Shown piece by piece: positions 1 through 64,000 of a stretch of 64,000 bases of DNA; position 1 is the stretch's first letter; the number at the start of each line of letters is the position of its first letter. The DNA is from Pseudodesulfovibrio sp. S3 (GTDB taxonomy: Bacteria; Desulfobacterota; Desulfovibrionia; Desulfovibrionales; Desulfovibrionaceae), in assembly GCF_004025585.1 (NCBI RefSeq), contig NZ_QTZO01000005.1, positions 62,001 to 126,000 on the forward strand, read 5' to 3'. Both the position numbers and the translations under genes were made by a program. Below the pieces are notes generated by a model. The model had not been told where the DNA came from and searched no databases. It saw only the letters and a program-made list of their open reading frames with translations.

Positions 1-178
1 GCCCCTCGGGGCCGAAGTTGAAATTGCCCTTGAGCAGTACCGAGCCTCCCTTGTCCACGGCTGCCTGGACATTGTCCACGTCCTGGGCCGGTTGGCCTGT
101 ACCGATCACGACCTGATCGGCATGGGCCGGGACTGCGAGGAAGAGCATGAATATCAGGGTAGTACAAAGGGGATGCAT
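1..178 (-). CDS. Secreted protein, N-terminal fragment, beta-helix-like
   Basis: The first 59 codons of a gene that runs off the left edge. It opens with a signal peptide of about 20 residues (basic/polar start, hydrophobic LIFMLFLAV core, AHA cleavage site), so the product is exported. The mature start contains VQAAVDKGGSVLLKGNFNF, the pattern seen at the first turn of pectate-lyase-like parallel beta-helix proteins. The start codon is the first ATG after the upstream sequence GGAGGCGCC. The catalytic part, if any, lies outside the window, so no substrate can be given. It is divergent from the chemoreceptor gene. Confidence 0.6.
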   Translation of the reverse strand, partial: MHPLCTTLIFMLFLAVPAHADQVVIGTGQPAQDVDNVQAAVDKGGSVLLKGNFNFGPEG

Positions 179-483
179 GGCGCCTCCGAATAAACGGTCG
201 ATTGTGTAGTTAAGATACTGTTTTGATAGTACATGTTTTGATGGAGATTGACAATCCGTGCCAATGGATGGGCATGGTGCTCCTTTCAGGAGCGTTCTGT
301 GTGGCCTTGATTGTCTACTTGGCTGCTCTGAAACGGGAATGAAGACACCGGATTACGCCCCCCTATTATAGATTTCAGCATTGTATTGCGTAGAGCATGA
401 TTGCTGATGTAATAATGATAGTAACTATTAGACCCAGGCGATTGAGGCGGATTGTTGTTACTCCTAACAGTGAGGAGTGGGGT
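179..483. other. Divergent intergenic region
   Basis: A stretch of 305 bases between the divergent secreted-protein and chemoreceptor genes. It is richer in A+T than the flanks and contains a short GCTCC/GGAGC hairpin around 270-287. I see no convincing promoter pair, RNA gene or coding frame here. A frame open upstream of the chemoreceptor start at 484 lacks its own ribosome binding site. Confidence 0.4.
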
Positions 484-2544
484 ATGAGGCTCAGGACAAG
501 GATGACGTTGATGCAGGTAGCCACGGTGGTAGCAGCCATCATGGTGCTTTGCTGGTTGTTTATTCAACAGATCACCAGCTACGCAGAATCTGAAATGGAG
601 ACATTCCGTAAGGAAAAGATGGTCGAGGAGCAACAGCAACTCAAGGATTTCGTTCAGATGGCAACCGGCACCATCGACAGTTATTACAGCCGGTCCATGG
701 ATGTCGAGGCCCTGAAGAAAGCCAAGCAGGAAGATCTCAAGCGGATCGTGGACGCGGTGTACGGGCAGGTGGAGGATTACTATAACCGCAACAAGAACGC
801 CATGGGACCGGACGAGCTTGTCAGGGGGTTGGCTCAAATAGTCATCCCTGCACGGTACGATGGGGCCAATTATGTATGGGTGCAGAATCTTGAAAACATG
901 ATCCTGGCACATCCCAGTGAAACAATGATGGGCAAGGATATGAGCCAGCTCAAGGATATCAATGGCAAAAGGATTATTGCTTCCATGACGGAGGTTGCCA
1001 GGGGCCAGGGCGAGGGCATTGTGGACTACTGGTGGCCCAAGCCCGGTGAGGAAGAAGCCAAGCTCAAGGTCTCCTATGTGCGTTTCCTGCCCGAAGCCGG
1101 ATGGATCGTCGGCACCGGGGCGTGGATCGAGGACATCACGGCCGAGATGAAGGCCGAGGCCCTGCAGCAGGTGGGCAAGATGCGTTTGACGGATGGCAAC
1201 TATTTCTGGATCAACGATCTCGACTTGAAGATGGTCATGCACCCCATCAAGCCCGACCTCGACGGGCAGAGTGTGGGTGAAATGCAGGACAGCCGGGGCA
1301 AGCGGCTCTTCCAGGAAATGGTCTCGGTGGTCAAGGCGGAGAGTCAGGGCTATGTCTCCTATTATTGGGGCAAGCCCGGCAAGGACGGTGATTTTCCCAA
1401 GCTTTCATTCGTGAAGCTTTTCGAGCCATGGGGATGGGTCGTCGGCATGGGTGTCTACATCGATGGTATTGATGAGGCGGTCGCAGCCAAGAAGGCCGCC
1501 CTGGACCAGACCATCGCTTCCATGGTGCTCATTGTCCTGGTCATATCCGTGGCGCTCGCCCTGGTGGGTGTGGTCGCCGGGGTGTTCGGTTCCAAGTCCG
1601 TGACCAACACCATCGGCGGAGAGCCGGTGGACATCGCAGGCATAGCTGCTCGGGTCTCGGATGGAGACCTGACCATTGCCAGCTCAGGCAACGGGAATCA
1701 GGAGCGGGGCATCCTCAAATCCATGAAGGATATGGCCGGCAACCTCAGGGGCGTGGTTACCGAGGTCCAGCGGGCTACCGACAATGTGGCCGCAGGCAGC
1801 GAGGAGCTTTCCTCCTCGTCGGAAACCCTTTCCCAGTCGACCATCGAACAGGCCGCATCCATCGAGGAGGTTTCGGCATCCCTGGTCGAGATCGTACGTT
1901 CCATCCGCAAGAACGCGGACAATGCCGAGGAGACGAGCCGGATCGCCGATTCGAGCAACAAGGCCATCATGTCCGGCGAGGAATCCGTGCGCAAGACCGT
2001 GGTTGCCATGCGCGAGATTGCCGACAAGGTGTCCTTCATTGAGGAGATCGCCCGCCAAACCAATTTGCTGGCACTCAATGCCGCCATTGAGGCGGCCCGC
2101 GCCGGGGAGCAGGGCAAGGGATTCGCAGTGGTGGCCGCCGAGGTCCGCAAGTTGGCCGAACGCAGCGGGCAGACCGCCCAGGAGATCAGCACCCTGTCCG
2201 TGTCCAGTGTCGATGTGGCCGAGCAGACCGGAGAGCTGTTTGCCAAATTGACGCCGGAGATTGCCAAGACCGCAGAGTTGATCAGGGGGGTTGCCGAGGT
2301 GTGCGCCGAGCAGAACCACGGGGTCAGTCAGATAGAGAAGGCCATGGAGCAGTTCGACGCTGTCATCCAGCAGAACTCCATGGCTTCGGAAGAAATGGCC
2401 TCCACTGCGGAGGAACTGGCCAGCCAGGCTGCTGCGCTTCAGACGGCCATGCGCTATTTTCAGGTAGGTGATGATCCTGCCTTGGCCTACAAGAAGGCGC
2501 GGCAACTGGAACTGCCGGGGGGTGGTGTCGAATACGAGCAATAA
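484..2544 (+). CDS. Methyl-accepting chemotaxis protein with two Cache domains
   Basis: Membrane chemoreceptor of 686 residues. Transmembrane helix 1 is at about residues 8-28. The periplasmic part carries two similar Cache units, each with an aromatic-Trp-Asn-Leu core ([15 protein letters not shown] near 130; [15 protein letters not shown] near 240), typical of tandem sCache_2 modules. Transmembrane helix 2 is near 346-368, followed by a HAMP segment. The cytoplasmic tip [19 protein letters not shown] near 520 is the hallmark MCP hairpin that contacts CheA/CheW. The start is set at the ATG preceded by GAGGAG seven bases upstream; an in-frame ATG 87 bases earlier has no ribosome binding site. 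The ligand is unknown. The C terminus has no CheR-tethering pentapeptide. Confidence 0.9.
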
Positions 2545-2559
2545 CCGCTGGGCAGAGGG

Positions 2560-3117
2560 TCAGTATCCCTGTCTGAATTCGGAGGTGGTTTTGCCGTTCT
2601 CGCGAAACTTCCGGTCGCGGGCGTTGGCCTTGTCCTGTTCGAACACGGCGTTGGCAACGGCCTCGCACGCTCCCTGAAGGTCAGGCGAGTCGCTGGAACG
2701 GATGGCCCGAACCAGCTCCTTGAGCACGCCTGCGATTATTCGTTGACCGGCCCAAGCAGGGTAGTCCCGCCAGTAGGCAACGGCCCGTTCCGCCTGGCCC
2801 GACTTGGCCGCTGCATAGCCCGCGTTCAGGAAGGCGTCCGGGATGTCCTTTGCCTCGATGCAGTCGTCGAGGATGCGCAGGGCATCGGCATACCGACCTG
2901 TGCGGGTGTAGCAGATACCCGCCATGACCATGTGGGAAGGTCTGGGGCGTTCGTTTTTGGCGTTTATCTCTGCCAGGTGTTCGTCAAAGGCGGCCGCACC
3001 TTCTGTGAAGTATTGCTTGGCCTTGACAAAGTCGCTGCGCTGTTCGGCCGCACGGCCGCGTTGGAAATTCTTTTCGCCTTTGCGACAGGGCCGGACCAGT
3101 TTGGAGAAGAACGACAT
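2560..3117 (-). CDS. TPR-like hypothetical protein
   Basis: A cytoplasmic protein of 185 residues with no signal peptide. The middle (about 15-115) reads as helical hairpins with TPR spacing and residues, for example YTRTGRYADALRILDDCIEA followed by FLNAGYAAAKSGQAERAVAY. The N terminus is basic. TPR arrays bind partner proteins; which partner cannot be told. It sits convergent to the chemoreceptor gene with only 15 bases between stops, and downstream of groEL on the same strand but behind a strong terminator, so it is probably expressed separately. Function unknown. Confidence 0.7.
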   Translation of the reverse strand: MSFFSKLVRPCRKGEKNFQRGRAAEQRSDFVKAKQYFTEGAAAFDEHLAEINAKNERPRPSHMVMAGICYTRTGRYADALRILDDCIEAKDIPDAFLNAGYAAAKSGQAERAVAYWRDYPAWAGQRIIAGVLKELVRAIRSSDSPDLQGACEAVANAVFEQDKANARDRKFRENGKTTSEFRQGY

Positions 3118-3157
3118 GAACGAATCCTAGCGTTTTGCTCTGCCGAGGACAACCGGG

Positions 3158-3193
3158 AAAGAATAAAGGCCGGGCGCGTGAGCGCCCGGCCTT
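3158..3193 (-). terminator. Rho-independent terminator after groEL
   Basis: A perfect 12-bp stem AAGGCCGGGCGC with a four-base loop, followed on the minus strand by TTTATTCTTT. It lies 28 bases past the groEL stop and explains the end of the chaperonin transcript. Confidence 0.85.
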
Positions 3194-3220
3194 GAATATC
3201 GGTCGGTTCGGAAAACGGTG

Positions 3221-4849
<1,629 letters not shown>

Positions 4850-4979
4850 TCAACCGGTACAAAACTGCTCGAAAAGCCGGATGCCGGGCGAGGGAAGGAC
4901 TCAAGGCCAAAGTGCAGATTCTTCTGCGCGGCAGGTCGGAATCGTGAGCCTCGACGCGGGCAAACCTTCTCGGGCAGAG

Positions 4980-5240
4980 TTAGGCGAAAACGCCCAGGAT
5001 ATCGTCCTCACGCATGATGATCAGCTCGTCGCTGTCCATGGTGAATTCGCTTCCGGCATACTTGGCGAACAGGATGATGTCGCCGTCCTTGACGGTTTTG
5101 CATTCGGGACCGGCAGCCATGACAACGCCGTTCTGCGGCTTCTCTTTGGCTGAATCCGGGATGTAGATGCCCCCGGCGGTCTTGTCCTCTTTCTCTTTTC
5201 TCTTGACGATGACGCGGTCATGCAATGGTTTCAAACCCAT
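4980..5240 (-). CDS. groS: Co-chaperonin GroES, short form
   Basis: Lid of the GroEL chamber, 86 residues against the usual 95-97. The N-terminal [14 protein letters not shown], the mobile loop [18 protein letters not shown] and the C-terminal REDDILGVF are conserved. The shortening has two sources: the roof loop between AAGP and GDIILF is only about seven residues (ECKTVKD), where most GroES proteins have about 15, and the C terminus stops right after the last strand. The start is the ATG preceded by AAGGAG; an in-frame ATG further upstream has no such site. First gene of the groESL operon. Confidence 0.95.
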
Positions 5241-5304
5241 GAATATTCTCCTTATGATCTCTTCACCGCTGAAAATAGGCGGCGTGTGATGTCGACTGCG
5301 GCAA

Positions 5305-5332
5305 GAGATAAGCACGGGAGGGGGCATGTCAA
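5305..5332 (-). promoter_or_regulatory. Candidate sigma-70 promoter of groESL
   Basis: On the minus strand TTGACA (5332-5327) is followed after 15-16 bases by TTATCT/TATCTC (5311-5305), about 65 bases before the groES start. The -35 is perfect and the -10 is poor. Neither a CIRCE repeat nor a good sigma-32 box is present nearby, so heat regulation is not explained by this sequence. Confidence 0.35.
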
Positions 5333-5452
5333 CAGGGAAGGGTACATTTTCCCGACTCTGTTCGGAGGCGCGGTTGATATCCTGTCAAAAGAACGATAAC
5401 AATCATTGGTAAATAAAATCATTATAGAAAGTCACAAGGGGGATAGCAGGGC

Positions 5453-6925
5453 ATGGAAACCGGATTACGAAGACTGGTGGTGGTCTCAAATCGACTTCCG
5501 GCCGCGCTCAAACAGCAGGATGGTGTTTGGAAAGTGCAGCAAGGGTCCGGCGGCCTGGTCACGGCCATGGCCCCGGTGCTCAAGAATCGAGGTGGAGTCT
5601 GGATAGGTTGGTCGGGAGCGGCCAACCCGGACGTGGACGTGGAAGGATTGCTGGCCGATTTTTCCGATGAAGCCGGCTATGATCTGTGCACCGTGTCCCT
5701 GACCGAAGAGGAGGTGGAGGGGTACTACTACGGTTTTTCCAATGAAATCATCTGGCCGCTGTTCCATGACCTGCAATCCCGTTGCCGGTTCCACCCCCGG
5801 TACTGGAGGTCCTATCTTGACGTCAATTTCAAGTTCGCCGAGGTGGTGGCCCGTACAACCACGGACGAGGACTACATCTGGGTTCAGGATTATCACCTCA
5901 TGCACCAGGCCTTTTTTCTCAAGAGCATGGGGGTGAAGCGGAATATAGGATTTTTCCTGCATATTCCCTTTCCGCCGCCCGACATCTTCATGAAGCTCCC
6001 CTGGCGGGCAAAGCTCATCCAGGCCCTGACCGAGTTCGATCTCGTGGGGTTCCAGACCGCTCAGGACCGGCGCAATTTCGTGGGCTGCCTTCAGCGTCTC
6101 ATGCCCGGGGCCAAGGTCGAGGGACGGGGCGCGGTGGTGACCGTGAACATGGGCTCCCGCTCCTTCCGGTTGGGCGCGTTCCCCATTTCCATAGATTATA
6201 ACCAGTTTTCCGAGATGGCCAAGCGGCCGGAGGTGGCCCGGCAAACGTTCGACCTCAAGGAAGCCCTGCACCATCGGAAGATCATTCTCGGTGTGGATCG
6301 GCTGGATTACACCAAGGGCATCCCGGAGCGTATCCGCTCCATCCAGACCCTGTTGCGCAGCTATCCCGATCTCCAGGGGCATGTCGTTTTCATTCAGATA
6401 GCGGTTCCCAGTCGCGAGGAGGTGGACGAATACAAGGAGTTGCGCACGGAGATCGAACAACTGGTGGGGCGGGTCAATGGCGAATTTTCCTATCCGGGCT
6501 GGGTGCCGGTGCAATATCTCTATCGCAGTCTGCCCCATGACAAGTTGGTGGCCTACTATGCGGCGGCCGACATCGGGCTGGTCACTCCCCTGCGCGACGG
6601 CATGAACCTGGTGGCCAAGGAATACTGCGCCTGCAACAATTCCGAAAGCGGCGCCTTGGTCCTGAGTGAATTCGCCGGGGCCGCGGCCCAGCTCCAGCGG
6701 CATGCCTATCTGGTCAACCCTTACGACATGGAAGGGGTGGCCAAGGCGCTGCATCGCGCCCTGCACTGGGAAAAGGACGAACGCCGGAGCCACATGTCCA
6801 AGCTTCGGGACCAGGTCCGCAAGAACAATATCTTCTGGTGGGTTGATTCCTTTCTCCAGGCAGGTATTGCCAAGAGCCTGGGGGATTTCCCGGAAATCGA
6901 GACCGTGCAGTTCGATCAGATATAG
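5453..6925 (+). CDS. otsA: Trehalose-6-phosphate synthase (GT20 family)
   Basis: Glycosyltransferase family 20 enzyme of 490 residues, expected to join UDP- or ADP-glucose to glucose-6-phosphate. Landmarks: N-terminal VVVSNRLP loop, [33 protein letters not shown] carrying the phosphate/nucleotide-contacting Arg and Lys, and the C-terminal [11 protein letters not shown]. It is a single-domain enzyme with no fused phosphatase, and no OtsB phosphatase gene lies next to it. A glucosylglycerol-phosphate synthase is the main alternative, since it shares the same fold and length. AAGGGGG precedes the ATG. Likely role: compatible-solute synthesis. Confidence 0.88.
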
Positions 6926-6935
6926 CCCGTTCGTC

Positions 6936-7169
6936 ATGCTCACGCTCAAATGTGCCGATTGCCGCCGCAAGCTCTGGAAGTATCACAAGATAGGCCAGGG
7001 AGAAGTGCACCGCTGCCACAAGGACCGTATTCAGAAGGTCTGGAACATGGAAGAGCGTGACGGCAAGGTCTATTGCGTCTGCGGCAAGGCCGTGGGCATA
7101 GACCGGGGGAGCTATTTCACCATGGATAAGAATGCCTTCACCTACAAGGGAACGAAAACGAACGGTTGA
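6936..7169 (+). CDS. Small cysteine-rich (zinc-ribbon-like) protein
   Basis: A protein of 77 residues with five Cys: CADC near the N terminus, a single Cys in HRCHKD, and CVC near residue 49. The spacing suggests a zinc ribbon. It is basic and has no signal peptide. It starts ten bases after the otsA stop on the same strand and has no clear ribosome binding site, so translation may depend on the upstream gene. I do not recognise the family; its function is unknown. Confidence 0.6.
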   Translation: MLTLKCADCRRKLWKYHKIGQGEVHRCHKDRIQKVWNMEERDGKVYCVCGKAVGIDRGSYFTMDKNAFTYKGTKTNG

Positions 7170-7235
7170 CACAGGACAGTGCATCCGGGAAAGTGTAACA
7201 ACATGTGATCCGAACAAACGATCAAGGAGCCTGGT

Positions 7236-7691
7236 TTGAACATTCGCGTACTGTTTTTCACTATCATGCTGGTGCTGGCCTTTGTCTCGACCTCCCCTGC
7301 GGCGGAGGAGTGCAAGGCCATTCCCTGGGGCGCGCCTATCTCCGCCGTGGAGGAGATCACCTTTTCCCATTTAGCCGGTGGCGTGAAGTTCTACACGGTC
7401 ACCAAGGTTGAACCGTGCGGTATCTTCAAGGTTCAGGGCGCGCACGTCAGTTATGGTTTCCGTGAAGGGAAGCTCTTCACCACCCTGGTGGAGATCGACA
7501 AGGCCAAGGATGTGAAAAAAGTGGTGTCCCTGCTCATGGACAGCTACGGCCTGCCCGACCACAAGAAATCCGACGGCTGGGACGAATACAGGTGGGAAAC
7601 CGAGGACCTCAGGATCAAGCTCAAGAGCCAGTACTCCACGGACCGCATCAAGATCGGCATGTATTACAAACCGCTGATTCCGAAGGAATAA
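7236..7691 (+). CDS. Exported hypothetical protein
   Basis: A protein of 151 residues with a signal peptide (hydrophobic FFTIMLVLAFVS, cleavage after SPAA). The start is TTG: a clear AAGGAG lies six bases upstream, and no ATG in frame fits. The mature part has two Cys (ECK and EPCG) that could form a disulfide in the periplasm, and a mixed alpha/beta pattern (VVSLLMDSYGLPDHKKSDG, YRWETEDLRIKL) resembling small periplasmic proteins of unknown role. It ends 23 bases before a strong terminator. Confidence 0.7.
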   Translation: MNIRVLFFTIMLVLAFVSTSPAAEECKAIPWGAPISAVEEITFSHLAGGVKFYTVTKVEPCGIFKVQGAHVSYGFREGKLFTTLVEIDKAKDVKKVVSLLMDSYGLPDHKKSDGWDEYRWETEDLRIKLKSQYSTDRIKIGMYYKPLIPKE

Positions 7692-7713
7692 CGGCTGCCT
7701 CTTTCCTGGCATC

Positions 7714-7743
7714 AAAGGCCGCTCCCCGGGGAGTGGCCTTTTT
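7714..7743 (+). terminator. Rho-independent terminator
   Basis: AAAGGCC-GCTCCCC paired with GGGGAGT-GGCCTTT, running into TTTTT. It closes the transcript of the exported protein gene. Confidence 0.8.
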
Positions 7744-7791
7744 GGGCTTTGCCATTCGTAATCCCGGACTTATGATGTCCGTGGAGGAATC

Positions 7792-9102
7792 ATGTCCAAA
7801 CAGATGAAGAATTTTCTGACCATTGTCGGCATCATCGTCGTGGGGGCGTTTTTCGCCTTTCTCTTTGACTGCATCGTCGGGTTGTCGGATTTTGCCGGAC
7901 GGATCAACCCTGCTCTGGCCCCGTGGACATTCTGGATATTGCTGGCGGCAGTGGTGGGGTCTGTGGGCTGGTGGGCGGCGCTGCTTCTGGTGCGGCCCCG
8001 GCCCATCCTGGTTCACGCCGACCCCTCGCCCGAGGACATGGTCCGTTTCAAACAGGAACTGGTGAAAAGGCTGTCCCGAAACCGCATCCTCAAAGTGGCA
8101 AACATCCGCGTGCGTGACGAGGCCGACCTGGAAGCCGGACTGGCATATCTCAAGGCCAAGGCGGATGAGGAGATTCGGAGCACGGCCAAAAGGGTCTTTA
8201 TCGGTTCTGCCGTATCCCAGAACGGTCGTCTCGATTCCCTGGTGGTCCTCTTCCTCATCTCCAGGCTGGCCTGGCGCATTTCCAAGCTCTACTGCCAGCG
8301 GCCGCATTACCGTGAACTGGTCAATCTGTACGTCAATATCGCGGTCACGTCTTTTCTGGCGGGCAGCATCGAGGAATTCGGCATCGAGGAATACGTGCAT
8401 GAGCTGATGGGACCGCTGGTGGCCGGGTCGGCCCTGGGGGCCATGCCCGGAGCCGAAGCCGTGGCCGGGACCGTGACCAGCTCCATCCTGAGCGGCTCCA
8501 CCAATGCCTTGCTGGCCATGCGCTGCGGCATCGTGGCCCGCAACTACATGAGTCTCGACCTGAACGCCAAGGGGGCCATGCGTCGCAGTGCCACTCTGGA
8601 GGCTGCGGGAATGTTCATGTCCATTTCCGGCGAGACCGTGACCCAGGTGACCAGACTGTTGGTCAAGGGGTCTTCCGGGGCCGTGAAAAACGGGGCCAAA
8701 AAGGCGTTCAAGTCAATGGGCCGGACCGTGACCGGTGCGGCGGGAAGCGTGGGTTCGGGAGCCAAGTTCGTGGGGCGCGGGGTCAAGGATTCGGCCAGGT
8801 CCGCCGGGCGCGGAGTGACGGATTCCACCCGGTCGGCGGTGGATGGCGTGGATAAGGCCGTGGACAGGGCGGCCACTGAGATCAAGCGGTCGGTTCGCAA
8901 GGTCGGAGAAGCGGCCCGGAGTGTGACCCGTGAGGTCGGTCCGGTCCTGGAAAAGGCCGAGGCCCGAGTGGATGCGGTCGCAGGCAGGGCCAAGGGGATG
9001 CTGCGGTCCACCGGAAAGTCCGTCGAGGACCGCGCCAGAAAGGTTCGGGACAGCCTGCGTTTTGGGAAAAAGCCTCCGAAAGAAACTTCAGAAGGGGACT
9101 AG
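7792..9102 (+). CDS. DUF697-type membrane protein with C-terminal 11-residue repeats
   Basis: A protein of 436 residues. Two transmembrane helices lie at about 8-26 and 43-64. Residues about 140-255 match the DUF697 pattern (VFIGSAVSQNGRLDSLVVLF, LVNLYVNIAVTSFLAG and a Gly/Ala-rich membrane-associating stretch). From residue 310 to about 419 the chain repeats every 11 residues, with units such as KDSARSAGRGV, TDSTRSAVDGV and DKAVDRAATEI, predicting a long amphipathic helix like those of LEA group 3 or apolipoprotein-type segments. GGAGG precedes the start. Role unknown; the tail suggests membrane-surface binding. Confidence 0.75.
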   Translation: MSKQMKNFLTIVGIIVVGAFFAFLFDCIVGLSDFAGRINPALAPWTFWILLAAVVGSVGWWAALLLVRPRPILVHADPSPEDMVRFKQELVKRLSRNRILKVANIRVRDEADLEAGLAYLKAKADEEIRSTAKRVFIGSAVSQNGRLDSLVVLFLISRLAWRISKLYCQRPHYRELVNLYVNIAVTSFLAGSIEEFGIEEYVHELMGPLVAGSALGAMPGAEAVAGTVTSSILSGSTNALLAMRCGIVARNYMSLDLNAKGAMRRSATLEAAGMFMSISGETVTQVTRLLVKGSSGAVKNGAKKAFKSMGRTVTGAAGSVGSGAKFVGRGVKDSARSAGRGVTDSTRSAVDGVDKAVDRAATEIKRSVRKVGEAARSVTREVGPVLEKAEARVDAVAGRAKGMLRSTGKSVEDRARKVRDSLRFGKKPPKETSEGD

Positions 9103-9620
9103 AACACCCGACGGGTGCCCAGGTAGTGCTCGAACCAGTAAGGCGTGTTCAGGCTCGATTCCATGACCTGCCTCCCGGAACTGGGGGCGTGCACGAAGGT
9201 GCCCCGGTCGGTGACGATGCCCACATGCAGGGATTTTCCCTTCTTGTCCACCTGATAGAAAACGAGATCGCCGGGGCGCATGTCGCTTCGATCGGTCGGC
9301 GTGCCCGTGCCGAATTGCTGACTGGCCATGCGGGGCAGGTTGATGCCGTTTTGATAGTATACGAACCAGACCAGACCGGAGCAGTCGAATCCGGTCCTGG
9401 GTGAATAGCCGCCCCATTTATAGGGCGCACCCACCATGGATCGGGCCAGGCGGATGATTTTTGTGGCCTTGGGCGAGGCTGGCTGACTGCGCACCACCGC
9501 CTCGGGCGGGACCGGGGCAGGCGACTTTGCGGCGCAGGCGGGCAGGAAGGCCCAGCAGGCCAGCAACAAGGCGGAAAGCAGGAGTGGGCGGATGCGAGAC
9601 ATATCTCTGTGTGCCGTCAT
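9099..9620 (-). CDS. NlpC/P60 family peptidoglycan endopeptidase, lipoprotein
   Basis: A lipoprotein of 173 residues with a long signal peptide and lipobox LPAC (Cys29), followed by a Pro/Ala-rich linker. The NlpC/P60 catalytic domain (about 55-173) has Cys80 in FDCSGLVWF, His132 in HVGIV and His144 in VHAPSSG, the expected Cys-His-His triad for cutting peptide stems between D-Glu and diaminopimelate. This resembles the Spr/MepS family, so it likely acts at the outer membrane inner face in murein turnover. GGAGGGG sits before the first ATG. Its stop overlaps the convergent DUF697 gene by four bases. Confidence 0.9.
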   Translation of the reverse strand: MTAHRDMSRIRPLLLSALLLACWAFLPACAAKSPAPVPPEAVVRSQPASPKATKIIRLARSMVGAPYKWGGYSPRTGFDCSGLVWFVYYQNGINLPRMASQQFGTGTPTDRSDMRPGDLVFYQVDKKGKSLHVGIVTDRGTFVHAPSSGRQVMESSLNTPYWFEHYLGTRRVF

Positions 9621-9636
9621 GCCGCCCCCTCCAGGC

Positions 9637-10194
9637 CTATCTCTTGACTCTCAGGTAGGATTTGACCGAGCGCGCGCCCGGCACCTTGTTGGCGTAGTCG
9701 ATGATCCGTTCCTTTTCCGCAGTGGATCCCACCACTCCGAGCAGGACGATGTTGCACTGGATGGTCTTGATCTCGATGTTGGTGGACCATATGTTCTTGT
9801 CTGCTACCAGGTCGCTTTTGAGCCTGGCATAAAGATCAAGGTTGTCGGTGGTGCCGCAACTGTCGTTGACTCGCTTGGGCAGCATGTAGGTGGTCACCGT
9901 GCGGACGCCGTCCACGGCCTTGGCGATCTTGACGGCGCGGTCCACCTGGGCGCGGGATTCGTATTCGCCCACGATATAGACCAGCCCTTCATAGCTGGAG
10001 GCATCGAAATCCATGTATTTTACCAGATCGTCGGCAAGAAAATCCTTCTCGATGATGAAGGTGATTTTCTCGTCGTTCGCGTAATCTCCCACACTGCGTT
10101 CTTCCACGGCCACGTTGTAGGCTGTGCAGCCGCCAGACAGGATGCTTGTGCCGAGCAGGCCCAGGAGCATGAATAGAGAAATGATACGATGCAT
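9637..10194 (-). CDS. BON-domain lipoprotein
   Basis: A lipoprotein of 185 residues, lipobox LSGGC (Cys23). Two BON units follow (about 45-105 and 115-180), each with the alternating pattern ending in a conserved Gly after a beta strand (GLVYIVGEYESRAQVDRAVK; NIVLLGVVGSTAEKERIIDY). The family includes OsmY and YraP/DolP, which bind phospholipid and support envelope integrity. ATG at 10194 has GAGG at good spacing; a GTG twelve bases earlier lacks one. It lies 16 bases upstream of the NlpC/P60 gene and is probably co-transcribed with it. Confidence 0.85.
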   Translation of the reverse strand: MHRIISLFMLLGLLGTSILSGGCTAYNVAVEERSVGDYANDEKITFIIEKDFLADDLVKYMDFDASSYEGLVYIVGEYESRAQVDRAVKIAKAVDGVRTVTTYMLPKRVNDSCGTTDNLDLYARLKSDLVADKNIWSTNIEIKTIQCNIVLLGVVGSTAEKERIIDYANKVPGARSVKSYLRVKR

Positions 10195-10351
10195 GAAATA
10201 CCTCACATTTTTTTTCTAGACTTAATCTACATACCTGTTTTCCTTCGCGTCCGCAAGATTGTCCGGCAAGGAGCGGTCTGCCTGTTGACCCACCCTGCCT
10301 ATAGGCTATGATTCCAAATACATCGGTTGAGAATGTGAAGAAAAGGAACGA

Positions 10352-10895
10352 TTGCGTGAAATCCTGCTGGTTCTTTTGACGGGGGCGGTATTCATGTCCT
10401 CTGGGTGCGCAGTCAAAAGCAGCCTGACGGAGGACCGGGCAGGCGAAGTGATCACCTATACCCGAGTCGATTCCTGGCGGTCCGTGTCCTTGAGTGTCGG
10501 CGGCGGTTGTGTCTATGAACAGCGGGTTGATCGGGAATTCATGGGCGTGAACGTCAAGGGATATCTGTTCAAGGCCGAAGACGGTTCGTCGGTGCTCGTC
10601 GCACGTTGCCCCGCGATGTGTTCGAAAATTTGACAGGCGGCAGATCAAGGCCCCGGCCACGGGTGTTACGGCCTATCCTCCAAAGGCGGTTTTTTTGCCC
10701 CGGTTCTGTCAATTGGTCAGGGCGTACGTCATAACCCTGGACTCGGACGGTGTGGCGGCGCTCAAGATTCTGTCCTGTGCCGATGATGCCGGAGGGTGCG
10801 GCCATTGGGAGAACTCTGAGGCTTTCCTTGCCGAGAGTCTCGACGCTGTCGCCGGGTTCGACAGCAAGGCGGATGCGGCCATAGTCATCCACTGA
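10352..10895 (+). pseudogene. Frameshifted lipoprotein gene
   Basis: It starts at TTG with AAGGAA just upstream and a lipobox MSSGC, giving a lipoprotein that runs to a stop at 10633 after 93 residues. A different frame then stays open to 10895 and reads as ordinary protein (IKAPATGVTAYPPKAVFLP and on to AAIVIH). Adding one base to the CCCC run near 10610 and one to the TTT run near 10630 gives a single continuous protein of about 180 residues passing through RDVFENFDRRQIKAP. The gene therefore carries two one-base losses in homopolymers, either real decay or sequencing error. Family not recognised. Confidence 0.6.
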
Positions 10896-10908
10896 CAGCC
10901 GGACCGGT

Positions 10909-11808
10909 TTAATCGTACAACAGGCCGAGCGCCTCCTGCAGTGCGTCTGCGGGCGCTTCCCATTTGCCGGTCCAGGGCGGTGCCAGGGTGAGGGTCATTT
11001 CCTTGATTTGCATGGCGGCGCAGTGCAGGCGCATGGGGCCGCGTGCCTGGCCTTTCCCATATTTTCCGTCGCCAACCACCGGGTGGCCTCTTGATGCGAG
11101 CTGGACCCTGATCTGGTGGGTGCGCCCGGTGAGCAGTCGGACGGCTACCAGACTTTGCTTGCAGTCGAAAATCAGCCCCATGACCTTGGCCAGGGCGGTC
11201 TTGCCCGATCCGGTCTGCACCCGTTCACTGCCGGGCGCGCCTGATTTCTCCATGACGTCTTCCAGCAGGACCACGCTCGGCTCGCTCCATTGGCCGTTGA
11301 CCCAGGCGAGGTAGAGCTTGCCCACGCCGCCCGATGCGAACAGGTCATTAAGGGTGCGCAGGGATTCGTAGCTCTTGGCTGCCAGGAGCAGCCCCGAGGT
11401 GTCCCGGTCCAGGCGGTGGGCCAAGGTGGGCATGAAATTCGCGCCCGCGTAGCGGGCATTCAGGCGAGCGACCACCGAGTCCGTGATCTTGTCGCCGCCG
11501 TGGGCGGCCAGGCCGACGGGTTTGGCAACGGCGATCAGGTCATTGTCCTCATGCACGATCACCAGAGAGCCTGTTTCGGTCACAGGGGCGATCTCACCCG
11601 GCGTGTAGGGTGGGATGCGCACCGTCTGTCCGGCCTGGATGCGGTCGAACGGTTTTTTGCGCCCCTTGTCCACCCGGACCTGTCCCTTGCGAATCCATCG
11701 CTGGATGGCCGAGCGCGGCACATCGCCGGTCAGCCGCCGTTCCAGGAACTGGAGCAGCTTCTGGCCGGATTCGGCCTGGGTAACTGTGATGAATTGGGCT
11801 TCGGACAT
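10909..11808 (-). CDS. RluA-family pseudouridine synthase with S4 domain
   Basis: Enzyme of 299 residues that isomerises uridine to pseudouridine in structured RNA, most likely 23S rRNA. An N-terminal S4 RNA-binding domain (about 10-70, SAIQRWIRKGQVRVDKG) precedes the catalytic domain. The catalytic Asp is in HRLDRDTSG, and the active-site basic segment is GRTHQIRVQLAS. The S4 domain favours the RluC/RluD type, but which uridine is modified cannot be read from sequence. It is followed by no obvious partner; the convergent neighbour is the frameshifted lipoprotein gene. Confidence 0.9.
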   Translation of the reverse strand: MSEAQFITVTQAESGQKLLQFLERRLTGDVPRSAIQRWIRKGQVRVDKGRKKPFDRIQAGQTVRIPPYTPGEIAPVTETGSLVIVHEDNDLIAVAKPVGLAAHGGDKITDSVVARLNARYAGANFMPTLAHRLDRDTSGLLLAAKSYESLRTLNDLFASGGVGKLYLAWVNGQWSEPSVVLLEDVMEKSGAPGSERVQTGSGKTALAKVMGLIFDCKQSLVAVRLLTGRTHQIRVQLASRGHPVVGDGKYGKGQARGPMRLHCAAMQIKEMTLTLAPPWTGKWEAPADALQEALGLLYD

Positions 11809-11823
11809 GTGGGGGAGAGTGCC

Positions 11824-11893
11824 CCCGGCCCCCCCCCCTCATCCCTCGCTTTCCCAAACTTTTTGGTGCCGCTTCGCGGAGTGGGGGGGCCGG
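11824..11893. repeat. Dispersed GC-rich hairpin element, copy 1
   Basis: Runs of C and G at both ends pair (GGCCCCCC with GGGGGGCC), enclosing AAACTTTTT and a CCGCTTCGCGG mini-hairpin. The same order (C-rich run, AAA-CTTTTT, G/C hairpin with a TTC loop, G run) recurs at 14923-15000 and 56551-56608. It lies between ydbL and the pseudouridine synthase gene and probably ends transcription. Confidence 0.5.
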
Positions 11894-11903
11894 AGTTCTT
11901 GAG

Positions 11904-12266
11904 TTACTTCTGGTACCAGTGGCCGTCGGGGTCCTGGAGCCAGGTGCCGGGGTCGGCGTCTTCGGCAATCTGGGTGGCACGCCGTTGACCGACCAGATCC
12001 GGGGTGGTCCCGGTCTTCTGGGCAATAGCCTGATACACGCTGGCCCGGTCCTTGTTCTCGGCGGCGACCACGTCGGCCTGTTTCTGGGCACCCCGGAAGG
12101 CGAGGAAGCCCTGGTTGTTTTCGCCCACGGTGCCGTCGTCCAGCAATGCGGCCACGGCGGGCTTGCGGGCGATCATCCGGTCCTTGAGTCCTTGGGCCAT
12201 GGCCGTGCTGCCCAGGACGCAGACCGTCAGGATGAGAATGACGATGAGATGGGTCTTATTTCGCAT
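11904..12266 (-). CDS. ydbL: YdbL family periplasmic protein (DUF1318)
   Basis: A periplasmic protein of 120 residues with a cleavable signal peptide (ILILTVCVLGSTAMA). The mature part matches the YdbL/DUF1318 pattern: an N-terminal basic helix (LKDRMIARKPAVAALLDDG), VGENNQGFLAFRG and a helical middle with VYQAIAQKTGTTPDLVGQRRA. In E. coli YdbL works with YdbH and YnbE. The start is the ATG preceded by GGAGG; the ATG 18 bases earlier overlaps that ribosome site. It overlaps the ynbE stop by 11 bases, so the genes are translationally linked. Confidence 0.88.
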   Translation of the reverse strand: MRNKTHLIVILILTVCVLGSTAMAQGLKDRMIARKPAVAALLDDGTVGENNQGFLAFRGAQKQADVVAAENKDRASVYQAIAQKTGTTPDLVGQRRATQIAEDADPGTWLQDPDGHWYQK

Positions 12267-12465
12267 TGGTTGCCTCCGGTGCATCTGGGGCTTCGTCGAT
12301 GTCGGAGAAGAAATCGTCTAATGCCCTGTCAACCTTGACGTTTACGTCAATGGTGATGTGGATGGGTTTGACTTCCACAGGGGCCACTTCCACCCTGTGG
12401 CTGGTGGAACAGCCCCAGCTTATAAGCAGCAGGAGGCAGGCCATCAAAGAAAATGTTCGTGTCAT
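12256..12465 (-). CDS. ynbE: YnbE family lipoprotein
   Basis: A small lipoprotein of 69 residues with lipobox SWGC (Cys19). The mature chain has the family signature PIHITIDVNVKVDRALDDFF, like the E. coli YnbE strand that pairs with the C terminus of YdbH to complete a bridge to the outer membrane. An acidic tail (EAPDAPEA) extends past the usual end. It sits 13 bases after ydbH and overlaps ydbL. Confidence 0.85.
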   Translation of the reverse strand: MTRTFSLMACLLLLISWGCSTSHRVEVAPVEVKPIHITIDVNVKVDRALDDFFSDIDEAPDAPEATNAK

Positions 12466-12478
12466 GATTCGGTTCTCC

Positions 12479-14860
12479 CTATTCGATCATACGGGTGATG
12501 TCCTTATACAGCAAAATGCGGTCCAATGGTACGCTGAAATTCACGTCCAGGCGCAGGCCCTGGAAATTGGAGCCTTTGACGTCTCCGGTGACGCGCATGA
12601 AACCGCCGAATTCCCGCTTGTAGACAAAGGGCAGTGTCCCGGCTGGCTTGCCGTCTACCGAGAGGCGCACCAACAGGTCTTCGCCCACGGTGTCAGCCTT
12701 GATGCGCACCCACTTGTACTCGAAATCCCTGACCGCAGCCTGGGCCAGTTCGATCTGTCCCCGCTGGGGCGTGCCTTCGGGGATGGACGCCACCAGATCC
12801 TGCATGGCCTCCACCTGTATGGTCCCCCCTTCGCCCGGTGTCGAGTGCAAAAATCCGCTCTTGAACGAAATTTTCCCGTTTTTCCAGCTCACGGGCAGTT
12901 CGCCGGACATGGCGGCTTCGCCCTTGGCCTTGGCCAGTCCGAGCTGGGAAAGAATTTCGGAGAGCCGCAGTTCCGAGCAGAACAGGGTCACCTTGTATTC
13001 CTTTGAAGCCGGTACCACCCGGAAGGACCGGCTTGAGACATGGCCGCCGCACCAGTCGAACCCGGCCTGTTCCACCAGCACGGAACCCTTTGGCTCGAGT
13101 TGGTAGATGATCTCGCCGTTGCTCAGGATGATGTCTCCGGCCTGGAGGGAATCGAAGGTCAGGCGCTGGGCCGGGGCGCTGCGCAGCGAGAGGATGTCCG
13201 GCGTTTCAAAGGCGAGGTTGATGCCCTGAATGGCCGTCTTGCCCTCGGTAAAGTGCAGGCTGCCGTTGGTGAAGAATACCCCCAGCCAGCTCTCTATGCC
13301 GTTTTCATCTATCAGGAGTCCTCCGGTTCCCTTGAGTACTCCTGTCAGGATGAGACCTGCCATGTCCGGCGTCAGCGTGGCCGGGTCGAATCCGTCGGGG
13401 ATGGGGTAGTCATTCATTCTGAACGTGATGTCCGTGTGGTTGCGGACCATGGACGACTGCCCGGAGAACGGGACGCGCAGACCGGGCAGAAGCTCGGTGA
13501 ACAGGGTGCCGTCATAGGCCAGGTCCGTCCCCTGCTGGCGGATTTGGGCGGTCACGTTGCCGAGTCGGTGCTTGCCCTGGTTGAGGTCCGACATGCGTAT
13601 GTTGCCAGGGAGGTGGCTTTTGGGTGCGGGCCATTTAAGCGGCAGATTCAGGCGCATGGCCCCTGAGCTCAACCCGAGATTGCTGAATTTGACTGCGCGT
13701 GTTCCGCAGTTGAGAACCACGTCTGCCGAGTCCGGTCCTGCCAGGCCGTGCAGGGAGAAGATGAAACCGGCCAGCCCGATGGTTCGCCCGGCTGCCTGCA
13801 CTGTCAGATTGTCGGGATTGGCGGCAGTGAACGAGATGTCCCACAATCCGCTGTCGTCTTGCAGTCGGTCCGCGTCCAATCGACCACCCATCTCGACGCC
13901 GGCTCCTGCCAGGGAGAATTGGGCCGAGATGGAGTCTTCGTCCAGTGTGCCCGCAGGGATGTCGAGGGTGACCGGATAGGGTTCGGCCAGGGAGACCCTG
14001 TCCAGGGAATACTTGACGGTTTTTTCGGCAATCGATCCTTTGATCTTGAGAACCGCGCCCTTGACCAACTCCACGTCGAGAGCGCTCAGGTCGCATTCGC
14101 TCATGGCCGCGTCAAACTTAGCCTTGAGTTCCTCAGGCCGGTTCAGGTCAAGTTCGGTCTGCATGTCCAGGTCCACCAGCCCGGCCACGGGAATAGGGAG
14201 GACGTCGGCAAAGGCTCCCAGATCCAAGGCATCTGTTTTGACGGTCAGAGCCAAGTCGTCGAGGGTGGGACCGAGGGTTCCCGTGACCGAGATCATTTGG
14301 TCGCGAGGTCTGAGCGTGGCCGTGAAATCGAGGGACTCCCCGGGGCCGATGTCGGCGGAAAACGGGATGGACAGAGAGCGGTCGCCCAAGTCGCAAAACA
14401 GGGTGGATTCCCGAATGACCAGTGTGTCCAGCGGGAGTTCCGGGATGGCATTATCCGAAGGGTCACCCTCGGATTCGGGCAGGAGGTCAAGGATCGGCAG
14501 GGTGAAGGTTTTGCCGTCATAGGCACAGGACAGGCTCACGCCGTCCAGTTCAACGGAGTTCACCCGTCCCAGTTTAAGCGAGGCCGGGGTGTAGGTGACG
14601 TGTACATTGGCCAGCCGCAATCCCTTGTTGCCATAACCCAGTTGCACCGGGCCGATGTCCGCCGAGAACAACCCGGCGTTGCGGATGTTGAATTCGGTCA
14701 GGGACAACCCCATGTCGCTGGCCAGCTTGGGCACTAGTTGCTCCAGATACCCCGGAGTCCACAGTGTCAGCCCCCATCCCGCAGCCAGTGCGAACGCAAG
14801 CAGCCACGGCGTGATGAGCACCGTCCATCTGAGGATTTTTTTGCCAAGGGAAGCGGACAT
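12479..14860 (-). CDS. ydbH: YdbH family AsmA-like intermembrane phospholipid transport protein
   Basis: A protein of 793 residues with an N-terminal membrane anchor (about 11-32) and a long periplasmic chain of beta-strand repeats. Such repeats form the hydrophobic groove of AsmA-like bridge proteins that carry phospholipid from the inner to the outer membrane. The C-terminal section (SFKSGFLHSTPGEGGTIQVE, LSVDGKPAGTLPFVYKR, LDVNFSVPLDRIL) is the most conserved part of the YdbH family. E. coli ydbH is redundant with tamB and yhdP. The order ydbH-ynbE-ydbL matches E. coli exactly, which supports the call more than the weak overall sequence similarity does. Confidence 0.85.
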   Translation of the reverse strand: MSASLGKKILRWTVLITPWLLAFALAAGWGLTLWTPGYLEQLVPKLASDMGLSLTEFNIRNAGLFSADIGPVQLGYGNKGLRLANVHVTYTPASLKLGRVNSVELDGVSLSCAYDGKTFTLPILDLLPESEGDPSDNAIPELPLDTLVIRESTLFCDLGDRSLSIPFSADIGPGESLDFTATLRPRDQMISVTGTLGPTLDDLALTVKTDALDLGAFADVLPIPVAGLVDLDMQTELDLNRPEELKAKFDAAMSECDLSALDVELVKGAVLKIKGSIAEKTVKYSLDRVSLAEPYPVTLDIPAGTLDEDSISAQFSLAGAGVEMGGRLDADRLQDDSGLWDISFTAANPDNLTVQAAGRTIGLAGFIFSLHGLAGPDSADVVLNCGTRAVKFSNLGLSSGAMRLNLPLKWPAPKSHLPGNIRMSDLNQGKHRLGNVTAQIRQQGTDLAYDGTLFTELLPGLRVPFSGQSSMVRNHTDITFRMNDYPIPDGFDPATLTPDMAGLILTGVLKGTGGLLIDENGIESWLGVFFTNGSLHFTEGKTAIQGINLAFETPDILSLRSAPAQRLTFDSLQAGDIILSNGEIIYQLEPKGSVLVEQAGFDWCGGHVSSRSFRVVPASKEYKVTLFCSELRLSEILSQLGLAKAKGEAAMSGELPVSWKNGKISFKSGFLHSTPGEGGTIQVEAMQDLVASIPEGTPQRGQIELAQAAVRDFEYKWVRIKADTVGEDLLVRLSVDGKPAGTLPFVYKREFGGFMRVTGDVKGSNFQGLRLDVNFSVPLDRILLYKDITRMIE

Positions 14861-14922
14861 TTAATAACTATACGGCCCTGCTTCCCCATTGGCAAGTGTC
14901 ATCGGGGGAATGCCTCCGGCGG

Positions 14923-15000
14923 CCAGAGAGGGGAACTTTTGAAAAAGTTCCCCCCTCTGGACTCCCCCTTCAAAACTTTTTAACGCCGTCTTCGGCGGGG
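14923..15000. repeat. Dispersed double-hairpin element, copy 2
   Basis: First hairpin: CCAGAG-A-GGGGAACTTTT paired with AAAGTTCCCC-CC-TCTGG. It is followed by CCCCCTTCAAAACTTTTTAA and a CGCCG-TCTT-CGGCG hairpin ending in GGGG. The second part is the same arrangement as copies 1 and 3. It lies between the dctM stop and the ydbH start, where a terminator for the TRAP operon is expected. Confidence 0.6.
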
Positions 15001-15017
15001 ATTCCGATAGGCTGTCC

Positions 15018-16319
15018 CTACATCAAGCTCGGTAGAAAAGTGACTATGGCGGGGAAAAGCATCATGAGGGCCACGCACACGATGTAGGCGGCCACGAAGT
15101 AGGACACGCCCTTGAACACGTCGGTCATGGGTACGTCCTTGGCCATGGAGGCCACGATGAAGGTGTTGACCCCCACAGGCGGGGTGATGGCGCCCAGGGT
15201 GGTGACCACGGTGATGAGAATGCCGAACCAGAGCGGGTCATACCCCATGGCCGTGACCACAGGGAAGAATATGGGGATGGTTATCAGGAGCAGGGCCAGG
15301 GCGTCCATGACCATGCCGCCGATGACGTAGATCAGGCAGATGACCATGATGATGACCATGGGCGGTATGGGCAGTCCGGCCACCCAGTCTGCGGCCTCGA
15401 ACGGCAGGCGGGTCACGGCCAGGAATCGGCCGAAGATGACCGCGCCGAGCATGATGACCATGATCATGCAGGAGATTTTCAGGGAGTCGTTCACGGCCAG
15501 ATGGAATTTCTTCCAGCTCATCTGGCCCGAGACCAGGGAGATGATCAGGGCCAGGGCCGCACCGGCCGCGCCTGCCTCGGTGGGTGTGAAGAATCCGAGG
15601 AACAGTCCGCCCATGACCAGGAAGAACAGGATGACCATTTCGATGGAGCCGGGCAGGGACCGGAGTTTGTCGGCAAAGGTGGTCTTGGGTCCGGCCGGTC
15701 CCCAGGTGGGGTTTTTCCTGCACAGATACCAGATGGTGGCGAGAAAAAGCGTGGTCAGAAGGACACCGGGTACCATGCCGCCCACAAAGAGCTGGGCAAT
15801 GGACTGGCTGGTTTGCAATCCTATGATGATGAGCACCACACTCGGGGGGATGACCACGCCGAGTGTCGCACCTGCGGCCACAGACCCGGTGGAAAGAATC
15901 GGGTTGTAATTGAATTTTTTCATCTCGGGCAGGGCCACGGTGCTCATGGTGGCCGCAGTGGCCGAGTTGGAACCGCAGATGGCGGAGAACCCGGCGCAGG
16001 CCAGGACCGTGGTCATGGCGATGCCGCCCCGGATTTCGCCCATCCAGGCATAGGCGGACTTGTAGAGCCTTTCGTTGACCCCGGAATAGAAGCAGATCTG
16101 GCCCATGAGGATGAAGAGCGGGATTACGGTCAGGCCGTAGTTGGAAAAGACGTTCCACAGCTCTGTGCCGAGCATGCCCGTGGCCGCGTTCCAGTTGAGG
16201 ACGTAGGCAAAGCCGCCGAATCCGATGAGGCCCATGGCAAAGGCCACGGGGATGCGCAGCAGGAAGATGGCGGCCAGCAGCAGAAAAGTGCCGAAGATGC
16301 CAGCGGTGATCGGGTCCAT
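15018..16319 (-). CDS. dctM: TRAP transporter large permease (DctM type)
   Basis: Membrane permease of 433 residues with about 12 hydrophobic helices and the standard DctM segments: VIPLFILMGQICFYSGV, the GGIAMTTVLACAGFSAICGSN re-entrant region, GVVIPPSVVLIIIGL and FFTPTEAGAAGA. It moves an organic acid with sodium ions, using substrate delivered by DctP. Its ATG overlaps the dctQ stop (TAATG), so the two are translationally coupled. Substrate cannot be inferred from sequence; C4-dicarboxylates or related acids are typical. Confidence 0.95.
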   Translation of the reverse strand: MDPITAGIFGTFLLLAAIFLLRIPVAFAMGLIGFGGFAYVLNWNAATGMLGTELWNVFSNYGLTVIPLFILMGQICFYSGVNERLYKSAYAWMGEIRGGIAMTTVLACAGFSAICGSNSATAATMSTVALPEMKKFNYNPILSTGSVAAGATLGVVIPPSVVLIIIGLQTSQSIAQLFVGGMVPGVLLTTLFLATIWYLCRKNPTWGPAGPKTTFADKLRSLPGSIEMVILFFLVMGGLFLGFFTPTEAGAAGAALALIISLVSGQMSWKKFHLAVNDSLKISCMIMVIMLGAVIFGRFLAVTRLPFEAADWVAGLPIPPMVIIMVICLIYVIGGMVMDALALLLITIPIFFPVVTAMGYDPLWFGILITVVTTLGAITPPVGVNTFIVASMAKDVPMTDVFKGVSYFVAAYIVCVALMMLFPAIVTFLPSLM

Positions 16320-16807
16320 TATGCCACCTTCTCAGCGGTCAGGATTTTAAGGGTATCCACGGCCAGGACAAAGGCCAGGGCGAGGCAGCCTGCCGCTGCG
16401 GCGAACACGAACGGGTGATAGACGACCTGAAGCGTTTCGGAGACCTCGTTGGTCTGTACCAGGAACGCGGCCCATTTCCCTGTTTCCAGCCCGGCCAGGA
16501 CGAAGAAGCCGCAGGACACGCCGCTGGTGGCGGCATCGGTCAGTCTGCGGACCGGGGCAGGGAATCGGGCAAGCAGGATGCCCACGGCGATATGCGCCTT
16601 GGAGCGCTGGGCAAAGGCCAGGGAAAAGGCGGCCACCACGGCTCCCAGGAAGCCCATGAGTTCGAACGTGCCCTGCACGGGTGCCCACACGGCACGGAGC
16701 ACCATGTTGGCGCAGGCCAGGAGCATCATGGACACGAGAAACAGACCGGCCAGTCCGGTCAGGGCTTTGGCGATCGTGCCGCTTGCTTTGTCCAGAAAAT
16801 CTATCAT
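16319..16807 (-). CDS. dctQ: TRAP transporter small permease (DctQ type)
   Basis: Integral membrane protein of 162 residues with four transmembrane helices (about 12-32, 45-65, 87-107, 127-150), the usual DctQ layout. The motif SLAFAQRSKAHIAVGILLARFP between helices 2 and 3 fits the family's conserved cytoplasmic segment. The start chosen is the ATG at 16807, just after the terminator hairpin; upstream in-frame sequence crosses that hairpin and is not expected to be coding. The ribosome site (TGGAA) is weak, in keeping with low expression. Confidence 0.9.
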   Translation of the reverse strand: MIDFLDKASGTIAKALTGLAGLFLVSMMLLACANMVLRAVWAPVQGTFELMGFLGAVVAAFSLAFAQRSKAHIAVGILLARFPAPVRRLTDAATSGVSCGFFVLAGLETGKWAAFLVQTNEVSETLQVVYHPFVFAAAAGCLALAFVLAVDTLKILTAEKVA

Positions 16808-16817
16808 GGTAAATTCC

Positions 16818-16851
16818 AAAAAAAGCGCCTCCGCATGCTTGCGGAGGCGCT
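16818..16851 (-). terminator. Intra-operon terminator between dctP and dctQM
   Basis: A perfect 11-bp stem AGCGCCTCCGC/GCGGAGGCGCT with a six-base loop, followed on the minus strand by TTTTTTT. It lies only 11 bases after the dctP stop and 11 before the dctQ start. Partial read-through would give many binding-protein transcripts per permease transcript. Confidence 0.85.
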
Positions 16852-16862
16852 GAGGGGTTGCG

Positions 16863-17870
16863 TTAATTGGATTCGTACTTGGTTTTGAGGGCGAGCATGT
16901 CGGCCAGGATTGCGTCTGCATCCAGTCCGGCTGAGGTGGCCTCGGCCTTCCAGTCTTTGATCAGGGGTTCGCCGCGGCCCTTGATTTCCGCTTGTTCCTC
17001 GGCGGTCAGTTCAAAGACTTCCACCTGGTACTTCTCCTTGGCCCAGGCCAGGGAATCCTTGATGTGGTTGTCCAGATACTGGCCGGTCCATTGGGCCTGT
17101 TCCCGGCCCAGATCGTCCAGTACCTTCTTGACGTCTGCCGGAAGGGCTTCCCATTTGTCCTTGTTCATGATCACGGCAAAGGGATACACCGGCAGGTTGG
17201 TGATGGTCTCAAAACGGCAGCTCTCGGCAAAATTGAAGTCCTTGAGCACATCGAATGAGGAAACCAAGCCTTTGACCACGCCCTTTTGCAAGGCTTCCGG
17301 GGTCTGGGACATGGGCATTCCCACGCCCTGGGCTCCCAGGCCGCTGAGAATCTGCAGGATGGAGCCGGAGGCTCGCAGTTCCACGCCGTTGAAGTCGGCC
17401 AGGCTCTTGATGGCCACCTTGCTCATGATCTGGGACGGGGCCGAGGTGAACAGGGTCAGGACCTTGACGTCCTTGAATTCAGCAGGCTGGTATTTCTGGA
17501 ACAGATCCCACATGACCAGGCTGGCTACCTCGGTGGAGGTGAAGGCCACGGGCAGGTTGACCACGGACATGAGCGGGAACACGCCGGGGTAATAGGGGAT
17601 GGAGATGCAGCCGATGTCGGCCTGGCCGGTCTGTACTCCCCGGAGCATGTTCTTGGCACCCAGAAGGGTGGAGCCGGGGAAGGTCTGCACAGCCAGTTCA
17701 CCGCCCGTGCGTTTTTCCACCTCGGTTTTCCACTGCTCCATCTGGATGCAGGGGAAGGTCTTGGCGGGTGGGAAGTTGGCATAGGTCACGGTGGTTCCGG
17801 CCAGGGCCGTGGCTGCCAGAAGGCAGGTCAGGACCAGGGCGGACGCCAGCAGGCTCAGCGGTTTTCGCAT
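16863..17870 (-). CDS. dctP: TRAP transporter substrate-binding protein (DctP type)
   Basis: Periplasmic binding protein of 335 residues with a signal peptide ending at ALA. Family features are clear: an N-terminal KTFPCIQMEQWKTEVEKRTGG segment, and the DctP signature around SLADFNGVELRASGSI, where the Arg normally pairs with the substrate carboxylate. That conserved Arg suggests an organic-acid substrate. The start is the ATG after AAGGAGAGAGAGTG. The gene is separated by 53 bases from the VCBS-repeat protein gene upstream and may be co-transcribed with it. Confidence 0.93.
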   Translation of the reverse strand: MRKPLSLLASALVLTCLLAATALAGTTVTYANFPPAKTFPCIQMEQWKTEVEKRTGGELAVQTFPGSTLLGAKNMLRGVQTGQADIGCISIPYYPGVFPLMSVVNLPVAFTSTEVASLVMWDLFQKYQPAEFKDVKVLTLFTSAPSQIMSKVAIKSLADFNGVELRASGSILQILSGLGAQGVGMPMSQTPEALQKGVVKGLVSSFDVLKDFNFAESCRFETITNLPVYPFAVIMNKDKWEALPADVKKVLDDLGREQAQWTGQYLDNHIKDSLAWAKEKYQVEVFELTAEEQAEIKGRGEPLIKDWKAEATSAGLDADAILADMLALKTKYESN

Positions 17871-17923
17871 CACTCTCTCTCCTTGGGAGTACGTATGGTT
17901 GCAGACGGCTTGGTCGCCGTTGG

Positions 17924-19582
17924 TTATTCGAGGTTCAGAGCATAAGCCAGCAACACGGTCTTGCGGTTGCCGTATCCGACTCCTGTAAAGGTATTCACCA
18001 GCACGCACAGTTGCTTGTTGCCGTCGTTGTTCAGGTCGGCCAGGGCGATGTCGGAGACCTGCCCCTTGATGCGGCGGGTCTTCCAGGCCAGGTTCATGCC
18101 TACCTGATCAAAGACCAGGGAGTGGATTTCTCCCTGGGTATAGTACTTGTAGTTCTGGAAGACCTGGGCTGCGGCCGAGACGTCCTTGTTGACCAGGAGT
18201 TCATACTTGGTGGTCGAGCTCAGGGGGGCGGTAATCATCCTGAACGGGATGTTGTAGGTGATGCCGTGTTCTTCTGTAGGGCCGCCGCCCATGCCGATCA
18301 TCTTGTCTGCGGTTTCGATGGCGATGCCTGAACTGTTGAATGTCTGATCGGTCTCGTTGAGCCGTTCGAAACTCTGGCTGTAGGTCACGAGCTTGTGCTT
18401 GTCGCTGATGACGACATAGTTGTAACCCAGGCCGTCAGGAAGATATATTGTATTATAGACGTTGCCGAAAGGCGGTAATTTGATTTCCTGCCCAAGATGG
18501 ACGTCATCTCCCTTGATGAAAGCTTCCATGACGTGCTTGTCGAAAAGGTTGCGTTGGCCTTTGTTCTGGGCGACCAGGATGGGCATAAAGGTCGGGGGGA
18601 TGCGGAGAAGGCCGAGGAATTTGTCGTAACTTTTTACAATGTATTTAAACTTCCCGCCGTCAAAGGAAAGGATGCTGGAGCGCGGTGTGCCCCTGGGCGC
18701 CCGGAGGCCGCCTTGGCTTTCGAACTGGTAGCCCCCGATAATGAATTCCGGCATGCCGTCACGGTTCAGGTCGGCGATTTCAAGCCGGATGTTCATGGTG
18801 TTGGCCGGCATCTCGAAAGTGGTCAGGTGCTGCAGCTTGTCATCCTTGACGCGGTAAGCGGAGATGGCTGATTCTTGGAGAATGAAGACTTCGTTGCGGC
18901 CGTCAGCATCGCCGTCAGCTATGCTCATTCCGTAGGAGAAGAAGGGCAGGGTCTGGCTTCTCCAGCGGCCTTCGGTTTCGGTACCGCCTTCATAGCGGAA
19001 CTGCGGATTCAGGGTGTCTGTCCTGTACTGCTCTCCGTCGGCGGTGATGAAGGGGGAGTTCGTCGGTGCTTTGGTTATGACCTTTTTGTTCTCTTGAACC
19101 ACGGCTGTCTCCGCCGTGCCGTAGCCGGGACGGTTGAATGCATCGCCCTGAATGGCCTTGCCCTGTGCATCCAGCCAGGAAGTGATCTCGTCTATGGGCA
19201 TTTCGCCTTTTTTGAGCCAGGAATTACCGTCCTGGCTGACCGTCTCGATCTTGACGTGGGCTTTTTTGCCGAGGACTGCGATATCGCCGTAGACGAGGTA
19301 ATCAACGCCGAGCGACCTGAGAGAATTGAGGGCCCCTCCCTTGTCCGTGGGAATGGCAATGCCTTCAAGACTCTTGGTGGTAGGTTCTACCTGTCCCAGC
19401 CATTCAAGGTCGCTGTCCAGGCTGGCCTGGAGCGCCTTGGAAAAGTATTCGTATTTCTGTGGGCCGTTGTAGGTGAAAGGAAGGACTGCGAACGTCTTTG
19501 CACCTTGGGCCAGGGCCGGTGCAGCCATGAGCAGGATTGCCAATGTGGTGACCAAGGCGTTGATAACGCGTTGTCTTGTCAT
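17924..19582 (-). CDS. Exported FG-GAP/VCBS-repeat protein
   Basis: An exported protein of 552 residues with signal peptide ending at ALA. The N-terminal part (FAVLPFTYNGPQKYEYFSKA, about 25-140) resembles the TolB-N/GNA1162-like fold of periplasmic proteins. The rest carries calcium-loop repeats of the FG-GAP/VCBS type: ADGDADGRNEVFIL, ADLNRDGMPEFIIGG and ADLNNDGNKQLCVLV. This suggests a beta-propeller. The start is the ATG six bases after GGAGG. It lies 53 bases upstream of dctP, but no functional link to transport is evident. Ligand unknown. Confidence 0.75.
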   Translation of the reverse strand: MTRQRVINALVTTLAILLMAAPALAQGAKTFAVLPFTYNGPQKYEYFSKALQASLDSDLEWLGQVEPTTKSLEGIAIPTDKGGALNSLRSLGVDYLVYGDIAVLGKKAHVKIETVSQDGNSWLKKGEMPIDEITSWLDAQGKAIQGDAFNRPGYGTAETAVVQENKKVITKAPTNSPFITADGEQYRTDTLNPQFRYEGGTETEGRWRSQTLPFFSYGMSIADGDADGRNEVFILQESAISAYRVKDDKLQHLTTFEMPANTMNIRLEIADLNRDGMPEFIIGGYQFESQGGLRAPRGTPRSSILSFDGGKFKYIVKSYDKFLGLLRIPPTFMPILVAQNKGQRNLFDKHVMEAFIKGDDVHLGQEIKLPPFGNVYNTIYLPDGLGYNYVVISDKHKLVTYSQSFERLNETDQTFNSSGIAIETADKMIGMGGGPTEEHGITYNIPFRMITAPLSSTTKYELLVNKDVSAAAQVFQNYKYYTQGEIHSLVFDQVGMNLAWKTRRIKGQVSDIALADLNNDGNKQLCVLVNTFTGVGYGNRKTVLLAYALNLE

Positions 19583-19789
19583 GTATTCCTCCAAATATAG
19601 GTGGTAACCAGTATTTCATGTTATTGATGTTGTGCATGTCTGCACGGCAGGCTCTTGTACCAGTTTCCGGGCGGGATGCAAAGGGCCAAGAGTGTTGATT
19701 AGCCGATGGATAGCCGGTATTGCTGCCTTGACCGGTCGGGCCGGATCGCGTTCGGGCGGTCGGTTTTCAGGGCGGTCCAGGGAGTTTGC

Positions 19790-21073
19790 ATGACCTATTT
19801 CGGAAGAACTTTCAGGCTTGTCTGCGAGCAGCAGGCCATCCCTATCGTGGAAAACCTGCTGGAATCGCAGGGGTTTGATTTTGAACCCGAGCCGTTCTAC
19901 GAATTCGCCCGCAAGCTTGTCCATGAGCCGTTTCCCCTTGGTGAAAGTTTGGCCGCTCGTTTCGGCCTGGTTTATATTCAGGATCGGTCCTCCATGTTGC
20001 CTCCGCTGACCCTTGCCCCGCCGATCGGGGCAAGTGTCCTGGACATGTGCTCCGCTCCGGGCAGCAAGACAAGTCTGCTGTCCCGGTTGGTGGGGCGGCA
20101 GGGATTCGTGTTCGCGTCCGAGCCGTCGGCCGACCGATTGGGGACGCTCAGGGCCAACCTACGCCGCACCGGATCCGTCAACGCCGTCACAGCCAAGGCC
20201 ATGGCGCAGGACCTTCCGTTTCAGGATTGTACCTGGGACTATATCCAACTCGACCCGCCGTGCAGCGGGTGGGGGACCGTGGACAAGAATCCCAAGGTCA
20301 TGGAAGTGTGGTCCGGGTCCAAGACGGCTCCGTTGGTGGCTTTGCAAAAGACGCTCCTTGAGAGGGCAACGGCCATGCTCAAGCCCGGTGGAGTCGTATT
20401 GTACTCAACCTGTACAACTAATATCGAAGAGAACGAGCAGCAGGTTACATGGGCCTTGGAATTTCTTGACCTTGAATTGGAGCCGCTTGCCGAGCCCAAG
20501 GGGTTTGTTTTTGGCGAGCCTCTTTTGCCGGGTATGGCCGGCGTCCTGCGCGTGGCCGAGGACTCGGACGGGCAGGGGTTTTTCCTGGCCCGGTTCCGAA
20601 AGAAGGACACAGGGAGCGCAACTACGGGTGAATGTGTGCAAAAAAGGGAACTGCCCGGCAACCGGTTGAAGCTGTCGGCCATGGTCGGCGGCCATGGCCT
20701 GGACATGTCCAGACTCCCCCCTGGCGAGGTGTACGATTTCGGAGGCAAGGCCTTTTTCCTTCACGAACAGGCCCTGGCCATGGTGCCGGGTGCGGTTCGG
20801 TGGCAGGGTTTTCCCCTGGGCAAGATCTCAGGCAAGGGCGACAGAATGAAGTTCATCCCCGGCCCAATGGCCCGTGTGCTGTTGCCGGAGGACGCTTCCA
20901 GGGCTGACGTCGATGTTTTGGACGTGGAAGAGGCCGGACTCCTTGAACAGCTCTTTACCGGCCAGAGTATTTCTTTTCGACAGGGCAAGGGGCCGGTTGG
21001 CCTGTACTATCGGGGTCTTTCCCTGGGGTGGCTGTCGAGAAAAGGGAACAGGCTCCTGTGGTCCGCAAAATAA
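19790..21073 (+). CDS. Nsun/RsmF-type RNA cytosine-C5 methyltransferase
   Basis: SAM-dependent RNA m5C methyltransferase of 427 residues. The SAM-binding motif is VLDMCSAPGSKTSLLSRL. Motif IV is LDPPCSGWGTVDKNP and motif VI is LYSTCTTNIEENEQQ, giving the two Cys used in catalysis and product release. The C-terminal 120 residues (from about 300) look like the RNA-recognition extension of RsmF/YebU rather than RsmB, which has an N-terminal NusB domain absent here. The start is ATG 19790 with CAGGGAG before it; the longer frame upstream has no ribosome site. Confidence 0.88.
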   Translation: MTYFGRTFRLVCEQQAIPIVENLLESQGFDFEPEPFYEFARKLVHEPFPLGESLAARFGLVYIQDRSSMLPPLTLAPPIGASVLDMCSAPGSKTSLLSRLVGRQGFVFASEPSADRLGTLRANLRRTGSVNAVTAKAMAQDLPFQDCTWDYIQLDPPCSGWGTVDKNPKVMEVWSGSKTAPLVALQKTLLERATAMLKPGGVVLYSTCTTNIEENEQQVTWALEFLDLELEPLAEPKGFVFGEPLLPGMAGVLRVAEDSDGQGFFLARFRKKDTGSATTGECVQKRELPGNRLKLSAMVGGHGLDMSRLPPGEVYDFGGKAFFLHEQALAMVPGAVRWQGFPLGKISGKGDRMKFIPGPMARVLLPEDASRADVDVLDVEEAGLLEQLFTGQSISFRQGKGPVGLYYRGLSLGWLSRKGNRLLWSAK

Positions 21074-21122
21074 ATAAATTATTTCAGCCTGTTGCTCTGA
21101 TAACAATTTTTATGAAAAACCG

Positions 21123-21151
21123 TTGACAAAAAAAAGCCGTATGGGCAGTAT
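21123..21151 (+). promoter_or_regulatory. Candidate promoter P1 of the tRNA unit
   Basis: TTGACA, 17 bases, CAGTAT. A perfect -35 and a fair -10, about 100 bases upstream of tRNA-Val. Confidence 0.45.
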
Positions 21152-21214
21152 GCCCTTCGCTGAACGCGGAAGAGGGTTCGGGCAACATTGCGAAGCAACT
21201 GCAAAAAAATGTGG

Positions 21215-21243
21215 TTGACAAGTGAACCGAGCCAAGCTAAAGA
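21215..21243 (+). promoter_or_regulatory. Promoter P2 of the tRNA unit
   Basis: TTGACA, 17 bases, TAAAGA, placing the start about six bases before mature tRNA-Val. Spacing and position fit a stable-RNA promoter. Confidence 0.65.
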
Positions 21244-21255
21244 CACTCTTCCTAC

Positions 21256-21331
21256 GGGCGCTTAGCTCAGCTGGGAGAGCATCGCCCTTACAAGGCGAGG
21301 GTCACAGGTTCGAGCCCTGTAGCGCCCACCA
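21256..21331 (+). tRNA. tRNA-Val (anticodon TAC)
   Basis: A full cloverleaf of 76 bases: acceptor GGGCGCT/AGCGCCC, D arm GCTC-GAGC, anticodon stem TCGCC/GGCGA around CTTACAA (anticodon TAC), T arm ACAGG-TTCGAGC-CCTGT, discriminator A and an encoded CCA. Confidence 0.96.
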
Positions 21332-21377
21332 CCGTTGACATAGAGGGTACGCTTAACACCCTTTATTATATAAGTGC

Positions 21378-21454
<77 letters not shown>

Positions 21455-21463
21455 CTAAAGATC

Positions 21464-21498
21464 AAGGACTTACATGTAAATGTAGGTCCTTTTTCTTT
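21464..21498 (+). terminator. Terminator after tRNA-Asp
   Basis: AAGGACTTACAT pairs with ATGTAGGTCCTT around GTAA (one mismatch), then TTTTCTTT. It closes the two-tRNA transcript. Confidence 0.8.
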
Positions 21499-21546
21499 GG
21501 TCGGGTTTTGGGGTGAAGTGTGGATAATTTTGTGTAAAAGGCTCGA

Positions 21547-21586
21547 AAGAAGCTCCGGACGTTGTTGTCTCCGGGGCTTCTTTTTA
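21547..21586 (+). terminator. Second strong terminator
   Basis: AAGAAGCTCCGGA pairs over 13 bases with TCCGGGGCTTCTT (one G-T pair), then TTTTT. It lies 49 bases after the first terminator with no gene in between, so it may be a back-up stop for the highly expressed tRNA unit. Confidence 0.75.
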
Positions 21587-22059
21587 TGTTGTTTCGCCCT
21601 TGTTGTTTAGCTGGGTTCCGACCTTTATCAAAACTGGTCAAGCTGCTTTTTTATGCCTTTTGGTTGCTTTTCCTTGACATTCTTCGACAAAATCCTGTTG
21701 CCCGAAAATTCCGTGATACGTTCTCGCAAACAATGCAGGGCCGTCTGTTCGGTGGTCCGAAGGGGATTGCTGTGAGCGTATTTGAAATGAGGCTGACGCA
21801 CGACCGGGATTTGGGATTTGTCCGTTTTATCCCTTGCCTACATCGCCGAAGAAAGGCGGTTCCCGCAAATCGGTCGAATTTGGCTTAACCGGCCCGAAAC
21901 ATGGTTCCCCCCATCCGGCTCCGGCTGGAGCGCACGCAAAGCGGCGTCAACAGCTCTTTGACATATCGAGTTAGTCTAAAAACTCGTCAAGAGGATTACA
22001 CTCTATGTACTCTGGGAAAAAATGAGCAATACGGAAATGACGAACGGAAACAATGGAGG
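21587..22059. other. Gene-poor stretch downstream of the tRNAs
   Basis: About 470 bases without a supportable gene. A frame on the plus strand (to 21888) begins inside the terminator, has no ribosome site and encodes a Phe/Arg-rich chain, so it is not accepted. No integrase, transposase or repeat of the tRNA 3' end is seen. It contains the first copy of the boxA-like repeat (21945). Confidence 0.4.
21945..21966 (+). repeat. boxA-like direct repeat, copy 1
   Basis: CGTCAACAGCTCTTTGACATAT. It matches copy 2 at 22481 with one mismatch. The core GCTCTTTGACA resembles the boxA antitermination element (TGCTCTTTAACA), but no rRNA follows. Confidence 0.5.
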
Positions 22060-22443
22060 TTACTCCTTCAGACTCCCGTCATCGTTGCAAAACGCACCGG
22101 CAGAACCAAAATACCCACGTTCACGTAATGCTGCATAGGTTTTGCAAGCCCCCTTTTTGTCTCCCTTGTAAGTTTGCAACTCTATGAGCGAAAGCAATGG
22201 GCGAATATCATTGGGAACCTGGCGAACAACGGCCTGACATAAATCAATAGCGTTTTCCATGTCGCCGGGACTCTTCCCAAGGTAGGCACCTGGGGAGGTG
22301 CAAATCCTTGCCAAGGACTGGCATTTTTGGACTTTCTCTGTGTCTGACTTGAGACTACTGGCATACTTCTCGCCCCGGCTCGCACACCCAACAAACACGC
22401 ACACAGCCACCAACGCCGCTACCGCCAAAATAATTTTCCGCAT
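22060..22443 (-). CDS. Small lipoprotein, TPR-like, paralogue A
   Basis: A lipoprotein of 127 residues with lipobox FVGC. The mature chain has four further Cys and a helical C-terminal half (AIDLCQAVVRQVPNDIRPLLSL) with TPR-like spacing, ending in NDDGSLKE. Paralogue B at 22679 shares the signal peptide almost identically and a related C terminus (TLNYCRHAIDANPGDEELI ... NEDGTVK), but the sequence just after the lipid Cys differs. Of two adjacent ATG codons the second has better spacing to GGAGG. No known family recognised. Confidence 0.65.
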   Translation of the reverse strand: MRKIILAVAALVAVCVFVGCASRGEKYASSLKSDTEKVQKCQSLARICTSPGAYLGKSPGDMENAIDLCQAVVRQVPNDIRPLLSLIELQTYKGDKKGACKTYAALRERGYFGSAGAFCNDDGSLKE

Positions 22444-22470
22444 CATGCCTCCGGGAGCATTTTAGGTTGA
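22375..22470. repeat. 96-bp near-identical repeat, copy A
   Basis: It covers the ribosome site and signal-peptide codons of lipoprotein A. It differs from copy B (22874-22969) at only three of 96 positions, whereas the genes diverge right after it. Confidence 0.85.
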
Positions 22471-22480
22471 TCTCAAATCT

Positions 22481-22502
22481 CGTCAACAGCTCTTTGAAAT
22501 AT
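22481..22502 (+). repeat. boxA-like direct repeat, copy 2
   Basis: CGTCAACAGCTCTTTGAAATAT, one mismatch from copy 1. It is followed after five bases by AGGAG and the ATG of a short open frame. Confidence 0.5.
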
Positions 22503-22517
22503 GGCTTAGGAGAGCCA

Positions 22518-22706
22518 ATGAAGAATAACCCAATATATGGGCCAAATCTGCGCAAGAAAGACGTTCACGACAAAGCAGACAAGCAGGGAGAAAAAGCCCG
22601 AAGTCTCGTTCCAATCGGTCGCCATGAGATAGATGAAGGTCGCAAGGTCGCCGAGGAGATAAATGGGGATAAATGCTTTCATTTCACCGTGCCATCCTCA
22701 TTGTAG
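22518..22706 (+). CDS. Possible small basic protein
   Basis: A 62-codon frame with a good AGGAG five bases before ATG. The product is hydrophilic and Lys/Glu-rich with no recognisable domain. It overlaps the convergent lipoprotein B gene by 28 bases at its 3' end. The ribosome site is the main argument for it; no homology can be claimed, and it may be chance. Confidence 0.3.
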   Translation: MKNNPIYGPNLRKKDVHDKADKQGEKARSLVPIGRHEIDEGRKVAEEINGDKCFHFTVPSSL

Positions 22707-22942
22707 AACCGCAGGTACATCTCGTTGTAGGCCCTGATTAGTTCCTCATCTCCGGGATTGGCATCAATGGCATGGCGGCAATAGTTAAGAGTGCTGTTTA
22801 CGTCGTCCATAGTCGGCATCCCGTGGTCCACGTAAAGATGTTTGTGTCTCATGCACGTATCCCGAAGATGTTGCCGGCTCGCACACCCAACAAACACGCA
22901 CACAGCCACCAACGTCGCTACCGCCAAAATAAATTTCCGCAT
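22679..22942 (-). CDS. Small lipoprotein, paralogue B
   Basis: A lipoprotein of 87 residues with the same leader as paralogue A (lipobox FVGC). The mature part is shorter (66 residues after the lipid Cys), with two Cys and a helical hairpin ending in YNEDGTVK. The match to A at both ends but not in the middle suggests duplication followed by divergence or replacement of the middle. It is probably anchored in a membrane facing the periplasm. Function unknown. Confidence 0.65.
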   Translation of the reverse strand: MRKFILAVATLVAVCVFVGCASRQHLRDTCMRHKHLYVDHGMPTMDDVNSTLNYCRHAIDANPGDEELIRAYNEMYLRFYNEDGTVK

Positions 22943-22969
22943 CATGCCTCCGGGAGCATTTTAAGTTGA
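22874..22969. repeat. 96-bp near-identical repeat, copy B
   Basis: The partner of the repeat at 22375-22470, same orientation, 499 bases away. Direct repeats of this size can recombine and delete the segment between them. Confidence 0.85.
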
Positions 22970-23212
22970 ACACAACCCCCGTTACCAGATGTTCGATGCG
23001 TATTCAACGGCCATCAATACGGAGACACTTTGTTGAGTGGTGGTCCTGATTCTTCGGACAACTCGTCAGCAAAGCTACGGTGGGGGCTTGGTGTTTGAGA
23101 ATTTGACGAAAGAGGAGTGTGGCTCTCGTTCTTTCTTCAATAGAAGAAGAGAGGTTATCAGCGGTTGCTAGAGGCTAATTCGGATTATTGCAGGCCCTCG
23201 CCGTAGCACTTG

Positions 23213-23980
23213 CTATTCTTTTGAAATCTCGTCCCAGAGAAGTTCCATGATGTGTGATTTGGCCGCGGTGAATTCCGGGGTCAGGGTGTTTCTGTGGTCG
23301 CGGGGGCGGGGGATCTCGATGGGGATTTTGGCCTTGATGCGGCCCGGACGCCGGGACATGATGTAGACGTTGTCCGCCAGCAGGATGGCCTCGTCGATGT
23401 CGTGGGTGATGAAGAGGATGGTGGTCTGCTCCTGCCGCCAGACGTCGAGGAGCAGTTCCTGGAGCAGCAGTCTGGTCTGGGCGTCCAGAGCGCCGAAAGG
23501 TTCGTCCATGAGCAGCATGACCGGGTTGTTGGCCAGCACGCGGGCAATGGCCACCCGCTGTTTCATGCCGCCGGACAGTTCCTTGGGCAGCGCGTTCTCG
23601 AAGTCGCCGAGTCCGACGAGATCCAGGTATCTGCGTGCCGCGGTCCTGCGTTCGGCTGCGGAGACGCCCTTGAGGCGGAGACCGAATTCCACGTTCTTGC
23701 GGACCGAGAGCCAGGGGAAAAGCGTATAGGACTGAAAGACCATGCCGCGATCCGCGCCGGGGCAGGTTATGGGCGCGCCCTCAAGTACGGCCTGTCCCGA
23801 TGTCTCCCGTTCCAATCCGGCCACAATGTTGAGCAGTGTGGACTTGCCGCAGCCCGACGGTCCGACGATGACCGCCAGTTCGCCGCGCTCCACGGTCAGG
23901 TTGATGTCTTCCAGGGCAACGACCGGCTCCTTGCTGGATTCGAAGACCTTCCCCAGTCGGAGGATGTCGAGCATGCTCAT
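23213..23980 (-). CDS. ABC transporter ATPase, nitrate/sulfonate/taurine class
   Basis: ATPase of 255 residues. Walker A is GPSGCGKST, the signature is LSGGMKQR, Walker B is VMLLMDEPFGALD and the switch His is in FITHDIDEA. The sequence is closest in style to SsuB/TauB/NrtD (FQSYTLFPWLSVRKNVEFGL). Its ATG overlaps the permease stop by four bases (ATGA), so it is translated with the permease. Third gene of a binding protein-permease-ATPase operon. Substrate not determined. Confidence 0.93.
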   Translation of the reverse strand: MSMLDILRLGKVFESSKEPVVALEDINLTVERGELAVIVGPSGCGKSTLLNIVAGLERETSGQAVLEGAPITCPGADRGMVFQSYTLFPWLSVRKNVEFGLRLKGVSAAERRTAARRYLDLVGLGDFENALPKELSGGMKQRVAIARVLANNPVMLLMDEPFGALDAQTRLLLQELLLDVWRQEQTTILFITHDIDEAILLADNVYIMSRRPGRIKAKIPIEIPRPRDHRNTLTPEFTAAKSHIMELLWDEISKE

Positions 23981-24750
23981 TGTTTTTCGCTCCACGGGGT
24001 GATGATGCGCGTCAGCAACTTGAAGAGGTAATCGGTCAGCAGGCCGAGCAGCCCGATGATGATCAGACCGGCGAAGATGCGGTCGATGGCCAGGAACCGT
24101 TGGGCGCGCAGGATCATGTATCCCAGGCCGGAGTTGGCGGCCACCAGTTCGGCCACGACCAGATAGGTCCAGGCCCAGCCCACGGTAATGCGCAGGTCGT
24201 CCATGATGCCCGGCAGTGCGCCGGGGAACAGGACCAGCCTGTAGGTCTGGGCCGTGTTGGCGCCCAGGGTGGCAGCGGCGCGGCTCAGGTCGTTTGGAAC
24301 CGAGGCCACGCTGTCGGCGACCATGAGTACGAGCTGGAAAAACGTTCCGAGAAAAATGATGGCGAATTTTTGCGTATCGTCGATGCCGAAATAGAGCAGC
24401 GTGAGCGGCACCAGGGCCACCACGGGCAGGTAGCGGGCAAACTCCATGAGCGGGGCGAGAACGGCCGCCGCACGCCTGGAGGTGGCGATGAGCATGCCCA
24501 GCGGCACGCCGAAGACCACGGCCAGGGACCACCCGACCATGACCCGGTACACGCTGTCCCAGGTGTAGGAAAAGAGGATGCCTTCTTCGTACATCTCGCC
24601 GAAGGCCAACAGGACCTTGTGCGGTGGCGGGAGGAACAGGGGTTTGACCGCGCCGGAATAGGCGGCTGCGGCCCAGAGGGCAAAAACGGCGGACAGGGAC
24701 GCGGCCGCAAGCCACATCCCTGTCCGTTTTGTTGACGTATGCCGATCCAT
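23977..24750 (-). CDS. ABC transporter permease, nitrate/sulfonate/taurine class
   Basis: Permease of 257 residues with six predicted helices and the BPD_transp_1 coupling region AAATLGANTAQTYRLVLFPGALPGIMDDLR, which contains the EAA-like loop that docks on the ATPase. SsuC/TauC-like in length and layout. It lies one base after the binding-protein stop. Confidence 0.93.
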   Translation of the reverse strand: MDRHTSTKRTGMWLAAASLSAVFALWAAAAYSGAVKPLFLPPPHKVLLAFGEMYEEGILFSYTWDSVYRVMVGWSLAVVFGVPLGMLIATSRRAAAVLAPLMEFARYLPVVALVPLTLLYFGIDDTQKFAIIFLGTFFQLVLMVADSVASVPNDLSRAAATLGANTAQTYRLVLFPGALPGIMDDLRITVGWAWTYLVVAELVAANSGLGYMILRAQRFLAIDRIFAGLIIIGLLGLLTDYLFKLLTRIITPWSEKQ

Positions 24751-24751
24751 A

Positions 24752-25708
24752 TTAGTCGGCGTTGACGTAGTCGGAGGAGATCAGCTTGTTCACGTCCACA
24801 TCCTCGGTGATGATGCCTTTGGATCTCCAGAAGCTGATGGCCCGAGCGGCCACTTCATAAACGCTGTGTTCGGCGGTCTTGTCGAAGAAAATCTTGTTGT
24901 CTTCCCCCCCGATGAAGGTGACGCCAGAGGCCATGTCGGCCATTTCCTGGACGTCGAGACCCATGGCCTTGGCCATGATTTCGTTGCCCTTGTCGGGGTT
25001 GGCCTTGTACCATTCCACGGCCTTGTTCCAGGCCCTGGTCATCTTTGCAGGCACTTCGGGGTGGGTCTTGACAAAGGCGCCGTTGAGCACGAACACGTCG
25101 ACGATGGTCTTGGGCATGTCCTTGCTGGAGACGAGGACGTGGCCGCCTTCACGCTGGCTCGCATTGGTGAGCCAAGGCTCCCAGGTGACCGCGGCGTCGA
25201 TCCGACCGGCCACGAAAGCGGTGCCCGCATCGGAAGCGCCCATTTCCAGAATGTCGATATCCTCTTCAGCCACATCGTATTTGTCCAGGATGCTCAGGAA
25301 AAAGAAGTAGGAAGTGGAGGATTTGTCCAGGCCCACGGTCTTGCCCTTGAGGTCTGCCACCGTCTTGATCTCGGCAGAGGCGACCACGCCGTCGCCGCCG
25401 GAGGATTCGTCCATGCCGAAGATCACGATCTCGTCGGTCCCCTTGGCGTAGTGGATGACCTCGCGGTCGAGTACGTTGCCCAGGCCGTCGATGTTGTTGG
25501 AAGCCAGGGCAGCGGCATACTGCGCCTCATCCTCGATGATGACTAGGTCCACGTCCAGATCTTCTGCGCCGAAGTAGCCGAGATCTCTGGCGATATACAG
25601 AGGGCCGTATCCGACCCAGGTGGCATGGGCTACCTTGACGGGCGTTCCGGCAAACGCCGTGGAAGCACACAGGACAACAGCGCACAGCAGCAAAAGAAGA
25701 CGTTTCAT
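24752..25708 (-). CDS. ABC substrate-binding protein, SsuA/TauA/NMT1-like
   Basis: Periplasmic protein of 318 residues, signal peptide ending at AFA. The NMT1/SsuA fold is indicated by VGYGPLYIARDLGYF, ADLKGKTVGLDKSSTSYFFF and AAVTWEPWLTNA, a pattern common to taurine, nitrate and pyrimidine-precursor binding proteins. GGAGAG precedes the ATG. A sulfonate substrate would suit a sulfidogen, but this is only plausible. The upstream frame beyond the ATG is not needed. Confidence 0.9.
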   Translation of the reverse strand: MKRLLLLLCAVVLCASTAFAGTPVKVAHATWVGYGPLYIARDLGYFGAEDLDVDLVIIEDEAQYAAALASNNIDGLGNVLDREVIHYAKGTDEIVIFGMDESSGGDGVVASAEIKTVADLKGKTVGLDKSSTSYFFFLSILDKYDVAEEDIDILEMGASDAGTAFVAGRIDAAVTWEPWLTNASQREGGHVLVSSKDMPKTIVDVFVLNGAFVKTHPEVPAKMTRAWNKAVEWYKANPDKGNEIMAKAMGLDVQEMADMASGVTFIGGEDNKIFFDKTAEHSVYEVAARAISFWRSKGIITEDVDVNKLISSDYVNAD

Positions 25709-26061
25709 ACTCTCTCTCCGTATCTCATGGTTTGCCCGATTCAAGCCGAGCGTGTCAGGCAATGCCCCCGCCTGATGCCACACAACAAAACAGACCAGTT
25801 TGATATGCTGAAAGGAGGAGGAATGCAACTTTTGTCTATTCGACACGAGTTGGACAGGGGGCTTCGCCCTGAAAATGACAAATAGGATAATCGGGAGGGG
25901 TCGTGTTCTGGGTGGATTGCCCGATCTTGTCACATTGCTTGGCCGTGAAAGGGGGCATTTCTGCGGCACGGAAGGACGGCCTTGCGCCTGTGTGCATTTT
26001 TTTGGGGTGGGGCCTCATGGAAAGGCCCCACCCCGTGTGGTTGAGTGCTATGCTTCGAGTC
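25709..26061. other. Intergenic region with a strong hairpin
   Basis: Contains a perfect 12-bp stem GGGGTGGGGCCT/AGGCCCCACCCC with a seven-base loop at 26004-26034, just past the stop of the chemoreceptor. On the minus strand it is followed by A, not T, so it is not a classical terminator, although it may stop or protect the transcript 3' end. No gene is supported in the remainder. Confidence 0.5.
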
Positions 26062-28230
26062 TTAGAAGCGCTCGAATTCCCCGGAGTCTTCAGGGTCCAT
26101 GCCGTCCATTTGCAGTCCCTTGGGTCGGGGCTGGGCCGCTGGTTTCTTCTTGGATTTCCCCTGCGCGATGGCAACGGGCTTTTTCTGTACGACCTTGACA
26201 GAGGATCCGGGCAGGGTGCGCCTGTCAGATATGTGGAAGAAGGACATGACCTCTTGCAGGTACTGTCCCTGGGTCGCGAGTTCTTCACATGTGGAAGCCA
26301 TTTCCTCGGCTGCGGCCGCATTCTGCTGGATGACCTGGTCAAGTTGGCTGATGGCTTGGTTGATCTGGTTCGCGCCGGAGTTCTGTTCGTTGCTGGCTGC
26401 GGTAATTTCCTGAACCAGCGAAGCGGTCTGCTCAATGTTCGGGACGAGCTTTTTCAACATCTCTCCGGCCTTTTCAGCCACTTCGACGCTGCTGCTTGAC
26501 AGCTCACTGATCTCTGAAGCCGCTTCACCGCTTCGCTCGGCAAGTTTGCGCACTTCGGCGGCCACGACCGCGAAGCCCTTGCCGTGTTCCCCGGCCCTGG
26601 CTGCCTCGATGGCCGCATTGAGGGCCAGCAGATTGGTCTGCCTGGCGATTTCTTCGACAATGGAGATCTTTTCGGCAATGGTTCGCATGGAGCCGACCGT
26701 TTTTGCCACAGCCTCGCCACTGGCCTTTGCGTCTGCGGCAGCTTTGGTGGCCAACGAATCCGTCTCCTGTGCGTTCTGTGCATTCTGCCCGATGTTTGCG
26801 GTCATCTGCTCCATGGACGAGGTTACTTCCTCGATGGCAGCCGCCTGTTCGGTAGCGCCTTCGGACACGGACTGGGAGGAGGATGAAAGCTCGGTGGACC
26901 CAGAGGCGACGTTTTCCGATGCGGACTGGACTTCCTGCACGACACCTTTGAGCTTTTCGGCCATGCTGCTGAGCGTTGACGACAGGACGCCGACTTCGTC
27001 CGCCTGGTCCACGTCAATGGAATTGTCCCTGAAATCACCGCCGGCGATTTTTTCCGCAAAGGCAACGGCCTTTTTGATCGGTTGGACGATTCCGTTGGCC
27101 AGGAACCAGAGGATCAGGCATGCGAGGAGGGTGACGCCTGCGCTCACGGAAACGCTGATCACGGCATTCTGCCGGGACTTTTCGGCCATGACTTCCGTCA
27201 GATGAATGGCCTCTGCGAAAACGACTGCACGGTCCACCTCTATGAGGATGGACCAGGGGGTGTCGGTTCTGCCCAGTTGTATGGGAGCCGTGACGTTCAC
27301 AATCGTGGATTCAGGCTCCATGGCTACGAATGTCGTCCCTGATTTGGTGCTTTTGAGTATTTGTTGCCAATCTCCCTGGAATACGTCCTTCAACGGCTTG
27401 CCCACATCGCTGGCATTCGCACTGTTGGCGACAACGATGCCCATGTTGCTGATGACGCGGACAACGGCTTTGCCTTTATAGAGATTCTTGGCAACTTCCT
27501 CGCTCAATGTCTGCACGAATTTGAGCCTCAGGTCGGTACCGCCGATACCCAGGAATTTCCCGTTGATTTCAATGGGGACGGACATGGTCGTGAGCCATTC
27601 CTGTTTGCCTTGGACTATGTACGGGAAAGGATCGAGGATATTCTCTTTCCGCTTCTGGCGGGGGAACAAATACCACCCGCCCTTGGTCACGCCGTTGGGG
27701 TGCGGAGAGGCATCTTCATAGCCGACCAGGGCCTGGCGTGCTATCTTGCCGTTTTCATCCCTGTTCCAATAGGGAACGAACCGGCCTGTGGCATCGTGGC
27801 CGCTGGCGGTATCTCCGGCGTAACTGTAATCCTTTCCGTCGAGAGCGTTCGGCTCCCAGGCGCTGTATGTGCCGAGGAATTCGACATTGTCTTCCAGGGA
27901 CGTCAACAGTATGTCGTTGAACGCCTTTCTCAGGTCGATGGAGGAGACGATGTCGGAATCGGCTCTCAGGGCTTTGAAGGCGTCGGCTATGGTCCTGGCC
28001 GTGCTCAGGTTGATGTTCAGCTTGCTGCTGATGGCTCCGGCTTCACGCTGGGCTACGGCCAGCAACCCCTGCTTGGTCTGCTCCTCGATGAGGATGTTCA
28101 CCTGCTCTGTCACGAACTCTTCGGATTGTGTCTGAGAGATCATTTGGACTGAGATGAGTATGATAACAGTGGCAAGGAGGCACAGCCCTGACATGAGGAC
28201 GATTTTGGTTTTGATTGATTTCAACTGCAT
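26062..28230 (-). CDS. Methyl-accepting chemotaxis protein with dCache domain and C-terminal pentapeptide
   Basis: Membrane chemoreceptor of 722 residues. Helix 1 is at about 10-30. A long periplasmic dCache_1 domain (about 40-345) contains [20 protein letters not shown] and [20 protein letters not shown]. Helix 2 is near 355-380, followed by HAMP and the signalling hairpin with tip [19 protein letters not shown] near 525. After residue about 675 a Lys/Pro/Gln-rich linker leads to the C-terminal EFERF, which fits the x-[HFYW]-x-x-[HFYW] pattern for tethering CheR/CheB adaptation enzymes. AGGAG precedes the ATG. Ligand unknown; dCache domains often bind amino acids. Confidence 0.92.
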
Positions 28231-28590
28231 GGCATCTCCTGAAGCATAATAAAATTAAACGGAATGACCACCTTTGTGCCGCATGTCATGGCATGCAGGT
28301 AAAAGAATGGTCACAAATTAACACTTGATGCTATTATAATGATCTGTGTGGATCTGCGCCCGCAGGTGTGCTCCACGGACAGCGTACGGTGCCTCTGAAG
28401 GCGTGGCTGGAGGCTCTCGGCCGGCGAGACAAAAGAGGCCCGCCCCCTGAATGGCCAGGCATCGCGTTCGCGCCGGGCCGGTTTCAGGGGGCAGGTTCGG
28501 GTTTTGAGTTTCGATACCGGGACCAACGGTCTTGCAAGGATTTTTATCCCGTGAGCCGCGCAGGTCCAATCTGAGTGATCAGAGTCCTTT
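28231..28590. other. Intergenic region with inverted repeat
   Basis: No gene is supported in these 360 bases. An inverted repeat at 28442-28492 pairs GCCCCCTGAA with TTCAGGGGGC around a 31-base loop. The loop can itself pair (GGCC with GGCC). It lies past the aldehyde dehydrogenase stop and could stabilise or end that transcript, but it has no T-run. Confidence 0.4.
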
Positions 28591-30024
28591 CTAGCTCGTG
28601 GTATTGATCATGACGTGCTTGGTGACCAGGTAGTCGCCGACGGCCTCCGCCGAGAGATCCTTGCCGAAGCCGGATTGCTTGAAACCGCCGTGGGGGGTCT
28701 CCGAGGCCAGGGGCAGGTGGTCGTTGACCCAGACTGTGCCGAATTCCAGGGCGCGGCTGACACGCATGGTGCGGGCCACGTCGCGGGTGAATACCGAGGA
28801 GGCCAGGCCGAACACCACATCGTTGCTCATGGCCACGGCTTCCTGTTCATCCTTGAAGCTCTGGATGGTGATTACCGGCCCGAAGACCTCCTGCTGGACG
28901 ATCTCGGCTTCCTGTCCGACATCGGTGATCACGGTCGGTTCAAAGAAATAGCCTGGACCGTCCAATGCCTTGCCGCCGGTCAGCACGGTTGCGCCGTCTT
29001 TTTTCGCCCGTTCCACAAAGCCGGAAACCATGTCCCGGTGCCTGCCGGAGATCAACGGTCCCATTTGCGTGGCCGGATCGAACGGGTCGCCGACCTTGAC
29101 CTTGCCCATGGCCTCGGTCATGGCCTCGCACACATCGTCGAGCAGGGATTCGTGGCAGATGATACGGGTGGCTGCGGTGCAGTCCTGACCGGAGTTGCAG
29201 AAGGCGGCCAGGGGAAGCTTCTCGGCCACCAGGGAAACGTCGGCGTCTTCGAACACGAGGGCGGGAGCCTTGCCGCCCAGTTCCAGGTGTACGCGTTTGA
29301 CCGTGTCCGCCGCGCTTTTCATGACCATTTTGCCGGTTTCAGTGGCGCCGGTCAGGCTGACCATGCGGATGTCCGGGTGGGAGGTGATCATCTGGCCGAC
29401 ATTCCCGGCCACCACGTTGACCACGCCGTCGGGAATGCCTGCCTCGGCGGTCAGTTCGCCGAGCATGAGGGCGGTGCGGGGCGTGAGCGTGGCGGGTTTG
29501 AGTACGGCGGTGCATCCGGCTGCCAGGGCCGGGCCTATCTTCCAGACTCCCATGAGCAGGGGATAGTTCCAGGGCGCGATCTGGCCCACGACACCCACGG
29601 GGTCACGGCGATAGATGGAGGTATAGCCCGCGGCATACTCACCGGCATGATGTCCGCCCGTATCCCGTGCGGCGGCGGCAAAAAACCTGAGGTTGTCGAT
29701 GCAGAACGGCAGGTCCGCACCCAGGCTGAGGAATTCGTAGGGCTTGCCCGTGTCCTCGGATTCCACCCGCGCGAACGCTTCCATGCGGCTTTCCAGCAGG
29801 TCGGCAAGCTTCCAGAGTGCTTTGGCCCGGTTTGCCGGTGTCAACCCGGACCAGCGACCATCCTCGAAAGCCGTGCGCGCGGCAGCGACAGCTTTCAGTA
29901 CGTCTATCTCCCCGGCCTTGGCCACTGTAGCCACGGTTTCCCCGGTGGCAGGGTTTTCCACTTTGAAAGTTGCGCCGTCGTTCGCATCGGTCCACTTGCC
30001 GTCTATCCAGAGTTTCATGTCCAT
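28591..30024 (-). CDS. NAD-dependent aldehyde dehydrogenase, aminobutyraldehyde type
   Basis: Enzyme of 477 residues oxidising an aldehyde to the acid. Landmarks: IAPWNYPLLMGVWKIGPALA, the general-base Glu in HLELGGKAPALVFEDADV and the nucleophile Cys in NSGQDCTAATR. The GQDC context and the C-terminal TVWVNDHLPLASETPHGGFK resemble gamma-aminobutyraldehyde and betaine aldehyde dehydrogenases more than succinate-semialdehyde enzymes. GGAG lies before the first ATG. No polyamine genes are adjacent, so the substrate stays uncertain. Confidence 0.9.
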   Translation of the reverse strand: MDMKLWIDGKWTDANDGATFKVENPATGETVATVAKAGEIDVLKAVAAARTAFEDGRWSGLTPANRAKALWKLADLLESRMEAFARVESEDTGKPYEFLSLGADLPFCIDNLRFFAAAARDTGGHHAGEYAAGYTSIYRRDPVGVVGQIAPWNYPLLMGVWKIGPALAAGCTAVLKPATLTPRTALMLGELTAEAGIPDGVVNVVAGNVGQMITSHPDIRMVSLTGATETGKMVMKSAADTVKRVHLELGGKAPALVFEDADVSLVAEKLPLAAFCNSGQDCTAATRIICHESLLDDVCEAMTEAMGKVKVGDPFDPATQMGPLISGRHRDMVSGFVERAKKDGATVLTGGKALDGPGYFFEPTVITDVGQEAEIVQQEVFGPVITIQSFKDEQEAVAMSNDVVFGLASSVFTRDVARTMRVSRALEFGTVWVNDHLPLASETPHGGFKQSGFGKDLSAEAVGDYLVTKHVMINTTS

Positions 30025-30639
30025 TGAGCTCTCCTGGTTTAGCTGTCTGCAGCTGGTTTATTGCATCTGCCCTGTTTTTTCCTTCTGGGGTCCACGGGTG
30101 AGTGCAGGGACTGTTCCAACCGGGCATGTTCGTCATTTGGCAGAGGCGTTTTCAGGCGGCGAACGGTCCTGGGGCAAGCGGGCAGGCTGCATGACCATAT
30201 TGGGGCGCCTTGCGGACAGGCGCATGCCGTCCGGCAGTCAACGCCCGGGTCGGGACGGCTTTGCGACATTATTGTGAGTCAGCGGCATTTTTATTACTCA
30301 TTTGTTATGTCGGTGTGAGCACAATGCCTTTGTATATTCATGAGAGCAAACGGACTGGCAAGCGTTTTTGCACTCCCACGGATGGTGTGAAATGAAAAAA
30401 CACTAAAATTCTGTTGCGGCGGGAAAACAGGAGGCGTACCTGTTGGTTACTGTGTTCAAGAAGTAATTTCTTGTGTTGAATGGCATGGTTGTCTTACGTT
30501 TTGCGTTTTGGCGCAGGCGTATGCGGAGATTGTCGCGCGGCCCATGGTCTCGGAAGTGAAGCCGGCCACGCGGGGATACTCTGGCAAGCGGGCGTGGATG
30601 AGTGTCCCGTCCGCACCAACAAAACAAAAGGAGTCGCAT
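30025..30639. other. Divergent intergenic region
   Basis: 615 bases between the divergent aldehyde dehydrogenase and GlcG-like genes. It includes a hairpin GGCGCC-TTGCGGACA-GGCGC near 30206-30225 and an A+T-rich core around 30280-30520. A 23-codon frame at about 30324 has no ribosome site and is not accepted. I see no convincing promoter or RNA gene. Confidence 0.4.
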
Positions 30640-31134
30640 ATGCGCAAACTGATCCTTTCCCTGACCCTGGTTTTTTCCGTGTTGGTTCTCACTCTGCCTG
30701 CCATGGCCGCAGAGCCTGTGAAGACCCTGCCCGGTGACATCACCCTGGCGCAGGCCCAGAAAGTCCTGGCCGCTGCCCTGAAGCAGGCCGAAACCATCAA
30801 GGTGCCCATGAACATCGCCATCGTGGATGCGGGTGGCAATCTCAAGGCCTTCTATCGTCAGGAAGACGCCTTCATCGGCAGCATCGACATCTCCATCAAG
30901 AAGGCCGTCACGGCCCGTTATTTCAACATGAGCACCCGCACCCTGGGGAGCGTTTCCCAGGTGGGCCAGTCGCTGTACGGTATCGAGGTCAGCAATGACG
31001 GTCTGATTCTGTTCGCGGGCGGCGTTCCGCTGGTGGATGCCAACAATGTCATCATCGGCGCCATCGGCGTCAGCGGCGGCAGTGTGGACGAGGACGAGGG
31101 CGTGGCCATGGCCGGAGCCGCCGTTCTCAAGTAG
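30640..31134 (+). CDS. GlcG/HbpS family periplasmic protein
   Basis: A protein of 164 residues with a signal peptide ending AMA. The rest is the GlcG/HbpS (heme-degrading/heme-binding) domain: MNIAIVDAGGNLKAFYRQEDAF, SIKKAVTARYF and a Gly-rich end IGAIGVSGGSVDEDE. Family members bind heme, cobalamin or small ligands, and some accompany glycolate or diol operons; none of those genes is here. AAAAGGAG lies seven bases before the ATG. Monocistronic, ended by a terminator. Confidence 0.88.
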   Translation: MRKLILSLTLVFSVLVLTLPAMAAEPVKTLPGDITLAQAQKVLAAALKQAETIKVPMNIAIVDAGGNLKAFYRQEDAFIGSIDISIKKAVTARYFNMSTRTLGSVSQVGQSLYGIEVSNDGLILFAGGVPLVDANNVIIGAIGVSGGSVDEDEGVAMAGAAVLK

Positions 31135-31161
31135 TCGAACCAGTCCGATTTGATCAAGCGG

Positions 31162-31200
31162 CCGGGTCGGTGGGAATGTCTTTCCGCCGACCCGGTTTTT
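31162..31200 (+). terminator. Rho-independent terminator
   Basis: CCGGGTCGGTGG pairs with CCGCCGACCCGG (one G-T pair) and runs into TTTTT, 27 bases after the GlcG-like stop. Confidence 0.85.
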
Positions 31201-31421
31201 ATGGCCGTCGGCATTGCTCCGGCATGCAAGGACAATTCCGTCATTTTCCGTTTTCGGGCGGCTGGCAGTGCATTGCGTCCCGGCGTGAAATCAACTAGGG
31301 GAGACTGGTTCGGTCGAGAGGCGGGGTGGAGCGGCCAGTCCTGAATCAGGCGTGAATATGATAATGGGAGAGTTGACGGCGGCATGTGCCCGACCGGACT
31401 CCCGCGAGGAGACAGACTGTC

Positions 31422-32066
31422 ATGAAGGACATCCAACGGTTCATTGCCGGGTTCAAGAATTTCCGTAACGAATATTTCTGTCGTGAGGATTCCCCCTTCA
31501 ATACGTTGTGCGAGGGGCAGACCCCGACCACCATGGTCATCGCATGCAGCGACTCGCGCACCGATCCTTCGCTTATCATGCAATGCGAGCCGGGCGAAAT
31601 CTTCGTCGTGCGCAACGTTGCCAACATAGTGCCGCCGTATGAATCCGACAGCGGGTATCACGGCGTGTCCTCGGCCATCGAGTATGCCGTGAAGATGCTC
31701 AAGGTCGCCAACATCATTGTCCTTGGCCACAGTCATTGCGGGGGCATCGATACACTGATGAAGAACGACGCGGGTGAGGACAGCGAGTTTATCAACAGGT
31801 GGCTGTCCGTGATGAATCCCGTGCGGGATCAGGTCATGAAGCATTTCGGCAAGGTGGACAAAAAATCCTGTACCGCCTGCGAAATGGCGGGAATCCTCCG
31901 GTCCGTGGACAATCTCATGACCTTTCCCTGGCTTGCGGAGCGCGTGGCCGACGGCAGTCTCTACGTACACGGTTGGTATTTCGACATGGAATCCGGTCAG
32001 CTCCTGAGTTATCTGCCCCAGACCAAGGCGTTCGAACCGCTGACCTTTCCCTGCCCGCAGGAGTAG
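31422..32066 (+). CDS. Beta-class carbonic anhydrase
   Basis: Zinc enzyme of 214 residues interconverting CO2 and bicarbonate. The zinc-binding motifs ACSDSRTDP (Cys with the Asp-Arg dyad) and LGHSHCGGI (His and Cys) are intact, and VVRNVANIVPPYESD follows as expected. No signal peptide, so cytoplasmic. AGGAG lies about ten bases before the ATG at 31422; the frame is open for 12 more codons upstream without a start signal. Confidence 0.94.
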   Translation: MKDIQRFIAGFKNFRNEYFCREDSPFNTLCEGQTPTTMVIACSDSRTDPSLIMQCEPGEIFVVRNVANIVPPYESDSGYHGVSSAIEYAVKMLKVANIIVLGHSHCGGIDTLMKNDAGEDSEFINRWLSVMNPVRDQVMKHFGKVDKKSCTACEMAGILRSVDNLMTFPWLAERVADGSLYVHGWYFDMESGQLLSYLPQTKAFEPLTFPCPQE

Positions 32067-32115
32067 CTGCCCGTCTTGCATGGGGCGGCATTCTGTTATA
32101 TGTGTATCCTTGGTC

Positions 32116-32235
32116 GGCAGTTCACCGAGGCGTCGCCGCCCCTTTGGGGGAGCTAAACCTGCCATCACATCATTCCACCCGACACCTTGTCCGCGTGCCG
32201 AGTCGGAAGGGCGACCACCGGCAATCCATCCGTGG
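32116..32235 (+). other. Possible structured leader of the DUF2087 gene
   Basis: Three stems in a row: GGCAG/CTGCC (32116-32163) enclosing GGCG-TC-GCC-type and GCCCC-TTT-GGGGG stems; CCGAC/GTCGG (32179-32206); and CCACCGG/CCGTGG with a bulge (32215-32235). The last ends 24 bases before the start codon. I cannot match it to a known riboswitch class. Confidence 0.3.
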
Positions 32236-32259
32236 TAGGCGCGAGAGCGAGGATGAACC

Positions 32260-32793
32260 ATGTCCAAATCCCCAATGCCCCTGTACGTGGGCGACCTATC
32301 CGCATTGGCTTGCAATCTGCGGAGCCAGCTTCAGGAATCCGAATCAGTTCCAGGTCATGTGGAGATGCTGAACCTGCTGGTCAAGGCCGGCGGGTTTCGG
32401 AATTATCAGCATTTCAAGGCGCAGTATGATGCGCGCCGTGGGCTTGACCTGCCGGAACAAGAATATGCCGAGATCAATTACAAGCTGGTCAAGCGGATAG
32501 TGCGCTTGTTCAACGACGAGGGCTACCTGACGCACTGGCCCAAGAAGTACAGCGAGCGCGTCATCTGCCTGTGGGTCATGTGGTCGCGGATCAGTGCGAA
32601 AAAGACCTATACGGAATGCGAGATCAGCGAGCTGCTCGAACAGCAGCATCTGTTCGAAGACCATGCGCTGTTGCGGAGGCTGCTGGTCGATCATCAGCTC
32701 ATGACCCGGACGGCCGATGGCCGGGAGTACCGGCGGGTCGAGGTCCGGCCTCCGGCCGAAGCCGTGGAGGCGTTCAAGCACATTCGCGGGTAA
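32260..32793 (+). CDS. DUF2087 domain protein
   Basis: A cytoplasmic protein of 177 residues. Residues about 70-165 match DUF2087 (FNDEGYLTHWPKKYSERVIC, then EISELLEQQHLFEDHALLRRLLVDH, ending in an EYRRVE strand). The domain is often fused to transcription-regulator modules and has a winged-helix feel, so nucleic-acid binding is plausible. The N-terminal part (FRNYQHFKAQYDARR) is a separate helical segment. It is monocistronic, with a terminator 52 bases after the stop. Role unknown. Confidence 0.75.
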   Translation: MSKSPMPLYVGDLSALACNLRSQLQESESVPGHVEMLNLLVKAGGFRNYQHFKAQYDARRGLDLPEQEYAEINYKLVKRIVRLFNDEGYLTHWPKKYSERVICLWVMWSRISAKKTYTECEISELLEQQHLFEDHALLRRLLVDHQLMTRTADGREYRRVEVRPPAEAVEAFKHIRG

Positions 32794-32844
32794 ATGCGGT
32801 CACTCGATGCCGAGGGGCAAATCGACTTCGGCAGAAAGGCAATC

Positions 32845-32876
32845 AATCCCTTGCATTCAGGTGCAAGGGATTTTTT
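32845..32876 (+). terminator. Rho-independent terminator
   Basis: AATCCCTTGCA pairs with TGCAAGGGATT around TTCAGG, then TTTT. It separates the DUF2087 gene from convergent hydF. Confidence 0.88.
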
Positions 32877-32917
32877 CGAGCAGTGAGTGGATCAGGCCTT
32901 GGCTCGGTCTGATCTCT

Positions 32918-34120
32918 TTACAGGGGGAAGGGAGCCAGAACCCGATCGAGCACGCCCTGTACCTTTGAGATGGCCACCCCGTAGTTGGTCACCGGAATGT
33001 TGCGGCGGGTGCATTCCTGGATGCGGCGGAGCATTTCGGTCCGGTTGAGCATGCACGCTCCGCAGTGGACCACCAAGTTGAATCGCTCCAGATCTCCGGG
33101 GAAGTCGTGCCCGGAATAGACCTCGAACTTCAGGTCCTTGCCCGTGTACTGGGTCATCCAGCGGGGAATCTTGACGCGTCCGATGTCGTCGGCCACCGGG
33201 TGGTGGGAACAGGCCTCGCCTATGAGTACCCTGTCCCCGTCTTCAAGGGTGTCGATGGCGTCGGCGCCCCTGACAAGGCTCGGCAGGTCGCCCTTGTACC
33301 GGGCAAACAGGGTGGAAAACGTGGTCAGCGGGATGTCTCCGGGGACATCGGCGGCCACGCTCATGATCACCTGTGAGTCGGTGATCACCAGGGCGGGTTT
33401 GCGGGTCAGTCCGTCCAGGGCCGCTTCTATTTCGCGTTCCTTGACGGTCAGGCCCAGCGCGTCGCAGTCCAGGATTTCCCGCAGTACCTGGACCTGCGGC
33501 AGGATCAGGCGGCCTTTTGGGGCGGCCAGGTCGATGGGCACCACGCAGACGACCCAGTCGCCCTCGTTGATCAGGTCGCTCACCAGAGCGCGTTCCTGCC
33601 TGTATTCCGGCGGCGTGGCGTCGATGATCGCCTGCTTGAGGCCGTCCACGTTGAGTCCGCTCAGGGCGGAAACGGCCAGGCAGGGGGTGCCTTCGGCCCG
33701 AAGGCTGTCCATTTCCTTCTGTGAGGGCGCGTGCAGGTCCATCTTGTTGAAAGCCACGATGTACGGAATGTCCAATCTCCTGACCGTGTCGAGGATGGCG
33801 CGCTCATGCTCCGTGATGCCCGCTTCACCTATTACGATTACGGCCACGTCGCAGCGGTAGAGTATCTTGCGCGTGGCCTGCATGCGCAGTCCGCCCAGGT
33901 CTCCGGTGTCGTCGAGCCCGGCCGTATCGTAGAATGTCACCGGCCCGAGCGGGAGCAGTTCATAGTGCTTGGCCACGGGGTCGGTGGTCGTGCCCGGCGT
34001 GTTCGAGACAATGGCCGTCTCCTGGCCGGTGATGGCGTTGATCAGCGATGATTTGCCCGCATTCCGCCGCCCGGCGAGGGCGATGATCAGTCGTACTCCG
34101 CGTGGCGCCTTACCCGACAT
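32918..34120 (-). CDS. hydF: [FeFe]-hydrogenase maturation GTPase HydF
   Basis: Scaffold on which the two-iron subcluster of the H-cluster is assembled before transfer to HydA; 400 residues. The N-terminal GTPase has P-loop GRRNAGKSSLINAI, DTAGLDD and NKMD. The C-terminal cluster-binding part has the conserved Cys/His set: GEACSHHP and, near the end, VHCGACMLNR. AGGAGG precedes the ATG. It overlaps the end of hydE by 11 bases and is the last gene of the maturation operon. Confidence 0.96.
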   Translation of the reverse strand: MSGKAPRGVRLIIALAGRRNAGKSSLINAITGQETAIVSNTPGTTTDPVAKHYELLPLGPVTFYDTAGLDDTGDLGGLRMQATRKILYRCDVAVIVIGEAGITEHERAILDTVRRLDIPYIVAFNKMDLHAPSQKEMDSLRAEGTPCLAVSALSGLNVDGLKQAIIDATPPEYRQERALVSDLINEGDWVVCVVPIDLAAPKGRLILPQVQVLREILDCDALGLTVKEREIEAALDGLTRKPALVITDSQVIMSVAADVPGDIPLTTFSTLFARYKGDLPSLVRGADAIDTLEDGDRVLIGEACSHHPVADDIGRVKIPRWMTQYTGKDLKFEVYSGHDFPGDLERFNLVVHCGACMLNRTEMLRRIQECTRRNIPVTNYGVAISKVQGVLDRVLAPFPL

Positions 34121-35108
34121 GGCTCCTCCTGGGTGAAAAACCTTTGGCTGCGGAAGGGATGAAGCCCGTTGCCCTGATGGTCTGGTGGGCCGCGTCCAGG
34201 GAGGCCCCGTCGTCCATGTCCCCGGCGTTCTTGCCGGGGTAGATGGTGTAGTCGCCGCGATGCCGTGCCGGGGTCATGGACGGCATGAGCACGTTGCATC
34301 CCCGGGTCAGGGCCAGGGCGCGGCTGCCCGGACGCAGGGCGTCCAGGGCGGACGTGGCCGGGATGTTGGCTTTCGGGTTGAGGAGGCGCAGCAGGGCGCT
34401 TGTCCTGTGGGACAGGGTGACGGAACCGGGTGCCGTGTTTGTCAGGGGGGTGTCCGGGTTGGGCACGAAAGGCCCGACAGCGATCATGTCGAGTTCGAGA
34501 TCCGTGAGAAACAGGATGTCGCGCAGACCGTCCGAAAGGTCGGTGTCGGGCAGGCCGACAATGACCCCGGAGCCGATTTCGTAGCCCATGCGGCGCAGTC
34601 GTTCGACCCGATGCAGCCTGGCCGAGAAATCCTCTCCCCGGCGCAGGTGCTTATACAGGCGCTGGTCCGTGGTCTCCAGCTTGATGAGACACCGGTCGGC
34701 TCCGCAGTCGCGCCAAAAGGCGTATTCGTCCAGTCCTCGATCCCCCAGGGAGAGGGTCACGGCCACGTCGTGCCGCGCCTTGATTTTCCCGATCAGTTCC
34801 CCGAGTGTCTCGGTCGAGTATCCCATGTCGTCCCCGGATTGGAGGACCACGGTCCCGGCCCCTTGGGACACGGCGTCCGAGGCTGCGGCCAGGATGTTGT
34901 CGGCGGACATGCGGTAGCGGTGCAAATTGCGGTTGTCGGCGCGCAGTCCGCAGTAGCGGCAATGCTTGTCGCAGATGTTGGAGAATTCGACGATGGCCCG
35001 GATATGGACTTCGTTGCCGAAGACCCACTTCCGAGTTTCGTTGGCCCGTGCGAACAGGAACGGGTCGTCCGCGCCGGTCAGAGCGGTGAGGATGTCGTGT
35101 GCGTTCAT
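34110..35108 (-). CDS. hydE: [FeFe]-hydrogenase maturase HydE (radical SAM)
   Basis: Radical SAM enzyme of 332 residues acting on the HydG product during assembly of the two-iron subcluster. The radical SAM triad is ICDKHCRYCGLRADN (CX3CX2C). HydE-typical segments follow: VVLQSGDDMGYSTE, KLETTDQRLYKHLRRGEDF and VGPFVPNPDTPL. The start is the ATG that overlaps the stop of the preceding unknown gene (ATGA); longer in-frame starts lie inside that gene. Coupled translation fits a maturation operon. Confidence 0.95.
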   Translation of the reverse strand: MNAHDILTALTGADDPFLFARANETRKWVFGNEVHIRAIVEFSNICDKHCRYCGLRADNRNLHRYRMSADNILAAASDAVSQGAGTVVLQSGDDMGYSTETLGELIGKIKARHDVAVTLSLGDRGLDEYAFWRDCGADRCLIKLETTDQRLYKHLRRGEDFSARLHRVERLRRMGYEIGSGVIVGLPDTDLSDGLRDILFLTDLELDMIAVGPFVPNPDTPLTNTAPGSVTLSHRTSALLRLLNPKANIPATSALDALRPGSRALALTRGCNVLMPSMTPARHRGDYTIYPGKNAGDMDDGASLDAAHQTIRATGFIPSAAKGFSPRRSHVG

Positions 35109-35737
35109 GGCGTGTCGTTGGCCGGGAATTCCCGGTGGTCTAGATTGTGAGTGGGAAATGTCGAGAATGAGCGGCAGGGACACATGGCCCGTGCGCACTC
35201 GTTGACGAGCCGGAAGGCGGCCACCTCTTCACCTGAGGCCCAGGTCGGGGGCTTGCCGCGGGCGGTCCATTCAAGCAGGGCCTGCACGTCCGCCTGGACC
35301 ATGCCCCAGAATCCCTGGGGCGCATGGGTTCCGGCATGGGCGTACTGGCCGAAAACAATGGCGTCGTCTGCAATGATGATCGGCAGGCAGGGCAGCCGCC
35401 GGGCCGGGTGCAGGTGGACCTTGTCCGGATGGCGTTGGGCGAGTTCGGACATGAACCGATGCGACAGGAGCACCTCATCGTCCGTGGCCTGGGTGGAAAT
35501 TCCGAATCGGAGGGCATCCAGAAAGGGGCGCACCCAACAGGCCGGACTGTCCGGTTCCAATACGATGATATCCAGGCGTTTGAATTCGGGGCGTGCCAGT
35601 GCGGTTTCCAGCCCTTCGCGGTGGGGGTGGGATCGGGCAAAGGCCCCGTACACCGCAGCGTGCAGGATGATCCTCCGGCGGCTGGAGGCGAACATGGCTG
35701 GCGTGTCCAGGGCGTCAATACCGGTCACGAGTTTCAT
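35105..35737 (-). CDS. Conserved-looking unknown protein inside the hydrogenase maturation operon
   Basis: A protein of 210 residues without signal peptide or membrane helix. It overlaps aspA upstream and hydE downstream, each by four bases (ATGA), so it is made with the maturases. Motif-like segments: RRRIILHAAVYGAFARSHPH at the N terminus, RLDIIVLEPDSPACWVRPFL in the middle, and a C-terminal CARAMCPC triple-Cys cluster that could hold metal. The strand pattern and a HPH/HLHP pair are vaguely reminiscent of phospholipase-D-like folds, but I do not recognise a family. Role in H-cluster assembly is inferred from position only. Confidence 0.7.
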   Translation of the reverse strand: MKLVTGIDALDTPAMFASSRRRIILHAAVYGAFARSHPHREGLETALARPEFKRLDIIVLEPDSPACWVRPFLDALRFGISTQATDDEVLLSHRFMSELAQRHPDKVHLHPARRLPCLPIIIADDAIVFGQYAHAGTHAPQGFWGMVQADVQALLEWTARGKPPTWASGEEVAAFRLVNECARAMCPCRSFSTFPTHNLDHREFPANDTP

Positions 35738-37173
35738 GGAATCCTCACTTCTTCGAATTCTTCCGGAGTATATCCAAGCTTGCACAGCCGCTTGGGAGAC
35801 AGAAGCCTGTCCAGGGCCTCGACCGAGGCCACGCCGCACAATACCGCTTCGTCACGGACGGTACGGCCCGAGGCTTGGGCGTCTGCCATGAGCCGCTCTA
35901 CGCGATCGTAGCCGAGGAGCGGAACAAGGACCGTGGCCAGGGCACCGCTGCGCTCCACATGGGCCCGGCATTGTTCCCTGTCAGCCTGGATTCCGTCCGT
36001 GCACTTAGCCAGTCCGCGGCAGGAATTGACCAGCAGGGTCAGGGATTCGAGCAGCGAATGGGCGAGCAGGGGCAGCAGGTGGTTGAGTTCGAGCTGGCCC
36101 ATGGCCGCGGCAAGGGAAATGGTCTGGTCATTGGCCATGATCCGCAGGGCGGCCTGGGTCACGGCCTCGGGCATGACCGGGTTGATCTTGCCCGCCATGA
36201 TGGACGAACCGGTCTGGAGCGGCGGCAGGGTCAGTTCCCCTAGGCCGGTCTTCGGGCCGCTGGAGAGCAGGCGCAGATCGGATGCGATTTTCATCAGGGT
36301 TGCCGCGCACGCCTTGAGCATGCCCGAGACCTCAACAAAGGTGTCCATGTTCTGGGTGGCGTCCACGAGATTTTCCGCTCGGGACAGGGGGAGTCCGGTA
36401 ATGGCCGCCAGGCTCCCGGCCACGCTCAGGACGTAGTCTCGCGGAGCGCCCAGACCGGTGCCGATGGCCGTGCCGCCGAGGTTGACCTTCTTGAGCCGTT
36501 CCCGGCATTTGAAGAGCCTCCAGCGGTCCCTGGCCACGGCGTCGGCAAAGGCCCCGAAACTCATGCCCATGGTCATGGGCACGGCGTCGGTCAGTTCGGT
36601 CCGTCCGGCCTTGACCACGTCGCGAAATTCCGCTTCCTTGCCCTGGAAGGCTTCCTGGAGCGACGCGACCGAGGTTTCCAGGTCGGTGAGCAGGAACAGG
36701 ACGGCCACCCTGAGGGCCGTCGGGTACACGTCGTTGGTGGACTGGTGCATGTTGACATGCAGGATGGGATGGACCCGGGATGTGTCGCCGCGCCGAGCGC
36801 CGAGCAGTTCCGCCGCGCGGCTGGCAATGACCTCGTTGAGATTCATGTTGGTCGAGGTTCCGGCCCCGCCCTGAAACGGGTCGACCACGATCTGGTCGTG
36901 CAGTTTTCCCGAGGCGATTTCGGTGCAGGCATCGCAGATGGCCCATCCATACTCCTCGGGCAGGTACCCGAGGAGCATGTTTGTTTTTGCGCAGGCCAGC
37001 TTTACCTGGGCAAAGGCCCGGATGAAGGCCGGGTGCAGCCGGTAGCCGGAAAAGGGGAAGTTGCGCACGGCCCGCAGGGTGTGGATGCCATAGTAGGCAT
37101 CCACGGGCACGGCAAGCTCGCCCAATCCGTCGTGTTCCAACCTGAACCCGGTGGCCTTCACTGTCCCTGTCAT
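35734..37173 (-). CDS. aspA: Aspartate ammonia-lyase-like enzyme in the hydrogenase maturation operon
   Basis: Fumarase/aspartase superfamily enzyme of 479 residues, expected to split aspartate into fumarate and ammonia. The superfamily signature loop GSSIMAGKINPVMPE is intact, as are STNMNLNEVIASRA and the HVNMHQSTNDVYPT substrate region. The second ATG is taken as start, since the first sits only one base after GGAGG. It lies between hydG and hydE with tight spacing. Since the bridging dithiolate of the H-cluster contains an amine nitrogen, a role as local ammonia source is a reasonable inference. Confidence 0.9.
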   Translation of the reverse strand: MTGTVKATGFRLEHDGLGELAVPVDAYYGIHTLRAVRNFPFSGYRLHPAFIRAFAQVKLACAKTNMLLGYLPEEYGWAICDACTEIASGKLHDQIVVDPFQGGAGTSTNMNLNEVIASRAAELLGARRGDTSRVHPILHVNMHQSTNDVYPTALRVAVLFLLTDLETSVASLQEAFQGKEAEFRDVVKAGRTELTDAVPMTMGMSFGAFADAVARDRWRLFKCRERLKKVNLGGTAIGTGLGAPRDYVLSVAGSLAAITGLPLSRAENLVDATQNMDTFVEVSGMLKACAATLMKIASDLRLLSSGPKTGLGELTLPPLQTGSSIMAGKINPVMPEAVTQAALRIMANDQTISLAAAMGQLELNHLLPLLAHSLLESLTLLVNSCRGLAKCTDGIQADREQCRAHVERSGALATVLVPLLGYDRVERLMADAQASGRTVRDEAVLCGVASVEALDRLLSPKRLCKLGYTPEEFEEVRIP

Positions 37174-37192
37174 GCGCTTCATTCCTCCATGC

Positions 37193-38617
37193 CTACAGGT
37201 AGAGGTCCCGCTCGCCGGCTTCCATGCGGGCCATGCGATCTGTAAGCAGGGTCTTGCGGTCCTGGTCCGGGTAGTTTTCGATCTCGCGGCGGATGAGCGC
37301 CTCGCCGATGACCTTGGTCTCTTCGGAGGCGTAGTCTTCGAGGTATTCCTTGAAGGTCAGCAGCCCGTTGGGCAGGCAGAACTTCTGGATGAAACCGGTT
37401 TTGGCCAATTCCATGAAGTGCTCTCCGGTGCGGCCCAGCCGGTAGCACGCCGTACACCAGGAGGGTACGTAGCCGTGGTCTCCGGCAATGGACCGGATGA
37501 CCTCGTCCAGGCTGCGGCTGTCGCCCACGCAGAACTGCTGCACATCGGGCCTGTCGTATTCGGGATCGCTGTATGCGCCGGGGTATGTCCTTGAACCGCC
37601 GGACATCTGGGAAACGCCGACTTCCAGCAGTTCCTTGCGGAATTCCGCGGTTTCGCGGGTGGTCAGGATCAGCCCGGTGTACGGCACGGCCAGGCGCAGT
37701 ACAGAGACGATTTTCTTGAACTGGTGGTCCGTGGTCGGATAGGGCGGGTTGAAGGCGATATCCGAATTCAATGCGGGTTCCAGGCGGGGGAATGAGATGG
37801 TGTGCGGTCCCACGCCCCAGTCGAGTTCGAGCTGGCGTGCGTGGTGCAGCAGGCCGAGCACCTCGAAGGTGGGGTCGTAGAGGCCGAAGAGTGCGCCCAT
37901 GCCCACGTCGTCGATGCCCGCCTCCTGGGCGCGGTGCATGGCGTGCAATCGCCAGAGGTAATCGGTCTTGCGCCCTTTGATGTGCAGTTTTTCATAGGTC
38001 GGGCGATGGTAGGATTCCTGGAAGCACTGGTAGGTGCCGATGCCGACCTCGTGCAGCTTGCGGAATCCCTCGACATCAAGGGGAGCACAGTTGACATTGA
38101 CCCGGCGGATTTCGCCGCTCTTGGCCGAGGTCACCGCGTAGACATCCTTGACGGTCTGGGCGATCCAGTCCGCGCCGAGGGTGGGGTGCTCTCCGTAGAC
38201 CAGAAGCAGCCGTTTGTGCCCGAGATCCTCCAGTACGGAAACCTCGCGGTGGATTTCCTCCGTGGACAGGGTGCGCCGGTCCAATTCGGTGTTGGTGGCC
38301 TTGAATCCGCAGTACTTACACTGGTTGGCGCATTCGTTGGTGATGTAGAGGGGGGCAAAGACAACCAGCCGGTTGCCGTAGATGGCCTTCTTGATGGCGA
38401 TGGCCGTTTCGAAAATTTCCTGGTCCAGATCCAGATCCGTGTTGCCGAGCAGTGCGGCGGCCTCGTCCGGGTCCAGCCCCTGTTTTTCCCTTGCCTTGGC
38501 CAGGATCTCGCGGATCAGGCCGGGGGCGGGATTTTCTCCCTTGCGCATTTCTGTGCGGATGGTTTCTTCGTCGATGAAGTTTTTCAGGCCATCGCTCAAC
38601 GTGCTGTCCTTTTTCAT
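37193..38617 (-). CDS. hydG: [FeFe]-hydrogenase maturase HydG (radical SAM tyrosine lyase)
   Basis: Splits tyrosine to make the CO and CN ligands as an Fe(CO)2CN unit; 474 residues. N-terminal radical SAM cluster motif CANQCKYCGFKA (CX3CX2C) and the C-terminal auxiliary-cluster motif SWCTACYRLGRTGEHF ending in KFC (CX2CX22C) are both present. GGGAG precedes the ATG. It follows the TM1266-like gene by 15 bases and precedes aspA. Confidence 0.97.
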   Translation of the reverse strand: MKKDSTLSDGLKNFIDEETIRTEMRKGENPAPGLIREILAKAREKQGLDPDEAAALLGNTDLDLDQEIFETAIAIKKAIYGNRLVVFAPLYITNECANQCKYCGFKATNTELDRRTLSTEEIHREVSVLEDLGHKRLLLVYGEHPTLGADWIAQTVKDVYAVTSAKSGEIRRVNVNCAPLDVEGFRKLHEVGIGTYQCFQESYHRPTYEKLHIKGRKTDYLWRLHAMHRAQEAGIDDVGMGALFGLYDPTFEVLGLLHHARQLELDWGVGPHTISFPRLEPALNSDIAFNPPYPTTDHQFKKIVSVLRLAVPYTGLILTTRETAEFRKELLEVGVSQMSGGSRTYPGAYSDPEYDRPDVQQFCVGDSRSLDEVIRSIAGDHGYVPSWCTACYRLGRTGEHFMELAKTGFIQKFCLPNGLLTFKEYLEDYASEETKVIGEALIRREIENYPDQDRKTLLTDRMARMEAGERDLYL

Positions 38618-38632
38618 TCTCTAGCTCCCTTG

Positions 38633-38875
38633 TTAAACCAGAAGAGATTTGACCTGAACACCTTCAAGCATGCCGAGCTTGCCGGTCAGGGCGCCCACCT
38701 CGTCGGTGGTGGCCTCAATGATCAGATCTATGATGTTTACGCCCCGTTCCTTGAAGGGCAGGCCCATCCGACCGACGATCATGTCTCCATGGTCGCTCAG
38801 GATGGTGTTGACCGTGACGGCCATCTTGTTCCTGTCCTTGATGATGATGCCGATAATGCCGAGTCGTTTCTGCAT
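38633..38875 (-). CDS. TM1266 family [FeFe]-hydrogenase-associated regulator, ACT-like
   Basis: A protein of 80 residues with an ACT-like beta-alpha-beta-beta-alpha-beta pattern (LGIIGIIIKDRNKMAVTVN, GRMGLPFKERGVNIIDLIIE, GALTGKLGMLEGVQVKSLLV). This matches the TM1266 family, which is repeatedly found next to hydE/hydG and annotated as putative hydrogenase-system regulator. The fold resembles the ligand-sensing C-terminal part of NikR, but there is no DNA-binding part. AGGGAG precedes the ATG. First gene of the maturation operon, after a long leader. Confidence 0.9.
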   Translation of the reverse strand: MQKRLGIIGIIIKDRNKMAVTVNTILSDHGDMIVGRMGLPFKERGVNIIDLIIEATTDEVGALTGKLGMLEGVQVKSLLV

Positions 38876-38914
38876 ACGCTCAGTCTCCCTTTTTTGGTCT
38901 GTGCCGGAAACCGC

Positions 38915-38944
38915 GAGACCCCGGGTTAGCACTCCCGGGATCTC
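38915..38944 (-). promoter_or_regulatory. Hairpin before the maturation operon start codon
   Basis: An 11-bp stem GAGATCCCGGG/CCCGGGGTCTC (one G-T pair) with an eight-base loop, 40 bases upstream of the TM1266-like start. No T-run follows, so it is not a standard terminator. Confidence 0.5.
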
Positions 38945-38979
38945 TGCATGCTGGGAAGGGGGGAGCTTCTGGATGGTGT

Positions 38980-39053
38980 TCTGCCTGCGAGAATGCGGGT
39001 AGGGCCCAGATGGCTCCACCCTGGGGTTCAGGCTGACCCTTCCCGCAGGCAGA
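38980..39053 (-). ncRNA. Structured leader RNA element of the hyd maturation operon (candidate)
   Basis: On the minus strand a perfect 10-bp outer stem TCTGCCTGCG/CGCAGGCAGA closes a 54-base interior. The interior has two further stems: GGGT-CAGCCTGA-ACCC and CCCAG-GGTGGAGCCAT-CTGGG, giving a three-way junction. The single-stranded CCCTACCC after the second stem could pair with GGGTGG in its loop, as in a pseudoknot. It sits between the promoter at 39120 and the hairpin at 38915. It resembles a riboswitch in architecture, but I cannot assign it to a known class. Confidence 0.45.
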
Positions 39054-39119
39054 TTTTCTCCGGTCGGAGGTGTTCTGGCGAAAACCACTAGCGTTCTTTT
39101 GGATACTAATCAAGAAAAA

Positions 39120-39148
39120 ATTATACGCAAAGGATAACTTTTTTAAAA
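39120..39148 (-). promoter_or_regulatory. Candidate promoter of the hyd maturation operon
   Basis: TATAAT (39125-39120) with a weak -35 TTTTAA 17 bases upstream (39148-39143). The predicted transcript would have a leader of about 240 bases before the TM1266-like start. Confidence 0.45.
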
Positions 39149-39307
39149 TAGTAACACGATGCAGCGGCAAAATATGCAGTCGGGATCGGCAAAGAGTAGA
39201 TGAGATCGGCCATTCAGGCCGCCTCGGAAAGACCGTATTCGGAGAAGGGAGGGGAATGTCGCCCTAGGATCAGAAGCATCCTCGCCGCAGGAGACACAAA
39301 TGAGAGG

Positions 39308-39646
39308 TTAGAACTTCAGCTTGAATCCGTTGGCCTTGAGGGCGGCCACTCTGGCGCTGCGGTCATTGTAATGGGTGTGCAGCAGATGATGCGACATGTG
39401 ACCGCACGGACCTTCATGCAGGAAGCCGTCCTTGGGGTCATAGATCTTTTTGATCATGGGATTGTCCTGAGACTTCCTGAGCTTGTAGATCTTGGGATTG
39501 GCATCGGCATCGTATACGGACTTCTGGCGAAGGCCCACGAAGTCCATGGAGGCTGCTACCGCTTCCTTGGTCAGGTTCAGGCCGAGCACGGCGTATCCGG
39601 TCATGACGCCGCACGCCTTGATGAAGCCACGTCTGTTCATTTTCAT
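39308..39646 (-). CDS. hydB: Periplasmic [FeFe] hydrogenase small subunit
   Basis: A protein of 112 residues that wraps around the large subunit and provides its export signal. The N terminus has a Tat signal NRRGFIKACG followed by a hydrophobic stretch. Mature residues include LTKEAVAASMDFVGLRQKSV and the His-rich CGHMSHHLLHTHY. AAGGAG precedes the ATG. It lies 14 bases after hydA. As HydA has no signal of its own, the assembled enzyme is expected to be exported folded by the Tat system. Confidence 0.93.
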   Translation of the reverse strand: MKMNRRGFIKACGVMTGYAVLGLNLTKEAVAASMDFVGLRQKSVYDADANPKIYKLRKSQDNPMIKKIYDPKDGFLHEGPCGHMSHHLLHTHYNDRSARVAALKANGFKLKF

Positions 39647-39660
39647 GGTCGGTCTCCTTC

Positions 39661-40920
39661 TTATGCGCTGACAGTGCGTGCCCGGAAGCGTTTGTTGATC
39701 TGGGCCACGGTGCTTTTGAACAGGGAGGCTCGGACATCGGGATCAAGAGGCTGTCCGCCGCCGTTCACACAGCCGCCGGGGCAGGTCATGACTTCGATGA
39801 AGTGGTATGGGGATTTTCCCGCCCGAACTTCGTCGCACAGTTTTGCAGCATTATCGAGTCCGCTGGCCACAGCCACCTTGACCGTGCCGAACCCGGGCAC
39901 GTCGACGTCGGCAGCATTGATGCCCTCGTGGGTGCGCACGACCTTGATGGTCGGGTCCGACAGCTTTTTGCCGGAAAGCACTTCGTAGGCAAGCCTCAGA
40001 GCCGCTTCCATGACGCCGCCGCTGTTGCCGAAGATGGTGGCCGCTCCGGTGGAATCGCCCAGAATCGGGTCGGGTGCTTGCGAGGGCAGGCTGTTGAAGT
40101 TGATGCCCGCAGCCTTGATCATGTAGGCCAGTTCGCGGGTGTTGATGGTTGCGTCGATGTCGCGGAAGCCGCTGTCGGCCAGTTCGGGGCGCAGTCCTTC
40201 GTACTTCTTTGCGATGCAGGGCATGATCGAGACGGTGTAGATGTTTTTGGCCGGGGTTTCGGTCTCGTGTGCGCCATAGGTCTTGGCCAGCGGGCCGAGC
40301 ATCCCGATGGGAGACTTGCAGCTGGACAGATTGGGCATGAGATCCGGGTAGAAGGTCTCTGCGAACTTGACCCAACCGGGACAGCACGACGTGAACTGGG
40401 GCAGCGGACGAGCGCCCTTCTTGCCTTGTTCACCCACACGCTGGATCAGCTCAGTGCCTTCTTCCATGATGGTCACGTCGGCAGTGAATTCGTTGTCCCA
40501 GATGTAGTCGAAGCCGAGCTGGCGCAGGGCTGCGTGCATTTTCCCGCCCACGTAAGTGCCGGTGGCGGCTCCGAAGCATTCGCCCAGGCCGTAGCGAACG
40601 GCAGGAGCGGGCATGGAGACCACGACGGTGTTCGGGTCCTTGAGTTTCTCGAAGACCTCGTCCACGTAGGAAACGCCTTCGTAGATGGCGTCGTACGGGC
40701 AGTTGATCAGACACTGGCCACAGTTCATGCAGGCGGCCGGGTCCACAACCTGACGAATACCGTCGTCGTTTATGGACTGGATCGCGCCGGTTGCGCATGC
40801 TTCTTCGCAATTTCCGCAGGCCTGGCACTTGGTGGCATCGACCTGGACAAAGAAAATGCTGTCTGGATCAATGCCTTTGGGTGCGTTGGTCTGGTACATC
40901 ACGCCTTCAATCTGTTTCAT
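39661..40920 (-). CDS. hydA: Periplasmic [FeFe] hydrogenase large (catalytic) subunit
   Basis: Hydrogen-activating subunit of 419 residues. Two [4Fe-4S] ferredoxin motifs are at Cys32/35/38/42 and Cys64/67/70/74. H-cluster motifs: L1 TSCCPGW (Cys179, Cys180), L2 IMPCIAKKYE (Cys235) and L3 EVMTCPGGCVNGG. Length and composition match the Desulfovibrio periplasmic enzyme. The chosen start has AAGGAGG upstream. A second in-frame ATG at 41001 with the stronger site AAAGGAGGAGG would add 27 residues. It is followed by hydB. Confidence 0.97.
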   Translation of the reverse strand: MKQIEGVMYQTNAPKGIDPDSIFFVQVDATKCQACGNCEEACATGAIQSINDDGIRQVVDPAACMNCGQCLINCPYDAIYEGVSYVDEVFEKLKDPNTVVVSMPAPAVRYGLGECFGAATGTYVGGKMHAALRQLGFDYIWDNEFTADVTIMEEGTELIQRVGEQGKKGARPLPQFTSCCPGWVKFAETFYPDLMPNLSSCKSPIGMLGPLAKTYGAHETETPAKNIYTVSIMPCIAKKYEGLRPELADSGFRDIDATINTRELAYMIKAAGINFNSLPSQAPDPILGDSTGAATIFGNSGGVMEAALRLAYEVLSGKKLSDPTIKVVRTHEGINAADVDVPGFGTVKVAVASGLDNAAKLCDEVRAGKSPYHFIEVMTCPGGCVNGGGQPLDPDVRASLFKSTVAQINKRFRARTVSA

Positions 40921-40937
40921 GGTGCCCTCCTTGTTGG

Positions 40938-40976
40938 GGTGGATTGAAGACAAATCCACCGGCGTTATCGCCGGTG
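40938..40976 (-). promoter_or_regulatory. Two mutually exclusive hairpins before hydA
   Basis: CACCGGCG-ATAA-CGCCGGTG (40957-40976) and GGTGGATT-TGTCTTC-AATCCACC (40938-40960) share four bases, so only one can form fully. The second ends six bases before the hydA ribosome site. The region is also readable in frame from ATG 41001. Confidence 0.5.
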
Positions 40977-41082
40977 AAGCCTTTGGTGTGCATCCTGACA
41001 TAGGATACCCTCCTCCTTTCGATGTGTTGACAGGGTGCTACTCCCGTCGTTAACACGAAATCTAAAATAATAACACAATACA

Positions 41083-41113
41083 GCTACTATTGTAAAAATA
41101 GTAGCCGTGTCAA
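41083..41113 (-). promoter_or_regulatory. Promoter and 23-bp palindromic operator of hydAB
   Basis: A perfect -35 TTGACA (41113-41108) is followed two bases later by GCTACTATT-N5-AATAGTAGC (41083-41105), which covers the expected -10 position. A regulator bound there would block RNA polymerase. It does not fit the FNR, Rex or CRP/HcpR consensus as I know them. Confidence 0.6.
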
Positions 41114-41239
41114 GGGGGGGGAGCCGATGTGGGCTCATCTATAGGTGCCGATGAGAACCTCGGCCCCCGATGCAAGGGTGGAGTGTTTTCGGAATACTTG
41201 CCGGGAATGGGCGGCAACCTGTTGCCATTGAATGGGAAA

Positions 41240-41266
41240 GGGCACCAATCTGTATGATTGGTACCC
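41240..41266 (-). terminator. Probable terminator after corA
   Basis: GGGTACCAATC pairs with GATTGGTGCCC (one mismatch), followed on the minus strand by TTTCCC. It lies 48 bases past the corA stop. Confidence 0.5.
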
Positions 41267-41313
41267 TGTATGCTGGTCTGTGTATGGCTGAGGTTTTTAC
41301 CTGCGAATTATCC

Positions 41314-42378
41314 CTATATCCATTTTTGTTTTCTGAAGTAGATGAGCATGGTCACTGCCACGGCCCCCATGAACGAAAGCAGGACATAGTAGCCGTAGGG
41401 GTATCGGAGTTCGGGCATGACCTCGAAGTTCATGCCGTACACGCCTGCGAGGAAGGAAAGGGGAATGAATATGGTGGCAAAGATCGTCAGGAATTTCATG
41501 ACATCATTGAGCCTGTTGGCAACCGCCATGTTGTAGCTGTTGAGGTGGTCGTTGAGCATCTCCCTGTAGATGTCCACTGCGTCATTGATCTGCTCGGCCA
41601 TGTCCATCAGATCCCTGATAAAGGGGGAGAGTTGCTCTGAGATCAGGTCATTTTCCAGCTTGAGCAGTTTGAGGACTATCTCTCTGGCCGGGCGCACCGC
41701 CTTGCGGATGTAGGCCATCTCCCTCCGGCAGGTGTTGATTTCTTCCAGCAGTTCGTTGGTGGGGTCGCTGAGCACCTCCTCATCGAAGCCTTCGATTCTT
41801 TCACCCATGATTTCAACAACTTTGAGATAGTTCTCGAAGACGCAGTCGAGCAGGGCGTAGAGCAGGTAGTCAGGACCCGCTTTACGCAGCCTGCCGCTTT
41901 GACGCCTGATCCGTTCGCGTACGGGTTCGAATACGTCTCCGGGTTTCTCCTGGAATGTCAGCAGGCATCGTCCGGTCAGGTATGCGCTCAGTTGTTCCGA
42001 CTGGATTTCGGATTGGTCCTCGTTCAGGGAGAGCATCTTGAGGGTGATGAACACCCCGTTCGGGAAGTCTTCCATCTTGGGTCTGTGGCCTGTGTTGACG
42101 ATGTCCTCAAGTACCATTGGGGAAATGTCGAATATCGAGCCGAGGGAGTGCATCAGTTCCGGGACATGCAGGCCGTCCACGTTCAGCCAGCTCGTTGATT
42201 CGCTGGACAGGCAGGGCGAGAGTGTTTCCGCAGACTCGAGGAATTCGTCACGCAAGGTGGAAACATCGTAGTCGATCAGTCTCAACCGGGGGGTGTCGGT
42301 TTTTTGTTGCCCGACAAAGATCAGCGACCCCGGGGGTTGCCCTGTGGCGTTGTGGCGTTTTTTCAGAAATCTGGCCAT
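41314..42378 (-). CDS. corA: CorA-type magnesium/cobalt channel
   Basis: Pentameric divalent-cation channel subunit, 354 residues. A cytoplasmic alpha/beta domain is followed by a long helix and two C-terminal transmembrane helices. The pore signature YGMNFEVMPEL lies between them, and the chain ends with the basic RKQKWI. The start at MARFLKK has GAGG at good spacing; the ATG nine codons earlier does not. The gene stands alone. Confidence 0.95.
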   Translation of the reverse strand: MARFLKKRHNATGQPPGSLIFVGQQKTDTPRLRLIDYDVSTLRDEFLESAETLSPCLSSESTSWLNVDGLHVPELMHSLGSIFDISPMVLEDIVNTGHRPKMEDFPNGVFITLKMLSLNEDQSEIQSEQLSAYLTGRCLLTFQEKPGDVFEPVRERIRRQSGRLRKAGPDYLLYALLDCVFENYLKVVEIMGERIEGFDEEVLSDPTNELLEEINTCRREMAYIRKAVRPAREIVLKLLKLENDLISEQLSPFIRDLMDMAEQINDAVDIYREMLNDHLNSYNMAVANRLNDVMKFLTIFATIFIPLSFLAGVYGMNFEVMPELRYPYGYYVLLSFMGAVAVTMLIYFRKQKWI

Positions 42379-42678
42379 GAGTTGCACCTCTGTTTCATAC
42401 GGCATGGATGGTAATACGTGATGTCGTCATCCTGATTCAGTCTCATGATATAATGAAAACCTGACACGATAAACCTTTTTCATGTGACAACGCCCATGCC
42501 AAGGGTTGCTGTGGCGGTTAACAGGCGGTAGGAGCAGGCAATTGGATGCGGTTTTCGCCTGTTCCTCTTGGCGTCCGTGCAGGTTATAATATTCAGATCC
42601 TCGTTGAGAATGCGATGCTGTCACTATCTCGTGTTCTTGTTTTCGTGAAACCCGAAGCTGCAATGGAAAAGTCATGAT
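42379..42678. other. Divergent intergenic region
   Basis: 300 bases between corA and the hybrid kinase gene. It contains TATAAT near 42449 on the plus strand but no matching -35. A 82-codon minus-strand frame has no ribosome site and is not accepted. Nothing else is seen. Confidence 0.35.
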
Positions 42679-45438
42679 ATGGCAAATCCTGAATTAAAAA
42701 ATGAACTCGAACGCAGTCGGCAGAGAGTGGCCGAGCTGGAAAGCGACCTGGTGAAATCCGAGTCGAAATGGCGCAGCGTGCTTGAACACATGCCGCAGAT
42801 CGGCGTCAGCTTGAATCCTGACGGGAAAATAGTTTTTGCCAATCAGCATTTTCTCGATCTGACCGGGTGGAAGTTCGAGGAAATATACCTGAAGAGCTGG
42901 TTTGACCTGTTTCTCCCCGAGGATGTTCGAGAGGATGTTCGGGGCGTGTTCCTGCGGTCAAAGGAACAGAAACAGGTGGGGCCGCATTCGCAATACCGGA
43001 ATGAGATCGTAACCAGGGACGGCAGCCTTCGTCCCGTGCTCTGGTTCAATGTCCTGACCCAGGCCCCTGACGGAAGTGTTGCGGATATCACTTGCCTGGG
43101 CATCGACCAGACCTTCGAGGAACAGGCCAGGGAGTCAACGGAGAAGGCGAATCGGGCACTCAGGCTCAATATGGCGCATCTCCGCACCTTGGTGGAAACC
43201 ATACCTGAACTTGTGTGGTTGAAGGACGTGGATGGTGTCTTCGTCACCTGCAACCATCGGTTCGAGCGATTTTACGGGGCCTCGGAAGCGGATATAGTGG
43301 GCAAGACAGACTATGATTTTGTTGACAGGGAGCTGGCCGAGTTCTTCAGGGCAAACGACCGGGCTGCCATAGAGGCGGGTAAATCCGTGATCAACGAAGA
43401 GACGGTTACCTACAAGGACGACGGACATACCGAAGAACTCGAGACCATCAAGACGCCCATGTACGACGATAGGGGAGAGCTTATCGGTGTGCTCGGGGTT
43501 GCCAGGGATATTACGGAGCGCAAACGGATAGAGCATGCGTTGAAAGAGAGCGAATTGCGTTTCAAGACGCTGCACAACGCCTCTTTTGGCGGCATAGCCA
43601 TCCATGACAAGGGACTCATTCTGGACTGCAACCAAGGATTGTCCGATATTACCGGCTATGCCACCGAAGAGTTGATTGGCATGGACGGGCTGCTGCTCAT
43701 TGCCGAATCGTCCCGAGGGTTGGTCATGCAACACATCCTTGAAGGTTACGAGGAACTTTACGAGGCTTTCGGACTTCGCAAGAACGGCAAGGAATACCCG
43801 CTTCAGTTGGAGGCGAGAAATATTCCTTACAAGGGCGCGATGGTCAGGGTCGTCGAGTTCCGGGATATTACGGAGCGCAAACGGGCGGAATTGGAACTCA
43901 AGGACAGTGAACAGCGGCACAGGGCCATTTTTGAAAATTCTCCGTTGGGCGTGGTCCGTTTCAGCAAGGAGGGCACCATTCTCGATTGCAACGATAATTT
44001 CGTGGCATTGATGGGGTCCTCCAAAGAGGAGCTGGTCGGATTCATTGCCGAGCGCCAGAGTAATCTCAAAATGTATGAAGCACTGGCCATGGCCATGGCG
44101 GGTCAGGCTTCATCCTATGAAGATTATTATACTTCGGTGACGGGTAATAAGACAATTTTTCTGCATGCGCAGTTCAACCCGGTGAATCCCGGTCAGTCGC
44201 CCACCGAAGTGATTGCCACCATGGAGGATTTCGGGGAACGCAAGGAAGCGCAGGACGAGTTGAGAAGGGCCAAGGAAGAGGCCGAAGCGTACAGCCAGTC
44301 CAAGACCGAGTTTCTGACCAACATGAGTCATGAGATCAGAACCCCGCTGAACGGAATCATGGGAATGCTGCAGCTCATGCAGACGACCGGGTTGGATGAT
44401 GAGCAGTCGGAGTATACTCAGGCTGCTCTCAAATCCTCGCGGCGGTTGATGAACCTGCTCTCCGATATTCTTGATCTTTCGAGAGTAGAGGCTGGCAAGA
44501 TGGTGGTGCAGAGGACTCCTTTCGACCTGCCGAAGGCCTGTGAACAGGTCTGCGAAATGTTCAGGCTCACTTCAGCGCAGACCGGTGTCGCCCTGAAGTG
44601 CGACATCGATGCCCTCCTTCCCCGGATGGCTCTGGGAGATGCCGTCCGGTTGCAGCAGGTGCTTACCAACCTGGTGGGCAACGCGTTCAAGTTCACGACG
44701 CACGGCCAAATCGTCCTGTCCGCGCACAGATTGCCCGATGTCTCGTCAAATGAATACCGTATCCTGTTTTCCGTTTCGGATACAGGCGTCGGAATCCCCG
44801 ACGCCGAACTCGGCACCCTGTTCGATCCCTTTACTCAGGTCAGCCAGGGATACACCCGGACCCACCAGGGGGCCGGCCTGGGGCTGTCCATATGCAAGCG
44901 TCTCGTGACTCTGATGGGCGGCGCCATGACCATCGAAAGCGAGGAAGGCGTGGGGACCTCGTTATATTTTGCGATTCCCTTTGGCAGAAGTGAACAGCTA
45001 CCGAAGGCGTCCCCGTCAAAGGACCGTGGCCAGGCCGTGGTCGAGAAGTCGTTCAGCATTCTCCTGGCGGAGGATGAGCGTGTCAACAGTCTGGTCACGC
45101 AGCGGATTCTTGAAAAGGACGGACATGCTGTCACTGCCGTGGAAAATGGTCGGCAAGCGATTGAGGCCCTGCAGGCCCGGGATTACGATGTCGTACTGAT
45201 GGACATCCAGATGCCGGAGATGGACGGCATCGAGGCCACCCGTGCGATACGGACCGGACTTGCCGGAGAGGGCCGGGCGTCGATTCCGATTATTGCCGTG
45301 ACTGCGTATGCCATGGTCGGCGACAGGGAAATATTTTTGAATGCAGGCATGGACGGCTACGTGGTCAAGCCGATCGAGTTGGAAGCGTTGCGGACGGTGT
45401 TCGCGGAAATTCGTGGCGGGGAGAACGAGTTGGCCTGA
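42679..45438 (+). CDS. Multi-PAS hybrid sensor histidine kinase/response regulator
   Basis: A soluble sensor kinase of 919 residues with no membrane helix. Order: short coiled coil (1-25), four PAS domains (about 30-130, 155-285, 293-405, 413-530), HisKA with phospho-His551 in SHEIRTPLNG, HATPase with GVGIPDAEL and GAGLGLSICKRL, and a C-terminal receiver with phospho-Asp842 in VVLMDIQMPEMDG. PAS-2 and PAS-3 end in the PAC motif DITERKR. It probably senses a cytoplasmic or redox cue and relays phosphate through its receiver. Partner unknown; the convergent kinase gene ends 21 bases away. Confidence 0.93.
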   Translation: MANPELKNELERSRQRVAELESDLVKSESKWRSVLEHMPQIGVSLNPDGKIVFANQHFLDLTGWKFEEIYLKSWFDLFLPEDVREDVRGVFLRSKEQKQVGPHSQYRNEIVTRDGSLRPVLWFNVLTQAPDGSVADITCLGIDQTFEEQARESTEKANRALRLNMAHLRTLVETIPELVWLKDVDGVFVTCNHRFERFYGASEADIVGKTDYDFVDRELAEFFRANDRAAIEAGKSVINEETVTYKDDGHTEELETIKTPMYDDRGELIGVLGVARDITERKRIEHALKESELRFKTLHNASFGGIAIHDKGLILDCNQGLSDITGYATEELIGMDGLLLIAESSRGLVMQHILEGYEELYEAFGLRKNGKEYPLQLEARNIPYKGAMVRVVEFRDITERKRAELELKDSEQRHRAIFENSPLGVVRFSKEGTILDCNDNFVALMGSSKEELVGFIAERQSNLKMYEALAMAMAGQASSYEDYYTSVTGNKTIFLHAQFNPVNPGQSPTEVIATMEDFGERKEAQDELRRAKEEAEAYSQSKTEFLTNMSHEIRTPLNGIMGMLQLMQTTGLDDEQSEYTQAALKSSRRLMNLLSDILDLSRVEAGKMVVQRTPFDLPKACEQVCEMFRLTSAQTGVALKCDIDALLPRMALGDAVRLQQVLTNLVGNAFKFTTHGQIVLSAHRLPDVSSNEYRILFSVSDTGVGIPDAELGTLFDPFTQVSQGYTRTHQGAGLGLSICKRLVTLMGGAMTIESEEGVGTSLYFAIPFGRSEQLPKASPSKDRGQAVVEKSFSILLAEDERVNSLVTQRILEKDGHAVTAVENGRQAIEALQARDYDVVLMDIQMPEMDGIEATRAIRTGLAGEGRASIPIIAVTAYAMVGDREIFLNAGMDGYVVKPIELEALRTVFAEIRGGENELA

Positions 45439-45459
45439 TCGGTCGTGACGAGGTCCGGT

Positions 45460-46671
45460 TTAGGGAGTGCCGTCGGCCAGTTCTTTGTCCGGCAGTCTGT
45501 CCAATATGGTGAAGGGCAGGGAAAAATAGAAGGTGCTCCCCTTGCCCGGCGCACTTTCCACCCAGATTTTACCGTTGAGTTTTTCTATGAGGTATTTTGA
45601 GATGGTCAGGCCGATACCGGAGCCACTCAGCCGCTTGGTCATGACCTTTTCCCCGATTTCGAAGCTGTTGAAGATGGTTTTCAGGCGTTCTTCGGGGATG
45701 CCGATGCCGGTGTCCTTGACCATGAACCGCAACATGACCTTATCGGCGTCGGCACCGGCAAAGTTGTCCGGGTCGATGCGGATTTCCAGGGTTACTTTGC
45801 CCTTTTCGGTGTACCGGAAGGCATTGAGAAGAATGTTGTTCAGGGCCTGTACGGTCTCGACGGGCGCACCGTGTACTGCGGTGGGCAGCGTTTCCTGGGT
45901 GACGAATTCGAACTCCAGTCCTCGCCGTTGGGCATAGGCCCGAAAGATGGCGGTCTGCTGCGACAGGGCCTTCATGAAGTCAAAGGCCTGGAACCGGATC
46001 CTAATGGCGTCGGATTCCAGCATGGTCAGACTCAGCAGCTGGTCGAACAGGCCGGTCAGTTGCGCGGCACCTTCGTTGATCGGGCGGATCAGCTCCATCC
46101 GCTCCGGGTTGTCATCCATTTCCAGGAGCAGGCTGGACAAACCCATGATGTGGTTGAGCGGGGTGCGCAGTTCATGGCTGATGTTGGCCAGGAATGCCGA
46201 CTTGGCTTTGCTGGCCTCGTTAGCCTTTTCCCTGCTTGATTCGAGTTCGCTGGTGCGGACGCGGACTTTTTCTTCGAGTTCGCGGTTCTGGTTGTAGAGG
46301 GCCAGATGTGTCTTGATGCGGGCCTGGACAATGGCCGGATTGACCGGTTTGGTTATGTAGTCCACGGCCCCCAGGGACAACCCCTTGGCCTCGTCTTCGG
46401 TCTGGGCCTTGGCCGTGATGAAGATGATCGGAATCGACTGAGTTCGAGGAGCGCTTTTGAGCCGTTTGCAGACCTCATAGCCATCCATTTCCGGCATCAT
46501 GATGTCCAGGAGAATGATATCCGGGAGGGTGTTCTGGATGAGTTCAAGGGCAGAGATGCCGTTCAGGGCTACCAGTAATTTGTAGTCGTCCTTGAGAATA
46601 TCCACCAGAAGGTCGATGTTGAGTCGGTTGTCGTCGACAACCAGTACTGTAGGACGGTCGGCTGTGTCCAT
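45460..46671 (-). CDS. Response regulator-histidine kinase fusion
   Basis: A protein of 403 residues with an N-terminal receiver (about 7-120, phospho-Asp56 in IILLDIMMPEMDG, Lys in ITKPVNP), a coiled-coil linker, HisKA with NISHELRTPLNHIMG, and HATPase with GIGIPEERL and GSGIGLTISKYL. No membrane helix. A receiver in front of a kinase suggests that another kinase controls it. The start is the ATG after GGAG; an in-frame TTG four codons earlier overlaps the ribosome site. Convergent with the hybrid kinase gene, so co-regulation is not implied. Confidence 0.92.
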   Translation of the reverse strand: MDTADRPTVLVVDDNRLNIDLLVDILKDDYKLLVALNGISALELIQNTLPDIILLDIMMPEMDGYEVCKRLKSAPRTQSIPIIFITAKAQTEDEAKGLSLGAVDYITKPVNPAIVQARIKTHLALYNQNRELEEKVRVRTSELESSREKANEASKAKSAFLANISHELRTPLNHIMGLSSLLLEMDDNPERMELIRPINEGAAQLTGLFDQLLSLTMLESDAIRIRFQAFDFMKALSQQTAIFRAYAQRRGLEFEFVTQETLPTAVHGAPVETVQALNNILLNAFRYTEKGKVTLEIRIDPDNFAGADADKVMLRFMVKDTGIGIPEERLKTIFNSFEIGEKVMTKRLSGSGIGLTISKYLIEKLNGKIWVESAPGKGSTFYFSLPFTILDRLPDKELADGTP

Positions 46672-46767
46672 GAACGTCTCCAAATGGTTAAGGCCTTATC
46701 TAATGAATATAGGATTTGCTTGTTGAGAGCAAGGATGTTGGAAGCATGACCACTTGACTCGTTGTGA

Positions 46768-47751
46768 TCACAGTCCCTTTTTGGAATCAAAGTCCTGGCC
46801 GAGGGCGGCAGGAGCTTCTATGGACCAACCTTTGGATAAGGATTTCAGGAACGGGTGGCGGCGCACGATGTCCTGCACCCAGCCCATGCGGCCCATGTTC
46901 ACGGCCAGCAACGTGAGGATCATCATGGGGAAAGGGGCCACCTGGAACACCGGGGCCGGGATGGACGGGAACATTTCCTGAAGATAAATGCCCGATACCT
47001 GGAGGGCGGCGAAGAAGAATGCGCCGAGCGCGGCCCGTACAGGATGCCAGCCGCCGAAGATGACGATGGCCAGGGCGATCCAGCCTGCGCCTTCGCAGCC
47101 CTGGGGACGGCCCCATCCGGGCTTGACGGCCAGGGAATAGGCGGCTCCGGCCAGACCCACCAGGGCTCCGCCCGCCAGGCAATAGCAGAGTCTGACCAGG
47201 CGCACCCGTATGCCGCGGCCAAAGGCTGCGCGCGGGGATTCGCCCACGGCCCGCAATCTCATGCCGCCCTCGGTGTGATACATCCACCACCAGCAGCAGA
47301 AAATGGCGGCCAGCCCCATATAGACCACCGGTGACTGGGAACCGAATATGGGGCCGAGGAAGGGGACGTTTCCTATGCCGGGGATGGTCCACAGGCCGAG
47401 GTCCGGTCCGGGCTGGCGAGAAAAATTGTGTCCCAGGAAATAGGCCAGATCACGGGAGAGCAGGGTCAGGATGAAGCCCACGGCGAGTTGTGACTGGCCG
47501 AGGTAGATGCCGATCAGTCCGAGCAGTCCGGCAATGCCCGCCCCCACGCCCATGCCCGCCACAGCGCCGAGCCACGGGCTGTCAAAGGTGGTGCTGACTG
47601 CGAAAGCAGCCATGGCAGCAAGCAGGATGGAACCGTCCAGCGAGAGGTTGATGATGCCCGCTTTCTCTGTGAGTGTCTCGCCCAGGGTGGCCAGCACCAG
47701 CGGGGCTCCGGCTATCAGTACGGCGGCGATGGTCAGTGCGAACATTTCCAT
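46768..47751 (-). CDS. BMP-type ABC transporter permease 2
   Basis: Permease of 327 residues with about nine hydrophobic helices, of the BPD_transp_2 family (LGETLTEKAGIINLSLDGSI, LRAVGESPRAAFGRGIRV, GWGRPQGCEGAGWIALAIV). It is the second permease of nucleoside/BMP-type importers (YufQ/NupQ-like). It starts directly after the stop of permease 1. Last gene of the operon. Confidence 0.92.
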   Translation of the reverse strand: MEMFALTIAAVLIAGAPLVLATLGETLTEKAGIINLSLDGSILLAAMAAFAVSTTFDSPWLGAVAGMGVGAGIAGLLGLIGIYLGQSQLAVGFILTLLSRDLAYFLGHNFSRQPGPDLGLWTIPGIGNVPFLGPIFGSQSPVVYMGLAAIFCCWWWMYHTEGGMRLRAVGESPRAAFGRGIRVRLVRLCYCLAGGALVGLAGAAYSLAVKPGWGRPQGCEGAGWIALAIVIFGGWHPVRAALGAFFFAALQVSGIYLQEMFPSIPAPVFQVAPFPMMILTLLAVNMGRMGWVQDIVRRHPFLKSLSKGWSIEAPAALGQDFDSKKGL

Positions 47752-48792
47752 TTAATTCGCCGCCTTTTTCTGCTTGAGCCACAGGCGGAGCCCCTGCACG
47801 ATGAAGAGCGAGAGGACCATGATTCCCTGGATCACGCCGGACAGCGAGGAGTCCAGGCCGAGCTGGAGCGGGAGCTGGATGGAGCCGACGTTGAGAATGG
47901 CGAAGAAAAGGCAGATGACCGGCACCAGGGGAAGCCTGAAGGAAGCCATCATGCCCACCAGCAGGGCGGTGTATCCGTAGTTGGAGGATATGGACGGGAG
48001 CAGACGGTGGTAAACACCGAGCACCTGGGTGGCTCCGGCCAAACCTGCCATGGCGCCGCAGAGCATGAAGGCCTGAAGCAGGCGGCGGCGCGGTCCCAGG
48101 GAGAACAGGGTGGCGGCCTTGGGGTTTTCGCCCACGGCGCGCATCTTGAGTCCCCACTTGGTGCGGTAGAGCAAAATATAGACGAGCAGGATGGCGGCAA
48201 AGGCCAGGGCCAGGCCGATCCAGCTCACGGAGAGCGTGCCCAGGCGCGGCAGCCACAGGGAGACGTCCAGTGGCTGGGTGCCGGACATGGAGGCCACACC
48301 GGGCCGTTTCCAGGGGCCGAAGATGAGCCACAGGGTGACGCCCAGGGCCACGAAGTTGAGCCCAAGACCTGAGAATATTTCGTGCACCCGCCCGAAGACG
48401 CGCAGCAGTCCGGCCAGGAGCGCCCAGAGCGCGCCGCCGAGCATGGAGGCGAATATGGCCAGGATGATCTGTGCGATGCCGCCGTTGTCAAAGGGGCGCA
48501 GGGCTGCGGTGCAGAATATGGCCCCCATGATGACCTGGCCCTCCACGCCGATGTTCCAGAGCCGTGCCGTGAACGGGATGAGCAGTCCCACCGCGCACAG
48601 GGTCAGCGGCACCCAACCGGCCAGTACGCGGCCGATCTTGGACATGGAACCCAGTCCGCCCTTGAAGAGCACGTAGATGGTCTCCAATGGCGGCGCCCCT
48701 GAGGGCAGCATTACGATGACGGTCAGGATCAGGGCCAGGGCCAGGGCGGCCAGGAGCCAGCCGATCTGGGGCAGGAGGGAGTCGCGGTTCAT
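47752..48792 (-). CDS. BMP-type ABC transporter permease 1
   Basis: Permease of 346 residues, YufP/NupP-like. Key segments: LIPFTARLWNIGVEGQVIMGAI, EIFSGLGLNFVALGVTLWL and MRAVGENPKAATLFSLGPRR. The start chosen overlaps the ATPase stop by four bases (ATGA). The same frame is open upstream inside the ATPase gene and must not be read as an N-terminal extension. Confidence 0.92.
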   Translation of the reverse strand: MNRDSLLPQIGWLLAALALALILTVIVMLPSGAPPLETIYVLFKGGLGSMSKIGRVLAGWVPLTLCAVGLLIPFTARLWNIGVEGQVIMGAIFCTAALRPFDNGGIAQIILAIFASMLGGALWALLAGLLRVFGRVHEIFSGLGLNFVALGVTLWLIFGPWKRPGVASMSGTQPLDVSLWLPRLGTLSVSWIGLALAFAAILLVYILLYRTKWGLKMRAVGENPKAATLFSLGPRRRLLQAFMLCGAMAGLAGATQVLGVYHRLLPSISSNYGYTALLVGMMASFRLPLVPVICLFFAILNVGSIQLPLQLGLDSSLSGVIQGIMVLSLFIVQGLRLWLKQKKAAN

Positions 48793-50267
48793 GCGCCCGC
48801 CTCCTTGATGTCCGCATAGTTCTTTCCGGCCATGAGCGCGCCGACGACGTTCATGGAGATGTCCTCGCCCTCGACCACGGCTGCAATGGCCCGGTCGTAG
48901 AAGACGATGACCCGGTGACTGTGTTCCAGCACCTCGTCCAGGTCCGGGGAAAAGAAGATCATGGTGGAACCGTTGGCGCACCGTTCCTTGAGGTGATTCC
49001 AGACCTGTCGGGCCGAACCGGCGTCCAGGCCGCGCGTGGGGTGCTCCATGAGCAGGAGTTTGGTCTGGTCCGGGATGAGCGAGAGCAGGAGCCGCTGCTG
49101 GTTGCCCCCGGACAGCTCCACGGCCTGGGTCTCCGGGTGGGCCTGGAGATTGAATCCTTCCACGCACTGGGACTGGTAGAAATCGGTCAGGTCGCCCTCG
49201 CGGTCCGGGAAGGCCAGGGTGATGTGCTCCATGAGGTTCAGGGCCGGAAACAGGGCCAGATTCAGGCGGTCTGCGGGCACGAACTGCACGCCCGCCTTGC
49301 GCAGGGTGTTGAAATCGTTGTTTCGGTGCGTGATGCCGTCCAAATCGAAAGACCCGCCCGGCATGCGGTCAAGGCCGCACAGGCCGCGCAGGAACAGTTC
49401 CTGGCCCGAGCCGTCCAGCCCGGCCAAGCCGATACATTCACCCGGTCGCGCCGTGAAATTCAGGTTGCCCATGGAATACTTGGGCCCGGCGAACAGGGCG
49501 TCATGCATGACCAGGCGGGGCGTCCCGCCGGGTGCCGGCGGTTCGGGAAGGGGGGCCGCCTCGCTGTCGGCGGTCTCTCCGAACATGAGGGAAACCAGTT
49601 CCTTTTCGTCGTAGGGCGGGGTCAGGGTGCCCACCAGTGCACCCTGGCGCATGATGAAGATGGAGTCGGCCATCTCAAAGGCCTCGGACAATTTGTGCGT
49701 GACCAGGACGATGGTGTGTCCCTCCTCGCGGGCCAGCTTCATGAGCAGGTCGAAGAGGTCCTGTTTCTGCTCCGGGGTGATGCCGGTGGTGGGTTCGTCC
49801 AGGATCAGGGTGGATGCGCCGAGGTCCAGCAACCGCAACAGTTCCAGTAGTTGGCGCTCGCCCACGGTCAGGCTTGAGACCGGCTCGTCGGGCAGGAAAC
49901 AGGCGTCCAGGCGGAAGGACAGCTCGCCGATGATATCCACCACTTCCCGCTTGGTACGCTTGGGCGCGCCGAGCTGGAAATTCTCCCATACGGGCATGGC
50001 CGGGAAGTCCAGTGGGTCCTGGTAGAGCATGCCCACGCCCTTTTCTCTGGCCAGGGTCGGGGTGAGATAGGTGATGGTTTCCCCGCCGAAGGTCAGTGTC
50101 CCGGACGTGGGGCGGGTATGCCCGGCAAGAATGCGCATGAGCGTGGACTTGCCGGCACCGTTCTCACCCACAAGGGCATAAATACGGCCGGGTTCGAGGG
50201 TCAGACTGATACCGTCATTGGCCCGAACCCGACCGTAATGCTTATGTATGTCGTTGAGGACGATCAT
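48789..50267 (-). CDS. BMP-type ABC transporter ATPase (two nucleotide-binding domains)
   Basis: Tandem ATPase of 492 residues. Domain 1: Walker A GENGAGKST, signature LTVGERQ, Walker B LILDEPTTGI. Domain 2 has a degenerate P-loop (GLDGSGQEL), signature LSGGNQQR and Walker B LLMEHPTRGLD, with His where the second acidic residue is usual. This asymmetry is normal for sugar/nucleoside importers of the YufO/RbsA type. It starts three bases after the binding-protein gene. Confidence 0.94.
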   Translation of the reverse strand: MIVLNDIHKHYGRVRANDGISLTLEPGRIYALVGENGAGKSTLMRILAGHTRPTSGTLTFGGETITYLTPTLAREKGVGMLYQDPLDFPAMPVWENFQLGAPKRTKREVVDIIGELSFRLDACFLPDEPVSSLTVGERQLLELLRLLDLGASTLILDEPTTGITPEQKQDLFDLLMKLAREEGHTIVLVTHKLSEAFEMADSIFIMRQGALVGTLTPPYDEKELVSLMFGETADSEAAPLPEPPAPGGTPRLVMHDALFAGPKYSMGNLNFTARPGECIGLAGLDGSGQELFLRGLCGLDRMPGGSFDLDGITHRNNDFNTLRKAGVQFVPADRLNLALFPALNLMEHITLAFPDREGDLTDFYQSQCVEGFNLQAHPETQAVELSGGNQQRLLLSLIPDQTKLLLMEHPTRGLDAGSARQVWNHLKERCANGSTMIFFSPDLDEVLEHSHRVIVFYDRAIAAVVEGEDISMNVVGALMAGKNYADIKEAGA

Positions 50268-50270
50268 CCC

Positions 50271-51512
50271 TTATTCTGGGGAAGAGAGTCCTTCCATACC
50301 CTCAAGCAGTTGGGGCATGTACCATATCTGCTTGTCTGTGGCCTTTTCCCCGGCCTTCAGGAACGGGGTGCCGTCCTGGTAGTTGAGGGGGCCGGTGAAG
50401 AGGTTGAGTTCGCCGGAACCGAGTTTGGCGATGAACTTGTCGAGTTCGGCCTTGGTATCCGGGCTCATGCCCTCGCCGGGCATGAAGCCGACCGGGGAGT
50501 TGTCGTGGTCGTTGATGTCCGCCCAGTAGGGGGCATCCCATTCGAAGGAGGATGTGTAGGAGCCGTCAACCACCTGTTTGGCGATGCGCAGGAAGCCCGG
50601 ACCCCAGTTGAAGTACGGGACGCCGAGGCAGATGGCACCCTGGCCCTCGCAGGCCTTTTCAAAGTCGTAGGGGAGCGCCCAGACGTTCTTGCCTGCGGCA
50701 GCCCGCTGCTTGGCCACGGTCACGACCTCGGGTGTGTCGATGCCGGAGATGAGCACGTCGTAACCGGCGTCATACAGGGAGCCGGCAACCTGGGTCGGGT
50801 CGGCGGTTACGCCGGGGATATTGAACCAGAAGCCGATCCATTTGACGTTGAAGGAGAGGTCCTTGATGTCCTTGCCGCGCACCTGGGTCCAGGCGTAGCT
50901 GGCGCCGAGGTAGGCAGCGGACATGAGGCGGCGGGTCTCTTCGTTGATCAGCGGGCCGACCACGCCGATCTTGCCGGTCTGGGTGGTCATGGCGGCGGTG
51001 AAGCCGGCCATCATCTTGGAATAGACCATGCGGGCGAACAGGTTGCCGAGGTTGGCCGGGGCCTTGCCGGTCCAGACCGCGTCGCCGGAAGCATGGATAA
51101 AGGTCGTTTCCGGGTGCATGGCGGCGGCTTCGACGATGCCGTCCTTCATGTCGTCGGAACCGGCGATGATCAGGGTGGCGCCTTTTTCGATGAGGTCGTC
51201 AGCCACCTGGGGGATGGTCAGGCCGGGCCGGTCGGCCGGATTGACCTTGTCCAGGTAGATCAGTGTTGCGCCGGGCAAGTGGGCCTCGACGTATTTGCCG
51301 CCCTCATACTGGGCCTGGCTGTATCCCTTGTCGTTGTATGGGCCGACCAGGATCAGGCCGACGGTCAGGGGTTTGGCCTCTTCTTTTGGTGCCTCGACCG
51401 TGGCCGGGGCTTCGGATTTGGCTTCTTCCTTCTTGGGCTCGGACGAGCAGCCGAGGGCCACGAGCAGACAGACGCCCATGGCAAGCGCAGCTAGGGAACG
51501 TAATTGCAACAT
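50271..51512 (-). CDS. BMP family substrate-binding lipoprotein
   Basis: Lipoprotein of 413 residues, lipobox VALGC, with a Glu/Ala/Pro-rich spacer before the BMP/PnrA domain (VGLILVGPYNDKGYSQAQYEGG, TLIIAGSDDMKDGIVEAA, GKIGVVGPLINEETRR). BMP proteins bind nucleosides or related compounds; the domain is longer than in TmpC/PnrA. GGAGG lies five bases before the chosen ATG. First gene of a four-gene operon with one ATPase and two permeases. The exact substrate is not known. Confidence 0.92.
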   Translation of the reverse strand: MLQLRSLAALAMGVCLLVALGCSSEPKKEEAKSEAPATVEAPKEEAKPLTVGLILVGPYNDKGYSQAQYEGGKYVEAHLPGATLIYLDKVNPADRPGLTIPQVADDLIEKGATLIIAGSDDMKDGIVEAAAMHPETTFIHASGDAVWTGKAPANLGNLFARMVYSKMMAGFTAAMTTQTGKIGVVGPLINEETRRLMSAAYLGASYAWTQVRGKDIKDLSFNVKWIGFWFNIPGVTADPTQVAGSLYDAGYDVLISGIDTPEVVTVAKQRAAAGKNVWALPYDFEKACEGQGAICLGVPYFNWGPGFLRIAKQVVDGSYTSSFEWDAPYWADINDHDNSPVGFMPGEGMSPDTKAELDKFIAKLGSGELNLFTGPLNYQDGTPFLKAGEKATDKQIWYMPQLLEGMEGLSSPE

Positions 51513-51647
51513 TCTTTCCTCCGTGTTCATTGCCCGACCTTGAAAATGCGCAGTGTCGCCGGGCTGTTGTGGGCCATAAACCCCGAGTCGGGGTCGAGAA
51601 AAATATGGCGGGACATGTGAAAAGATTCACTCGCCCGCAAAAATATA

Positions 51648-51677
51648 TTCTTGAATGAGAAGTCGGGGTTGTGTCAA
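51648..51677 (-). promoter_or_regulatory. Candidate promoter of the BMP transporter operon
   Basis: TTGACA (51677-51672), 18 bases, AAGAAT (51653-51648). The -35 is perfect and the -10 matches at four of six positions. The leader would be about 130 bases. Confidence 0.4.
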
Positions 51678-51774
51678 CAGCTTCCTGTCTTTGATTTGGA
51701 GAGCATGTACGTGAGGTCGCCCGGTGTCCGCGATTTTGCGCACCCCCCGGAAAGAGAGGGCCAAACCGAAGCAC

Positions 51775-51803
51775 TTGACCTCTTGCCCGGGATGTTTTAA
51801 GTT
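51775..51803 (+). promoter_or_regulatory. Candidate promoter of greA
   Basis: TTGACC, 17 bases, TAAGTT, about 110 bases before the greA start. Together with the promoter at 51648 it accounts for most of the 406-base divergent gap, in which I see no further gene. Confidence 0.45.
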
Positions 51804-51918
51804 CCGTTTCGTCAGATGCGATTGACACATATGCAGCCGCGTAGCTTTTCAAGGGCCGCGCGGCCTGCCTCTTTTTTTACTTTTATTGGTTTTGAATTCA
51901 GTTAGTGAGGTTTCAAAC

Positions 51919-52413
51919 ATGGATCGCATTCCCATCTCTAGGCAAGGGTATGAGAAGATCACCAAGGAACTGGCCGACCTGAAAGCCCAGCGTCCTGCCA
52001 TCATTCAGGCCATCAAGGAAGCTCGCGAAGAAGGCGATCTGTCCGAAAACGCCGGTTATGATGCCGCTCGCGAACGTCAGGGCATGCTGGAGGCTCGTAT
52101 TACCTACATCAATTCCCGCATGCCTTTGTTCGACGTGCTCGATCTGGACACCCTGTCCGGCGACCGCGCCATTTTCGGTTCTACCGTGGAAGTGGAGGAC
52201 CTTGACACCGACGAGGTGCGTACCTTTACGCTGCTCGGCCCGGATGACGCGGACCACAAGAACGGTACGATATCCGTGCTTTCCCCCATGGGGCAGGCCA
52301 TTGTCGGCAAGGAAGTGGGGGATGAGGCCATCGTCGATGCCCCCCGCGGCCGCATCGAGTACGAAATCCTTTCCGTCAAGTTCCTCGGTGCTGCCGGATT
52401 GAATATAAAATAG
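51919..52413 (+). CDS. greA: Transcription elongation factor GreA
   Basis: Rescues stalled RNA polymerase by stimulating transcript cleavage; 164 residues, the usual length. The N-terminal coiled coil carries the acidic tip EAREEGDLSENAGYDAARE, followed by the C-terminal globular domain (GPDDADHKNGTISVLSPMGQ, VDAPRGRIEYEILSV). GAGG lies before the ATG at 51919; the frame extends 11 codons upstream without a better start. A terminator follows 28 bases after the stop. Confidence 0.96.
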   Translation: MDRIPISRQGYEKITKELADLKAQRPAIIQAIKEAREEGDLSENAGYDAARERQGMLEARITYINSRMPLFDVLDLDTLSGDRAIFGSTVEVEDLDTDEVRTFTLLGPDDADHKNGTISVLSPMGQAIVGKEVGDEAIVDAPRGRIEYEILSVKFLGAAGLNIK

Positions 52414-52440
52414 CGCATCCGCACGAGAATGTGTACATTC

Positions 52441-52470
52441 GCCCCGTCGTCTTCGGCGACGGGGCTTTTC
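52441..52470 (+). terminator. Terminator after greA
   Basis: GCCCCGTCG pairs with CGACGGGGC around TCTTCGG, followed by TTTTC. Confidence 0.75.
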
Positions 52471-52474
52471 TATT

Positions 52475-53251
52475 ATGTTGCTGACACCGACCGAACTGAC
52501 AGGGGAACATGACCCTTCCATCGCCTGCCGGGGCGGGTGTGCCCGGTGCGGCCGGGAACATACGTTGCCCGTGGGGCCTTCGCACGGTCCTGCCGTGGAA
52601 CTGTTCAGGCGGTTGGAGCAGGAAGGGCGTATCGATTTCGACGCGCCCGCAGCCGATCCGCGATTTTCCATCGAGTACCTTCTCGGCGATGCCCGGGGCC
52701 AGATGTTCGGCGTGCTCGTGGTCCGGAACGGACAGGGGCAGACAGGTGTGCTCAAGGCGTTTTCCGGCCAATACAACTCGGTATGGGAGGTGGACGGCTG
52801 GGTGCCGCCCCTGCTGGACGTGGCCCGGTTCAAGCGGGACACCCTGGCGGGCGAGCAGCGGATCAAGGCCATGGGGCGTGAGATCCTCGGCCTGCCCAAG
52901 GGGGCGCCTGCACGGGATGCGCTCATCGACAAACGCAAGAAGGCTTCACAGGTGCTGATGCAGGAAATCCACGCCATGTATACGCTGCCCAATTTTCGCG
53001 GTGAACGCCTGCCGCTTCCTTCGGCGACCCATGGCCAAGGCGGCGTGCCCACCGGCACCGGCGACTGCTGTGCGCCCAAATTGTTGGGATATGCGGCCCT
53101 GAACGGGTTGACCCCGCTCGGCCTGTCTGAGTTCTACTTTGGCCGTGCCAACCGCTCCGGTCTCAAGGCTCATGGCGAATTCTACCCGTCCTGTCCTGAC
53201 AAATGCGCGCGCATTCTCGGCTTCATGCTCTGCGGATTGGAGGGCGCATGA
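52475..53251 (+). CDS. Cys-rich accessory half of a split RluA-type pseudouridine synthase
   Basis: A protein of 258 residues matching the N-terminal domain of long (about 550-residue) RluA-type enzymes: FSGQYNSVWEVDGWVPPLLD, GTGDCCAPKLLGYAALNG and a C-terminal PSCPDKCARILGFML. Conserved Cys groups (CRGGCARC, DCC, CPDKC) suggest a metal site. In the long enzymes this domain precedes the catalytic domain on one chain; here a stop (TGA) overlaps the start of the catalytic gene (ATGA), so the two parts are separate but coupled. The domain's role is unknown, probably RNA recognition. The exact start is uncertain, because no good ribosome site is seen. Confidence 0.75.
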   Translation: MLLTPTELTGEHDPSIACRGGCARCGREHTLPVGPSHGPAVELFRRLEQEGRIDFDAPAADPRFSIEYLLGDARGQMFGVLVVRNGQGQTGVLKAFSGQYNSVWEVDGWVPPLLDVARFKRDTLAGEQRIKAMGREILGLPKGAPARDALIDKRKKASQVLMQEIHAMYTLPNFRGERLPLPSATHGQGGVPTGTGDCCAPKLLGYAALNGLTPLGLSEFYFGRANRSGLKAHGEFYPSCPDKCARILGFMLCGLEGA

Positions 53252-53892
53252 CCATTCCCCCCGGATTGAAGATCGTGTTCGAGGACGACGCCATTGTGGT
53301 GGTGGACAAGCCCAGCGGCCTTTTGTCCGTACCGGGCAAGGGCGAGGCCAATCAGGATTGCGTGGTGGCCCGCGTCAAGGCCCTGTACCCGGGGTGTATG
53401 GACCAACCGTCCGTGCACCGGCTCGACCAGGACACCTCCGGCCTGCTGGTTCTGGCCCTGACCGAATCGGCGCACCGCACCCTGTCGGTCCAGTTCATGG
53501 ACCGGCTGGTGGGCAAGCGCTATACCGCACTCATCGACGGCGTGCTCACGGATCAGGCAGGGATCATCGAGCTGAAGTTCCGTCTCGACCCGGACAACCG
53601 GCCATATCAGGTATATGACCCGGTCAACGGCAAGAACGGTGTCACCCATTGGCGCAATCTCGGGGTGGAGAACGGGCGCACCCGCGTGGAGTTCATGCCG
53701 CATACCGGCCGTACCCACCAACTCCGGCTGCACTCCGCCCACGAAAAGGGGTTGGGCTTTCCCATTGTCGGCGATCGCCTTTACGGCACCGGCACGGCAC
53801 CGGGGCAGCTCAAGCTGCACGCCTCGACTCTGCGCTTCCGGCATCCCGTCACCAGGGAGAGCATGGATTTTGTTTCTCCGGCCCCCTTTTGA
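53248..53892 (+). CDS. RluA-family pseudouridine synthase, catalytic half
   Basis: Enzyme of 214 residues without an S4 domain. The catalytic Asp is in HRLDQDTSGLLV, with VVVDKPSGLLSVPGKG upstream and GRTHQLRLHSAH downstream, as in RluA acting on 23S U746 and tRNA U32. The start is the ATG overlapping the preceding stop; 15 more codons upstream in frame belong to the overlap. Together with the preceding gene it reproduces the architecture of the long fused enzymes. Confidence 0.9.
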   Translation: MTIPPGLKIVFEDDAIVVVDKPSGLLSVPGKGEANQDCVVARVKALYPGCMDQPSVHRLDQDTSGLLVLALTESAHRTLSVQFMDRLVGKRYTALIDGVLTDQAGIIELKFRLDPDNRPYQVYDPVNGKNGVTHWRNLGVENGRTRVEFMPHTGRTHQLRLHSAHEKGLGFPIVGDRLYGTGTAPGQLKLHASTLRFRHPVTRESMDFVSPAPF

Positions 53893-54096
53893 TGCAGACA
53901 CGGGGACCGTCTCCAAGTGGGAAAAGTGCCAAATTTGTGGTATTTAATATGGCACCGACACCAGCCCGTCCCGGTCGGGACAGCGGAGTTGGGGTTTTCG
54001 GCAATTTTTGTTCCCATTTATGTGATTATTTAAACATTATAATTCAGTATGTTGTGAGAAAAAGTTTATTTTTTTGCAAAATTGTAATCCAAAAGG

Positions 54097-54133
54097 GGTG
54101 CAAATGCACCTCCAAACTACATTATTGTAGTTT
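54097..54133. promoter_or_regulatory. Two adjacent inverted repeats upstream of glnN
   Basis: GGTGCA-AA-TGCACC (54097-54110) and, three bases on, AAACTACA-TTAT-TGTAGTTT (54114-54133). They lie 64-100 bases upstream of the sigma-54-like promoter, where an activator would bind. The first uses the half-site of NtrC sites but in the opposite arrangement. Confidence 0.45.
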
Positions 54134-54196
54134 TGTTGAGGGTTGCAAGAAAGCGTTTCAAGTGTATCTATTTGTTTATTCAGTGTTTTCATCGTT

Positions 54197-54213
54197 TGGC
54201 ATATAACTTGGTA
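54197..54213 (+). promoter_or_regulatory. Candidate sigma-54 promoter of glnN
   Basis: TGGCAT-N5-TTGGTA against the consensus TGGCAC-N5-TTGCWT: correct spacing, invariant GG present, but GC at -12 is GG. About 90 bases before the glutamine synthetase start. Confidence 0.4.
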
Positions 54214-54304
54214 TAGTGGGCACCTAGACAATAAGGGGCAGGCGCCCTTTGGTCCGGTCGGACGCCGGAGAAACCCATATTTACATGCCTGAAGGAGTAT
54301 TTAC

Positions 54305-56488
54305 ATGAGCGGATACCAGACTCGTCAGAACGCAATCAATGCGGTGACCAATTACAAACCCACCAACGGCCCCCTGAATTTTGCGGAGACCTCTCCGGAG
54401 CAGGTTTTCGGGTCCAACGTTTTCACCGACAAGGTCATGAAATCCATGCTTCCGGGGGATGTCTACAAATCCCTGATGAAGACCAAGAAAACCGGCGAGA
54501 AAATGGACCCGTCCATTGCCGGTCCCGTTGCCGCCGCCATGAAGGAATGGGCTCTGTCCAAGGGCGCAACCCACTATACCCACGTTTTCTATCCGCTGAC
54601 CGGCCTGACCGCCGAGAAACACGACGGCTTTCTTTCCCCTGACGGCGAAGGCGGTGCCTTTGCCGAATTTGACGGCAAGCTGCTCATTCAGGGCGAGCCC
54701 GATGCCTCCAGCTTCCCGTCCGGCGGCCTGCGCGCCACCTTCGAAGCCCGCGGCTACACTGCCTGGGACGTGACCAACCCGGCCTATATTTTGGAAAACC
54801 CCAACGGCACCTTTTTGTGCATCCCCACTGCTTTCGTTTCCTGGAAGGGCCATGCACTGGACAAGAAAACCCCGCTGTTGCGCGCCAACCAGGCCCTGAA
54901 CAAGGCCGGTCGCCGCTTCCTGAAAGTGTTCGGCAATGACGACGGCAACATGGTCGTGTCCAACGCCGGTCCCGAGCAGGAATATTTCCTCCTTGATCGC
55001 AATTTCTACTTTGCCCGTCCCGACCTGATGGTTTGCGGACGCACCCTGTTCGGTGCCAAGCCCTCCAAGGGCCAGGAACTGGACGACCACTACTTCGGCG
55101 CCATCCCGCGCCGGGTGCTGGCCTTTATGCTGGAAGCCGAGCGCGAGCTCTACAAGCTCGGCGTGCCCGTCAAGACCCGTCACAACGAGGTGGCTCCGGG
55201 CCAGTTCGAGATCGCGCCTGTCTTCGAGCAATCCAACCTGGCCACTGATCACAACCAGATGATCATGACCATCCTGAAATCCGTTGCCAAGAAATACGGT
55301 ATGGCCTGCCTGCTGCACGAGAAGCCCTTTGCCAACATCAACGGTTCCGGCAAACACCTGAACTATTCCATCTCCACTCCCACCCAGGGGTCGCTGTACT
55401 CTCCGGGCAACACCCCGCACAAGAACATGCAGTTCCTGGCCGTGACCGCCGCCACCATCCGCGCCGTGGAAAAATATTCCAAACTGCTCCGCGCTGCGGT
55501 CGCTTCCGCCGGCAACGACCATCGTCTGGGGGCCAACGAAGCGCCTCCGGCCATCATCTCCATCTTCCTGGGTGAAGAGCTGGCCGAGATATTCAACCAG
55601 ATCGAACTGGGCGACCTCAAGGGCTGCACTTCCAAGGGGTGCCTGGAATTGGGCGTCGATACCCTGCCTTCCCTGCCCATGGATTCCGGCGACCGCAACC
55701 GCACCTCGCCGTTCGCCTTCACCGGCAACCGCTTCGAGTTCCGCGCCGTGGGCTCCAACCAGTCCATTGCCGGTGCCCAGGTCGCACTGAACACCATCAT
55801 GTCCGAGTCCCTGGACTTTGTTACCGACGAGATCCTGAAGATCACCGGCGGCAAGAAGGCCAAACTCAACGAAGCCTGCCAGACCGTCATCCAGGGCATC
55901 ATGAAGAAACACGGCCATATCATCTTCAACGGTGACGGTTACGCCGATGCGTGGCAGAAGGAAGCGGCCAAGCGTGGCCTGCCCAACCTGAAGACCACCC
56001 CGGATGCGTTGCCCTGCCTGACCGATGACGACATCGTGGCCGTCTACGAGAAGTACGGCGTCCTGAGCAGGGAAGAGCTGGAATCCCGCAAGGAGATTTT
56101 CTTCGAGCAGTATAACCAGCACATACAGACCGAGTCCCTGCTGGTAGTCAAGATAGGCAAGACCATCATCCTGCCCGCAGCCATCCGCTACCAGGGCGAG
56201 CTGGCCACTGTCGCCGCCTCCATCAAGGCCGCCGGCGTCGAGCCTCGCATCTCCTTGCTGCAGGAAGTCACCGACAAGTTGCGCGACCTCCAGGCCAATA
56301 TCGTGGCCCTGGAAAAGATCATCGCCAAGGAGGACTTCGCCTCGGTAGAGGACGAAGCCAAGTACAAGGTCTCCAAGACCCTGCCCGCCATGCTGGCTGT
56401 CCGTGAAGTCGCCGATACCCTGGAAGGTATCGTGGCCGACGACATGTGGCCCCTGCCCAGCTACCAGGAGATGCTCTTCATCAAGTAG
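54305..56488 (+). CDS. glnN: Type III glutamine synthetase (GlnN)
   Basis: Makes glutamine from glutamate, ammonia and ATP; 727 residues, the size of type III enzymes and well over the 450-470 of type I. Visible landmarks: [12 protein letters not shown] near the start, [22 protein letters not shown], the metal/substrate segments [17 protein letters not shown] and [29 protein letters not shown] and [24 protein letters not shown] precedes the ATG. It is monocistronic, with an A+T-rich upstream region carrying inverted repeats and a sigma-54-like promoter, and a strong terminator after it. Confidence 0.96.
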
Positions 56489-56509
56489 CATTGCTGTAGA
56501 AGTAAGTTC

Positions 56510-56547
56510 AAAGGCTCCGGCGCGGTTGCGCCGGAGCCTTTCTTTTT
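56510..56547 (+). terminator. Terminator after glnN
   Basis: AAAGGCTCCGGCGC pairs perfectly over 14 bases with GCGCCGGAGCCTTT around GGTT, then TCTTTTT. Confidence 0.9.
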
Positions 56548-56550
56548 CGG

Positions 56551-56608
56551 AGCCTCTGGCCTCCCCCTCCAGAATTTTTTATCGCGCTTCGCGGGGTGGC
56601 GGGTCAGC
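56551..56608. repeat. Dispersed hairpin element, copy 3
   Basis: CCCCCTCCAGAATTTTTTATCGCGCTTCGCG followed by GGG has the same order as the elements at 11824 and 14960. It follows the glnN terminator and may also stop the convergent GAK operon. Confidence 0.5.
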
Positions 56609-56664
56609 AGGCCTATTTTTTATTGGATGGATGATTCGTGGTTGGCGGCAGGTGACAAGTTGGG

Positions 56665-57108
56665 TCAGTCACTGTTTTTTATGATCAATCCTTCGGCCTT
56701 GGAGCCGTCGTCGGTCCATTCCATTTCGATGGCGCATTTGGCCTTGTCCTTCTTGCGGGCGAGCTTCAGTTCCACTTCCATGGTGTCGGCCACGCCGAGG
56801 ACCAGGGTTCCTTCCTCATTTTCCGCGCGGATGACGCCGGACTCCAGAGACCGGGTCAGATCCTTGAGGTAGGCGACGACCTGTGCGGTGTCCATGGTCT
56901 GCTTGATCTTGATCTTGCCTTTGCCCATCTGATCCTCCTTGGTGATCGTCCCGGCGGGTTGGAAAAATCCGCTCGACATGCCGTTGAAGGCTCCGGCGGT
57001 AGGTCTGTTGTCGGAGGCGGTATCGGGAGTCCGCTCATCCCTGGGCAGGGCGGTGTTGGGCGCGACCCAGTTCAGGGGATTGGTTCCGAGCCGTTTGTCG
57101 TCGCTCAT
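56665..57108 (-). CDS. Amphi-Trp domain protein with ParA-linked N-terminal segment
   Basis: A 147-codon frame with two possible products. Its first ATG overlaps the parA stop (ATGA) and begins DDKRLGTNPLNWVAP, a short polar segment of the kind found after ParA genes. A second in-frame ATG at 56928, behind AAGGAGG, gives an 87-residue amphi-Trp protein alone. The domain (about 65-140) has the alternating amphipathic pattern VVAYLKDLTRSLESGVI ... IEMEWTDDG, ending near a conserved Trp. Two paralogues lie in the same operon. Function unknown. Confidence 0.75.
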   Translation of the reverse strand: MSDDKRLGTNPLNWVAPNTALPRDERTPDTASDNRPTAGAFNGMSSGFFQPAGTITKEDQMGKGKIKIKQTMDTAQVVAYLKDLTRSLESGVIRAENEEGTLVLGVADTMEVELKLARKKDKAKCAIEMEWTDDGSKAEGLIIKNSD

Positions 57109-57860
57109 GGAATACCTCTGCGAAGCAGTTCCAGGGCCAGGTTGCGATAGTCCGAGGCCCCGTTGCTGCGGGGTTTGTAGGTGAAGATGTCCTGGCCGAA
57201 ACTCGGAGCCTCGGCCAGGGAGATGTTGTCCCTGATGCTCGTCTCCAGCAGGGCATCGCCGAAATAGTCCTTGATGTTGCGCCGGATCTCCCGGTTGAGT
57301 TTCTTGGTGCGCTGGTATCGGGTCAGCAGGATGCCGGTCAGGGCCAGGCCGGGGTTCCAGCCGCCCTGAATCGCGCCCACGGTTTCCATGAGTTTTCCCA
57401 GGCTTTGCAGGGCGAGGAATTCCGGCTGCACGGGCACCAGCAGTTCAGAGGCAGCGACCATGGCGTTGAGGGTGAGCAGCCCGAGGTTCGGGGGGCAGTC
57501 GATGAGGACGAAGTCGTATCCGGCAACCGTTTGCAGGGCGGTTCGAAGACGGGTCTCGCGGTTGTCCGTTCCTGCCAGATCGACCTCGGTGCCTGCCAGT
57601 GCCACGGAGGCGGGCACCACATGCAGGCCTCCCCGCTCCATGGTCACGTCCGACAGGCCGCAGTCCTGCATCAGGGCTGCCCCCATGGTGCGCGGCAGTT
57701 CATGGGCCATGACGCCCAGGGAATATGTCAGGTGCGCCTGGGGGTCGAGGTCGAGCAGCAGCACCTTCCGCTCCTGGCGCATCAGGGCTGCCCCCAGGTT
57801 CACCGTGGTGGCCGTCTTGCCCACTCCGCCCTTCTGGTTGAGTACTGCTATGATTCGCAT
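57105..57860 (-). CDS. ParA/MinD-like ATPase
   Basis: ATPase of 251 residues with deviant Walker A KGGVGKTATT, Walker A' LLLDLDPQAH and Walker B VLIDCPPNLG. In size and motifs it is a small chromosomal ParA that positions cargo on the nucleoid or forms dynamic gradients. No ParB gene or parS site is seen, and it lies inside the GAK operon rather than near an origin, so its cargo may be a product of that operon. It overlaps the next gene by four bases. Confidence 0.92.
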   Translation of the reverse strand: MRIIAVLNQKGGVGKTATTVNLGAALMRQERKVLLLDLDPQAHLTYSLGVMAHELPRTMGAALMQDCGLSDVTMERGGLHVVPASVALAGTEVDLAGTDNRETRLRTALQTVAGYDFVLIDCPPNLGLLTLNAMVAASELLVPVQPEFLALQSLGKLMETVGAIQGGWNPGLALTGILLTRYQRTKKLNREIRRNIKDYFGDALLETSIRDNISLAEAPSFGQDIFTYKPRSNGASDYRNLALELLRRGIP

Positions 57861-57887
57861 TCCGCTCCCGGTGCGTGCCGTGTGCTT

Positions 57888-58070
57888 TTAGTGGGTGTTT
57901 TGCAGGACAATTTTCTTGAGCACGTAGTCCCGGCCGAACCTGTCGGTCAGGGAATTGATTTTTTCCAGGAATTTGTCGCGGTCCTGCTCCAGCATTTCCG
58001 AGCTTTCCTGAATGCCGAAAAGGTCGACGACCTCATTCCAATCAAAGGATTCGTTGTAGCTGTCAGTCAT
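57888..58070 (-). CDS. Small acidic hypothetical protein in the GAK operon
   Basis: A protein of 60 residues, helical and acidic (FDWNEVVDLFGIQESSEMLE), ending in a more basic helix VLKKIVLQNTH. AAGGG precedes the ATG at workable spacing. It lies 31 bases after the second amphi-Trp gene and 27 before parA, so it is part of the operon. No family recognised; it could be a ParA partner. Confidence 0.7.
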   Translation of the reverse strand: MTDSYNESFDWNEVVDLFGIQESSEMLEQDRDKFLEKINSLTDRFGRDYVLKKIVLQNTH

Positions 58071-58101
58071 GATTTTTCCCTTGAAGCGGATTCTGCCGCG
58101 T

Positions 58102-58527
58102 TCATTTTTTGTTGCCGGCAGTCGGAGCTGCCTTGTTTTTTTTGGGCTTGGGCTTTTTCTCTTTGGATTTCTTTGCCGGAGCCTTGGACGGCTCCACCTT
58201 GGCAGGTACTTCCGCCTTCTGTTGGGTTGCCGGGACTTCAGCCGGTTTTCTCTCGGCGGGCACGCCTGCGGGCTCCCTGTCGCTGATCTTGAGATCGGCG
58301 GCGTCTGCATCGTTCCAGGCGATCTCAAAACCGATTTTCTGCTTGTCCTTCTTGGTCTTGGCTTCCACCTTGATCGAGACCTGGCCCGAGGGTTTCATGA
58401 CCACATGATCCTCGCCGGATTCAATGACTATGGTGCCGGACTTGAAGCTCTTGGTCAGGGCCTCCAGGTAGGCCACGGCATCTTCGTATTCCAGGGTCTT
58501 TGTCACGCCGACTTTCTGTTTTTCCAT
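58102..58527 (-). CDS. Amphi-Trp domain protein with Lys/Pro/Ala-rich tail
   Basis: A protein of 141 residues. Residues about 5-72 form the amphi-Trp domain (AVAYLEALTKSFKSGTIVIE, then IGFEIAWNDAD with the conserved Trp). The rest is a low-complexity tail of Pro/Ala/Glu repeats (AEVPATQQKAEVPAK) ending in a very basic stretch with many Lys. Such a tail may bind nucleic acid or an acidic polymer. AGGAGG precedes the ATG. Paralogue of the proteins at 56665 and 63395. Confidence 0.8.
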   Translation of the reverse strand: MEKQKVGVTKTLEYEDAVAYLEALTKSFKSGTIVIESGEDHVVMKPSGQVSIKVEAKTKKDKQKIGFEIAWNDADAADLKISDREPAGVPAERKPAEVPATQQKAEVPAKVEPSKAPAKKSKEKKPKPKKNKAAPTAGNKK

Positions 58528-58556
58528 GCCAGTTCCTCCTTGCACGGGTTGCGCCG

Positions 58557-59741
58557 TCAGCATAGCGACAGCAGAATTTCGCTCAGGCATTTCGCGTCGA
58601 TATACGGCGCGCTTTCTTTGGTCACCAGCGGGGCGTCGATCACTGTCAGTCCCCGTTTTTCAAGTTCCTTCGGGTCCAGGCCTCCCGGATATTCCCCGTG
58701 TGTGCCGTCCACGAGCACGTGCCCCAGAACGTCCGACCCGGTCGGCGCGCCGCTCGCCACGAGAGATCTGCGCAACATGTCCGCACGGGCTGTTACGCTC
58801 ATGTTCGGGGTTTCCGGGTCAACGCTGGTGTTGGGAACAAAAATCTTGGGGCAGGGGTTCCTGGCCACGGCCTTGCCCACGCCGTCGGGCAGGAGATTGG
58901 CGACCACGCTGGAAAAGAAGCTGCCCGGGGGGTAGCAGATCAGATCCGCCTCAAGGATGCGCTCCGCCACCTTGCGGCGGATGGCGGGCTGCACCGGGTC
59001 GACGGAGTTCAGGGACTGTGTCAGCCAGATGTCCTTGATGGGCGAGGCGAGCGGAGCGGATTCCTTGCCGGTGATCTGATGCTGGCCGACTATTACCTGC
59101 CCGTTTTCGAGCCGGACAGCCAGGTGCAGGTCCTTGTTGATGGTGGGCCGGACCAGGCCGCAGACCTGGACCAGTTTGGAAAAGAGGAAGATGACAGGGT
59201 CCATCTGCCGGCGGTTGGACAGGTAACCTGCGGTCAGGACGAGGTTGCCCAGACTCGCGCCCTTGAGGTTGAAATCCTCGGGCATCAATTCCACGAATTG
59301 GTGAAAGTGGTTGCGGATGATCTTGCGCATGGGGTCCGGTACGCGTCGGATCAGGGGATGCTTGCCCGAGGCCAGGGTGTCCAGTTCCCGGCGCAGGTCC
59401 GTCGGAGTCGCCGCTTTCGGGAGGCGGTGGGCGAACAGGTCGAATATGGCCGGGTTGCCCAGTACGGACTGGTCGGCCAGGGCCATGAGCCGGTTGCGGA
59501 TGTCGCCCACGGCGGGCATGCCGAAGGCCTGCCGGAGGATGGCCGAGCTGCCGCCCGAGTCAAAGGGCGTGATCAGGTGGATGGAATTGTGGGTGTACCG
59601 GATAAGCGCGCGGGAGGTGTCGCGCAGGGCCGTGCCTCCACTGAAGAACAGGATGGACGGTCCCAGCTCCGGGGTGCGTCTGTACCGCTCCAGTTTTCGT
59701 GGGTCGGGGATTTCGACATCCCGTGTGACACGTACGCGCAT
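58557..59741 (-). CDS. CofD/YvcK-like protein, GAK system
   Basis: A protein of 394 residues of the CofD/YvcK superfamily, whose members bind sugar-nucleotides or transfer phospholactate-like groups. Seen: FFSGGTALRDTSRALI, HLITPFDSGGSSAILRQAF and MPAVGDIRNRLMALAD near the N terminus, then ADLICYPPGSFFSSVVANLL and KIFVPNTSVDPETPNMSV. It matches the GAK-specific branch rather than YvcK (longer, with extra insertions). GGAG precedes the ATG. Substrate unknown. It lies ten bases after the HprK-like gene. Confidence 0.9.
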   Translation of the reverse strand: MRVRVTRDVEIPDPRKLERYRRTPELGPSILFFSGGTALRDTSRALIRYTHNSIHLITPFDSGGSSAILRQAFGMPAVGDIRNRLMALADQSVLGNPAIFDLFAHRLPKAATPTDLRRELDTLASGKHPLIRRVPDPMRKIIRNHFHQFVELMPEDFNLKGASLGNLVLTAGYLSNRRQMDPVIFLFSKLVQVCGLVRPTINKDLHLAVRLENGQVIVGQHQITGKESAPLASPIKDIWLTQSLNSVDPVQPAIRRKVAERILEADLICYPPGSFFSSVVANLLPDGVGKAVARNPCPKIFVPNTSVDPETPNMSVTARADMLRRSLVASGAPTGSDVLGHVLVDGTHGEYPGGLDPKELEKRGLTVIDAPLVTKESAPYIDAKCLSEILLSLC

Positions 59742-59751
59742 ACGATCTCCG

Positions 59752-60846
59752 TTAACTCACAAGTTCGCCGGTTTCCATGTACTTGAGACATATATCGGAT
59801 GCCTGCTCAAAGTCCACTCCGCCGGAGATCTCGACAAGATCGGTCTTTTGCAACAGTTTGGCGTAGGCGTCCATGTCCGGGTCGCATTGCCTGTCCTGGT
59901 TTTCGGGCAGGTAGAACAGGCCGGTGGATTTCATGAACGCCGGGAGCAGGTCCTTTCGTTTCATGGGGTCAACCATGGCCGTTCTCATGGGGCCGCCGCT
60001 CCGTGTCCAGTTGAGGATGACCAAGGCGTTCATGGGGCTGCGCAGCTCGAATTTTCCCGGTCCGTAGCACTCGTCGATGAGGGCATCATACTTGTGCTCC
60101 AACTGCCAGAGTTTATCCGAGGGCATGTCCAGAAACTCATCGCGTAGATCCGGTTCCACAATGCCGTTCAGATCGGGATTGTGCAGGGCGGTGCCGGGGT
60201 TGATGCGGGGCTGTTTGGCCACGCCGTACATGGTCAGGCCGTCACCGTTCTCTTCGACCATGATGCGGTCGTTGCTGACGAAGGTGGTGCCCTTGCTCAT
60301 GAGGTGCAGTGCCAGGGTGGACTTGCCTGCACCCGAAAAACCGGCCAGGGAAATACCCCGCCCGTTATGGATCACACCGGCCGCATGGCCGAGAAAACCG
60401 CCCCGGTTGAGCTTCCACTCGATGAACCGGTTGTTGATGAAATTGATGACCTGGTTGCTGTTGTCCAGGCAGGGGCCCACGGCCACGTTCTCGCCCTGGC
60501 CGAACAGGAAGTGCATCCCGGTGAGCCGTTTGCGCACGACGCGACCGTCGGGCAGGTCCGCCCATTCTTCCTTGATCCTGGTCTTGCCGGAATCGGGCTG
60601 CTTGACGTTGAAGTCGAGGCGCATTTCCGGCGAGGGTGTTTCGTGGGCGGAAATGACGATTTCCGGGATGCCCTGTTCCGTGACGAATTCCTTGAAGTAG
60701 CCCGCCAGGGCTGCATGGAGCTCGTCCGAAGAGCTGTTCGCCTGGATGATGCAGCCGCCGAAGTGGAGGAGCAGTTCCCGTGTGGCCGGGGCGGCCTCCT
60801 TGATTTCGGCTGCCAATTCCTTTCGAGTGGTGCCGGTCAGCTTCAT
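59752..60846 (-). CDS. HprK-related kinase, GAK system
   Basis: A protein of 364 residues. The kinase core (about 150-300) has HprK-like P-loop GFSGAGKST (169-177) and a following FVSNDRIMVE segment, where HprK has its conserved phosphoacceptor-handling residues. N-terminal 140 residues are GAK-family specific (GLN-poor, with HFLFGQGENVAVGP). True HprK phosphorylates a Ser of HPr; no HPr gene is here, so the target is probably another operon product. Its start overlaps the ATP-grasp gene stop by four bases (ATGA). Confidence 0.9.
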   Translation of the reverse strand: MKLTGTTRKELAAEIKEAAPATRELLLHFGGCIIQANSSSDELHAALAGYFKEFVTEQGIPEIVISAHETPSPEMRLDFNVKQPDSGKTRIKEEWADLPDGRVVRKRLTGMHFLFGQGENVAVGPCLDNSNQVINFINNRFIEWKLNRGGFLGHAAGVIHNGRGISLAGFSGAGKSTLALHLMSKGTTFVSNDRIMVEENGDGLTMYGVAKQPRINPGTALHNPDLNGIVEPDLRDEFLDMPSDKLWQLEHKYDALIDECYGPGKFELRSPMNALVILNWTRSGGPMRTAMVDPMKRKDLLPAFMKSTGLFYLPENQDRQCDPDMDAYAKLLQKTDLVEISGGVDFEQASDICLKYMETGELVS

Positions 60847-61715
60847 CTGATGTTCTCCATGACGTAGTCAACGTATCGTGCGGCCGCGTCGATGCCGCTG
60901 GTTTCCTGAATGCCTCGGAACCCGCCGAAAACCGAGACCTCGAAGACGTACGGGCCGTGGTCGGTGATGGCCACGTCCACGCAGGTGAAGTCGAGGTTGA
61001 AGTCGGCCTGGGCCCTGCGGGCCAGTTCGATGATTTCCGGGGAAGGTTCGTAGGCGCGGTACTTGCCGCCCGAGGCCGTGGTGGTGTTCCAGGCTCCGTT
61101 GGTCTTGCATCGGGAGTAGGTGGTCAGGTATTCGCCGCCCAGAAAGGCGATGCCGAGGTCGAGTTCTCCCAGGTCGATGGTTTTCTGGATGTACATGATC
61201 GGGTTTTCCGCCTTGTACTTCTCGACGGCGGCCCGTGCATCCGGGCTGTGTTCGAGCACGAACATGCCCCGTGCCTTGGAGGTATAGAGCGGCTTGAATA
61301 CGGCCTCGCCGTAGTCGGCCACGGCGATCAATGCCTGGTCCACGCTCTCGGTGATGGTCGTGGGCGGCATGGGGATATCCTTGAGTTGCAGGGAGATGGT
61401 GCAGGAAAGCCGGTCAAGGGCCCGCAGGATGGAGTAGGGCGAACTGAATATCTTCAGTCCTCTTTCATGCAGATAGCGCAGGATTTCCAGTCGATCCAGG
61501 AGGTCCGGCGAGTAGCGTGCCCCGATCTTCTTGATGATGAGCGCGTCGAAATCCGTGAGATTGTGGCCGTTGTAGTAGGCGTTGCCGGACGGCAGGTCCA
61601 GACGGACATCTTCCATGTTGATGAGCACGCGTTCGCCGCCGGTTTTTTCCGCGACAGTGTCGGCCAGCTTTTCGGACGACCAGCCGCCTTCAATACCTAT
61701 GACTCCGATTTTCAC
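60843..61715 (-). CDS. ATP-grasp (RimK-like) enzyme, GAK system
   Basis: A RimK-like ATP-grasp enzyme of 290 residues, a fold that usually joins an amino acid to a carboxylate with ATP. Segments: IKKIGARYSPDLLDRLEIL, SSPYSILRALDRLSCTISL, AVFKPLYTSKARGMFVLE and CVDVAITDHGPYVFEVSV before FGGFRGI (RimK has an Asn-Pro-Gly variant there). GTG is chosen as start: AAGGAG lies seven bases before it, and only one base before the ATG two codons upstream. Substrate unknown; a small partner protein is plausible. Confidence 0.88.
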   Translation of the reverse strand: MKIGVIGIEGGWSSEKLADTVAEKTGGERVLINMEDVRLDLPSGNAYYNGHNLTDFDALIIKKIGARYSPDLLDRLEILRYLHERGLKIFSSPYSILRALDRLSCTISLQLKDIPMPPTTITESVDQALIAVADYGEAVFKPLYTSKARGMFVLEHSPDARAAVEKYKAENPIMYIQKTIDLGELDLGIAFLGGEYLTTYSRCKTNGAWNTTTASGGKYRAYEPSPEIIELARRAQADFNLDFTCVDVAITDHGPYVFEVSVFGGFRGIQETSGIDAAARYVDYVMENIR

Positions 61716-61733
61716 GAGCATGCTCCTTGTGGC

Positions 61734-63389
61734 CTAATAATAGAGGACGTCTTCGGGCAGAGTGAAATGTTCCCACTTGCGGCCCCGGTAATCGTGTATC
61801 TTTTCCAGCAGGAATATGGACCGGTTGTACAATTCCTTGGCGAATTTGTAGTTCAGTTCGAACCGCGTGGAGGTGTAGAAGGATCGGGCCAGGGCAAAGG
61901 CCATGCGCGCCTCCAGGGTGTGGTCTTCGTGCTGTTCGGCAAAGCCCTTCACGAATCCGTAAAATTGTCTGATCACGCTGTTGATCCTGTTCCGGTGGTC
62001 GGAATCGAAGAGCGGGATGCGGAAGTTGGAAACCAGGAAGACGGAAGCGTCCTGGACGTAGTCGAAATCGCGCGAGCGGTAGAGATCGATGTAGTGGACC
62101 TGCTGGGCCTCATGGTTGTAGACCACGTTGTTGATGTTGAAATCGCCGTGGATGAAGACCGAAAAGGGCGCTTCCAGTTCGTTTTCGATATCGGCGCAGG
62201 AGCTGAGCAGCCGTTCGGTGGATTTCACCTCGGAACCGCCCAGGGTCTTGGGGGTGCGCCAGAACTCCGGGTGGGTCTGGAGAACATCGTCCAGCCTGGA
62301 CTGGAGTTGCCCGATGTAGTTTGTCTTGACCGGGAAATGTTCCATGGTCGTGGTCCAGGTCTCCAGCACCGTGCTTTCGAAGATGAACAGGGCGTTGCCC
62401 ACGAACTCGTCGTCGCCGGACAGGACCACCTCGTCCAGGGTGCAGCCGTTGAGAAATTCCACCAGCATGGAGCCCTTGTCCGCTTCCTCGTGGAAACCGT
62501 AGATGTCGGCCACCAGGTCGGGGAAGGCCTGCTTCCAACGCTTGATCGACTCCCGTTCCTTGCGGATCTTTTCCAGGTTGCCTTCCTTGTAGATGGACCC
62601 CTGCTTCCTCCTTTTGGAGGTGTTCTCGGGGGTGTCGCGCGGTTCGACCTTGCCGATGCGGCAGCCGGACCGGGTACCCCAGATGGCGCTGAAGTCGATG
62701 TCGGAAAAGGAGTCGCTGAACCCGGACTTGGACAGGGTCTGCTGCAGGGCTTCGAATTGCTCTATCTTGATCCGTTCGCCCAGAAGCGAGAATATGATCG
62801 CCTCGCCGACATTCAGGAGTGCGTCGCCCACCCGCTCCAGATAGCGGAATATGAAGATCACGGTTATCAGGCTCTGTGCTTCCCGGCCCATGCCCATCTC
62901 ATTCATCACCCGGTCAAACAGGACCTTGTATGCATCGTCCAGCAGGGGTTCGGCCTTGCAGATGAACAGGGCCTTGGACATGTTCTCGGTGCGGAAGGCC
63001 TCCAGGATGACGGCCAGTCGCCCCAGTATGATGTCGAAGACTTCGTTGAAGTCGTAGCGCAGGATGAACGACTGATCGTCGAGATATTGCATCTGCTTGA
63101 CGATGTTGACGAAATAATCGGCGATCTTCTCGAGATTCACGCACATGACCTGCATGGCGCGGATCTTGTTGAGCTGGTTCTTGTCCAGGGTGCGGTCCGA
63201 GTGGATGCGCGAGTAGCACTTGTTCTCGATGATGGTCTTGAGGTTGTCTATGTAGTCGTCGCGCGAGGTGATTTTCGAATACCGCTTCCTGGACGGTGAA
63301 GCCAGGAACTTGCGCGTGCTGCGTGCCTGATTTTCCACTTCGAGGACGATGAACTTGAAGTTCTCGTCCAGCCCTTCGAATGTGACCAT
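61734..63389 (-). CDS. PhoU-like/aminoglycoside phosphotransferase-like fusion protein
   Basis: A protein of 551 residues with two parts. N-terminal 230 residues are PhoU-like helical bundles (LEKIADYFVNIVKQMQ; YLERVGDALLNVGEAIIFSL). The C-terminal 280 residues are an APH/choline-kinase fold with catalytic HGDFNINN (His414, Asp416) and IDLYRSRDFDYVQD (Asp435), both intact. The fusion suggests a small-molecule or sugar kinase controlled by a PhoU-like module. No pst or pho genes are nearby. It lies five bases after the third amphi-Trp gene. Confidence 0.88.
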   Translation of the reverse strand: MVTFEGLDENFKFIVLEVENQARSTRKFLASPSRKRYSKITSRDDYIDNLKTIIENKCYSRIHSDRTLDKNQLNKIRAMQVMCVNLEKIADYFVNIVKQMQYLDDQSFILRYDFNEVFDIILGRLAVILEAFRTENMSKALFICKAEPLLDDAYKVLFDRVMNEMGMGREAQSLITVIFIFRYLERVGDALLNVGEAIIFSLLGERIKIEQFEALQQTLSKSGFSDSFSDIDFSAIWGTRSGCRIGKVEPRDTPENTSKRRKQGSIYKEGNLEKIRKERESIKRWKQAFPDLVADIYGFHEEADKGSMLVEFLNGCTLDEVVLSGDDEFVGNALFIFESTVLETWTTTMEHFPVKTNYIGQLQSRLDDVLQTHPEFWRTPKTLGGSEVKSTERLLSSCADIENELEAPFSVFIHGDFNINNVVYNHEAQQVHYIDLYRSRDFDYVQDASVFLVSNFRIPLFDSDHRNRINSVIRQFYGFVKGFAEQHEDHTLEARMAFALARSFYTSTRFELNYKFAKELYNRSIFLLEKIHDYRGRKWEHFTLPEDVLYY

Positions 63390-63394
63390 AATTG

Positions 63395-63661
63395 TCAGCT
63401 CACCGTGAGGGCGGTCGATTGCGAGGAGAGGGCCGATGCGTTCTCCTTCCAGGCAATTTTGATGGAGAGCTTGTTCTCATTGCCCTTTTTCCTGGCCTTG
63501 ACCGTGAAGCTGAGAAGACCCTTGGGGGAGAGGTGGATTTCGTCGCCGTTGGTATCCAGGGTGATGGAGCCCTTGTCGAACCCCTCGGTGAGTGCCTGCA
63601 AAAAAGCCTTGATGGTGTCGCTGTCCTGCAGCGAATCGAAAATGAACTTGTCATCTGCCAT
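63395..63661 (-). CDS. Amphi-Trp domain protein, third paralogue
   Basis: A protein of 88 residues consisting almost only of the amphi-Trp domain: TIKAFLQALTEGFDKGSITL, a short hairpin around LSPKGLLSFTVKA, and KLSIKIAWKENA with the conserved Trp, then a Ser/Thr tail. GAGGAAG precedes the ATG. It is the shortest of three paralogues in the operon and the closest to the upstream end. Confidence 0.82.
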   Translation of the reverse strand: MADDKFIFDSLQDSDTIKAFLQALTEGFDKGSITLDTNGDEIHLSPKGLLSFTVKARKKGNENKLSIKIAWKENASALSSQSTALTVS

Positions 63662-63680
63662 GTCTGTGCTTCCTCGGGGA

Positions 63681-64000
63681 CTAGCCTGCCAGGCGGTCCG
63701 TGTATTCCTTGATGATGGTGCGTCTGGAAATGTTGTTGACGATGAGTTGCTTGCGAACACTCAGGTCGTCCCAGGCGGGTTGCAGCCCGATCTCGCGGGC
63801 TGCCTTGGCTTCATCCTGTTGATCCGCAGGTTTGGTTTTTTCGCCCATGTGGCAGTCGTCTCCCATGAACACGAGCATGTCGCGCCTGGAGTCGCGCCGC
63901 GCGTTTTGTTCGTTGACCACGGAGATGAGAAACTCGGTGTATTCCTGGGATTGCGGGTTCCAGACCTCGATGCCGTCCACGTCGTAGTTGCGGAGCAGGA
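63681..64000 (-). CDS. PHP-like protein, C-terminal fragment
   Basis: At least 105 C-terminal codons of a gene that begins beyond the right edge; no start is inside the window. The fragment reads DVDGIEVWNPQSQEYTEFL, then LVFMGDDCHMGEK, a sequence with the DxH spacing and GD-C-H pattern of PHP-type metal-dependent phosphoesterases, followed by a Lys/Asp-rich stretch and SVRKQLIVNNI. It lies 19 bases upstream of the amphi-Trp gene and looks like part of the GAK operon. The assignment is tentative because most of the protein is missing. Confidence 0.55.
   Translation of the reverse strand, partial: LLRNYDVDGIEVWNPQSQEYTEFLISVVNEQNARRDSRRDMLVFMGDDCHMGEKTKPADQQDEAKAAREIGLQPAWDDLSVRKQLIVNNISRRTIIKEYTDRLAG

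Follow-up and report, generated by a model that had tools for sequence, protein, structure and literature searches.

Analysis of a 64-kb window (the whole stretch of DNA analyzed, positions 62001 to 126000 of its contig, in a genome of 3.68 Mb) revealed a GAK operon that very probably has a phosphate-related role. Its conserved gene order supports the view that the GAK families form one system. We lean toward the reading that its genes produce and manage a phosphate-rich storage compound, which would replace polyphosphate where polyphosphate kinases are absent. The identification of the product as a glucose polydiphosphate is put forward tentatively.

The operon was counted as eleven genes, all on the minus strand, because a gene encoding an XXXCH protein sits upstream of the PHP-like gene, beyond the window. 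This first gene (positions 8867 to 9394 of locus L004) ends 24 bases before the PHP-like gene and matches TIGR04358 with 98.3 bits. The preliminary description had named the other ten genes as a complete operon; all ten, together with their strand, gaps, and ATGA overlaps, were found again, but the PHP-like gene is not the first, since XXXCH precedes it. That description lacked the XXXCH gene, the connection with phosphate-uptake genes, the mutual exclusion of GAK and PPK1, and the occurrence in Desulfovibrio gigas. The genes follow one another on the minus strand with intergenic gaps of 5 to 31 bases. The C-terminal part of the PHP-like metal-dependent hydrolase lies at 63681 to 64000 (full gene, 386 amino acids, L004 positions 7682 to 8842). 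It is followed by a type A amphi-Trp protein of 88 amino acids without a tail (63395 to 63661) and by a 551-amino-acid protein in which a PhoU domain is fused to an APH/EcKL-like kinase (61734 to 63389). The genes of the grasp_GAK ATP-grasp enzyme, a RimK/MptN relative (60843 to 61721), and the HprK-related kinase B (59752 to 60846) share an ATGA overlap at 60843 to 60846. Next come the GAK CofD/YvcK-like protein (58557 to 59741), a type B amphi-Trp protein with a Lys/Pro/Ala-rich, histone H1-like tail and a net charge of +11 (58102 to 58527), and a conserved protein of 60 amino acids (57888 to 58070), which the window's genus and one near relative share in their GAK loci. The last two genes, encoding a ParA-type ATPase of 251 amino acids (57105 to 57860) and amphi-Trp protein C (56665 to 57108), overlap by ATGA at 57105 to 57108. 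A terminator-like hairpin of 14 pairs (56510 to 56541, no strand assigned; L004 positions 511 to 542) stands between the operon end and a gene on the opposite strand.

All five NCBIfam GAK models (TIGR04354 to TIGR04358; cut-offs of 31, 200, 300, 340, and 40 bits, respectively) matched the locus far above their curated cut-offs, which upholds the GAK label given earlier. The scores were 446.8 bits for the ATP-grasp enzyme (TIGR04356), 545.4 bits for the HprK-related kinase (TIGR04355), and 544.2 bits for the CofD/YvcK-like protein (TIGR04357). The amphi-Trp model TIGR04354 matched three times (67.4 bits for type A, 66.1 bits, and 55.0 bits for protein C), and these are the only three matches in the whole genome. 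Pfam matches in the operon were to PhoU and EcKL/APH in the fusion protein, RimK, Hpr_kinase_C, CofD, and AAA_31/ParA.

Comparison across genomes revealed that a fixed gene order recurs in approximately 80 loci, in the Desulfobacterota and, rarely, in the Myxococcota, Chloroflexota, and Gammaproteobacteria; the conservation of the operon is therefore far beyond chance. The usual order is XXXCH, PHP-like, amphi-Trp A, PhoU/APH, ATP-grasp, HprK-like, CofD-like, and amphi-Trp B, with XXXCH at the far end instead of the start in some of these loci. The preliminary description had proposed a joint system of the HprK-like, ATP-grasp, CofD-like, and amphi-Trp families and had asked for a co-occurrence search. 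In that search, the families were found together, in fixed order and in several phyla, and the joint-system view therefore holds. HprK_rel_B scored above its cut-off in 15 of 198 genomes sampled from the phylum and in 123 of 297 from the class. In more distant groups, it did so in only 4 of 296 genomes from the order that contains Catenovulum, one of 301 from the Chloroflexota, and one of 189 from the Myxococcota, each of these three sets including its defining genome. The HprK-like protein is 75 to 79% identical to its nearest named relatives, in Pseudodesulfovibrio and other Desulfovibrionaceae. The smallest version of GAK, found in Catenovulum and Dehalococcoidia, consists of PhoU/APH, ATP-grasp, HprK-like, and amphi-Trp genes. 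The PHP-like and PhoU/APH genes are kept in nearly all loci, although no GAK model describes them. The NCBIfam entry catalogs five families without a function, found here in the usual order; the system described here differs from it by the addition of these two genes and by a ParA module limited to one genus. A search of the accessible literature found no paper naming amphi-Trp or the GAK system, no published function, and no biochemistry or imaging of GAK proteins. Anti-phage defense was rejected as a role, as PADLOC gave no meaningful match.

The genomic surroundings connect GAK to phosphate genes. In 10 of 69 GAK-positive genomes, pstB (scored above its curated cut-off) was located no more than 10 kb from HprK_rel_B, against an expectation of 0.5 (Poisson P of approximately 2e-10, uncorrected for relatedness). 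These cases come from 8 genera of 3 families and show several arrangements and orientations. In our judgment, relatedness inflates this significance, yet too little to remove the effect. The other 59 genomes carry no pstB inside 10 kb. The pair pstB-phoU is often positioned directly upstream of GAK, and some genomes have a second HprK-like/CofD-like pair immediately behind pstB-phoU. Among rare distant loci, a phosphoglucomutase gene adjoins the HprKB gene in two (L044 and L056), and others (L043 and L095 to L097) add a NUDIX/His-phosphatase, a His phosphatase, and a calcineurin-type metallophosphoesterase. Phosphate esters are the substrates of all these accessory enzymes. Pho-box-like 11-bp direct repeats were found upstream of 13 of 79 GAK loci versus 5 of 142 control promoters, at a threshold chosen post hoc, with enrichment at a spacing of 11 only and not at 9, 10, 12, or 13. 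Two of the five control matches are a site held in common with a divergent GAK operon. The promoter in the window itself lacks a canonical Pho box; by eye, it carries a TGTnAC pair spaced 10, not 11. Because of the post hoc threshold and the promoter of the window lacking the site, the Pho-box evidence is the weakest of four concordant phosphate lines, the other three being the pstB linkage, the exclusion of PPK1, and the accessory enzymes.

These surroundings could also belong to a regulator of phosphate homeostasis, in which a small phosphorylated messenger would be produced, would be sensed by the PhoU-domain and amphi-Trp proteins, and would control Pst uptake. Inositol pyrophosphates are comparable messengers in eukaryotes. 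The fusion of a PhoU domain to a kinase, the adjacency of pstB-phoU (including the second HprKB-CofD pair right behind it), and the sporadic distribution of GAK agree with such a regulator. We nevertheless regard it as unlikely, since three or four amphi-Trp proteins, basic tails, and ParA exceed the needs of a messenger pathway, and the distribution of polyphosphate kinases points to a function in bulk.

To determine this distribution, PPK1 was scored by TIGR03705 and PPK2 by PF03976. Among the 297 genomes of the class, 123 carry GAK, 58 carry PPK1, 116 carry neither, and none carries both, where 24 would be expected. The exclusion is significant over genomes (Fisher P of 3e-16) and less so over genera (P of 0.04), and it partly follows clades and habitat. 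Within two genera (g3 and g168), GAK and PPK1 occur in separate members. PPK2 was found in 0 of 23 GAK-positive genomes tested versus 12 of 17 PPK1-positive genomes. The genome of the window has no match to TIGR03705 or PF03976. The exclusion of PPK1 together with the absence of PPK2 suggests a bulk function. The proposed phosphate-rich store and the link to pst-phoU resemble stores made by PPK1 and PPK2, whereas the GAK enzymes have different folds from these kinases.

A complete operon was identified in D. gigas, a bacterium long known for phosphate-rich granules. Genome G226 was assigned to D. gigas because its rubredoxin is identical to the D. gigas query in 52 of 52 residues, matching PDB entries 1rdg, 1e8j, and 2dsx over the whole length, and its rubredoxin:oxygen oxidoreductase (ROO) is identical to PDB entry 1e5d in 402 of 402 residues. 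Its operon comprises XXXCH, PHP-like, amphi-Trp, PhoU/APH, ATP-grasp, HprK-like, and CofD-like genes, and pstB-phoU directly precedes XXXCH on the same strand. Neither PPK1 nor PPK2 was detected in this genome at the thresholds used. The granule material of D. gigas was reportedly identified by Hensgens et al. in 1996 as alpha-glucose 1,2,3,4,6-pentakis(diphosphate), and to our knowledge no gene has yet been tied to this compound. Phosphate-rich granules in D. gigas go back to Jones and Chambers 1975, as cited in a passage of PMC9239181. D. alaskensis G20 contains P-rich electron-dense granules, which are lost under phosphate limitation (PMC5193443). Because of the linkage to phosphate genes, the exclusion of PPK1, and the operon in D. 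gigas, GAK is a good candidate for the D. gigas granule genes. Glucose pentakis(diphosphate) is a compound and not a gene system, and its tie to GAK here is co-occurrence in D. gigas.

The active-site residues of every GAK enzyme are invariant or nearly so. The preliminary description had reported an intact P-loop in the HprK-like kinase and an intact HGD-N motif in the APH half, and both proved to be conserved: the P-loop GxGKS, H154, and N192-D193-R194 are invariant in 94 sequences of the kinase, and K268, E278, H414-G-D416, N421, and D435 are conserved in 80 sequences of the APH half. The PHP-like protein keeps all metal residues typical of PHP enzymes in 73 sequences, in the order H65xH67, TQH97, GxE110, H274, and DD329xH331. 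Searches against Pfam, NCBIfam, and PDB profiles gave it no match, and comparison with the PHP protein of Dehalococcoidia by hhalign was likewise unsuccessful; in the Dehalococcoidia GAK locus, a Pfam PHP gene occupies the same slot, which supports the PHP identity. Because the PDB profile search and hhalign gave nothing, it was classified as a putative PHP-type metal-dependent hydrolase by motif only.

The CofD-like protein carries an invariant GG and an invariant DSGGSS, a motif of the nucleotide-sugar type, in 69 sequences. Its Pfam CofD score of 140 bits, together with the 142.9 bits of the ATP-grasp enzyme against MptN, might suggest that the product of GAK is a cofactor akin to F420 or tetrahydromethanopterin, formed by CofD-like and CofF/MptN-like steps and unrelated to phosphate storage. 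The equivalog cut-offs were not reached, however: the MptN score lies below its cut-off of 350, and the CofD-like protein, with its retained DSGGSS, fits the YvcK model (TIGR01826, 123.7 bits) and not the CofD equivalog. Other F420 or methanopterin genes were not found in GAK loci, and a cofactor would give no reason for the linkage to phosphate genes. The cofactor idea was therefore rejected as highly improbable.

In the ATP-grasp enzyme, K143, R204, D249, and E261 are near-invariant among 87 sequences. Similarity to the RimK/MptN ligases extends over the whole length (81.6 bits with PDB entry 4iwx), and by sequence the enzyme is closest to peptide or cofactor glutamate ligases, not to inositol-phosphate kinases, which argues against a phosphate store. 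Every member differs from RimK/MptN by FGG in place of SPG and by E-V-S in place of E-x-N, and the ATP-loop reads TSKARGM where those ligases have GTQGIGV. The E-x-N metal motif, the mark of a RimK-type glutamate ligase, is E261-V262-S263 in all 87 sequences. Because its final metal ligand is replaced by the invariant S263 in all members, grasp_GAK should not be classed as a RimK-type ligase.

This substitution bears on the proposal that GAK serves protein or peptide modification, in which the HprK-like kinase would phosphorylate and the RimK-like enzyme would glutamylate an amphi-Trp protein or another partner, with ParA localizing the result. HprK in known systems phosphorylates a protein Ser, and the proximity of the ATP-grasp enzyme to RimK/MptN ligases points in the same direction. 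Type A amphi-Trp proteins, which are short and precede PhoU/APH, carry the motif S[LMFV][QH]D in 62 of 73 sequences and may be modified at its Ser. Among 43 amphi-Trp domains, however, W71 is the sole invariant residue. Neither a Ser nor a Thr nor a carboxy-terminal acceptor is invariant, which argues against any modified residue common to all and disfavors the earlier suggestion that the enzymes modify the amphi-Trp proteins. The tail termini of type B are not conserved, and the ATP-grasp enzyme has E-V-S in place of E-x-N, both of which count against this proposal. Modification also leaves the linkage to pstB-phoU and the exclusion of PPK1 unexplained, and we consider it distinctly unlikely.

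The amphi-Trp proteins may instead serve the storage compound as a coat. Type A and type B, the latter positioned after CofD, are the two main types in GAK loci. Lys, Pro, and Ala often abound in the type B tails, where they make up 43% of the residues. Inspection of the list by eye showed strongly basic tails in at least 20 of the 57 type B proteins, and many tails are neutral or acidic. AlgP of Pseudomonas aeruginosa is a histone H1-like spacing factor for polyphosphate granules (PMC9239181). Type B amphi-Trp proteins resemble AlgP by a Lys/Pro/Ala-rich tail on a small protein, and binding of a phosphate polyanion is proposed for them, whereas the folded domains are unrelated. An AF2 model of type A (pLDDT of 87.5) consists of one helix and four strands, and a Foldseek search of the PDB with this model gave no match at an E value below 1. 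The N-terminal part of XXXCH is an amphi-Trp-like domain (hhalign probability of 95.8, E value of 7.8e-9). Its C-terminal end is a four-helix bundle resembling cytochrome c'; the CH dipeptide sits at about the corresponding position, but the first Cys is missing. A redox or cytochrome role of XXXCH was rejected; because the first Cys is missing and the Z score of the bundle (approximately 11.7) is under the telling level of the tool, no heme role is claimed.

The ParA-type ATPase has the deviant Walker A motif KGGVGKT noted in the preliminary description, which had also counted ParA as part of the system. This assignment holds within the genus of the window, where ParA and the motif RLGxNPLxW were both present in 12 of 15 loci and both absent in 3, and fails as a general statement. 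Because ParA is missing from nearly all loci beyond this genus, it is an add-on, and its distribution rules it out as a core component. RLGxNPLxW, which co-occurs exactly with ParA, is located at the N terminus of the last amphi-Trp protein (RLGTNPLNWV in protein C) and is a candidate ParA-docking peptide. McdA/McdB and related ParA-type systems position cargo. In these systems, ParA stands beside an adaptor with a conserved N-terminal peptide, and the own-genus loci likewise show a cognate adaptor gene adjoining ParA; in GAK, the peptide is fused to an amphi-Trp domain, and binding is predicted from the genes. The disordered-looking linker between the peptide and the amphi-Trp domain varies from 54 to 78 residues. 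At the boundary of linker and domain, a Shine-Dalgarno sequence with ATG was found in 10 of 10 parsed loci (including one duplicate), and four unparsed loci have an in-frame Met at this place. The gene may therefore give rise to two proteins, a long one that docks ParA and a short one that acts as coat; in the window, internal AAGGAGG and the ATG at 56928 would start a possible short isoform of protein C (56665 to 56928, minus strand).

A possible account of GAK, which we offer with reserve, is the biosynthesis and granule packaging of glucose pentakis(diphosphate) or a close sugar polydiphosphate, with an amphi-Trp coat and, in one genus, ParA spacing via a two-form adaptor. For a phosphate-rich store in general, the reading that we favor, the biochemical steps and the granule itself, as we infer them, would be as follows. 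Three enzymes, namely the PhoU/APH kinase, its HprK-like counterpart, and the ATP-grasp enzyme, would transfer phosphoryl groups to a small carrier, which is most likely a sugar phosphate. Release of phosphate would fall to the PHP-like enzyme, and the CofD/YvcK-like protein would either provide a nucleotide-linked sugar or sense one. As binders of the polyanion, the amphi-Trp proteins would form a coat on the granule or condense it; type B with its basic tail and the amphi-Trp-like domain of XXXCH would be among them. In the genus of the window, ParA would dock on RLGxNPLxW of the last amphi-Trp protein and space the granules over the nucleoid.

If this account is true, an orphan operon, whose families have been cataloged for years, and an orphan metabolite of D. 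gigas would explain each other. Bacteria without PPK would have another way of storing phosphate and energy, and an organic counterpart of polyphosphate would be present in approximately 40% of the sampled Desulfovibrio-class genomes. The ParA variant would represent a new cargo for the ParA positioning family.

Analysis of the last gene of the GAK operon, encoding amphi-Trp protein C (window positions 56665 to 57108, minus strand), revealed an in-frame Shine-Dalgarno sequence and ATG at position 56928, at the boundary between the linker and the amphi-Trp domain. This internal start is conserved at the same boundary in the GAK loci L030, L128, L131, L134, L135, and L138 to L141, and the sequences suggest that one gene may give rise to two forms of protein C. 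The XXXCH gene, located beyond the window (L004, the window's own GAK locus, positions 8867 to 9394), encodes an amphi-Trp-like domain and a four-helix bundle; the invariant residues of the protein include K88, K89, M123, C170, and H171. The bundle resembles cytochrome c' and retains the heme-ligand CH, but the first Cys is absent.

Comparison of loci revealed a second, diverged HprK-like gene immediately 3' of the phosphate-uptake genes pstB-phoU in two genomes that also carry the full GAK operon, G221 (L181, where a CofD-like gene follows) and G228 (C1:736780-739401). ATP-grasp/HprK-like pairs separate from PhoU/APH were found in L077 (G260:C125), L074, and L152, and a P-type cation ATPase adjoins one of them. 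Such pairs possibly represent a second type of GAK system.

A plus-strand 727-amino-acid open reading frame (window positions 54305 to 56488), convergent with the operon, looks by eye like a type III glutamine synthetase. The plus-strand galT, galactokinase, LacI-type regulator, and galM genes (L004 positions 14252 to 18745), approximately 5 kb upstream, gave no sign of belonging to the operon. Divergent from the operon lies a plus-strand 5'-nucleotidase/NAD-nucleotidase-type gene (L004 positions 9587 to 11314; family u9), with further members of the family in L133, L135, L139, and L160. This gene, which adjoins GAK in five loci, is an additional phosphate-scavenging neighbor of GAK.
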